Shown: positions 1-32,940 of the stretch, one piece after another
How the letters are laid out: each line of letters begins with the position of its first letter
How positions within the stretch are numbered: the stretch's first letter is position 1
Source: Lachnospiraceae bacterium
GTDB taxonomy: Bacteria > Bacillota > Clostridia > Lachnospirales > Lachnospiraceae
Reading direction: 5' to 3'
DNA: 32,940 bases
NCBI GenBank assembly: GCA_021205755.1
Contig: JAJPWX010000105.1
Location: forward strand, 1 to 32,940
Translations under genes and position numbers: made by a program
The notes under the pieces: generated by a model
What the model saw: only the letters and a program-made list of their open reading frames with translations
What the model was told of the DNA's origin: nothing
The model's database searches: none

Positions 1-205
1 TTATAACTTTTACGATTATCTCTGCCTGCTGCGGATCAAGGCGGCTGAGACGCTTCTGCTGTCGCCGGAGTTGTCCGTCACAGAAGTGGCGCTGCAGTCC
101 GGATTCTCCAGTCTGTCTACCTTTAACCGGACTTTCAAGAAGAAAAAGGGGTGTACGCCGTCGGAATATCGGACGCTGTGCAGCCGGAAGGTGTATGAGG
201 AGTGA
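1..205 (+). CDS. AraC-family transcriptional regulator, C-terminal fragment
   Basis: The reading frame is open from the window edge (first full codon at 2) to a TGA at 203-205, giving about 67 residues. The peptide is a typical second helix-turn-helix of the AraC/XylS DNA-binding domain: an IKAAETLLL helix, then LSVTEVALQSGFSSLSTFNR and FKKKKGCTPSEYR, the usual signature for the recognition helix and end of the domain. The N-terminal sensing domain lies outside the window, so the ligand cannot be inferred. AraC regulators in this group often control sugar-use genes. A strong terminator follows directly, so it is not co-transcribed with anything here; the next gene is convergent. Confidence 0.85.
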   Translation, partial: YNFYDYLCLLRIKAAETLLLSPELSVTEVALQSGFSSLSTFNRTFKKKKGCTPSEYRTLCSRKVYEE

Positions 206-214
206 GGAATGTAG

Positions 215-243
215 GGCGCCCCCGTTGCAGGGGGCGCCATTTT
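215..243 (+). terminator. Rho-independent terminator of the AraC-type gene
   Basis: A perfect 9-bp GC stem (GGCGCCCCC at 215-223 with GGGGGCGCC at 230-238) has a 6-nt loop and is followed by ATTTTC. It begins 10 bases after the stop codon. The U run is short, but the position and stem strength fit a terminator. The minus strand has no U run after the stem, so it probably does not serve the convergent yhaN-like gene. Confidence 0.8.
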
Positions 244-339
244 CACTTCACTGTCTCTGGTACATTGTCTTCCATACAGATCAACTTTAGACACAAAATT
301 CGTTTATCTGTTTTTTATACAGGATATGTCAGGCATAAA

Positions 340-1923
340 TTATATTTTCTTTAATATTTCCCGCTCTCTGTTTTGACATGTAAATAAGATGACCTGCCGT
401 CCGCTTTGCTTAAGCCAGCGGAGGGTGGCTTCGAGGCGACGGTCGTCGTACATGGCGAAGGTTTCGTCGAGGATGACGGGCAGGGTCATGTTTTCGCCGA
501 GAAGCTCTCCCGCGGCCATGCGCAGAGAGAAGTAAATCTGCTGCATGGTACCGCCGCTTAACTGGTTCAGGCCAAGAACGCGCGATGGAGTATGGATACG
601 GATCTCAGCGGTGTCGTCAATGACGATCCGGTTGTAACGGCCGCCGGTGACCTCTTCCAGGATGGCAGAAGCTCTCTCGTTTAATTGCCCGCCCGCAGCC
701 TGGTAGATGCGGTCGGAGATTTCGCAGATGCGGTCGATGGCGAGTGTCAGAGCTGCAATTTCGGTGTCAATGCCGCCGGGAACTTCGCCGGAATCCGAGA
801 CAGACGTTTCACCTCTGGCGTGTGTCTGATAAAGGATTTCTAATTCTCCTTTTAGCCTGTCATAGGCCTCCTCTCTGTTCTGAATCTCTTTTAACAGCTC
901 TGGCGGACACTGGGGGAAGCTTTCCTGGCTGGTATCTTCCTCCGAATCGTCTCTGGCGGGGCGGAAAAGCAGGTATATGCCCAGCGCCATGCCCCAGAAA
1001 AGCACAGTAAATACGCCCAGGAAAATACGCAGCTGGTTTTCCTGGGTAAAAAAGATCTGTGCCAGGGTCAGCGCTCCGGCGATGAAAAACAGAGCGCAGA
1101 GCAAAATACGTATCCAGGAGGGTACGCCCTGACCTGTTGTCCGTTTGGATGTTCCGTTCTGACCATGGGAATCGTTCTGACTGTAATCCTTTTTCCGGCT
1201 GTACCCGTTGTTTCGAGAATCATCGCCGCTTTGGCTGCGTCCGTGATTCTGGCTCTGATAGTATCCTGTCTGCTGCCGCAAAAGCTCCAGTTCCGAGCGC
1301 AGCGCATCTGCTCTGCCCTGTTTCTGTGCAATTTTTTCTTCCAGCGCCTCGTTTTCTTTCTTTTTCTGCTGCTCCAGCTGTTTTTTCTTTTTCCGAAGGG
1401 ACTGCAGTGCCTGTGCCACGTCGATCTCACTGTTTCCGGAATTGTCACTGTTGAGCATATAGCGGCGAAGCTCCTGCGCCAGTTCTTCGTCCGTCTCACA
1501 CTGTGCCTGCCGAATAAAAACTGAGTTTACAAACGCGCTCTCGCTGATACCTCCAAGCAGCACTTCCAGATCTTCCTGCGGATGCGCAGATTCTACCGCC
1601 CTTGTCTCACAGACCAGGCTCAATGGCTTCGCGCTGCGGTCAAAGCAGCGGTCAATTCGATATATTTCCCCATTTTCAGAAATGCGCATACTGCCAAGAT
1701 AGGCTCCCGGTGCGTCCCAGGGCTGGCGCAGCTGATATTCGTCTGTCTTTGACGCCCGACCCCGGGCACGATTCAGGCCAAAAAGCATTGCCCGAATAAA
1801 GGAGTGAATGGTTGTCTTACCCGTCTCATTTCCGCCATAGATAATGTTAATGCCAGAGCGAAATGTCATATGATGGTTTGAAAATTTTCCATAGCTCTTT
1901 ATATCCAGTTCTTGTATCTCCAT
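340..1923 (-). CDS. YhaN-like SMC/RecN-type AAA ATPase with two membrane segments
   Basis: The 527-residue protein has the ABC/SMC-type ATPase layout. An N-terminal half carries Walker A GGNETGKTT (about residues 30-38). A central part has a Lys/Glu/Gln-rich coiled coil, a hydrophilic Ser/Asn/Gly-rich stretch (about 225-268) and two hydrophobic segments (about 272-292 and 299-321). The C-terminal half carries the LSGGTMQQ signature and the Walker B/D-loop LPVILDETFAMYDD. This matches the YhaN/SbcC-like group, but it is shorter than the roughly 900-residue YhaN proteins because the coiled coil is reduced. It lies directly downstream of a YhaO/SbcD-like phosphoesterase, so the two probably form a DNA end-processing or repair complex. 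The ribosome site GGGGAGAGG just before the ATG lies in the tail of a palindromic repeat. Confidence 0.8.
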   Translation of the reverse strand: MEIQELDIKSYGKFSNHHMTFRSGINIIYGGNETGKTTIHSFIRAMLFGLNRARGRASKTDEYQLRQPWDAPGAYLGSMRISENGEIYRIDRCFDRSAKPLSLVCETRAVESAHPQEDLEVLLGGISESAFVNSVFIRQAQCETDEELAQELRRYMLNSDNSGNSEIDVAQALQSLRKKKKQLEQQKKKENEALEEKIAQKQGRADALRSELELLRQQTGYYQSQNHGRSQSGDDSRNNGYSRKKDYSQNDSHGQNGTSKRTTGQGVPSWIRILLCALFFIAGALTLAQIFFTQENQLRIFLGVFTVLFWGMALGIYLLFRPARDDSEEDTSQESFPQCPPELLKEIQNREEAYDRLKGELEILYQTHARGETSVSDSGEVPGGIDTEIAALTLAIDRICEISDRIYQAAGGQLNERASAILEEVTGGRYNRIVIDDTAEIRIHTPSRVLGLNQLSGGTMQQIYFSLRMAAGELLGENMTLPVILDETFAMYDDRRLEATLRWLKQSGRQVILFTCQNREREILKKI

Positions 1924-1924
1924 G

Positions 1925-2025
1925 CCCTCTCCCCTGTTCTGTCGTTATTCGTTCTCTCTGGTCTACGCTCCGTTTCGGCCGCTCCTGAACGCGTGCCACT
2001 GGCACGCAAAACCCCTGCAACGGAG
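1925..2025 (-). repeat. Palindromic element copy A, between the yhaO-like and yhaN-like genes
   Basis: An outer 7-bp inverted repeat (CTCCGTT at 1968-1974 with AACGGAG at 2019-2025) encloses a perfect hairpin, GCGTGCC-ACT-GGCACGC, at 1991-2007. The central part resembles the middle of the GH115 copy at 24024-24145, which has a GCCTGCC-ACT-GGCAGGC hairpin at the same place. Read on the minus strand it still encodes ACQWHAF, against ACQWQAL in the GH115 copy, although stop codons are present here. The tail, GGGGAGAGG, acts as the ribosome-binding site of the downstream yhaN-like gene. The 5' GAAG hairpin of the other copies is missing or unrecognisable. Confidence 0.6.
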
Positions 2026-2028
2026 TGC

Positions 2029-3081
2029 TTACTTACCCGGATACAATAATGCCTCCAGCCCGTATTCCAGTGCTTTCTGTTCCACGGGGTTCCTCGCCCC
2101 GCCCTCAAAGCTCTCAATATAGTCGCCAATCAACTGTCCCTGATACTGCCGCTTCAGTTCTTCCAGATGAAAGGCCGGAACCGTTCGATCCTCGACCTCC
2201 AGAATGCGGCCGCACTTCTGATATTCCCGGATGTCCGGACAGAACTTTGGATGGCGCGCTCCGGTAAGGGCAATGCGGTATGTGTTCTGGTTTCCCTCCT
2301 GCCGCACCCTCTGGGCAATCTTTTCCCGCACAGAAAATGTCGTGTCCTGCTCGGTCACCGGCACCTCTATATTGCGGTATTGCCGGTGCGCTTTTTCTAC
2401 AAAAGAAAGCTTTACCTTTTTGCGCTGTACCTCACCGAGTATATAGCCATGCGATCCGATATCATTGCAGTCAATTGGCTCGAGTGCCCCGGCATACATG
2501 GCGAGATTTCGGATAAACACCTGGGGCTTATGAATATGTCCCAGCGCAATGTAGTCGAACCCGGCATTGCTAAGCTTTTCCCGGTTGATCGGAATATGCC
2601 GTGCGTCGCCGCCGTGCGCAAGCAAAATTTTAAAATAGTCGCTCTTTTCTGCTGCAATATTGTCATACATCGGCGCTGTAATTTCCTGCTGATAATAGCT
2701 GAACCCATAGATCTCTGTTTTCAATTCCGGCAGGCGCACTCGCTCACATTCAGAAGAAAACAGACAGACCACATTTTCATTCCATGGATAATTCAGGTAT
2801 GCGCTCCCGGGCGCCAGATAATCATGGTTACCGGCAATCAGAGCCACTACCGTATTTTCCAATGTAGAAAACAGATAGTTCACCTCTTTTAATTCACGCG
2901 GCTGCGGCTGCCGGTGAAACAAATCCCCCGCAATCAGCAGTAAATCCACCTTTTTTTCGTTCGCATCCGCAATACACTCCCGAAAGGTTTCCCATAGTTC
3001 ACGGCCTCTGTCCTTCGACCAGATATAACCATGGTCAGGCGCAGCTCCCAAATGAACATCCGCAATATGCATAAAACGCAT
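2029..3081 (-). CDS. YhaO/SbcD-like calcineurin-type metallophosphoesterase (DNA exonuclease)
   Basis: The 350-residue protein has all the metallophosphoesterase motifs in order: IADVHLG at the N terminus, LIAGDLFHR, IAGNHDY, LLAHGG and IALGHIHKP. These bind the two metal ions in Mre11/SbcD nucleases, and the family-level role is DNA end processing. A C-terminal capping region follows. The start is taken at the second of two adjacent ATGs (3079-3081), because GGGAGAG lies 7 bases upstream. A longer reading from 3096 would place that ribosome site inside the gene. The partner ATPase follows after a 105-bp gap filled by a palindromic repeat. The promoter is probably the extended -10 at 3131-3136. 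Confidence 0.85.
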   Translation of the reverse strand: MRFMHIADVHLGAAPDHGYIWSKDRGRELWETFRECIADANEKKVDLLLIAGDLFHRQPQPRELKEVNYLFSTLENTVVALIAGNHDYLAPGSAYLNYPWNENVVCLFSSECERVRLPELKTEIYGFSYYQQEITAPMYDNIAAEKSDYFKILLAHGGDARHIPINREKLSNAGFDYIALGHIHKPQVFIRNLAMYAGALEPIDCNDIGSHGYILGEVQRKKVKLSFVEKAHRQYRNIEVPVTEQDTTFSVREKIAQRVRQEGNQNTYRIALTGARHPKFCPDIREYQKCGRILEVEDRTVPAFHLEELKRQYQGQLIGDYIESFEGGARNPVEQKALEYGLEALLYPGK

Positions 3082-3130
3082 CATTATCTCTCCCATCTAA
3101 ACACGAAACAAGGAAATTGAAATTTTTTAT

Positions 3131-3168
3131 AGTATAGCATAGTTTTTTTCGAAGAGCTATGCTATAAT
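3131..3168. promoter_or_regulatory. Interlocked divergent promoters with palindrome (yhaO-like / mscL)
   Basis: On the plus strand an extended -10 TGCTATAAT (TATAAT at 3163-3168) faces mscL. On the minus strand an extended -10 TGCTATACT (hexamer at 3131-3136) faces the yhaO-like gene. Neither has a good -35 hexamer, and each presumed -35 region falls between the two -10 boxes. A 10-bp inverted repeat (TATAGCATAG at 3133-3142, CTATGCTATA at 3157-3166) overlaps both -10 boxes. Polymerase binding in one direction should therefore exclude binding in the other. Confidence 0.5.
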
Positions 3169-3180
3169 TTGAAATCATGA

Positions 3181-3235
3181 TAACAGTTCAGAACAGTGGA
3201 GCGTAGACCTGTGGTCTGCTGTTCTGAATAGTTAC
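3181..3235. repeat. Dispersed intergenic palindrome TTCAGAACAG/CTGTTCTGAA, copy 1
   Basis: A 10-bp perfect inverted repeat (3187-3196 and 3219-3228) is extended outward by further pairing of TAAC with GTTA after a 2-base mismatch. A small AGACC/GGTCT hairpin sits inside. A close relative lies at 6241-6286, and a half copy (GTAACAGTTCAG) at 22078. Here it lies in the presumed mscL leader, between the divergent promoters and the mscL start. Confidence 0.7.
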
Positions 3236-3345
3236 TAATCATATATTAAGGAACCGTCGTATAGCCACATTCTGTCAGAAAAAAGCGTTCTCTGGCTCTG
3301 CAGGTGTGACCGGAAGCTACCACAATGAATTTCAGGAGGGAAAAA

Positions 3346-3783
3346 ATGAGTAAACTGGTAGATGAATTCAAAGCCTTTATTATGAGAGGCAACGTAATCG
3401 ACATGGCTGTCGGCGTCATCATCGGCGCAGCGTTCAGCAACATCGTGTCTTCACTGGTTAACGACATCGTGATGCCACTCGTCACACTGGTGACCGGCAG
3501 AATCAATTTCACGGATCTGATGATCCCGCTCGATGGCAATTCTTATTCAACACTGGCAGCCGCTCAGGAAGCCGGCGCATCTGTTATCGCTTATGGTAAT
3601 TTCATCCAGATGATCGTTGAATTTCTGCTAACCGCGCTGGTCATCTTCTTCGTAATCAAAGGCATCAATAAACTCCATAAACCCGCACCTGCGCCAGAAC
3701 CAGTCACCAAGATCTGCCCGTTCTGCAAGTCCGAGATACATAAAGACGCCACCAAGTGCCCGAACTGCACTTCCGCACTGTAA
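3346..3783 (+). CDS. mscL: Large-conductance mechanosensitive channel MscL with C-terminal zinc ribbon
   Basis: The 145-residue protein starts MSKLVDEFKAFIMRGNVIDM, a typical MscL N-terminal helix followed by the glycine-rich pore helix VGVIIGAAFSNIVSSLVND. A periplasmic-side loop and a second membrane helix (about residues 90-112) follow. The channel opens under membrane tension and releases solutes during hypo-osmotic shock. The ATG at 3346 is chosen because CAGGAGGG sits 5 bases upstream; an earlier in-frame ATG at 3325 lacks a ribosome site. The last 25 or so residues form a four-cysteine ribbon (CPFC...CPNC) in place of the usual charged helical bundle. The gene is monocistronic and has its own strong terminator. 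Confidence 0.95.
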   Translation: MSKLVDEFKAFIMRGNVIDMAVGVIIGAAFSNIVSSLVNDIVMPLVTLVTGRINFTDLMIPLDGNSYSTLAAAQEAGASVIAYGNFIQMIVEFLLTALVIFFVIKGINKLHKPAPAPEPVTKICPFCKSEIHKDATKCPNCTSAL

Positions 3784-3796
3784 AAAACAGGAGACG

Positions 3797-3840
3797 AAAA
3801 AGCAGCCGTTCGCAGATAAATCTGCAGCGGCTGTTTTTTT
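3797..3840. terminator. Bidirectional terminator between mscL and the J-domain gene
   Basis: CAGCCG (3803-3808) pairs with CGGCTG (3828-3833), and an inner GCAGAT/ATCTGC stem makes a long hairpin. It is flanked by AAAAA on the left and seven Ts on the right, so both strands have a U run after the stem. It serves mscL on the plus strand and the convergent J-domain gene that ends at 3863. Confidence 0.9.
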
Positions 3841-3862
3841 CATTTTTCTGCTGTTTGGAACT

Positions 3863-4597
3863 TTAACAACACATCATCATTGGCATACCCATGCGCATGC
3901 CTCCGCCGCCGCTGCAGCAGCAGCTGCAGATCAGCCAGGTCAGGCAAAGTCTCGTGCAATAGTTGTTGCCATGTGACATCGGACTGCCATATTCTTCTCC
4001 CATGGACTGATACCAGCGTCCGCCGCCTTCCATCTCGGAGAGAAGCTGGCGGTACTGTAGATTATTCGGCTCCATCTGGACGGCTTTCTGCGCATGGTCA
4101 AGTGCCAGGACATTGTTTCCTCTGCCGGAGTTTGCCAGTGCGCTTAAATAATACCAGCGCGCATTGCGGTTCTGGATTCCATTGAGAACGTTGATTGCCT
4201 GCTCAAACTGGTTGCTGCGAATGTAATTCTCCGCAGCACGCAGATGCGGATCGTCACTTGCAGAAGACCCGGAACTGCTGCTTCCAGATCCAGACCGGCC
4301 ATAACCGCCGTAACTGCCATAGCCTCCATAGCCGCGATATCCACCATAGCTGCCAGAAGAGGAAGAACGGCCACCGCTCTGCTTTGCCTCATAGCTTCCC
4401 TCGCCATGCTCCTTATCGTACATGATCTGCTGATAAGCCTGCTGTACTTCTTTAAACTTTTCCTCTGCCTGCGCTTTATTCGGGTTGTTAATATTCGCGT
4501 CCGGATGATACTGTCGGCTGAGCTTTCGATAAGCTTTTTTTACTTCTTCCTCGGAAGCATTCCTTGGTACTCCCAGAACCTCATACGGATCTTTCAT
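3863..4597 (-). CDS. J-domain (DnaJ-like) protein with Gly/Tyr/Ser linker, TPR-like region and Cys-rich tail
   Basis: The 244-residue protein starts [20 protein letters not shown], a J domain with the HPD motif (YHPDAN) that stimulates Hsp70 ATPase. A low-complexity Gly/Ser/Tyr/Arg linker and a helical TPR-like section (about 125-190) follow. The C terminus is odd: a hydrophobic, Cys/Gly/Met-rich tail with CCC and a terminal MMMCC. The canonical DnaJ zinc-finger and substrate-binding domains are absent, so this is a specialised co-chaperone, not DnaJ itself. The ATG at 4597 is preferred because GGAGG lies 5 bases upstream; extension to 4657 would run into a palindromic repeat. It probably shares a transcript with the two genes upstream. 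Confidence 0.85.
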
Positions 4598-4614
4598 AAT
4601 CTCCTCCATGCTAT

Positions 4615-4726
4615 GTCCACAAGCAGCTTTGCTGATTGTGGACGCAGGCCGTGCCATCGCGCTTTTGCGCGATTTTCATTGCACGGCTCTCCCGTCTTCC
4701 CTCAAGCAGCTTTGCTGATTGTGGAC
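4615..4726. repeat. Compound palindrome flanked by 24-bp direct repeats
   Basis: Two identical 24-bp direct repeats (4620-4643 and 4703-4726) flank a nested hairpin. The left one is part of a palindrome at 4615-4643 (GTCCACAA.CAG paired with CTG.TTGTGGAC). The central hairpin has an outer GCCGTGC/GCACGGC stem (4648-4654, 4681-4687) and an inner perfect ATCGCGC-TTTT-GCGCGAT (4656-4673). It fills the gap between the DUF5685 stop codon and the J-domain start. The minus-strand apices (GCAAAGC, GCAAAAGC) resemble the GAAG apex of the coding-region elements, but kinship is not proven. Confidence 0.75.
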
Positions 4727-4740
4727 AAGTTACGCATTCT

Positions 4741-5655
4741 TTACTGCGCGGCAGATTCCTGCTCTTTCTTTTTCTTTCCGTCTTTATCCCGCAGTGCCGC
4801 ATACCTGCACCAGACTCCAGAATACAGAATATTGCGAATGATCGGCGCATATTCCAGGACAGGCAAACGTTCAAACGCGCGGGAAGCCTCCGCCATCATT
4901 CCTGTCAGCATTTTCTGAATTTCACTTTTATAAGGCTCTTTCCAGATGTCCTCGTTTTCCGGTATTCCATTCGAACGGAACACTGCTTCGATTACATTAT
5001 AATTGCCGCGTTTCCTGTCTTTCTCAATATCGTCCACTGCATCCAGCAGATAAATGAATTTTCCCAGATAAAAACCAATCTGTCTCAGGTCGTCCTGCCA
5101 GATGTCGTCCTTCCACACATACAGTTCACCCAGAAAATTTCCCGTCAGTCCGGCCACATAATCAATATCGGCAGACAGGCCGTCCGGCTTCCTGCCATCT
5201 TTCCATCCCGCCTCCGCCTCACGAAGCAGGCGAATATTTTCCTCAACTGCTTTTGTCTGACGAGGATAGCTGTCTGCAATCTTTTGATAAGAGGAGCCAA
5301 GCAGTGCCGCTATCGTGCGCCCGGAAACCTTATGCTCATCCTCCCAGTCATCCATCCCTTTCTGATACGCCAGCAATACACACATATCCGCCGCATAGCT
5401 GATCGCATCATTTTTCGCAATCGGATGTTTGTGTACCGGATGGGGCAAACAACGCTTTTCTTCCGTTATGGTCTCCGGTTCATATAGTCCGGTCAGCACG
5501 ATCGCCAGAAATGTTGTATCGTAGTTCAGCACCATCTGCGCTCTCCTGCCATAGCGGTGATGGAGTTCCTGACACAGACCGCAGTAGAAGCTGCGATAAG
5601 TCGTATATTCCCGCAGCTTCAGTTCCTGTTCATTTACATAAACATATCCAAACAT
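4741..5655 (-). CDS. DUF5685 family protein
   Basis: The 304-residue protein starts MFGYVYVNEQELKLREYTTY and has the FYCGLCQEL cysteine pair, a layout I recognise from the DUF5685 family of Clostridia. It is soluble and mostly helical. A DAVDDIEKDRKRGNYN segment near residue 200 recalls the Asp-rich metal-binding motif of helical prenyl-transferring enzymes, but this is only a resemblance and no activity is assigned. It lies 5 bp downstream of a zinc-ribbon membrane protein gene and upstream of the J-domain gene, so the three probably form one operon. That order recurs in related genomes as far as I recall, and suggests a shared role in protein quality control or in an unknown membrane process. 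Confidence 0.75.
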   Translation of the reverse strand: MFGYVYVNEQELKLREYTTYRSFYCGLCQELHHRYGRRAQMVLNYDTTFLAIVLTGLYEPETITEEKRCLPHPVHKHPIAKNDAISYAADMCVLLAYQKGMDDWEDEHKVSGRTIAALLGSSYQKIADSYPRQTKAVEENIRLLREAEAGWKDGRKPDGLSADIDYVAGLTGNFLGELYVWKDDIWQDDLRQIGFYLGKFIYLLDAVDDIEKDRKRGNYNVIEAVFRSNGIPENEDIWKEPYKSEIQKMLTGMMAEASRAFERLPVLEYAPIIRNILYSGVWCRYAALRDKDGKKKKEQESAAQ

Positions 5656-5660
5656 AGCTT

Positions 5661-6068
5661 TCAGCTTTTCTTCTGAAACTCATTTCGACACTTCGGGCAG
5701 GTAATGCAGATCTTCCCCTTTCCGCGCGGAACACGGATCTTCTGACCGCAGGAAGGACACTTATAAATATGATAATCCTTTGATTCCTTCGCCTTCCGTC
5801 CTGCCTTGGAAAAACGATCCCGTATCCCCTGTGTCATGTTCAGATACTTTTCATTCTCCGAGCTGCGCTGCATATAATTCCGTGAAAACATCCGAAAATA
5901 GCTCAGCACCAGAAGTACCAGCGCCAGCAGATAAAGCAACGGCTGGCTGGTAAAAATATTAATCACAAGAAGTATCAGGCACACAGCCAGCATAAACTTG
6001 GAAAGATCGTCCGCGCCATACCGTCCGGACATAAAGTTCGAAAAGAAATCTGAAATTTTCTGTTTCAT
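5661..6068 (-). CDS. Small membrane protein with C-terminal zinc ribbon
   Basis: The 135-residue protein has a short amphipathic N terminus and two closely spaced hydrophobic segments (about residues 25-42 and 44-60). A basic, helical cytoplasmic stretch follows, then a zinc ribbon, CPSCGQ...CPKCRN, near residues 105-130. The function is unknown. Zinc ribbons on small membrane proteins can bind nucleic acid or partner proteins. It is the first gene of the likely operon with the DUF5685 and J-domain genes, with only 5 bp to the next start. I see no convincing promoter hexamers in the 219 bp upstream. Confidence 0.75.
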   Translation of the reverse strand: MKQKISDFFSNFMSGRYGADDLSKFMLAVCLILLVINIFTSQPLLYLLALVLLVLSYFRMFSRNYMQRSSENEKYLNMTQGIRDRFSKAGRKAKESKDYHIYKCPSCGQKIRVPRGKGKICITCPKCRNEFQKKS

Positions 6069-6240
6069 AAGTTATTACGCCTCACATTCTCTTTTACTGG
6101 TAATAATTCAACACAGTCTGTCACAAATGTCTTTGTTTTGGGATGCCGCCCGAAACTGTCATTAAATTATGGAAGAAACTTTACGCCTAATTCAAGGGAA
6201 TGTCAACGGATGTCGCTTTAATTTCACAGAAATTTTAGAT

Positions 6241-6286
6241 GTAACAGTTCAGAACAGCATCGGTCTGGGGGCTGCTGTTCTGAATC
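6241..6286. repeat. Dispersed intergenic palindrome TTCAGAACAGC/GCTGTTCTGAA, copy 2
   Basis: An 11-bp perfect inverted repeat (6248-6258 and 6274-6284) has a 15-nt loop. It starts with GTAACAG, as does the copy at 3181. It ends 3 bases before the sensor-kinase stop codon (TAA at 6288-6290) and may act as a 3' stabilising hairpin or a weak terminator for that gene, but there is no U run. Confidence 0.75.
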
Positions 6287-6287
6287 A

Positions 6288-8585
6288 TTATTCCACAATC
6301 GGGAAATACAGGCACACAGTAAAAAAGCCTTCCTGCGTAGAGAGTTCAAACCGGCCGTCCAGAAGTTCTGTCAGGTTCTGTGCGATGGACAGGCCCAGAC
6401 CGCTGCCTTCGGTGCTGCGGCTGGCGTCTCCGCGGACAAAACGCCCGGTCAGCTCATCTGCCTCGATCGTGAGTTTTTCCCGCGACACATTCTGAAGCAT
6501 GATCATTACTTCTTCCCCGACTGCCTGATTGGCCGCCAGGGTTCTTTTTAACGCGACATGAACTTTTGTATTTTCTTTCGCATATTTACAGATATTGCCA
6601 AGCAGATTTTCAAGCACCCGCCAGAGCTGACGGCCATCCGCCATAATATAGGCCGGTTCCTTCTCCATATCCCAGGTAATGGTCAGCTGATGTTCCTCTA
6701 AGCGTTCCTCAAACTCTCCGCAGGCCTGCATGACGATGCTCTGCGCCTGCATACGGACAATTTCCAGTTCGACATTGCCCGAACTAATTTTACTCGCCTC
6801 TACCAGATCCTCGGTCAGCTGCTTCAGGCGCTGCGACTTCTGCTCCAGGATTCCCACATACTCCCTGGCCCGCGGGCTTTGCAGGTTTTCCCGTTTCAGC
6901 AGATCGACATAATTCACAATGGATGTAAGCGGCGTTTTCAGATCATGCGAGACATTCGTGATCAGTTCCGCTTTCAAACGCTCATTTTTCACAATCGCTT
7001 CCAGTGCTTTGCTCAGGCTCTCTCCCATCTCGTTGACCGCTTCCGCCATCTTCAAAGATTCCCCGGACAGCGTCGATGTGTCAATCCGGTAATTCAGATC
7101 GCCCTGAGATAGCTGGTGAATCCCCTCATAAATGCTTTGTTTTCCGGCCATGTCCCGCAAAAGATACAAAAGCACCGCCATATCCAGAAGGATAACCAGA
7201 AGCAGCCCGGTACGCCGAAACAGAAGCAGAAAAAGAATATTCAGGATAAAAAATCCGATATAGAAAAACAGCAGCTGCCCAGAAGCCGTGCGTGCGGAAT
7301 TGATCTGTTTCCAGGTCCGGATCAGTGTGCGGGTTACCGAATTCGTCCACAGAGTTTTCGCGCGCACACGCCGTAAAAAGCTCAGACACGCAGATAAAAA
7401 TACCAGCCAGGCTGAGGCGGCCAGAACCGCCCCCGGCAGTTTCTCCTGTCCGTTAAAAAGTGTCGTAATCTGGCTCCACTCAGACGCAAGCAAAGTATAC
7501 AGAATCGCAACGATCAGATAAATCCCTGCCGCCAGTTCCGTTGGAATCGTGTCCACCCACAGCAGCTCCGGATAAACGCCAAGTACAGAGCCAGCAAAAC
7601 ATAGCACCAGCAACACAAGAAAAAAGCCGGCGCCAATGGCGGAATTCCGGATGATTGTCTCCCTCTGCGCATAGTAATCCGCCCAGGTGCGCAGCTCATC
7701 ACTCACCGGATAAGAAAGATTCACCGCTACGTAAACCTTTTCATTTGTCGCTACAAAACGTTTGCCAAGGAACCACTCCGATGCAGCAGAGTTCAGAACC
7801 CGCTCCGGATTGGACACCATGATATTAAAACTACGTTCTCCCTCGTAAAGACTACTATATTCCTCGTCTGCCTCCGCGACCGTAACCGCATCCTCATAGG
7901 AATCAGCAGAAATATTGGTATAGACTATGCCAGTCGATGTATTTTCAATATAATACAACAAATTTGACGGAGCCTCCGATGACCAGCTTTCATCCTGAAC
8001 CGTCGTGTATTCCACATAACGCGTATAAAGATCCAGCACCGTCTCATCAAGCAGCGTGTACATCTTCTCTACATAGCCAGAAGAATCCGAATACCAGTGA
8101 GAGCACTCCTCCAGCGTAATCCCGGTCATCGGAGTAATGGTCTCCAGCGTCCCCGACTGTTCCGCAAGAAGCTCCCCCGCATCCTGTGTGCCGTCCCCTG
8201 ATGCGGCAGCAATCGCCTCATGCAGAGTCTGCCAGCCGCCATTCTCATAAAACTCCAGAAGATCTCCCAGCAGATAAGTGGTATTCATATCCTGCACGGT
8301 ATTGCCTACGGCATCGTAAGATTGAATATCAATCTGCCGATCCAGGTTGAGCTCCCCGTCAGTTTCCAAAAGCCGGGCATTATCCTGGCCTTCTATCTTA
8401 TTCGAAAGGATTTCCTCTACCTGCCGGTAAAAAAGGTCTGACTCTTCATAGCTTTGGGAAAGCTCGTCAAGACTCCAGGAATCCTCCATCCAAAAGCCAA
8501 TGCTAAACAGGCAAAATACAATTCCCCCGACTGCCACGGCCTGCAGCAAAATCAGAAGCGCTTTTACCGGTTTTTTCGAAATCAC
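6288..8585 (-). CDS. Membrane sensor histidine kinase with large extracellular domain
   Basis: The 765-residue protein has an N-terminal membrane segment (about 9-30) and an acidic extracellular region of roughly 290 residues. Several further membrane segments follow (about 310-475), then a HAMP-like linker, a HisKA box NVSHDLKTPLTS with phospho-acceptor His near residue 547, and a HATPase domain with LENLLGNICKYAKE (N box) and GSGLGLSIAQN (G box). It autophosphorylates and passes phosphate to the regulator encoded just upstream. The signal is unknown. The start is uncertain: GTG at 8583-8585 is the first usual initiation codon, but the good ribosome site AGGAGG lies about 18 bases upstream, with an in-frame ACG at a better distance. 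Confidence 0.9.
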   Translation of the reverse strand: MISKKPVKALLILLQAVAVGGIVFCLFSIGFWMEDSWSLDELSQSYEESDLFYRQVEEILSNKIEGQDNARLLETDGELNLDRQIDIQSYDAVGNTVQDMNTTYLLGDLLEFYENGGWQTLHEAIAAASGDGTQDAGELLAEQSGTLETITPMTGITLEECSHWYSDSSGYVEKMYTLLDETVLDLYTRYVEYTTVQDESWSSEAPSNLLYYIENTSTGIVYTNISADSYEDAVTVAEADEEYSSLYEGERSFNIMVSNPERVLNSAASEWFLGKRFVATNEKVYVAVNLSYPVSDELRTWADYYAQRETIIRNSAIGAGFFLVLLVLCFAGSVLGVYPELLWVDTIPTELAAGIYLIVAILYTLLASEWSQITTLFNGQEKLPGAVLAASAWLVFLSACLSFLRRVRAKTLWTNSVTRTLIRTWKQINSARTASGQLLFFYIGFFILNILFLLLFRRTGLLLVILLDMAVLLYLLRDMAGKQSIYEGIHQLSQGDLNYRIDTSTLSGESLKMAEAVNEMGESLSKALEAIVKNERLKAELITNVSHDLKTPLTSIVNYVDLLKRENLQSPRAREYVGILEQKSQRLKQLTEDLVEASKISSGNVELEIVRMQAQSIVMQACGEFEERLEEHQLTITWDMEKEPAYIMADGRQLWRVLENLLGNICKYAKENTKVHVALKRTLAANQAVGEEVMIMLQNVSREKLTIEADELTGRFVRGDASRSTEGSGLGLSIAQNLTELLDGRFELSTQEGFFTVCLYFPIVE

Positions 8586-8635
8586 TCGTTTCGTATCGCT
8601 GCGCCTCCTTTATCCTTGCTGCCGAACGCCGCGGC

Positions 8636-9334
8636 TTAGATATTTTCTACACGGTATCCGATTCCCCAGATCACCTTCAGATACTTCGGATTCTTCGGAT
8701 CTATCTCAATCTTTTCCCGAATGTGGCGAATGTGAACCGTCACTGTGTTGTCTGCGCCAAATGCCTCCTCCTTCCAGATCTCCTCGTAAATCTGGTCGAT
8801 TGAAAATACCTTGCCCTTATTTTTTACCAGAAACAGCAGAATATTATACTCAATCCTCGTCAGCTTCACCGGTTCGCCATCCACCGTAACTTCTTTGCGG
8901 TCGTCATTAATCACCAGTCCGCCAGTAGAATAAATCTGCTCCGTGCTCGCCGTCTCAGCTGCCGCTCCAAAATTTGTATAACGGCGGATCTGGGATTTCA
9001 CACGTGCAATCAGTTCCAGCGGATTGAACGGTTTTGCCACATAATCATCCGCACCAAGATTCAATCCCAGCACCTTGTCCGTATCCTGCGTCTTCGCAGA
9101 AAGAATAATGATGGGGATGCTGCTCTCTTCGCGAATCTTCATAATCGCGTGAATGCCATCCATTTTCGGCATCATCAGATCCAGAATCAGCAAATGAATC
9201 TCCTGCTGCCTGAGAATCTCCAGCGCCTGCTCACCGTCATAAGCCTTGATCACACAAAACCCTTCCTGCGTCAGATAGATCTCAATCGCATCGACAATTT
9301 CCTTCTCGTCGTCGCAAACCAGAATGTTGTACAT
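8636..9334 (-). CDS. OmpR/PhoB-family response regulator
   Basis: The 232-residue protein has a receiver domain with acidic pocket D8-D9, phospho-acceptor D52 in LLILDLMMPKMDG, the conserved Ser in IIILSAK and Lys in DDYVAKPF. A winged-helix DNA-binding domain of the Trans_reg_C type follows (FSIDQIYEEIWKEEAFGADNTVTVHIRHIREKI). It is the cognate partner of the downstream kinase, 50 bp away and probably co-transcribed. The 158 bp upstream, to the end of pyk, contains no promoter I would defend. The closest matches to this arrangement are VanR/VanS-like or cell-envelope systems, but the target cannot be named. Confidence 0.92.
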   Translation of the reverse strand: MYNILVCDDEKEIVDAIEIYLTQEGFCVIKAYDGEQALEILRQQEIHLLILDLMMPKMDGIHAIMKIREESSIPIIILSAKTQDTDKVLGLNLGADDYVAKPFNPLELIARVKSQIRRYTNFGAAAETASTEQIYSTGGLVINDDRKEVTVDGEPVKLTRIEYNILLFLVKNKGKVFSIDQIYEEIWKEEAFGADNTVTVHIRHIREKIEIDPKNPKYLKVIWGIGYRVENI

Positions 9335-9492
9335 ACTCTGTTTCTCCTTTTATCAAACATCACGCCTGCTTCACAGTCTCCATTCTGCCATCTGGCCAGA
9401 AATTTCTGCTATTTCAGTTTAGCAGAAGCCGGTTAAAATCCTGTCACTAATTCATTAAGGTTTTCTTATGTTTGTGACCGGCAACGGCCATT

Positions 9493-10932
9493 TTACCTTG
9501 CCTGGATCACATGCATCATGTTCGTCATCGCACCTTTGCCCTTGACCATATTGGTCGCCGGATCGCCCGCTGTGAGCACTACCATATCGCCCGGCTTGAC
9601 ATAACCGTCCCGCTTCACAATATACATCGCATGAGAAATAATGTGCTCCGTTGTATCCTCCGCATAGCCCTGCAGCGGCGTCACGCCCCAGTAAATCTGC
9701 ATTCTCCGCAATGCCCAATCGTTCGGGGAGATCGCATAAATCGGAATCGGTGCGCGGAAGGTCGACATCAGACGCGCGGTCTGCCCGCTCATCGTCGGAG
9801 TCACGATGCAGTCTGCTTTCACATTCAGCGCCGTGCGGATCGCTGCCAGGCCGACCGCACTCGATACGTTCGCGTCCCCGCGCAGCTCATAGAACTCTTT
9901 TGTGACGACCTCATCCGTCATATAGCTCTCGGTCGTCTCCGCGATCTGCACCATCATCTTCAGCGCTTCCAGCGGATACTTACCAGCCGCAGTCTCGCCA
10001 GAGAGCATAATCGCGTCCGCGCCCTCACGGATCGCATTCGCTACATCCGTCACCTCTGCCCTGGTCGGACGCGGGTTGCGGATCATGGAATCCAGCATCT
10101 GGGTCGCGATGATGACAGGTTTATATTTTTTATTACACTTTTCTACAATCGTCCTCTGCACATGCGGCACGTCATATGGCGGAATCTCCACACCCATGTC
10201 GCCGCGCGCCACCATAATGCCGTCTGCAGCCTGGATAATCTTGTCAATATTCTGAATCCCCTCCGCATTTTCGATCTTCGCGATCACGCCGATCTGTTCT
10301 GCGTGATTCTCTTTCAGAATACTCTTAATCTCTTTGATTGCCTCCGCGTCGCGCACAAACGAAGCCGCAATAAAGTCAATTCCTTCCTGAATGCCAAAAA
10401 GAATATCTTCACGGTCTTTGTCTGTGATACCCGGCAGGTTTACCTTCACATTTGGCACATTCACACCCTTGCGCTGTCCCAGACTGCCGCCGTTTTCTAT
10501 CAGACAGACAATGTCCTCGCCATGAATCTCTTTTACCTTCAGGCCGATCAGGCCATCATCAATAAGAATCGTATCACCTGGCTTCACATCCTGCGCCAGC
10601 TGCGAGTAGGTCTGAGAGACTTTTGTCTCGTCGCCCTCGATTGTCTCAGAGGTCAGAATAAACTCCGCTCCGCTCTGAAGCGTCACAGGGCCGCCATTTT
10701 TCAGCAGACCCGTGCGGATCTCCGGACCCTTTGTGTCCAAAAGAATCGCGATCGGCTTTTTGAGCTCGGCGCGGACGCTTTTCAACTGATCAAAACGCGC
10801 CTTCTGTTCCTCATGTGTCCCATGGGAAAAGTTAAAACGGGCGATGTCCATCCCGCTAAGCGCCAGTGCTTTCATCACCTCCCGGTCGTCTGATGCCGGT
10901 CCCATGGTGCAGATAATCTTCGTTTTCTTCAT
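9493..10932 (-). CDS. pyk: Pyruvate kinase
   Basis: The 479-residue enzyme starts MKKTKIICTMGPASDDREVM and contains the ATP/PEP-binding and catalytic features of the family: RFNFSHG, LDTKGPEIRTG, the FIAASFVRDAEAIKE region, MVARGDMGVEIP and the TRAEVTDVANAIREGADAIM block. It transfers phosphate from phosphoenolpyruvate to ADP in the last step of glycolysis. The length is that of the short form, without the extra C-terminal PEP-utiliser-like domain found in some Firmicutes. GGAGG lies about 10 bases before the ATG. A promoter is proposed at 10991-11019, so it can be expressed separately from the sigma-like gene upstream. Confidence 0.97.
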   Translation of the reverse strand: MKKTKIICTMGPASDDREVMKALALSGMDIARFNFSHGTHEEQKARFDQLKSVRAELKKPIAILLDTKGPEIRTGLLKNGGPVTLQSGAEFILTSETIEGDETKVSQTYSQLAQDVKPGDTILIDDGLIGLKVKEIHGEDIVCLIENGGSLGQRKGVNVPNVKVNLPGITDKDREDILFGIQEGIDFIAASFVRDAEAIKEIKSILKENHAEQIGVIAKIENAEGIQNIDKIIQAADGIMVARGDMGVEIPPYDVPHVQRTIVEKCNKKYKPVIIATQMLDSMIRNPRPTRAEVTDVANAIREGADAIMLSGETAAGKYPLEALKMMVQIAETTESYMTDEVVTKEFYELRGDANVSSAVGLAAIRTALNVKADCIVTPTMSGQTARLMSTFRAPIPIYAISPNDWALRRMQIYWGVTPLQGYAEDTTEHIISHAMYIVKRDGYVKPGDMVVLTAGDPATNMVKGKGAMTNMMHVIQAR

Positions 10933-10990
10933 GGTTTGTTTTCCTCCGTTCTTTTTCTGTTACTGCTTACATTCCCGCCATATTGCGTTC

Positions 10991-11019
10991 GTTATAGTTC
11001 CCCTCCCTCATATACACAA
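10991..11019 (-). promoter_or_regulatory. Candidate promoter of pyk
   Basis: On the minus strand TTGTGT (11014-11019) and TATAAC (10991-10996) are 17 bases apart, about 60 bp before the pyk start. The -10 matches 5 of 6 consensus bases; the -35 keeps only TTG. Confidence 0.45.
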
Positions 11020-11031
11020 CCGCTTCTTTCC

Positions 11032-11796
11032 TCACACATCCGTCTCAATCTGGTTTCCCGCCACACGCAGCAGATCTTCAATCTCCGCCACCGGCATCTC
11101 CAGATATGCGGAAACCTCCTCCGCAGAAACCTTGTGTCCCAAATCACGTTCCAGGTTATGCACTGCCTCATTCAGATGGTTCATCCGGCTTAACAGCCCC
11201 TCGTCCATCTTATGCTTATCCTGGCCCTGGCTCACTGCCTGCTCCATTGCTTCCCGAATCTTATTCAAAATATGCGCACGGCAGGCTGCCGCACTTTCAA
11301 ATTCTCCCAGGGAATCCACCGCCGAAAGCAGTCCCAGATTCCCTTCCTGAATCAGATCCTCCGACGGCAGTGCTTCTTCCCCATATTCTTCAGCCATCGA
11401 ACATATCAATGGAAGATAAATTCCGATCAGGCGCTCTTTCGCTTCCGCATTTCCGGCGCGGATATCCTCCAGCAGCCGAAGCTCCTCGGCATCATCAATT
11501 TCAGAAAGCGCCTCCAATTCTTCTACATAGAACGACAGGCTGCGTCGTTCTTCCTCATCTGGCTGCTCCGCATCCAGTTCCTCCTGCTCCAGACCATCGC
11601 TGACCTGTTCCTCTGATTCTACCACACGGATGTTCTGTTCTGCAAGGTAATCAAATATTAACTGATAATGATTTTCCTCAAGCGGCATGCTTTTCAACAG
11701 TTCCCGGATTTTCGGTTTTGTCAGAACCCCGCCCGACTGCTCCGCAGCTTCTTTGAGTTCTGTCAGTTTTTCGCGAAAAATAATTCTGTTTTCCAT
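11032..11796 (-). CDS. Sigma-70-like protein with regions 1.1, 2 and 3 but no region 4
   Basis: The 254-residue protein begins with a segment like sigma-70 region 1.1 (LTKPKIRELLKSMPL...FDYLAEQNIRVVE). An acidic linker, a region 1.2/2.1-like part and the core-binding LPSEDLIQEGNLGLLSAVD follow. Region 2.3-2.4 is degenerate: AHILNKIREAMEQAVSQG stands where primary sigmas have the aromatic/Trp-rich melting helix. Then comes a region 3-like helix set (LERDLGHKVSAEEVSAYLEM). It ends there, so the -35-binding region 4 is missing. It may bind core polymerase as a specialised or regulatory sigma-like factor. Its ATG lies 1 base after the S41 protease stop codon, so translation is probably coupled. 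Confidence 0.8.
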   Translation of the reverse strand: MENRIIFREKLTELKEAAEQSGGVLTKPKIRELLKSMPLEENHYQLIFDYLAEQNIRVVESEEQVSDGLEQEELDAEQPDEEERRSLSFYVEELEALSEIDDAEELRLLEDIRAGNAEAKERLIGIYLPLICSMAEEYGEEALPSEDLIQEGNLGLLSAVDSLGEFESAAACRAHILNKIREAMEQAVSQGQDKHKMDEGLLSRMNHLNEAVHNLERDLGHKVSAEEVSAYLEMPVAEIEDLLRVAGNQIETDV

Positions 11797-11797
11797 T

Positions 11798-13210
11798 CTA
11801 TTCTGTCAACTCCTCCAGTGCGCGCGCCAGAACCGCATCATTTTCCTCTGTCAGGCTTTCTGTCCCGGCTTCTGTTTCCTCTTCCCCTGCCGCTGTCTCA
11901 TCCTGTGCATCCTCCTCCACAACGACGTCCGGCGTAATACCATTGCCATCTATCTCCTGGCCGTTCGGCGTATAATAGTTTTCCACCGTAAGCTTAAACG
12001 CAGAACCGTCCGAAAGGGAGTAGGTTTTCTGCACAACACCTTTTCCATACGTCTGTGTGCCAATAATCGGGCCGAGCCCGTAGTCCTGGATTGCCCCCGC
12101 AAAAATTTCCGATGCGCTCGCGCTTCCATTGTTGACCAGCACCGCAACCTCACAGGTCACACTCGGCTCTCCTTCAGCCGTATATTCCTCGCGGTTTCCA
12201 TTTTTGTCCTCGGTATAAACAATCAGGCTGTCATCCGGCAAAATCTCATCCAAAATGTCGCAGACGGATGTGAGCAGGCCACCCGGATTGTCACGCAGAT
12301 CAACGATCAATGCCTCCATCCCCTGGCCGTTCAGATCCTCTACTGCCTCCCGGAACTGTTCCACCGCGCTCGCGGTAAATTCCGTCAGCTTCAGATAACC
12401 AATCTGGTTTTCTTTCATCTCATACGTCACATAGGTCGGCGTTACATCGCCGCAGGTAATCGTGAGCTCCAGCTCTTCCCCGGTCTCCGGACGGTATACC
12501 AGCATAGTAAATGTATCCTTTGACTTAATCAGCGATACCAGCTCTGTCAGCGTCAGCTCTTCTACTGTCTCACCATCCACTGCGCGCACCACATCGTTTG
12601 TCTGCAGACCGCCCTCCTTCGCGGGACTGTCCTCATAGACCTCGCCGACATAAAACTCTCCCGTCTCAGTGTCTGTCCCGATGGACGCTCCGATCCCATA
12701 ATATTCCCCATTCGTCGAATCCACCACGGATGACAGCTCCTCCGCCGTGTAATAATTCGCGTAATCGTCATCCAGCCCGGCCGCTATCCCCTTAAACAAA
12801 TACGATTCCAGGTATTCGCCGTCCACCTCATCAAGGTAGTAAGCCTCAATAATCTCCTGCACTTCTGCCAGCTTGGAAAGCGTACTGCCGCTGGTCAGCA
12901 CCTCTGCCCCCGGATTTCCCTGCCCAAGCAGATTCCGGATGATGCGCGGTGCAAACACGCCCGCACACATCGCTGCAGCAGCCAGCAATATGCCCAAAAG
13001 CATCCCATTGAGGAACCGTCTGTGGCTGCGTTTCTCCAGCGTCTGAATCAGGAGCTCCTGCTCTGTATTCTTATCCGGCAGTTCTCCTTCGAGCTCTGCT
13101 TCCTTTTCCATGTCTGTTCCGGTATCTTCCTCTCTTATCTCTCCCTTTTCCGCAGATCTTTCTTTTTCCTTTTCTGCTTCCCGTTCTCTGTCTTCCGGAA
13201 AAAAACTCAT
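11798..13210 (-). CDS. S41 family C-terminal processing protease (CtpA/CtpB-like)
   Basis: The 470-residue protein has an acidic/charged cytoplasmic N terminus (about 60 residues) and a single membrane anchor (about 66-90). An N-terminal helical part is followed by a PDZ domain (near 150-235) and the S41 catalytic core. The SASASEIFAGAIQDYG motif carries the catalytic Ser (S365 by my count), and Lys 25 residues later in QTYGKGVVQ (K390) completes the Ser/Lys dyad. It cleaves exported proteins from their C termini; B. subtilis CtpB acts in spore signalling. The start has AAGGGGAA at good spacing. The tail is acidic. It is coupled to the downstream sigma-like gene, a pairing that suggests envelope-linked regulation. 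Confidence 0.93.
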   Translation of the reverse strand: MSFFPEDREREAEKEKERSAEKGEIREEDTGTDMEKEAELEGELPDKNTEQELLIQTLEKRSHRRFLNGMLLGILLAAAAMCAGVFAPRIIRNLLGQGNPGAEVLTSGSTLSKLAEVQEIIEAYYLDEVDGEYLESYLFKGIAAGLDDDYANYYTAEELSSVVDSTNGEYYGIGASIGTDTETGEFYVGEVYEDSPAKEGGLQTNDVVRAVDGETVEELTLTELVSLIKSKDTFTMLVYRPETGEELELTITCGDVTPTYVTYEMKENQIGYLKLTEFTASAVEQFREAVEDLNGQGMEALIVDLRDNPGGLLTSVCDILDEILPDDSLIVYTEDKNGNREEYTAEGEPSVTCEVAVLVNNGSASASEIFAGAIQDYGLGPIIGTQTYGKGVVQKTYSLSDGSAFKLTVENYYTPNGQEIDGNGITPDVVVEEDAQDETAAGEEETEAGTESLTEENDAVLARALEELTE

Positions 13211-13325
13211 TCTGTATTCCCCTTATTTTCCTGTTCTTCTGCTCTTTTCATCATCCGTATCATTTTATCATTCCCATGGCTGCCTTGCAAGGAATTGTTT
13301 CCGCAATCGGCAAATAAATACAGGG

Positions 13326-13368
13326 AAAAACCAAGGCGGCAGCTCCTGTTTCCCTGGAACTACCGCCT
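13326..13368 (-). terminator. Rho-independent terminator of spoVG
   Basis: On the minus strand a 13-bp stem with two G-U pairs (AGGCGGTAGTTCC with GGAGCTGCCGCCT) starts 8 bases after the spoVG stop codon and is followed by TGGTTTTTCCC. It separates spoVG from the S41 protease gene. Confidence 0.75.
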
Positions 13369-13375
13369 GTGCGTC

Positions 13376-13651
13376 TCATTCATTCTGCGGCTCTTCAGCC
13401 GCTGTCTTTTCGTATTCCGCCAAAATAATCTGCTGGATTTTCTCGCGCGTCTCTGAATTAATCGGATGGGCGATATCGCGATATTCCCCATCCGCTGCTT
13501 TGCGGCTGGGCATCGCAATAAATAACCCCTTCTCTCCTTCAATTACCTTAATGTCATGTACTACAAATTCCTCATCCAGCGTGATGGACACGATAGCCCT
13601 CATCTTGCCCTCTTTCGCTACTTTTCTTACTCTTACGTCAGTAATAGTCAT
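13376..13651 (-). CDS. spoVG: SpoVG, septation/sporulation regulator
   Basis: The 91-residue protein [20 protein letters not shown] has the conserved SpoVG features: [23 protein letters not shown] and [16 protein letters not shown]. SpoVG is a small site-specific nucleic-acid-binding protein that affects sporulation, cell division and gene expression in Firmicutes. The start at 13651 fits the family and has GGAAAGGAC just upstream; extension to 13699 adds an unconserved basic stretch. It is flanked by its own terminator and a GC-rich inverted repeat in its leader. Confidence 0.95.
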
Positions 13652-13683
13652 GTCCTTTCCCCCATGTCTTTCGCTGTGCGTTT

Positions 13684-13713
13684 CCCGCCCGCGCTCCAAT
13701 CCGGCCGGGCGGG
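13684..13713. other. GC-rich inverted repeat in the spoVG leader
   Basis: CCCGCCCG (13684-13691) and CGGGCGGG (13706-13713) form a perfect 8-bp stem with a 14-nt loop, between glgD and spoVG and about 33 bp before the spoVG start. No U run follows on either strand, so it is more likely a leader structure than a terminator. Confidence 0.5.
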
Positions 13714-13773
13714 TCTAACGCAGATCTTCTGTTTTTTTCTTACATCTGGCAAAAACGCCAGCTGCCTGTGGTT

Positions 13774-14901
13774 TCATATTCCTGTCATCGTATATCTGTC
13801 ATCTGACTCGATTACAATCTTCACTCCGTCCTCACCCACAATGCGGGAATCCGCACGAATTGTGCCGCGGCTCTCCACAATGCAGTTTTCCAGGTATGTG
13901 TTGTCGCCCAGATAAACGTCGTTCAGTACAATCGAATTTTTAATCACACAGTTGTTTCCAACAAATACCTTCTTGAAGATTACTGAATTCTCCACGGTAC
14001 CGTTGATAATGCATCCATTGGCAACAAGGCTGTTGCGCACGTTGCTCCCCGGATTGTACTTGGCAGGCGGATTGTCATCCACCTTGGAATAAACATCCGG
14101 ATGCTCGCGGAAGAAAAAGTCCCGCACTTCCTTTTTCAGGAAATCCATATTGGTTCGATAGTAGGAATCAACCGAAGCAATATTGCTCCAGTAGCTCTCC
14201 ATCACATATCCATAGATTCGCTTGACGTCCTTGTATCGGATCAGGACATCCCGCACAAAATCATGCCTTCCCTCGTACACTGCCTGTTCAATCAGCTCAA
14301 TCAGCAGTCTGCGGCGAATCACATAAATCCCGCAGGAGACGGTGTGTGACACGGCCGCCATCGGCTTCTCCTCAAACTGAATGATCCGGTTGTCCTCATC
14401 CATCTGTACCAGCCCGAATCGGGTAACGTCCTCCTCTGCCGGAAATTCCTTGCAGATCACGGTGATATCCGCTTTTTTCGCGATATGGTATTCCAGTACT
14501 TTTCCATAATCAAGTTTATAAATACCATCCCCGGACGCAATCACGACATACGGTTCATGACACTGCCTCAGAAAATCCAGGTTCTGATGGATCGCGTCTG
14601 CTGTTCCACGGTACCAGTAGCTGTTGTCCGTCGTCAGCATCGGCGGAAAAATAAACAGTCCGCCCTGCTTTCGCCCAAAATCCCACCACTTGGAGGAGTT
14701 CAAATGCTGATCCAGCGATCTGGAATTAAACTGCGTCAGCACAGCCACCTTCTGAATCCCCGAATTGGACATACTGCTGAGTGCAAAATCCACTGCCCGA
14801 AAGCTTCCGGCAATCGGCATCGCCGCAATCGCACGCCGGTTTGAGAGCTCCTTCATTCGATAATTATTGCCTCCGGCTAAAATCATGCCTACCGCTCTCA
14901 T
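13774..14901 (-). CDS. glgD: GlgD, non-catalytic ADP-glucose pyrophosphorylase subunit
   Basis: The 375-residue protein has the nucleotidyltransferase fold but a degenerate N-terminal loop, [17 protein letters not shown], where catalytic GlgC has GGQGSRLG. This is typical of the GlgD regulatory subunit in Firmicutes. [14 protein letters not shown] and [18 protein letters not shown] are conserved, and a left-handed beta-helix C-terminal domain follows (hexapeptide-like repeats from about residue 290). It pairs with GlgC to form the enzyme that makes ADP-glucose for glycogen. The ATG overlaps the glgC stop codon by 4 bases (ATGA), showing translational coupling. Confidence 0.95.
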
Positions 14902-16190
14902 AACGCACCACCTGCCTCTCCAGATCTTTCAGGACGATTCAGGGTTTCTCCTGACCCAAGCCGTCCGCCGGGGTAGTCTTCCGGCACAGTCACCCCGGAA
15001 ATCGCCGTATTCTTTCCGATCGTCACACCGGCAGGAATCACGGAATCCTCCCCTACGACTGCCAGCCCAAACGAATACACCGACGGCTTTTCGCGGTTCG
15101 GCACTTCTTCCCCGACTCCCATCCTCACATGCTCGCCAACGGTCACATTTTCAGCAATAATCGCCTTATTGATTTCAGAGCCAGCCCGGATAACCGTATT
15201 CTGCATAATGATAGAGTCACGTACTACTGCGCCTTCCTCAATCACCACACCACAGCCTATGATCGTGTTATAAACCTTCCCATAAATCTCGGAGCCATCC
15301 CCCACCAGGCAGCGCTCAATCACAGAATCGGATGAGGCAAACTGCGGCGGCAGGATGTCATTCTTCGTGTAAATCTTCCAGAATTCCTCATAAAGATTGA
15401 ATTCCGGGATAATGTCAATCAACTCCATATTGGCTTCCCAATACGATCCCAGAGTGCCAACATCCTTCCAGTAACCATTAAACTCATAGGCCACGAGCGT
15501 CTCGCCTTTTTCATGGCAATATGGGATCACATGCTTTCCGAAATCACACCCGCTCTGTTCTGAAAGGGCTAAAAGCGCTTCTTTCAGGGCTTTCCACGTG
15601 AAAATATAAATTCCCATGGATGCGAGGTTGCTCTTCGGCTGATCCGGTTTTTCCTGGAATTCAAGGATGCGGCCATTTCCGTCCGTAACAACCACGCCAA
15701 ACCGGCTGGCCTCTTCCGGCGGAACAGGCATAACGGCAATGCTGACATCCGCATTGTGCGCCTTGTGATAGTCAAGCATCACTTCATAATCCATCTTATA
15801 AATATGATCGCCTGACAGAATCAGGACATAATCGGGATGGAAAGACTCCATGTAAGTAAGGTTCTGATAGATCGCATTCGCAGTACCGGTGTACCATTCT
15901 GTCTTTCCCACCTTCTCATAGGGCGGAAGGACGGTCACTCCTCCCACGTTTCTGTCAAGGTCCCACGGAATACCAATGCCGATGTGGCTGTTCAGGCGAA
16001 GGGGCTGATACTGAGTCAGAACGCCTACGGTATCAATGCCGGAATTAATACAGTTGCTGAGCGGAAAATCAATGATCCGGTATTTTCCCCCAAACGCAAC
16101 CGCCGGCTTTGCCACCTTCGAGGTCAGCACACCCAGGCGGCTTCCCTGCCCGCCTGCCAGCAGCATTGCTATCATTTCTTTCTTAATCAC
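14898..16190 (-). CDS. glgC: GlgC, glucose-1-phosphate adenylyltransferase
   Basis: The 430-residue enzyme has the catalytic [19 protein letters not shown] loop, [33 protein letters not shown] with the metal-binding Asp, and [12 protein letters not shown] beta-helix C-terminal domain follows. It makes ADP-glucose from ATP and glucose-1-phosphate, the committed step of bacterial glycogen synthesis. The start is GTG (16188-16190) with AGAGGTGA 4 bases upstream. It is the first gene of a glgC-glgD operon; a promoter is visible at 16228-16256. The glycogen synthase and branching genes are not in this window. Confidence 0.96.
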
Positions 16191-16227
16191 GTTATCACCT
16201 CTGCTGTCAAAATATTGTTCAAGGCAG

Positions 16228-16256
16228 ATTATACCACACCTTTTTTAAATAGTGAA
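16228..16256 (-). promoter_or_regulatory. Promoter of glgCD
   Basis: On the minus strand an extended -10 TGGTATAAT (hexamer at 16228-16233) lies 17 bases from TTCACT (16251-16256), about 40 bp before the GTG start. The rest of the 320-bp glgC-murC gap is AT-rich and holds only the divergent murC promoter. Confidence 0.75.
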
Positions 16257-16397
16257 CATTTTTTACAATAATTTCTATATTTTTTCATGGTATTTATGAT
16301 AAATAACAAGTCGAATAAATATAGTTGTTACTTTTCAGTACCATATGTTTTCATTTTTCTTCCGTTTTCGTCATTTCGTTTCTCCGTTTTTTTCTGA

Positions 16398-16425
16398 TAG
16401 ACATTTGGAAAAAACTGAGTATAAT
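16398..16425 (+). promoter_or_regulatory. Promoter of murC
   Basis: TAGACA (16398-16403, 5 of 6 bases of the -35) and a perfect TATAAT (16420-16425) are separated by 16 bases, 85 bp before the murC start. Confidence 0.75.
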
Positions 16426-16510
16426 CAGATAAGGTGAATCTCTTTGATTCTTTCATAACAATGCTTCAAAACAGCAGGGCTTTCATATCCATACAGAAGG
16501 AGTTTTAAAA

Positions 16511-17887
16511 ATGTATCAGATAAATTTTTCGCAGCCGATCCACATTCATTTTATTGGCATCGGCGGCATCAGTATGAGTGGTCTGGCAGCGGTGCTCCTG
16601 AACCGTCATTTTACAGTGACAGGTTCGGATTCCAGAAACAGTGAACTGACCGCCTGGCTGACCGGCCTGGGAGCACAGATTGCGATTCCGCAAAGTGCCG
16701 CGAACATAACAGATGATATTGACCTGATTGTATACACAGCAGCGATCCATCCGGACAACCCGGAATACGCGGCCGCGGTGGAAAAAAAGCTTCCTATGAT
16801 GTCCCGCGCAGAGCTTCTCGGACAGTTGATGGACAATTATCCGACCTCTGTAGCCGTTGCCGGCACACATGGAAAGACAACGACCACTTCCATGCTTGCC
16901 CATATCATGATAGCACGGGAAATGGATCCGACCATCTCAGTCGGCGGCATCCTCCCCTCAATCGGCGGAAATGTACGGGTCGGCAATTCCGACTGCTTCC
17001 TGACCGAAGCCTGTGAGTACACAAATAGTTTTCTTCATCTGACTCCTCTGTACGGGCTGATTCTGAATATTGACGCGGATCATCTCGACTTTTTCAAAGA
17101 CCTCGATGACATCCGTCATTCCTTTCGATTGTTTGCGGAGAAAATTCCGCCGGAAGGAACACTCATTATCCACGCGCAGGTACCAGATCTGGATACCTTT
17201 ACCGCTGGGCTTCGCTGCCGGGTTGTGACCTTTGGCACCGGCTGCGGCGACTATCACGCGGAAGATCTCACTTGGGATGCGATGGGCTGTGCCAGCTTTG
17301 ATCTGTATCATTCTGACAGGCTCTTTGGCCATTTTACCCTGAACGTACCCGGTGAGCACAACGTAGGGAATGCAGCCGCGGCGATCGCCTGTGCGGATCT
17401 GCTTGGGGTTCCGGCAAGCTGCGTCGCAGAGGGGCTTTCCAGTTTTACCGGTACAGACCGGCGCTTTCAGAAAAAAGGTGTGATCGGCGGTGTAACAATC
17501 ATCGACGATTACGCACATCATCCGACCGAAATCCGTGCAACGCTGCGTGCGGCGCATCAGTTCCCGGCAAAGCGGATCTGGTGTGTATTCCAGCCTCACA
17601 CCTATTCGCGCACCAAAGCGCTGCTCGATGAATTTGTGGATGCGCTTACACTGGCAGATAAGGTTGTGCTGGCTGATATCTATGCGGCACGGGAAAAAGA
17701 CACGCTCGGTGTCAGCTCCGATCTGCTGCGTGAAAAGCTTGAAGAAAAAGGAAAAGAAGCCTGGTATTTTCCGACCTTTGATGAAATAGAGACCTTCCTG
17801 CTGGAAAATTGCCTTCCCGGCGACCTGCTGATCACGATGGGCGCAGGAGATGTCGTACGAATTGGCAAGAAGCTGCTGGGACAATGA
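16511..17887 (+). CDS. murC: UDP-N-acetylmuramate--L-alanine ligase
   Basis: The 458-residue enzyme has the Mur ligase layout. An N-terminal Rossmann domain carries HFIGIGGISMSGLA. The central ATPase domain has the P-loop VAGTHGKTTTT (about 116-126) and EACEYTNSFLHL. The C-terminal domain has DDYAHHPTEIRATL and FQPHTYSRTKAL. It adds L-alanine to UDP-MurNAc in the cytoplasm, the first step of the peptidoglycan peptide. GAAGGAG lies upstream of the ATG at normal distance. It is a single-gene unit with a sigma-A promoter and a shared terminator. Confidence 0.97.
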   Translation: MYQINFSQPIHIHFIGIGGISMSGLAAVLLNRHFTVTGSDSRNSELTAWLTGLGAQIAIPQSAANITDDIDLIVYTAAIHPDNPEYAAAVEKKLPMMSRAELLGQLMDNYPTSVAVAGTHGKTTTTSMLAHIMIAREMDPTISVGGILPSIGGNVRVGNSDCFLTEACEYTNSFLHLTPLYGLILNIDADHLDFFKDLDDIRHSFRLFAEKIPPEGTLIIHAQVPDLDTFTAGLRCRVVTFGTGCGDYHAEDLTWDAMGCASFDLYHSDRLFGHFTLNVPGEHNVGNAAAAIACADLLGVPASCVAEGLSSFTGTDRRFQKKGVIGGVTIIDDYAHHPTEIRATLRAAHQFPAKRIWCVFQPHTYSRTKALLDEFVDALTLADKVVLADIYAAREKDTLGVSSDLLREKLEEKGKEAWYFPTFDEIETFLLENCLPGDLLITMGAGDVVRIGKKLLGQ

Positions 17888-17936
17888 TTTACTATAAATA
17901 ACAGAGCCACTGCTTTCCTCTCGTGGCCCTGAACAG

Positions 17937-17971
17937 AAAAGCCGCCCCCTGTAAAACCAGAGGCGGCTTTT
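17937..17971. terminator. Bidirectional terminator between murC and PRPP synthetase
   Basis: AAAAGCCGCC (17937-17946) and GGCGGCTTTT (17962-17971) form a perfect 10-bp stem with a 15-nt loop, with U runs on both strands. It ends murC (plus) and the convergent PRPP synthetase gene (minus). Confidence 0.9.
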
Positions 17972-17984
17972 GACATTTTATCTT

Positions 17985-19163
17985 CTATCCGTTTTTCCTG
18001 TGCGTTGCCAGGAATTTATTGATCCTCGCGGTCGGCGTGAGCAGATCGCTCATGGAGCCGTCATGATTCAGCGTATCAATGATCAGCGCAATGTATTTGC
18101 TCAGATCACAACCGGTATAGTAAGGTTTCGAGAGCAGTTCCGGCGACTGGTAGACCAGATTCGTCGTCACCAGCGCGTCAAAGAGCCCTTCCTCATACGC
18201 CTTGTCGAACTTCTCCAGACTCTTCGTAAACAGGCCAAATGTCGCACAGATCAGAACGCGCTTCGCCTTTCTCTTTTTCAACTGTCTGGCGGCGTCAATC
18301 ATACTGTTGCCGCTGACAATCATGTCGTCAATGAGAACCACATCCTGCCCCTCGATGTCTCTGCCGAGGAATTCATGCGCGACTATAGGGTGCTTCCCAT
18401 TCTCCAGGCGGGCATAATCACGCCGCTTGTAGAACATCCCCATATCAACGCCAAGCAGATTTGCCATGTAAATCGCACGCCCGGCAGCTCCTTCATCCGG
18501 GCTGATCACGGTCAGATGCTCCGGATCGATCTTCAGATCTGGTGCAGTGCGAAACAGCCCTTTGATAAACTGATAAACCGGAAGAACCGTCTCGAATCCG
18601 TGAAGCGGGATCGCGTTCTGCACCCGCGGGTCATGCGCGTCGAACGTAATAATATTTTCCACGCCCATCTTCGCCAGCTCCTGCAAGGCAATCCCGCAGT
18701 CCAGGGACTCGCGCCCTGCCCGTGTAAACTGGCGGCTCTCATAAAGAAACGGCATAATGACATTGACCCGGCGCGCCTTGCCGCCAATCGCGGCAATCAC
18801 ACGCTTCAAATCCTGATAATGGTCGTCCGGCGACATGCGGTTCGTATAACCATTCAGGGAATAGGTGAGACTGTAATTGCATACGTCCACCAGAATATAG
18901 ATATCCTTGCCGCGCACGGAATCATTCACCTGCCCTTTCGCCTCACCGGAGCCAAAGCGCGGCACATCCGTACTCACCAGATAAGAAGATTTATCATAAC
19001 CCAAAAGCAGCGGGCTGCCCTGATGCTCATGTACACGCTCCGATCGCCAGTTGACAATATGGGCATCAATCTTCCTGCCCAGCTCCTCGCAGCTTTTCAG
19101 CGCGATAATGCCCAGATCCCCGACCGGGATCGAATCCAGATTCCGCTCATAGCCAGTCTGCAT
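17985..19163 (-). CDS. prs: Ribose-phosphate pyrophosphokinase (PRPP synthetase), long divergent form
   Basis: The 392-residue protein has two tandem phosphoribosyltransferase-type domains. Recognisable sites are LYESRQFTRAGRE (the equivalent of the ATP-contacting RQDR region), FDAHDPRVQNAIPL, VISPDEGAAGRA and the PRPP-binding loop VVLIDDMIVSGNSM. It makes PRPP from ribose-5-phosphate and ATP for nucleotide, histidine and tryptophan synthesis. It is about 75 residues longer than classical Prs (about 315), with extra N- and C-terminal sequence and a PRPP loop that departs from DDMIDTAGT; I recall such forms from Lachnospiraceae. The start has GAGGAGG 5 bases upstream, and its own promoter is at 19267-19294. 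Confidence 0.88.
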   Translation of the reverse strand: MQTGYERNLDSIPVGDLGIIALKSCEELGRKIDAHIVNWRSERVHEHQGSPLLLGYDKSSYLVSTDVPRFGSGEAKGQVNDSVRGKDIYILVDVCNYSLTYSLNGYTNRMSPDDHYQDLKRVIAAIGGKARRVNVIMPFLYESRQFTRAGRESLDCGIALQELAKMGVENIITFDAHDPRVQNAIPLHGFETVLPVYQFIKGLFRTAPDLKIDPEHLTVISPDEGAAGRAIYMANLLGVDMGMFYKRRDYARLENGKHPIVAHEFLGRDIEGQDVVLIDDMIVSGNSMIDAARQLKKRKAKRVLICATFGLFTKSLEKFDKAYEEGLFDALVTTNLVYQSPELLSKPYYTGCDLSKYIALIIDTLNHDGSMSDLLTPTARINKFLATHRKNG

Positions 19164-19266
19164 TTTTTCCTCCTCAAACCTGCACAGCGCAAAGCAGGTA
19201 TTCTTCCGTAAAATCTGTTCGTAATCGCATGCGTTTTACTATTCTCTGACAGTAAAAACCGCTTCC

Positions 19267-19294
19267 ATCATACCATAAAACCTCACACGGTCAA
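19267..19294 (-). promoter_or_regulatory. Promoter of the PRPP synthetase gene
   Basis: On the minus strand TTGACC (19289-19294) and TATGAT (19267-19272) are 16 bases apart, about 105 bp before the start codon. Each hexamer matches 5 of 6 consensus bases. Confidence 0.75.
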
Positions 19295-19337
19295 GTCCCC
19301 ATAGCGATCTTTTTTCAAAACATATGCTTTGATCCTT

Positions 19338-20357
19338 TTATTCTCTCTGCCGCGCGGCAAGCTTTTTCTGAATCCGGATATCATCTCCAACCAGCCGCAG
19401 CATCCGGTAATCGCTGGAAATCCGGGACAGCACCCGCTCCGAATAACGTTCAGAAATCGCCGCCAGGGAGAGATTCGTCGAAATCATCGTACTCTTCCGG
19501 CGCAAAATCCGCTCGTTCAGAATCAGGAACAGACGGGAGGCGACAAAGGAATTCACCAGTTCTGTTCCGAGATCATCTATAATCAGGAGATCACATTCAA
19601 AAATATGCCGCTCCAGCTCACTCGCCTCGCTCTCATCCGTACGTCCGAAAGAAGAATCCGCCAACAGTTCAAACAGCCGAAACGCGGAAAAATAAATCAC
19701 AGAATGGGTGCTCGCAAGCAGCTCGTTGGCTACGCAATGGGAGAGAAATGTCTTGCCAAGCCCGGTATCTCCGGAAAGAAACAGGTTCGCGGTTTCCCCT
19801 TCGTCAAACTCCCGCACAAAACGCTGACACTCGCTCAGGGCACGCGCTGCCAGCGCTGCCGCAGTGAGACCGGTAGATGGATCTTTTATCGTCTCTGAGT
19901 AGTATTCCAGCGAAAAATCGGAAAAATTCTCTTCCCGGATGTTTTCACGCAAATTCGACCGCGTGTAGAGCAGGTCAATCGTCGCCTGCCGAAAGCAGTG
20001 GCACTTTTCCTGTCCAATATATCCGGTATCCTGGCAGTCCGGGCACTGATAGTGGGGCGTCAGATAATCCTCGGAGAAACCATTTTCCCGCAAAAGCTGT
20101 GTTTTTCTCTCACTGATTTTCTCAATCTGTGCGCGAAGCGAAGCAATGGACGGCGGAGAACTCTCGTTTCCCGGCTCAGCAAGCAATGCACGCGCACACG
20201 CAGTGCTTGCCGCTGCAATCTGTGCGTCCAGCGCAGACAACTCCGGTATCCGCTGATAGGTCTCCTTCTCCCGCTCATGCAGCTCCTGCCGCGCCTGGTT
20301 CTGGCGTCGCTGATAATCCCGCATAATCTCATCATACTGCGTATTCGTCAGTCCCAT
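19338..20357 (-). CDS. DnaC/DnaI-like replicative helicase loader ATPase
   Basis: The 339-residue protein has a helical N-terminal part and a cysteine motif YQCPDCQDTGYIGQEKCHCF (about residues 100-120) like the zinc-binding region of DnaI. An AAA+ domain follows with Walker A SGDTGLGKTFLSH, Walker B CDLLIIDDLGTE, a sensor 1 segment ISTNLS and the arginine-finger region ISERYSERVLSRI. It should load the replicative helicase onto DNA at the origin or at restarting forks. It is downstream of a DnaD-like gene (46 bp gap), and AGGGGG precedes its start. No clear terminator separates it from the PRPP synthetase gene. Confidence 0.9.
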   Translation of the reverse strand: MGLTNTQYDEIMRDYQRRQNQARQELHEREKETYQRIPELSALDAQIAAASTACARALLAEPGNESSPPSIASLRAQIEKISERKTQLLRENGFSEDYLTPHYQCPDCQDTGYIGQEKCHCFRQATIDLLYTRSNLRENIREENFSDFSLEYYSETIKDPSTGLTAAALAARALSECQRFVREFDEGETANLFLSGDTGLGKTFLSHCVANELLASTHSVIYFSAFRLFELLADSSFGRTDESEASELERHIFECDLLIIDDLGTELVNSFVASRLFLILNERILRRKSTMISTNLSLAAISERYSERVLSRISSDYRMLRLVGDDIRIQKKLAARQRE

Positions 20358-20402
20358 ACCTTTTCACCCCCTGATCTGTTCAGATTTTCTGAAAACCGCT
20401 GC

Positions 20403-21629
20403 TCACGGCTGACCGAACAGCTTCTTCTCCAGATTGTCATAATTGTACTCTCTCTGTGAGAAATTGTTAAACCGTCCTGCTCCGGCGGAATGTCCAGTCT
20501 TCTGGGCAGAATTCCGGGCGTTTTTCTTCACGCTCTGCTCCTGCTCCCATTTTGTATCCGCAGCCTCCACCTCTTTCATCGAATGGACGCCAGCTGTATG
20601 CCACTCAGTCAAAATCTTGTCGGCATACTGAAAATTCGGCTCATGAATCTGCCGGATCGTGCGGCGGCAGGCTTCTAGAATCAGTTCCAGATCAAAGCCG
20701 TACTCTCTCAGCCAGCGGTCAATGCTTTCCTGCTCCTGCGGTGCCGGATTCCGGCCTTTGAGACCAAATTCTTTCATAACGGCATAATAGTTCTTATTGT
20801 AAATGCTTGACTCCTTTTTAGCTTCCTGCACGGTTGTGACCCCGGCTTCCGCCCAACCCTGCGCCACCTTTCGCATATAAAAACGGCTAAACGAACCGCG
20901 CATAATACAATATTCCAGCAGATATTCCAGCAAATCCGTCGAAAATCCAAGTGTGTGGTAGTAATAAACAAAATCCTGCTGTTCCGTCGAAGAAAGTGGC
21001 CGCTTGAGATATTGCTCCGCCACAAAATAAAGCTCCCGGATATCCTCCTGCGCCGACGGTTCCAGCTGGGAAAGCATCGGGGAGGCTTCCTGGGAAGACT
21101 CATCCGGCTTCACCGTCTCCTGGGCATGGACGCCTGCCTCCTCCTGCCCCTTTCCGCTGTCATCCTGGTCTGTACTTAACTCCGGCCGCTGCCCGGCAGC
21201 ACCGACGGCAGCTTGCTGCGGCCATTTTGCGTGCTCTTCGCGCTTGTCACTGCGGCAGGGATCGCAGTAAGAAGTCATACCGTCGCTGTAGAGATCTGAT
21301 GTCTCCTGCAGCGCATCCGCAAGAATCACCGGCGTAGAATAATACCCCGGATCCAGGAACGTCACCGATTCCAGTGTCCCATCTGCGGAAAGCTTTAAAC
21401 GAAGCAGGTTCTGCCGCTCCCAATAGGTCAGCGCCCGCTGAACATCCTTTTCCGTGTGTTCAAACACATCCGCAATCGAGGAAAGGGACAACTCCCGCCC
21501 GCTGTTCGCACAACGGAGCAGATAAAGATAGACTTTGACAAATTCCCCATTCGCGTGGGGCATATACTGGTCAATAAATGAATTCTGGATCACCGTAGAT
21601 CCTTCTGGATTATCTGTATATATTTTCAT
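20403..21629 (-). CDS. DnaD-like primosome protein with an in-frame palindromic insert
   Basis: The 408-residue protein has a winged-helix-like N-terminal domain (YLYLLRCANSGRELSLSSIADVFEHTEKDVQRALTYW split across about 30-70). Two tandem DnaB_2/DnaD C-terminal-type domains follow (about 215-275 and 285-365), the second with the YADKILTEWHTAGV motif. This is the primosome component that helps load helicase together with the DnaC-like protein. The acidic, Gln/Ser-rich linker between the domains (about 127-167) is largely made of a palindromic repeat insert. The ATG at 21629 is preferred: it starts MKIYTDNPEGSTV and has GGGAAGG 9 bases upstream, whereas upstream codons to 21899 run through leader structures and the promoter. 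Confidence 0.88.
   Translation of the reverse strand: MKIYTDNPEGSTVIQNSFIDQYMPHANGEFVKVYLYLLRCANSGRELSLSSIADVFEHTEKDVQRALTYWERQNLLRLKLSADGTLESVTFLDPGYYSTPVILADALQETSDLYSDGMTSYCDPCRSDKREEHAKWPQQAAVGAAGQRPELSTDQDDSGKGQEEAGVHAQETVKPDESSQEASPMLSQLEPSAQEDIRELYFVAEQYLKRPLSSTEQQDFVYYYHTLGFSTDLLEYLLEYCIMRGSFSRFYMRKVAQGWAEAGVTTVQEAKKESSIYNKNYYAVMKEFGLKGRNPAPQEQESIDRWLREYGFDLELILEACRRTIRQIHEPNFQYADKILTEWHTAGVHSMKEVEAADTKWEQEQSVKKNARNSAQKTGHSAGAGRFNNFSQREYNYDNLEKKLFGQP
21131..21252 (-). repeat. Palindromic element copy B, inside the dnaD-like gene
   Basis: On the minus strand the copy reads CGCGAAGAGC, then AAAATGGCCGCAGCAAG, GGTGCTGCC, a GGCCGGAGTTAAGTACAGACC stretch interrupted relative to GH115, and a purine tail GGGGCAGGAGGAGG. 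Its peptide (REEHAKWPQQAAVGAAGQ, then LSTDQDDSG) aligns with the GH115 copy at 24024-24145 (REAISKWTPQPAAGAACQ, then LSTDRSDSG). The hairpin stems are less perfect here. It occupies the linker between the winged-helix and DnaB_2 domains. Edges are approximate. Confidence 0.75.
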
Positions 21630-21661
21630 CGCCAAACGCCTTCCCCGTCCATTTTCTCTTA

Positions 21662-21704
21662 CAGAATCCGGGAAAAAAGAAATGCTCACTGCCTCCGGAT
21701 TCTG
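21662..21704. repeat. 10-bp inverted repeat in the dnaD-like leader
   Basis: CAGAATCCGG (21662-21671) and CCGGATTCTG (21695-21704) are perfectly complementary with a 23-nt loop. The repeat lies in the 5' leader between the proposed promoter and the ATG at 21629. On the transcript an AT-rich loop would be exposed. Confidence 0.6.
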
Positions 21705-21778
21705 CCTGCTTCCGCTTCTCTGGTACTGCAGGCTGCGATACCAGCCCAAACCGATACCTTCCTTTTCATCTGTGAAAG

Positions 21779-21807
21779 AGTATAACATAATTCTCCCAAA
21801 ATGAGAA
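21779..21807 (-). promoter_or_regulatory. Promoter of the dnaD-like/dnaC-like operon
   Basis: On the minus strand an extended -10 TGTTATACT (hexamer at 21779-21784) lies 17 bases from TTCTCA (21802-21807). The leader would be about 140 nt. A near-consensus DnaA box begins 8 bp upstream of the -35. Confidence 0.65.
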
Positions 21808-21814
21808 CCGATAC

Positions 21815-22026
21815 TTTTCCACAGAAGCAAACGGTTGTCCCAGCCACTTATCCTGTGGATAATGTGGATAATGTGGATAACTGGTTGACAATAATTCACT
21901 TTTACAAATTCAAGCCCCCAAAAATGACGGTTTCTGTCGAATAATTATGTAAATCTCGTTATCCACAAACCTTTCCCCTTTCCTCCCAAGTCGCGGTGTG
22001 AATAAAAGTGTGGATAATGTGAATAA
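21815..22026. promoter_or_regulatory. DnaA-box cluster upstream of the dnaD-like/dnaC-like operon
   Basis: Seven exact matches to TTATNCACA lie within 173 bp. Three are tandem and back to back on the minus strand (21854-21862, 21863-21871, 21872-21880). One is on the plus strand (21959-21967). Three more are on the minus strand: 21997-22005 and, adjoining each other, 22009-22017 and 22018-22026. One single-mismatch box (TTTTCCACA) lies at 21815-21823. The stretch between is AT-rich. In the 502-bp gene-free gap (21630-22131) the rest is the operon promoter and leader on one side and the dehydrogenase 3' region on the other. No dnaA or dnaN gene is visible, so this may be a regulatory or titration cluster or an origin-like site. 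Confidence 0.85.
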
Positions 22027-22077
22027 CCCGGGAAAAACCAGCAAATAGCCAGCCTCCCGGGTGTGTAAAAAATGTTC

Positions 22078-22115
22078 GTAACAGTTCAGGACAACACCCG
22101 GCGAGGGGCCGGATG
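22078..22115 (-). terminator. Hairpin downstream of the dehydrogenase gene with half copy of the CTGAACTGTTAC repeat
   Basis: On the minus strand a hairpin (CATCCGGC with GCCGGGTG, one G-U pair, 22095-22115) is followed by CTGAACTGTTAC (22078-22089). The same CTGAACTGTTAY tail is present in the palindromes at 3181 and 6241. It starts 17 bp after the dehydrogenase stop codon. There is no long U run, so terminator activity is uncertain. Confidence 0.5.
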
Positions 22116-22131
22116 CTTGCTGCCACTACGT

Positions 22132-23178
22132 TTAATTTACTTTAATCACGCCTTTTACGATATCTGCCTTATTATCCACGCAGGAATCCAGTGCATTCTG
22201 AATGTCGTCCAGTTCAAAATAATTCGTCACAATATCTTTAATATGAATTTTACCGGAAGATACTGCGTCAATCGCCATCGGATAGATATTGCGATAGCGG
22301 AACACTGTCTTGAACGTCAGCTCTTTGTCAAGCGCCGTCCCGATCGGAAGCGTCATATCACCGGATGGACTGTAGCCGACAAAGACAATCGTCGCACCCT
22401 TTTTCGCCGCACGGATCTGCTGCTGAGCAGTAATCTGTGAGCCAGCCGTCTCAATGCCCAGGTCAAAGCCCGCGCCTCCGGTAATCTCTGTAATCCTTGC
22501 CACGGTATCCTCTTTCGCGCCATTGATCACCTCATCTGCGCCCAATTCTTTTGCTTTTTCCAGACGCTTGTCCATCACGTCCACAACGATGACTTTGGAA
22601 ACTCCCCTCGCTTTCAGAGAAAGAAGAGATACCAGGCCAATGCAGCCTGCTCCGGTCACAACCGCCGTCTGTCCCAGATGTGCATCCCCCTGATTTGCTG
22701 CGTGCATACCAACTGCCAGCGGCTCAATCAGCGCGCCTTCCATCGTGCTTACATTATCCGGGAGCTTAAAGCACAGCCCCGCTTCATGCGCCACATATTC
22801 CTGGAAGACGCCATCCACCGGCGGCGTCGCGAAGAAAACAACATCCTTGCACAGGTTATATTTTCCCTGCTTGCAGAATTCGCAATGGCCGCAGGTCTTG
22901 CCAGGCTCCAGTGCTACACGGTCGCCAACCTTCAGGTTCTTCACATTCCCACCAACCTCGACAACCGTACCTCCCGCCTCATGTCCGAGCACAAACGGCG
23001 GCTTCACGATAAAGTCTCCGATTCTCCCCGCCTCATAATAATGCAGGTCTGAACCGCAGATCCCCACGTACTCAATTTTTACCAGGACTTCATCCTCCTG
23101 GGGTACCGGGATTGGCCTCCTTTGGATCTCAACCTTGCGGATGTCGGTCATAACCGCTGTTTTCATTGTTCCATCCAT
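22132..23178 (-). CDS. Zinc-dependent medium-chain dehydrogenase, sorbitol/xylitol dehydrogenase-like
   Basis: The 348-residue protein has the MDR signature of polyol dehydrogenases. Catalytic zinc ligands are C41, H66, E67 (GHEAGG) and E152. A structural-zinc lobe carries C96, C99, C102 and C110. The Rossmann motif is VTGAGCIG (174-181), followed by VIVVDVMDKRLEKA, suggesting NAD as cofactor. It oxidises a polyol to a ketose or the reverse; the closest types are sorbitol, xylitol and L-iditol dehydrogenases, and the substrate cannot be decided here. It lies 172 bp downstream of the GH115 gene on the same strand, so it may process a released sugar. GGAG is 10 bases before the ATG. Confidence 0.9.
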   Translation of the reverse strand: MDGTMKTAVMTDIRKVEIQRRPIPVPQEDEVLVKIEYVGICGSDLHYYEAGRIGDFIVKPPFVLGHEAGGTVVEVGGNVKNLKVGDRVALEPGKTCGHCEFCKQGKYNLCKDVVFFATPPVDGVFQEYVAHEAGLCFKLPDNVSTMEGALIEPLAVGMHAANQGDAHLGQTAVVTGAGCIGLVSLLSLKARGVSKVIVVDVMDKRLEKAKELGADEVINGAKEDTVARITEITGGAGFDLGIETAGSQITAQQQIRAAKKGATIVFVGYSPSGDMTLPIGTALDKELTFKTVFRYRNIYPMAIDAVSSGKIHIKDIVTNYFELDDIQNALDSCVDNKADIVKGVIKVN

Positions 23179-23350
23179 AGCTTCATTTCTCCTTTCTTTG
23201 ATTCGTATCTATAATAATCCCAGGGTAAAAATCCCCTGATACCACGGATTACTCGTTCACTTAGGAACTGTTAAGAATTAACTTTGCAGATGACGCAGTA
23301 TAGAAAGATTTAGACAAGTCAGATGTAAAGATTCATTCTTTAACAGGTCC

Positions 23351-26300
23351 TTACTTCCGATAACTAACGTCCGGACCCAGGTAGGACGGCAGAAGTTTTG
23401 TTCCTTCTTTTACCAGCGTGAAGCGCTCCAGGGCAATCCCGGCGTCTCCTGCATAAACGGTAATCCGGTTCAGTCCTTCTTCAATGCTTATACGCGTATC
23501 AGCCTTGTGCTCCTGGTCAAGCACCGCCTGGCACCAGTCGGCACAGCCCGGATCTCCGCCCCGATAACCGTCGCCGGTGATGTTCACTGTTTCCGCCTTC
23601 TGACCATTGACGGAAACGCCCAGCCGGAGCATTCCGCCATAGACAAGCGGATTTGCCGGAGAAGTGTGCAGTGTCAGAGTGTATTCTCCGGCCTCTTCTG
23701 CCCAAACCTCCCAGGTAAGAGACGGAGCACTGCCCTCGTTCCAGTCATTTTCCCCGAAAATCGCCGTAGTCGGAAATACCTTCACCGCCGACCCATATTT
23801 TCCGTACTCTTTCAAAACTTGGAATGCTGCTCCGGCTCCTTCCTCCAGGCAGCAGCTGCTTTCTGTAAAATCACACGCGTCCCAGACGCAGACGCCGTCC
23901 TGAATCAGAAAAGCCCCTTCCGGAACAGCGCTCAGATCTTTTATTCCTGCCCGGATGAGCAGCGGCACACGCTCTCTTCCAGCGACTACCGCGCAGCGAA
24001 ATTCCACAAGATCTTTTTCTGCTGGTATCGCCCCCTCCCGCATATCTCCGCTATCGCTCCGGTCGGTGCTCAACGCCTGCCACTGGCAGGCAGCACCGGC
24101 GGCAGGTTGCGGCGTCCATTTCGAGATCGCTTCGCGATGGACGCCGGCTGCTGGAAGCTTCTCCCGCAGGAATCGGATCCGCACTTCCGTGAGCAGCTCC
24201 GTGCTTCCTTCTGACGGCGTAATCGCGAAGCAGTCATTCTGTCCCTCAATTTTCCAGTCAACCGCGCCCTGTCCGCCGTTTGCCACCTCAAGAACAACCT
24301 CGTCGACTCCCGCATTTTGGAAATCATCGATCACCAGCGGTACCGGAAAGTACTGATTCGTAAAAGTCTCCGTACGGTCTTCACGCGAAACAACCAGACG
24401 CGGATGGTTCGGAAGTGTCATCATATGGCGCACCGGATAGCGGTAATCCTCATCATTCCAGTTCACAAAGCCGATGTGCTCCTCGCGCTCCATGCCGCTC
24501 CATTTCCCGCCTTTAAAGGCTGCCATCTGTGCGGCAAGTGCTTTATCCCTCGCAATGCACGCCTCCAGGCTCTCCCCATACTGATTTGCAATCGCCTTGC
24601 CCTGCGCGCTGTACAGATGGTTCAGACCCGCGTACAAATGCATCTTCAGAAGATTCGCAATTCCGGCTGCCGGGAAATAGATGGTGCTGTAGTAGCCGTC
24701 CCCGCAAGGCAACTTCTCCAGTGCTTTTCTCAGTTCTTCGTTTTTCTGCTCCAGAGCTTCCGCGCGGGCAAGCATTTTTTTCGCTTCACCGTAATGCGCC
24801 GGGTGATAAATCGTATCGTTCAGCGCCTCCGCCCTCCGCAGGCTGTGAAGCTGCGTGGACTCTTTCAGCACCCAGGTAATATCGGCCAGCTGCTCCTCAT
24901 TCACATAAAAGCCAAACAGAGAGCGAACCCAGGACGCGGGGTAATCAAGTGTATTTTCGTAGCCTTTTTGTCCGTAACTCTCAAAATCATACGCCAGCGA
25001 CAGGAAATAGCCCAGCGGATACTCGTTAAATTTGACGTCGCCTACATTGAGAATCCATACATCGCGGATGCCATATTCCCAGGCCTGCGTCATCTGCTCC
25101 CAGATCTTAGTAAGCGGCGTGGAATTCACCCACTCATAGGAAATCGGGCTGCCGTGGTAATCCACATGGTAATACATCCCGTAGCCGCCCGGATGCGGAC
25201 GCAGCTTTCCGTCCGCTGTACCGGACGTCCTGTCGCCCTCCTGGATGCGGCAGAAATCCTGCGGCAGCGCACGCATATTGTTAAAATTATCCTCGCAAAA
25301 CATCAGCGTCACATCGTCCAGCTCTTCAAAATCCCGCAGTCCTGCGGACTCGCTGTTTCCAAAGAAGTAATCCTCCACTTCCTTATAAATAGCGAGAAGC
25401 TGCGGCACCTGCTTCAGATCCGGATTGATATGCTTCGCAATCAGCTTTCTCTGCTCCGTGATGATCTCCTTCAGCTGACGGACGTTCTCCTGCACCGTAA
25501 CGCCTTCGCCCAGCAATTTCGAGTCATTTTCCCCGCGCATGCCGATCGTCGGAAAAATATTTTGCCCTTTCACACGGCTTAAACCGTCTTCCCAGAACTT
25601 CAGCAGGCCTTCCTTATTTTTCTCATAACTCCAGTCATTTCCATACGGAGAGTTCTCACCTTTGAAAATGGAAAATTCCTCGCCGGAGCGCATACAAGGC
25701 TCGTGATGGGACATCCCGATAAAAATACCGTACTCCGTCGCCAGTTCCATCGAGGCAAGCCCAGGCCCGTCCAGCAAAAAGGAGGAAGACCACATCGCCG
25801 GCCAAAGATAATTGCCCTTCATGCGCAGCAGGTATTCAAATATTTTGTCGTACATTTCGGCGGTAAAGCCCTTATAGTGCGAGAAAGTCCAGCTTCCAAA
25901 GCACGGCCACTCATCGTTGATAAAAAACCCGCGGTATTTGACCGAAGGTTCCTTCGAGATACCGTTCTTTACCGGAATCACAACCGTCTCCTTTTCCTCT
26001 TCCGTCAGTTCTGCCGCGTGATCAGTAAGGAGCACACTTCCAAGCTGAGGAGGCGCGACATCTCCCCAGAAGCCCCAGGCAGTCACACCGAGAAGCTCCG
26101 ACAGATGAAACATCCCGTAGATCGTTCCAATCCGGTCACTGCCCACAATCACAAGCCCCTGCTCAATCTCCGGCAGCGGGTGCTCCACCAGATAAAAGCC
26201 GTAGCTCTCCCATCTGCCTTTCAGCGCGCCCAACTCCGGAATTCTCTCCGCCAGCGTATCCGCCAGAGCGTCATGCCCCAGCTCCGCGACCACAATCGCC

Positions 26301-26533
26301 TGCGGCAGCTTTCTGTATGGTATCGCCCCCTCCCTCTGGTCGGCGGCAGCTTGCGGCGTCGATTTTGAGTCCGCTTCGCGTACGACGCCGCTACCCGGTA
26401 AAATAATCTGGCTTTTGGCCCCTGTCACCGCCTCTACATCAACGGCTACTTTCACACCAATCCTGCGGATTCCCTGCCCTGCCGCAGGATCCAGGATTAC
26501 ATTTATATAACCATCCAATCTCAATTCTGCCAT
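23351..26533 (-). CDS. Glycoside hydrolase family 115 (xylan alpha-1,2-glucuronidase-like) with two palindromic inserts
   Basis: The 1060-residue protein has the GH115 pattern. An N-terminal domain (VGSDRIGTIYGMFHLSELLG) is followed by the catalytic barrel from about residue 199 (YRGFFINDEWPCFGSW, YLWPAMWSSSFLLDGPG, MSHHEPCMRS, IGMRGENDSKL), a helical region and C-terminal beta domains. The family removes (4-O-methyl-)glucuronic acid from xylan or arabinogalactan side chains. No signal peptide is seen, so it acts in the cytoplasm on imported oligosaccharides. The ATG at 26533 starts MAELRLDGYINV; the longer frame to 26590 runs through promoter-like sequence (TATACAAT). Two palindromic elements are read in frame, at about residues 49-72 and 797-837. 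Confidence 0.92.
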   Translation of the reverse strand: MAELRLDGYINVILDPAAGQGIRRIGVKVAVDVEAVTGAKSQIILPGSGVVREADSKSTPQAAADQREGAIPYRKLPQAIVVAELGHDALADTLAERIPELGALKGRWESYGFYLVEHPLPEIEQGLVIVGSDRIGTIYGMFHLSELLGVTAWGFWGDVAPPQLGSVLLTDHAAELTEEEKETVVIPVKNGISKEPSVKYRGFFINDEWPCFGSWTFSHYKGFTAEMYDKIFEYLLRMKGNYLWPAMWSSSFLLDGPGLASMELATEYGIFIGMSHHEPCMRSGEEFSIFKGENSPYGNDWSYEKNKEGLLKFWEDGLSRVKGQNIFPTIGMRGENDSKLLGEGVTVQENVRQLKEIITEQRKLIAKHINPDLKQVPQLLAIYKEVEDYFFGNSESAGLRDFEELDDVTLMFCEDNFNNMRALPQDFCRIQEGDRTSGTADGKLRPHPGGYGMYYHVDYHGSPISYEWVNSTPLTKIWEQMTQAWEYGIRDVWILNVGDVKFNEYPLGYFLSLAYDFESYGQKGYENTLDYPASWVRSLFGFYVNEEQLADITWVLKESTQLHSLRRAEALNDTIYHPAHYGEAKKMLARAEALEQKNEELRKALEKLPCGDGYYSTIYFPAAGIANLLKMHLYAGLNHLYSAQGKAIANQYGESLEACIARDKALAAQMAAFKGGKWSGMEREEHIGFVNWNDEDYRYPVRHMMTLPNHPRLVVSREDRTETFTNQYFPVPLVIDDFQNAGVDEVVLEVANGGQGAVDWKIEGQNDCFAITPSEGSTELLTEVRIRFLREKLPAAGVHREAISKWTPQPAAGAACQWQALSTDRSDSGDMREGAIPAEKDLVEFRCAVVAGRERVPLLIRAGIKDLSAVPEGAFLIQDGVCVWDACDFTESSCCLEEGAGAAFQVLKEYGKYGSAVKVFPTTAIFGENDWNEGSAPSLTWEVWAEEAGEYTLTLHTSPANPLVYGGMLRLGVSVNGQKAETVNITGDGYRGGDPGCADWCQAVLDQEHKADTRISIEEGLNRITVYAGDAGIALERFTLVKEGTKLLPSYLGPDVSYRK
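24024..24145 (-). repeat. Palindromic element copy C, 122 nt, inside GH115
   Basis: On the minus strand it starts with a hairpin: GGCGTCCAT pairs with ATGGACGCC (24137-24145 with 24111-24119), with ATCGC-GAA-GCGAT at the apex. CGCAACCTGCCGCCGG follows, then a second perfect hairpin GCCTGCC-AGT-GGCAGGC (24075-24091), and the tail GGGAGGGGGCGATACC. It encodes GVHREAISKWTPQ, AAGAACQWQALSTD and MREGAIP without stops. It is the fullest copy in the window and lies between beta domains of the enzyme. Confidence 0.85.
26319..26389 (-). repeat. Palindromic element copy D, 71 nt, inside GH115 near the N terminus
   Basis: On the minus strand GGCGTCG pairs with CGACGCC (26383-26389 with 26354-26360), with CGC-GAA-GCG at the apex. 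CGCAAGCTGCCGCC follows, then the tail GAGGGAGGGGGCGATACC. It encodes GVVREADSKSTPQAAADQ and REGAIP in frame. It equals copy C without the central 51 nt, so the middle hairpin behaves as an optional module. The insert sits between LPGSG and YRKLPQAIVVAELG of the host protein. Confidence 0.85.
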
Positions 26534-26649
26534 AATTTTATCAGTCCTTTCTGATTCGACTATGAGCCTATTGTATAATGTTTCTCCCATTCCTGCTCTG
26601 AAAAAATTGCTTAGATTTTCTCATATTTTGCTATGCAGACCAATGCAGA

Positions 26650-29600
26650 TCAGCGGAAAGAAAACCAGTGAAAATCAAACTGGCAGCCCGGCAGGAAAAC
26701 AAAGCTTATCTTCTTTTTCCCACGGATCGGCCCGACCGCAAAGGTCTGTTCACTCTGACCGCCCGCATATTCCAGGACAAAGCGCTCTCCAATTGCTTCT
26801 TCCGCCGCTGCCTCATCCGATTCTGCTGCTTCCACGCGCAAAACGATGCTGTTTTTCTCAAGCGGAGTCATTCCTGCAATCGTGATCTGACCAGCACCCG
26901 TTTCGCCAAAATCCATCTCGCCAAATTCCAGCGTAACATTGTTGCCAATTCCGCGCACCCATTCGCCATCCCGCGTAAAGCAGTCGCCATAGACGCTTAC
27001 ACAATCCAAAGCGTTCTGCCGCTCATACGCACGGATCTGGCGGGCAAAGGAAAAGCCTTTGATGTGAACCTTTTCATGCAAAACAAAGCACAGGCTCGTC
27101 ACGCCCCGCAGATGCCGGTTCAGATGATACGTCTCCGCCTGATAGGTATTCCAGATCGACGGCTTCTGATAAATCACATCCCCGATCAGTTCCGCGCCCG
27201 GCTCACCAGGCATCCCCTCGTAAATCTGGATTCGGTGCGGTTCCCCTTCCAGGGCGAAAACCGGCAGCGTGATCTCATTTGAGCCTTCCGGCCCAAAATC
27301 GATGCCATGATACCCCACCTGCGTCTCCCCATCACGCCCGGTTGCCACGCCGTGCTCATTTCCATTTCCCGGCTCGCCCCGGCTGTAATCATAGAGACCG
27401 CCCGAGATAAAACCATACGGATCCAGGAAAGCGGTTCCCAGGCTTTCGGCGGTAAATTCCAGCTGAGAAATCATGCGCACACTTTCTTTTTCACTTCCGG
27501 TATCACCCTTTTTTTCCGGTTGGCGGCCGTTTGCGGCATCCATTTCCAGACCGCTTCCCGACGGACGCCGGCTTTGTGATGTACAGCGCAGGCGGAATTT
27601 CCCATCACTCTTCGCCCGAACCAGGACACACGCGTCCGCGGTTTCCAGTTCTGGCCTTTCCTTAAGCAGCTCATCCGAAAGCTCCAGCGGCTCCACTGTG
27701 GCAAGCGGCAGCGGAATCCCGGAATCATCCACCACGCTCCAGGCAAGCGACCGGTCCGTCGCAGCCGCAGGGCAGATAGTAGCGGTCACAATTGTCTCCG
27801 GATGTTCCTTCGCAAGATGAATCCCATCCAAACTTTTCAGGCGAATCGCACGCACAGGGATATCCTCCAGGCCTTTCTCCTCTTTACCGACATCGTTCGT
27901 CGGCGACTGACAGGCAGCACCGGAGGCTGCTTGCGGCGTCCATTTCGAGCACACTTCGCGTGAAATGCCGCGGGCGGGATCCGCCAGAAATGCCAGCGGA
28001 CTGCTGCCCGGTTCGGGCGTTCCCTCTGCCACCGGCACCGTCAGCACCGCCGCGGGGAGTCCCGGCGACGTGACGGTCACCACCAGTTCCCCTGATTCTG
28101 TCCCGGTCTTCGCCACCGCGAGAAGTTTTCCGCTAAAAAGCCTGCGGCTGCCGCTTTTATAGCTTTCCCGGTCCGTGCTGTCTCCATTGTCCGTGCCGAC
28201 CAGCGCACCAGCGCCCGTCACAGAAACCTGCACCCGGTTCACCGCATTTTCCACCGGATTCCCATCCGCGTCTTCCATTGTAATTTCCACAAAAAGAAGA
28301 TCGTTTCCATTCGCCGTAAGTTCCTTTGACGGTGCAGCCGCTTCCTGCAGCAAGATTTTCGCGGCATCGCCAAAAGACCGGTGCGCCTCTTCCGCAATCA
28401 CGATCCCTTTTTCATCATATGCTTTTGCGCGAATCTCTCCCGCCTGATACAGCACGCGCCAGGTCGCGGAAATATGGCGCTCATCCAGAATCTTCTTTCC
28501 CTGGCTCTCCCCATTCAAAAACAGCTCCACCGCAGGCGCGTTGGAGTAAACGCGCACATCAATCTCCTGCCCTTCGTTGTAATCCCAGTAAGGAAACAGG
28601 TGCACCATCGGATTTTTCCGGTAATCCGTCCACGCCGCCTGATAGCAGTAATAGGAATCCTTCGGGAAACCCGCCGTATCCACCTGTCCAAAGTAGGAAT
28701 TTTTCGTGTGATAAGGTGTCGGTTCTCCGATATAATCAAATCCAGACCACAGAAACTGCCCGCAGGAAAACGGGTGATCCCACTCCGCCGCAATACAGTC
28801 TTCATGCGACTTCGCGCCCCAGCTCGTCGTTGAGTTTCCGAGCGAGGAGCACTGTTCGTCCTCATCCGCCAGTACCGATTTCGTGTAAGGGAAGTGATAA
28901 ATTCCGCGGCTCTGCACCACTGAACCCGTCTCACTGCCGTAAATCACCCAATCCGGATGTTTTTCATGATGCTCGTCATAATAATTTGCTCCATAATTAT
29001 AGCCCGCCAGCTTTACAATGTCCGCGCACTTCTGCGCGTTCTCCCACGGCATATAATTCGAGCCAATCGTCGGATGCGCGTTTCCAAGCGGGTCATGCTT
29101 CGCCACCTCCGCAAGCAGACGGCGCGTCCACTCCTGGCCTTTTTCACTGGCATGCGTATCGTGAATTTCATTTCCAATGCTCCACATAATCACACTCGGC
29201 CGGTTGCGGTCCCGCCGAATCCAGCTCGCCACATCCGCCGGATACCATTCCGGGAAAAACCGCGCGTAATCGTAAGGCGTCTTCGGCGATTCCCACATAT
29301 CAAACGCCTCCGACACCACCAGAATCCCCAGCCGGTCCGTCAGCTCCATCAGCCCCGCGGCCGGCATATTATGAGAAAGACGGATCGCGTTAGTTCCCAT
29401 CTCCTTCAGAATCCGCAGCTTCCGCTCCATCGCCTGCGAATGGAACGCGCTGCCCAGGCAGCCAAGGTCATGATGGTCACAAACCCCGTTCAGCTTCACC
29501 TTTCTGCCATTTAAAAGGAAGCCCTTCTCCGGAAGAAACTCCGTCGTGCGGAAGCCCACCATCTGCTCCTCGCTCTGAATCGTCTCGCCACACCTGGTTA

Positions 29601-30423
29601 ACTCCACACGCAGACGGTAAAGATACGGGTTCTCAATATCCCAGCGCACCGGATTCACCAGCTGGCCGTAAAGCTGATACAAAAAATGCGTCTCACATCT
29701 TCTGCCATAGACGCTGCCGCACTGGTTCTCACCGCGCGATATGCCGCAGTCTGATTCTTTCTCTTGCTGAGGCTCTCCCTGTCCGGACAGAACAGCAGTG
29801 CCCTCCGCATCCAAAAGAGTAAAATGTACGTTGAAATCACCACACGAAAAATCACGTCCGGACACTTCCGCCTGAAGCCATACCTCCCAGATATCCCGAT
29901 TCCCGTCATCCAGGTTCATTGCCGAATTGAGCGGTTCTCCGTTTTTCCCATCCGCCGATAAAGCAATCATTTTCTGATCCGCCGCAGAAGGGACAGCATG
30001 AAAATAAATCCCATCCGCGACCAGATACTGCTCGTGCGTCGTGCACAGCCACACATTGCGGTAAATGCCCGCGCCGGAATACCAGCGGCTGTTCGGATTG
30101 CGGAAATCCACCGTCACCAGCAGCTCATTTTCCCCATCCTTCAGCTTGTCCGTAATCTCAAACTCAAACGCAGAATAGCCATACTTCCACTCCCAGACCT
30201 GCTCTCCGTTCAGGTAATAACGGCTGTCCATATATACGCCGTCAAAGCGCAGAAATACCCGCTCATCCGGCTGCCTCTTCCATGAAAAAATCTTCCGGTA
30301 ACGGCCGAGGACATCCTCGTAAAAAGTCTCCGTGCTATAAATCGCCCAGTCATGGGGCAAACCTACAGGAGAAAATGCTTCTTCGTTTTTGGAAAATTCC
30401 CAGTTGTCATTGAATAATCGCAT
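26650..30423 (-). CDS. Glycoside hydrolase family 2 enzyme (beta-galactosidase-like) with two palindromic inserts
   Basis: The 1257-residue protein begins MRLFNDNWEFSKNEEAF and has the GH2 order: a sugar-binding jelly-roll (LPHDWAI, FDGVYMDSRYYLNG, GAGIYRNVWL), an Ig-like domain and a TIM barrel. The acid/base Glu is in MWSIGNEIHD (E419) and the nucleophile in YGSETGS (E498). A DUF4982-like domain (YSNAPAVELFLNGESQG) and further beta domains follow. The reaction is retaining hydrolysis of a terminal beta-linked sugar; galactose is most likely, and glucuronic acid or another sugar is possible. No signal peptide is seen. Two palindromic elements lie in the C-terminal third. It precedes GH115 by 116 bp and follows GH31, so the three probably act together. 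Confidence 0.92.
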   Translation of the reverse strand: MRLFNDNWEFSKNEEAFSPVGLPHDWAIYSTETFYEDVLGRYRKIFSWKRQPDERVFLRFDGVYMDSRYYLNGEQVWEWKYGYSAFEFEITDKLKDGENELLVTVDFRNPNSRWYSGAGIYRNVWLCTTHEQYLVADGIYFHAVPSAADQKMIALSADGKNGEPLNSAMNLDDGNRDIWEVWLQAEVSGRDFSCGDFNVHFTLLDAEGTAVLSGQGEPQQEKESDCGISRGENQCGSVYGRRCETHFLYQLYGQLVNPVRWDIENPYLYRLRVELTRCGETIQSEEQMVGFRTTEFLPEKGFLLNGRKVKLNGVCDHHDLGCLGSAFHSQAMERKLRILKEMGTNAIRLSHNMPAAGLMELTDRLGILVVSEAFDMWESPKTPYDYARFFPEWYPADVASWIRRDRNRPSVIMWSIGNEIHDTHASEKGQEWTRRLLAEVAKHDPLGNAHPTIGSNYMPWENAQKCADIVKLAGYNYGANYYDEHHEKHPDWVIYGSETGSVVQSRGIYHFPYTKSVLADEDEQCSSLGNSTTSWGAKSHEDCIAAEWDHPFSCGQFLWSGFDYIGEPTPYHTKNSYFGQVDTAGFPKDSYYCYQAAWTDYRKNPMVHLFPYWDYNEGQEIDVRVYSNAPAVELFLNGESQGKKILDERHISATWRVLYQAGEIRAKAYDEKGIVIAEEAHRSFGDAAKILLQEAAAPSKELTANGNDLLFVEITMEDADGNPVENAVNRVQVSVTGAGALVGTDNGDSTDRESYKSGSRRLFSGKLLAVAKTGTESGELVVTVTSPGLPAAVLTVPVAEGTPEPGSSPLAFLADPARGISREVCSKWTPQAASGAACQSPTNDVGKEEKGLEDIPVRAIRLKSLDGIHLAKEHPETIVTATICPAAATDRSLAWSVVDDSGIPLPLATVEPLELSDELLKERPELETADACVLVRAKSDGKFRLRCTSQSRRPSGSGLEMDAANGRQPEKKGDTGSEKESVRMISQLEFTAESLGTAFLDPYGFISGGLYDYSRGEPGNGNEHGVATGRDGETQVGYHGIDFGPEGSNEITLPVFALEGEPHRIQIYEGMPGEPGAELIGDVIYQKPSIWNTYQAETYHLNRHLRGVTSLCFVLHEKVHIKGFSFARQIRAYERQNALDCVSVYGDCFTRDGEWVRGIGNNVTLEFGEMDFGETGAGQITIAGMTPLEKNSIVLRVEAAESDEAAAEEAIGERFVLEYAGGQSEQTFAVGPIRGKKKISFVFLPGCQFDFHWFSFR
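27499..27569 (-). repeat. Palindromic element copy E, 71 nt, inside GH2, read in a different frame
   Basis: On the minus strand it aligns without gaps to the 71-nt copy D: GGCGTCC pairs with GGATGCC (one wobble), GGAAGCGG lies in the apex, ATGCCGCAAACGGCCGCC follows and the tail ends GGTGATACC. Read in the frame used by copies B-D it would give GVRREAVWKWMPQTAANR...VIPE. The host gene reads it one frame away, as RRPSGSGLEMDAANGRQPEK, with no stop codon. Confidence 0.8.
27858..27969 (-). repeat. Palindromic element copy F, inside GH2
   Basis: On the minus strand it starts GGCATTTCACGCGAAGTGTG and continues CTCGAAATGGACGCCGCAAG. The apex stem ACGC-GAA-GTGT keeps pairing through a G-U pair. CCGGTGCTGCCTG follows, then a diverged distal half without the second hairpin or a clear GATACC tail. 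The peptide GISREVCSKWTPQAASGAAC, then QSPTND, matches copy C. The right edge is approximate. Confidence 0.75.
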
Positions 30424-30465
30424 TCCGTTGATTCCTCCAGTTTATCTGTTCTATTTCTTCCTTGC

Positions 30466-30506
30466 GGGTAACAGTTACCCTTGTGATAAAATTGTTAGCG
30501 TTACCT
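30466..30506. promoter_or_regulatory. Candidate operators in the GH31-GH2 gap
   Basis: The 82-bp gap before the GH2 start holds a perfect 15-bp palindrome, GGGTAACAGTTACCC (30466-30480), and TTGTTAGCGTTACCT (30492-30506). The second matches the CcpA cre consensus WTGNAANCGNWNNCW at all but one fixed position. Either could bind a LacI/CcpA-type regulator of the hydrolase genes. No good promoter hexamers are seen. Confidence 0.35.
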
Positions 30507-32833
30507 CAGATTGCTATCTGTTTCACCACAATTTCCTTATACCGCGGGTACCCCTCCTGTTCCATCCGCACAGTCAGACTTCCCTTTTCATCCTTTATGA
30601 ATTGATAAAGATTATATTCCCCGCGCTGATATGCGTAATCTTCCCCATTATCCTGAAAATGCGTGTATTCGGCTGCGCCAGGAGTGGTCAGAAGAAACAG
30701 CTTATCATATGGCTTTTCCCCCACATACGCCATTGGCTCATAAGTCGGAATGATGCTTCCGGCTTTGATAAACAGCGGGCAGACATCCAGCGGGGCGTCG
30801 CAGCAGACATACTGCCGTCCTTCATAAGCTTTGCCGCTCCAGTAATCATACCAGACGCCTTCCGGCAGGTAGACCATCTTTACCACCGCTCCCGGCTCGA
30901 CCACCGGAGCGACCAGCAGATTCTCTCCCACCAGAAATTCGGTGTTCAGATTGTATGTATTCGGGTCGTCCTCATAATGGAGAACCAGCGGCCGCATAAT
31001 AGGCAGCCCGCTTTGCTCTCCCTGATAAAACAGGTCATATATATATGGAAGAAACTCATATCTCAGCGTTACGTATTTTCGGTAAATTGCGGTGATCTTC
31101 TCGCCAAACTGCCACGGCTCCTGTCTTCTGGTGCTTTTCGCAGAGTGATTGCGGAACAGCGGGGAAAAACAGGCCGCCTCCACCCAGCGCGCCATCAGCT
31201 CCGGCGTCGCATCCTCTCCAAAGCCGCCGATATCCGTCCCGGCAAAAGCAAACCCGCTCATGCCCAGATTGCAAAGCTGCGGAATCATCATCTGCAGATG
31301 GCTCCACAGGCTCTGGTTGTCCCCTGTCCACACCGTCGAATATTTCTGCGTCCCGGCATAGCAGGCGCGCGTGATCACAAACGGCCGACGATCGCTGTAT
31401 TTCCGCAATCCCTCGAAGGCCGCTTTGCTCATACAGTGCCCATACAGATTGTGCATTTCCGCATGATCCGTCGTTCGTTCCTCATTCGAAAAGACCACAT
31501 CCGCGGGAAGCTGCCCGCGAAAGCTCGCCGGCTCATTCATATCATTCCAGATTCCGGCTGCGCCCAGATCCAGCAGGAACTTTTCATGCTCACCCCACCA
31601 GCCGCGCACTTCCCTGCGGCCAAAGTCCGGATACACGGCATCCCCTGGCCACACCTCATTGGCATAAATCTCTCCATCCGTATCTAACGCAAAGAAACCC
31701 TGCTCCTTGCCCTCTTCGTACATAAAATAGCCGTCTTCTTTTTTCACCCCGGGGTCCAGAATCATTACCACCTTAAAGCCATCTTCCCCAAGTGTTTTCA
31801 CAACAGCGCCGGGAGCCCCCATCGCCTCTTCATCCCAGGTAAATACCTTAAAATGATCCATATAATCAATATCAAAATGAATCACATCACAGGGAATCTC
31901 TTCCTCGCGATACTTTCTGGCCACTTCCAGAAAATCCTCCGCACAGTCATATCCCCAGCGCGACTGCTGATGACCGAGCGTCCAGAGCTGCGGCAGCGGC
32001 GTCCGTCCGGTCAGCCAGGTATAGTTCCGGATGACAGAAGCAATACTTCCCCCGCCAATGATATAGAAATCCAGATTCCCGTCGTCCGCACCGTAAAAGA
32101 AATAATCCGGATTCTCCTTGCCCAGATCAAAATAGCTGTGATAAGAATTGTCAAAAAACAGCCCGCAGGAAAGCTCCTTCCGCTTACAAATCAAAAACGG
32201 AACACTCTTATACAGCGCGCGGAACTGCTCCGTATGCGCCTGCGGATTATCTGTATTCCAATTTTCATACTCATAATCCCGTTTATTCAAAAACCCGGTT
32301 TTATCGCCCAGACCGTAAAAGCAATCCTCCTCTTCCAGTCTGCATACAAGCTGCACCGGATAGTTTTCCTTTCTCATATGGGAAACGTCATGCCCTTCCG
32401 CCTCAATCAGCTGCAGCTGCCGCTCACTCAAAACATTGGAGATGGTGCGTTCCCCGTCCCACGTCCGCAGAAGCTCGCGCCCCTTTTCATCCGTCACGCA
32501 GATGTACAGATCCTCACCAAGCTCCAGCCGAAGCGCTCCGGCCGCGGTGATTCCCTCCCTGGTCTTTTGCACACCAGTCGCAATGCCGCGCGCTTCAGTC
32601 ATTTGCGCTTCCGTGCAAATGACTGCCATCCCGGCTTCCTGCTTCGCCGAAAATGTGACCGGAATTGCCTTCTCCCCCTCAACCGCCTGTGATTCCTGCT
32701 CCTGCCTTTTGAGCGGCACAAACACATGGATCAATTCCGGCGTAAGAATTGTTACCTCAATCTCCTGATTTTCAAAATGAGCCAAAACCCGGTTCCCATC
32801 CACTTCAAAAGTGCGCAGTCTCCCTGTCTTCAT
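30506..32833 (-). CDS. Glycoside hydrolase family 31 enzyme (alpha-xylosidase/alpha-glucosidase-like)
   Basis: The 775-residue protein has an N-terminal beta domain and the GH31 barrel with HFDIDYMDHFKVFTWDEE. The nucleophile Asp is in GIWNDMNEPA (D431), and the acid/base Asp in WTGDNQSLWSHL (D505). FAFAGTDIGGF, FRNHS and a C-terminal beta domain follow. It hydrolyses alpha-linked glucose or xylose from non-reducing ends; alpha-xylosidase fits the hemicellulose context but is inferred. There is no signal peptide, so it is cytoplasmic. The ATG at 32833 (MKTGRLRTFEVDG) is chosen because AAAGGA lies 8 bases upstream; in-frame ATGs at 32842 and 32854 are less well placed. A diverged palindromic element lies at about residues 70-96. 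Confidence 0.92.
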   Translation of the reverse strand: MKTGRLRTFEVDGNRVLAHFENQEIEVTILTPELIHVFVPLKRQEQESQAVEGEKAIPVTFSAKQEAGMAVICTEAQMTEARGIATGVQKTREGITAAGALRLELGEDLYICVTDEKGRELLRTWDGERTISNVLSERQLQLIEAEGHDVSHMRKENYPVQLVCRLEEEDCFYGLGDKTGFLNKRDYEYENWNTDNPQAHTEQFRALYKSVPFLICKRKELSCGLFFDNSYHSYFDLGKENPDYFFYGADDGNLDFYIIGGGSIASVIRNYTWLTGRTPLPQLWTLGHQQSRWGYDCAEDFLEVARKYREEEIPCDVIHFDIDYMDHFKVFTWDEEAMGAPGAVVKTLGEDGFKVVMILDPGVKKEDGYFMYEEGKEQGFFALDTDGEIYANEVWPGDAVYPDFGRREVRGWWGEHEKFLLDLGAAGIWNDMNEPASFRGQLPADVVFSNEERTTDHAEMHNLYGHCMSKAAFEGLRKYSDRRPFVITRACYAGTQKYSTVWTGDNQSLWSHLQMMIPQLCNLGMSGFAFAGTDIGGFGEDATPELMARWVEAACFSPLFRNHSAKSTRRQEPWQFGEKITAIYRKYVTLRYEFLPYIYDLFYQGEQSGLPIMRPLVLHYEDDPNTYNLNTEFLVGENLLVAPVVEPGAVVKMVYLPEGVWYDYWSGKAYEGRQYVCCDAPLDVCPLFIKAGSIIPTYEPMAYVGEKPYDKLFLLTTPGAAEYTHFQDNGEDYAYQRGEYNLYQFIKDEKGSLTVRMEQEGYPRYKEIVVKQIAI
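32546..32626 (-). repeat. Palindromic element copy G, diverged, inside GH31
   Basis: On the minus strand a perfect 11-bp stem (CAGTCATTTGC at 32615-32625 with GCAAATGACTG at 32596-32606) has the loop ACGGAAGC, sharing GGAAGC with the other copies. AAGCGCGCGGCATTGCG follows, then a tail AGGGAGGGAATCACC that resembles GGGAGGGGGCGATACC. The peptide TEAQMTEARGIAT, then TREGI, has the EA and REGI ends of the family. The stem sequence is unlike the other copies, so membership is less certain. Confidence 0.5.
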
Positions 32834-32899
32834 ACGGTTCATCCTTTCGTACATTTTATCTTCTTATTTCAAATACAGAATATACGTAACTAACTCAGC

Positions 32900-32922
32900 A
32901 ACCACCAGTTCAACTGGTGGTT
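32900..32922. repeat. Perfect 11-bp palindromic hairpin at the right edge
   Basis: AACCACCAGTT (32900-32910), a central C, and AACTGGTGGTT (32912-32922) form a perfect palindrome followed by TGATTTTGGCCC. Hairpins of this form occur at ends of IS200/IS605-type elements and also as terminators. It sits upstream of the GH31 gene, and the window ends 18 bases later, so the choice cannot be made here. Confidence 0.5.
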
Positions 32923-32940
32923 TGATTTTGGCCCTCCAAA

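Follow-up and report, generated by a model that had tools for sequence, protein, structure and literature searches.

We found that GA-cis very probably behaves, in the Lachnospiraceae genus studied here, as a non-autonomous mobile palindromic element of ~72–84 bp, which occupies many sites in either orientation, in and outside genes, and persists in coding sequences chiefly where the reading frame stays open. Its core was already known as an RNA motif; what is newly seen is its spread into protein genes, in the form of extra protein stretches. The window (the whole stretch of DNA that was analysed, 32,940 nucleotides) covers positions 1–32,940 of the forward strand of contig JAJPWX010000105.1 (Lachnospiraceae bacterium, assembly GCA_021205755.1), from a genome of 4.02 Mb. 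The initial annotation of this window had proposed palindromic elements inserted into coding genes, an interpretation that is supported both by further copies in the genome and by GH115 homologues that do not carry the inserted residues (see below). Table 1 lists the hosts and the copies in the window.

Table 1. Host genes, inserted copies (B–G) and nested palindrome in the window
Feature	Position	Strand	Remarks
DnaD-like protein (TIGR01446, PF07261), host of B	20403..21629	-	ORF and family match
GH115 family, host of C and D	23351..26590	-	ORF and family match
GH2 family (PF02836), host of E and F	26650..30423	-	ORF and family match
GH31 family (PF01055), host of G	30506..32854	-	ORF and family match
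Copy B, decayed GA-cis	21124..21266	-	Inside DnaD-like gene; R1 13.7 bits, E 0.025 at 21191-21259
Copy C, GA-cis with nested palindrome in 3' hairpin loop	24020..24153	-	In GH115; R1 33.6 bits at 24085-24152
P2, second palindrome nested in copy C	24043..24097	.	Further copies elsewhere in genome
Copy D, GA-cis	26315..26397	-	In GH115, near N terminus; R1 67.0 bits; RF02987 47.3 bits
Copy E, decayed GA-cis	27495..27578	-	In GH2; R1 14.8 bits
Copy F, GA-cis at 27904-27977	27868..27979	-	In GH2; R1 14.0 bits (27904-27977)
Copy G, in-frame hairpin insertion	32540..32604	-	In GH31; net +72 nt vs G015

The initial annotation knew of no description of this family in Lachnospiraceae, but the core does have one: because copy D exceeds the cut-off of RF02987, the core is the catalogued RNA motif "GA-cis", filed in Rfam as an RNA gene (sRNA). 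Weinberg et al. 2017 reportedly found GA-cis in intergenic regions. No description of it as a mobile or coding element was found in the literature searched, where the single paper naming GA-cis was that on Rfam 15 (PMC11701678). Using RF02987, we identified 31 matches in the source genome, 21 of them (D and 20 others) at or above the cut-off of 34.7 bits, and 16 of these 21 lie in ORFs with Pfam domains. Our own covariance model, R1, was built from 22 copies of the source genome (D and 21 others, so that D belongs to the training set) and gave 41 matches; the support for D by RF02987 (47.3 vs 34.7 bits) is independent of R1.

When R1 was scored unfiltered over positions 19000-32940 of the window, the top five matches were D, C, E, F and B, and the sixth (E 0.6) fell outside copies B–G; a repeat search of the window likewise puts B, C, D, E and F in one group. 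The six located copies had been taken as one family, together with a seventh, A, given without coordinates, and this stands for five of the six (B–F); G is a real in-frame insertion, unmatched by R1 (E<=10) and by RF02987 (E<=5), and is not recognised as a member. Since B, E and F also have no RF02987 match at E<=5, their membership rests on R1, and that of G fails. Of the copies, C alone has an exact match to the peptide REAxSKWTPQxAAxGAACQ, described as shared among hosts (REAISKWTPQPAAGAACQ); the version in F is REVCSKWTPQAASGAACQ, and B and D contain parts only. Nor are the ~120-nt copies a single element, as a second palindrome (P2) sits nested in the GA-cis hairpin loop; with this insert copy C reaches 31.9 bits in RF02987, under the cut-off. 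Copy B probably contains a nested palindrome as well, and copy F probably carries a remnant of one. By contrast with GA-cis, P2 was found in ORFs at only 9 of 38 places. GA-cis is also seen as tandem units and remnants, and other palindromes nest in its loop.

Relatives hold alleles without the element for all window copies from B to G (the genomes compared are mostly draft MAGs). The net difference is +144 nt for B, +129 nt for C (with a 7-nt direct repeat on both flanks) and +78 nt for D against G031, and +78 nt for E and +66 nt for F against G010. D and F are common to G015, E is found neither in G010 nor in G008, and the E site in G015 has a longer copy with a nested palindrome. The DnaD-like linker that holds B is variable, with other sequence there in G010 and G015. 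Empty alleles were found for further hosts, namely GH78, EF-G/YacP-like, M3 peptidase, response regulator, valine-tRNA ligase, Era (a GTPase), GH2, IMP cyclohydrolase-like, DUF4143, macro-domain and one unnamed host. Element-free alleles in these relatives, with flanks 72–99% identical to the occupied ones, establish that the element inserted into unrelated genes. Within the genus, 16 of 36 genomes are carriers, as against 0 of 24 in other families. Some copies are common to species, such as L023 (G010, G031) and L030 (G010, G031, G015); others are common with one relative.

GA-cis sits even inside enzymes that are probably indispensable to the cell. In G000 and G015 the M3 peptidase is longer by a net 25 residues; the insert is absent in G010 and in 8/8 aligned genomes that lack GA-cis, out of 10 of this kind that were searched. 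In G031, the sole valine-tRNA ligase match bears the insert. For GH115, the peptide of C or D occurs in 0 of 47 aligned homologues (48 rows including the query, picked from the best 120 of 5594 hits, and without the partial G015 protein P0010; G015 does carry D), and four homologues have other insertions at the C loop. The inserts were said to fall in linkers or between domains: this is true of several hosts, but those in GH78, M3 peptidase, GH2 and valine-tRNA ligase lie within the Pfam stretch.

As had been noticed, the inserts keep the reading frames of all four hosts in the window open (DnaD, GH115, GH2 and GH31 family matches). The net insert at seven sites is 72–84 nt, always a multiple of three, which is partly by construction because these sites were picked for an open host frame through the element. 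Among 112 copies, 82 (73%) lie in ORFs of at least 300 aa, as compared to 72% for random windows, where an ORF means an open frame and not a verified gene; 32 are sense and 50 antisense to the ORF, and all six frames occur. Copies in long ORFs do not differ from the others in element length modulo 3 (p 0.44). Of 30 loci outside ORFs of 300 aa, 12 have open stretches of at least 60 aa on each side, and we scanned eight of these 12 (side stretches in different frames), along with L045, against Pfam. In L146 a GA-cis copy splits a Na+/H+ exchanger gene, with the halves in different frames; the two sides of L225 match different families, in L045 just one of the sides matches an ABC transporter, and the remaining scanned loci match no Pfam family.

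The element consists of a stem, variable in sequence yet self-complementary and closed by the loop GCGNAGC, followed by a conserved second hairpin (CTGCCGCCGA...GAGGGGGCG), and it ends at about TTTCCA. The two-hairpin structure shows both-sided changes in 6 of 13 predicted pairs. The hairpin arms are complementary though hypervariable: in 111 copies placed in one register, 69.3% of outer-arm pairs are standard (53.4% shuffled, maximum 57.0%), and in 58 copies chosen for that register 93.6% are (66.9% shuffled, maximum 71.6%). Several copies at unrelated sites have common arms.

A fixed target-site duplication was not found in 78 single copies, those left once tandem-unit cases were dropped (the highest z over many offsets was 3.8, with identities of 31% vs 26%). 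Repeats of at least 10 nt between 5' arm and 3' flank, found in 21 of 112 copies (~1 shuffled), were considered as a duplication and rejected, as most continue as a tandem unit. Direct repeats at resolved sites range from 0 to about 20 nt by eye, and we saw no identical, fresh copies that had a clean duplication. The ends do not resemble terminal inverted repeats, the 5' end being AGC-(variable) and the 3' end about GGGGGCGTTTCCA (by eye). No mobilising protein was found: a Y1 transposase or a reverse transcriptase as resident driver was rejected, neither being associated with the family: Y1_Tnp is present in 24 of 47 genomes of the genus and was not found at E<=1e-5 in G031, G015 and G013, which hold 48, 41 and 26 copies, respectively, and RVT_1 is missing in G010, G013 and G021. 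Three copies in a single MAG have 230–272 bp in common (a candidate larger autonomous element).

A pattern scan of genomes gave, among the matches listed, named carriers in Lachnospiraceae, Clostridiales and Eubacterium sp., and GC-rich genomes were matched too. Occurrence in other phyla was not retained: 30 loci of other groups among the matches listed gave R1 scores of at most 25.1 bits, mostly fragments, and of seven further loci one (L141) gave a fragment. Phage carriage was rejected as well; four viral contigs were found by pattern, with a weak full-length R1 match in L342 (28.6 bits, letters unconvincing), 16.8 bits in L344, and no match to the nested palindrome in any of the four.

The conserved two-hairpin structure and the Rfam status also fit a true cis-regulatory RNA, conserved for function, whose in-gene copies are incidental, and in other genera GA-cis is mostly single-copy, gene boundaries hold most of the 17 loci that were inspected, and the loci often start with a Shine-Dalgarno-like AGGAGG. 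We nevertheless consider this explanation rather unlikely, since in this genus most sampled copies are inside ORFs of unrelated hosts (50/82 antisense) and occupancy varies among close relatives. Splicing of in-gene copies from the message, or their bypass by the ribosome, could rescue the exchanger halves of L146, and the coding sequences, that of valine-tRNA ligase included, hold strong RNA hairpins; it is very improbable, however, because an open frame would not be needed and yet conserved hosts keep the frame open through the insert, and because antisense copies cannot give the same RNA. Several inserts are common to more than one species, as would be expected of adaptive linker extensions retained as helpful to the host proteins, but the unrelated hosts, both orientations, six frames and presence or absence among near relatives resemble tolerated insertion, and we give such adaptation hardly any credence.

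The variable arm might also serve as a guide, with the 3' arm pairing with the target and the target turning into the new 5' arm, which we regard as quite unlikely. It would account for arms that are complementary yet hypervariable and for a UBA5902 copy with a 22-nt ribosome-binding-site stretch at each end; at 2 of 15 sites (GH78 and copy G) the 5' arm is present even in the element-free allele and is complementary to the 3' arm of the insert, and jointly the 15 site pairs exceed shuffled partners (85/20000 permutations reach the signal; g15F was left out because its element-free allele is not clean). Without GH78 and G, however, the signal is gone (9184/20000), with none at 13 of the 15 sites; G is not recognised as a member, arms recur among copies at unrelated sites, and the GH78 allele can be the scar of a deletion between repeated arms, as the remnant in the GH2 gene of G010 suggests.

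For the mobile palindromic element that we favor, the hairpin (as single-stranded DNA or RNA) would be the feature recognised by a trans-acting enzyme, selection would purge most of the insertions causing a frameshift or striking folded cores, and the added 22–28 residues (43–48 in composite C and B) would be translated and tolerated. Arm complementarity may be kept either because mobility requires the hairpin or through template switching, by which one arm is copied onto the other. A bolder and rather doubtful proposal is a hairpin transposon of a new mechanistic class, in which the arms are a replaceable co-evolving module, there is no fixed target duplication, apparently neither a Y1 transposase nor a reverse transcriptase is resident, and arm-target pairing helps to pick some sites; if it is true, a motif catalogued as RNA is in reality a mobile element that codes for protein.

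Protein-coding palindromic elements are best known in Rickettsia and Wolbachia, which are hard to experiment on. With a gut Lachnospiraceae family whose empty and occupied alleles have up to 99% identical flanks, the origin of such insertions becomes testable, and so does the way in which proteins absorb at least 25 foreign residues, even within a peptidase or valine-tRNA ligase domain. Our results suggest reinterpreting the Rfam RNA family GA-cis as a mobile element, and they are a warning that motif discovery confined to intergenic regions can take such elements for regulators.

Rickettsia palindromic elements (RPE) were reportedly described by Ogata et al. (2000, 2002), and protein-coding palindromic repeats of Wolbachia by Ogata et al. 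(2005). By analogy, GA-cis here can be taken to work like RPE, and the likeness drawn in the initial annotation holds in that copies lie in frame within conserved protein genes that are unrelated to each other, L146 being an exception. RPE are small hairpin-forming repeats in frame in unrelated conserved protein genes, with target duplication marked '?' (PMC2229807, PMC10969869), and are 105–146 bp long (PMC2229807). The likeness lies in small in-frame hairpin repeats in unrelated conserved genes and does not extend to length, GA-cis being 72–84 bp net and its longer copies holding a nested palindrome; RPE are Rickettsia-specific, whereas GA-cis belongs to Lachnospiraceae, has two hairpins and is an Rfam family. 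MITEs (ERIC, Correia/NEMIS, RUP) are short, non-autonomous, interspersed hairpins, some of them fused in frame to ORFs (PMC2229807). GA-cis is likewise a short, non-autonomous, interspersed hairpin, but without a fixed target duplication and without terminal-inverted-repeat-like ends. REP elements are not known to make a target duplication. They are described as short palindromes with the tags GTAG/CGTC (PMC3733652). In comparison with the REP/RAYT system, GA-cis is also a short palindrome, but it lies mostly inside ORFs, and three carriers (26–48 copies) are without a Y1 transposase. Finally, whereas the GA-cis of Rfam is said to be intergenic, the copies sampled here lie mostly in ORFs, in both orientations and with variable occupancy.

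A repeat search of the window (contig C15 in a genome of 4,024,550 bases) identified one repeat family at five places in three genes, as listed in the table. Using cmscan, copy D was assigned to the catalogued RNA motif GA-cis (Rfam RF02987), and copy C scored 31.9 bits (cut-off 34.7), with 58 nt interrupting the alignment within the second hairpin. R1, a covariance model built from 22 own-genome copies (copy D among the training set), gave its top unfiltered scores in 19000-32940 to D, C, E, F and B, and no match to copy G; of the single family proposed in the initial annotation, B to F hold together and G is not recognised as a member. The host genes were assigned by family match to DnaD (B), GH115 (C and D), GH2 (E and F) and GH31 (G). 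An additional repeat around CAGTTCAGAACAGCA is found at 3189-3234, 6245-6290 and 22078-22109 of the window, and elsewhere in the genome also adjoins copies of P2, the palindrome nested in copy C (loci L005, L011 and L013). It may be a further palindrome family, and may correspond to the intergenic copy A of the initial annotation.

Repeat places, GA-cis copies and arm repeats located in the window and in other loci
Feature	Position	Strand	Details
Repeat-family place 1	21180-21261		repeat search
Repeat-family place 2	24074-24155		repeat search
Repeat-family place 3	26341-26391		repeat search
Repeat-family place 4	27498-27579		repeat search
Repeat-family place 5	27898-27979		repeat search
Copy D	26315-26396	minus	Rfam RF02987 GA-cis, 47.3 bits, cut-off 34.7 (cmscan)
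GA-cis breaking Na+/H+ exchanger frame	L146 1572-1650		
GA-cis in valine-tRNA ligase	L356/L371 (G031:C172, G015:C239)		directly ahead of segment DTWFSSALWPFSTLGWP
Three tandem GA-cis units	L227 (G021:C52:2640-2878)		78 nt spacing
Repeated 5' arm	L076 4765-4880		Lachnospiraceae UBA5902, 22 nt
Repeated 5' arm	L321 (G423)		at ribosome-binding site of following gene

Scanning the genome with covariance models, as the initial annotation had suggested, found further copies: matches number 31 for RF02987 at E<=1 (21 of which exceed the cut-off) and 41 for R1 at E<=0.01. Among 60 genomes (own and relatives), 16 contain GA-cis, all within the same genus (16/36), as compared to 0 of 24 genomes of other families under strict filters; because of these filters the counts are lower bounds (at least 54 in G021, 53 in G033, 48 in G031 and 41 in G015). 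Across the order, with up to 10 candidates scored per genome, GA-cis was found in at least 15 of 392 genomes and at least 10 of 173 genera, mostly as a single copy. All genomes compared are drafts and MAGs. Inspection of 17 outgroup loci placed most of them at gene boundaries; AGGAGG or a near variant stands at the start of many.

Out of the 21 over-cut-off copies in the own genome, 16 are in ORFs with Pfam domains (15 over the curated cut-off plus copy D in GH115; L034 and L035 share one ORF), two scanned ORFs had no Pfam family, and the remaining three were outside the scan. The hosts of the 15 include GH78, ABC ATPases, EF-G/YacP-like, M3 peptidase, AAA-ATPase/PDDEXK, GH2, response regulator, GH127, recombinase, Fic, SASA esterase and HTH proteins, and the insert falls inside the best Pfam stretch in GH78, M3, GH2 and Fic. 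A regular expression for the core identified 118 copies in fetched loci, 112 of them distinct once duplicates and those with Ns were removed; 82 of the 112 (73%) are within ORFs of at least 300 aa, as compared to 72% of random windows from the same loci. Copies in ORFs use all six frames (50 antisense, 32 sense), and no difference in element length modulo 3 was seen between copies within and outside ORFs. Of 38 P2 places, only 9 fall in ORFs of at least 300 aa.

We compared the window with six genomes (G031, G010, G008, G027, G028 and G015). Copies B, C and D are missing from G031; D is also absent in G010, G008, G027 and G028 and common to the own genome and G015, as are E and F, both of which G010 lacks, and G015 has no copy G. 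By BLAST end points, the net insert measures 144 nt for B, 129 for C, 78 for D, 66 for F and 72 for G; for E it is 78 nt from anchors (77 by BLAST end points). Other own-genome copies have element-free alleles in GH78 (G015, G010), EF-G/YacP-like (G010, G031), M3 (G010) and the response regulator (G010); G010 retains a remnant at GH2 and at one ABC transporter, and two own-genome copies are common to all relatives compared. At seven sites selected for a host frame open through the element (G031, G015 and G001 copies), the net insert is 72, 78, 75, 75, 72, 84 and 78 nt, a choice of sites among which frame-breaking insertions could not show; the G010 allele at the last one differs by 42 nt and keeps part of the element. 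The M3 insert adds 25 residues net in G000 and G015 and is absent in G010; ten genomes lacking GA-cis were searched, and none of the 8 that aligned has it. The valine-tRNA ligase host (NCBIfam 483.7 bits over a 427-residue fragment) carries an insert inside the Pfam stretch in G031 and G015, and none in G000, G010 and G001; G031 has no other match to this ligase, and G015 has a second, 74% identical. GTPase Era in G031 has one GA-cis insert. The view that the inserts were not inherited with their host proteins is borne out in GH115, where none of 47 aligned homologues (the partial G015 protein excluded) carries the copy C/D peptide; 4 of the 47 have different insertions in the C loop.

By column entropy, the element starts about 13 nt ahead of the GCGNAGC loop and ends at the A in TTTCCA, with outer flanks near random. 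Sequence is almost invariant in the loop and second hairpin and varies in the outer arms (74 different 8-mers in 111 copies). Own arms pair at a mean of -19.5 kcal/mol, as compared to -10.0 with another copy's (sd of shuffled means 0.28), and the own copy is the best or tied-best partner in 70/111. In a fixed register, 69.3% of pairs over all 111 copies are standard (shuffled 53.4%, maximum 57.0%), rising to 93.6% (shuffled 66.9%) in the 58 copies fitting it best; relatedness of copies inflates all these pairing figures. Tandem units occur at 78, 84 and 87 nt, and the arm is repeated past the 3' end in 21/112 copies, which together indicate unit gain and loss. G021, which holds the L227 tandem, has the highest GA-cis count of the 60 genomes. 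In L076 and L321, the 5' arm is repeated directly past the element end at the next gene's ribosome-binding site. A stretch of about 230-272 bp, 97-98% identical, recurs at L078, L081 and L084 (JAUNDD MAG S22M_St_65_sub) with an identical GA-cis copy within; this is a larger repeat carrying GA-cis.

Palindromes are also nested in the element. P2 (stem GGTGCT...AGCACC) occupies the second-hairpin loop of copy C, the third palindrome, P3, is inside GA-cis at 7/16 places, and P3 accounts for a 39-nt difference between G031 and G000 in GH2. By eye, L241 has P3 within P2, adjoining GA-cis sequence; L241, L244, L014 and L059 have it at apparently the same internal position. No Rfam family above cut-off covers the P2 copies behind 18 own-genome loci. 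Rfam matches to drum and DUF3800-XI lie at L012 822-935 and 2834-2881, with a P2 copy no more than 3 kb away.

GA-cis is best read as a non-autonomous hairpin element. It would be mobilised in trans by a separate enzyme and inserted with only slight preference for particular sequences and no fixed duplication, and in-gene copies would survive mainly where frame and fold permit. Y1 transposase and reverse transcriptase were considered as resident drivers and rejected, each being absent from some carriers with many copies. Two sites are an exception: in GH78 and copy G, the element-free allele already has the 5' arm, to which the inserted 3' arm is complementary. This may represent a scar, or insertion that is guided on occasion; the arm-target match over 15 sites exceeds shuffled partners (85 of 20000), a signal that is gone without these two sites (9184 of 20000). 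In-gene copies could instead be spliced from the message or skipped by the ribosome. For 30 copies, no ORF of 300 aa or more encloses the element; eight of these loci have open stretches of at least 60 aa on either side, in differing frames. At L146 the flanks match consecutive parts of Na_H_Exchanger (profile 4-81, then 85-312), each in its own frame; the other seven have no split-family pair. L146, which is either a gene-breaking insertion or a MAG sequencing error, favours removal or bypass and raises its probability by a sliver, leaving it highly improbable.

Our literature search found no account of GA-cis as a mobile coding element. The Rickettsia palindromic elements (RPE) are described as 105-146 bp long and in frame within protein genes, with target duplication unknown (PMC2229807; PMC10969869). 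According to a further source, RPE repeat identity fades over time, and template switching is named as a route to concerted evolution of palindrome arms (PMC6649704).
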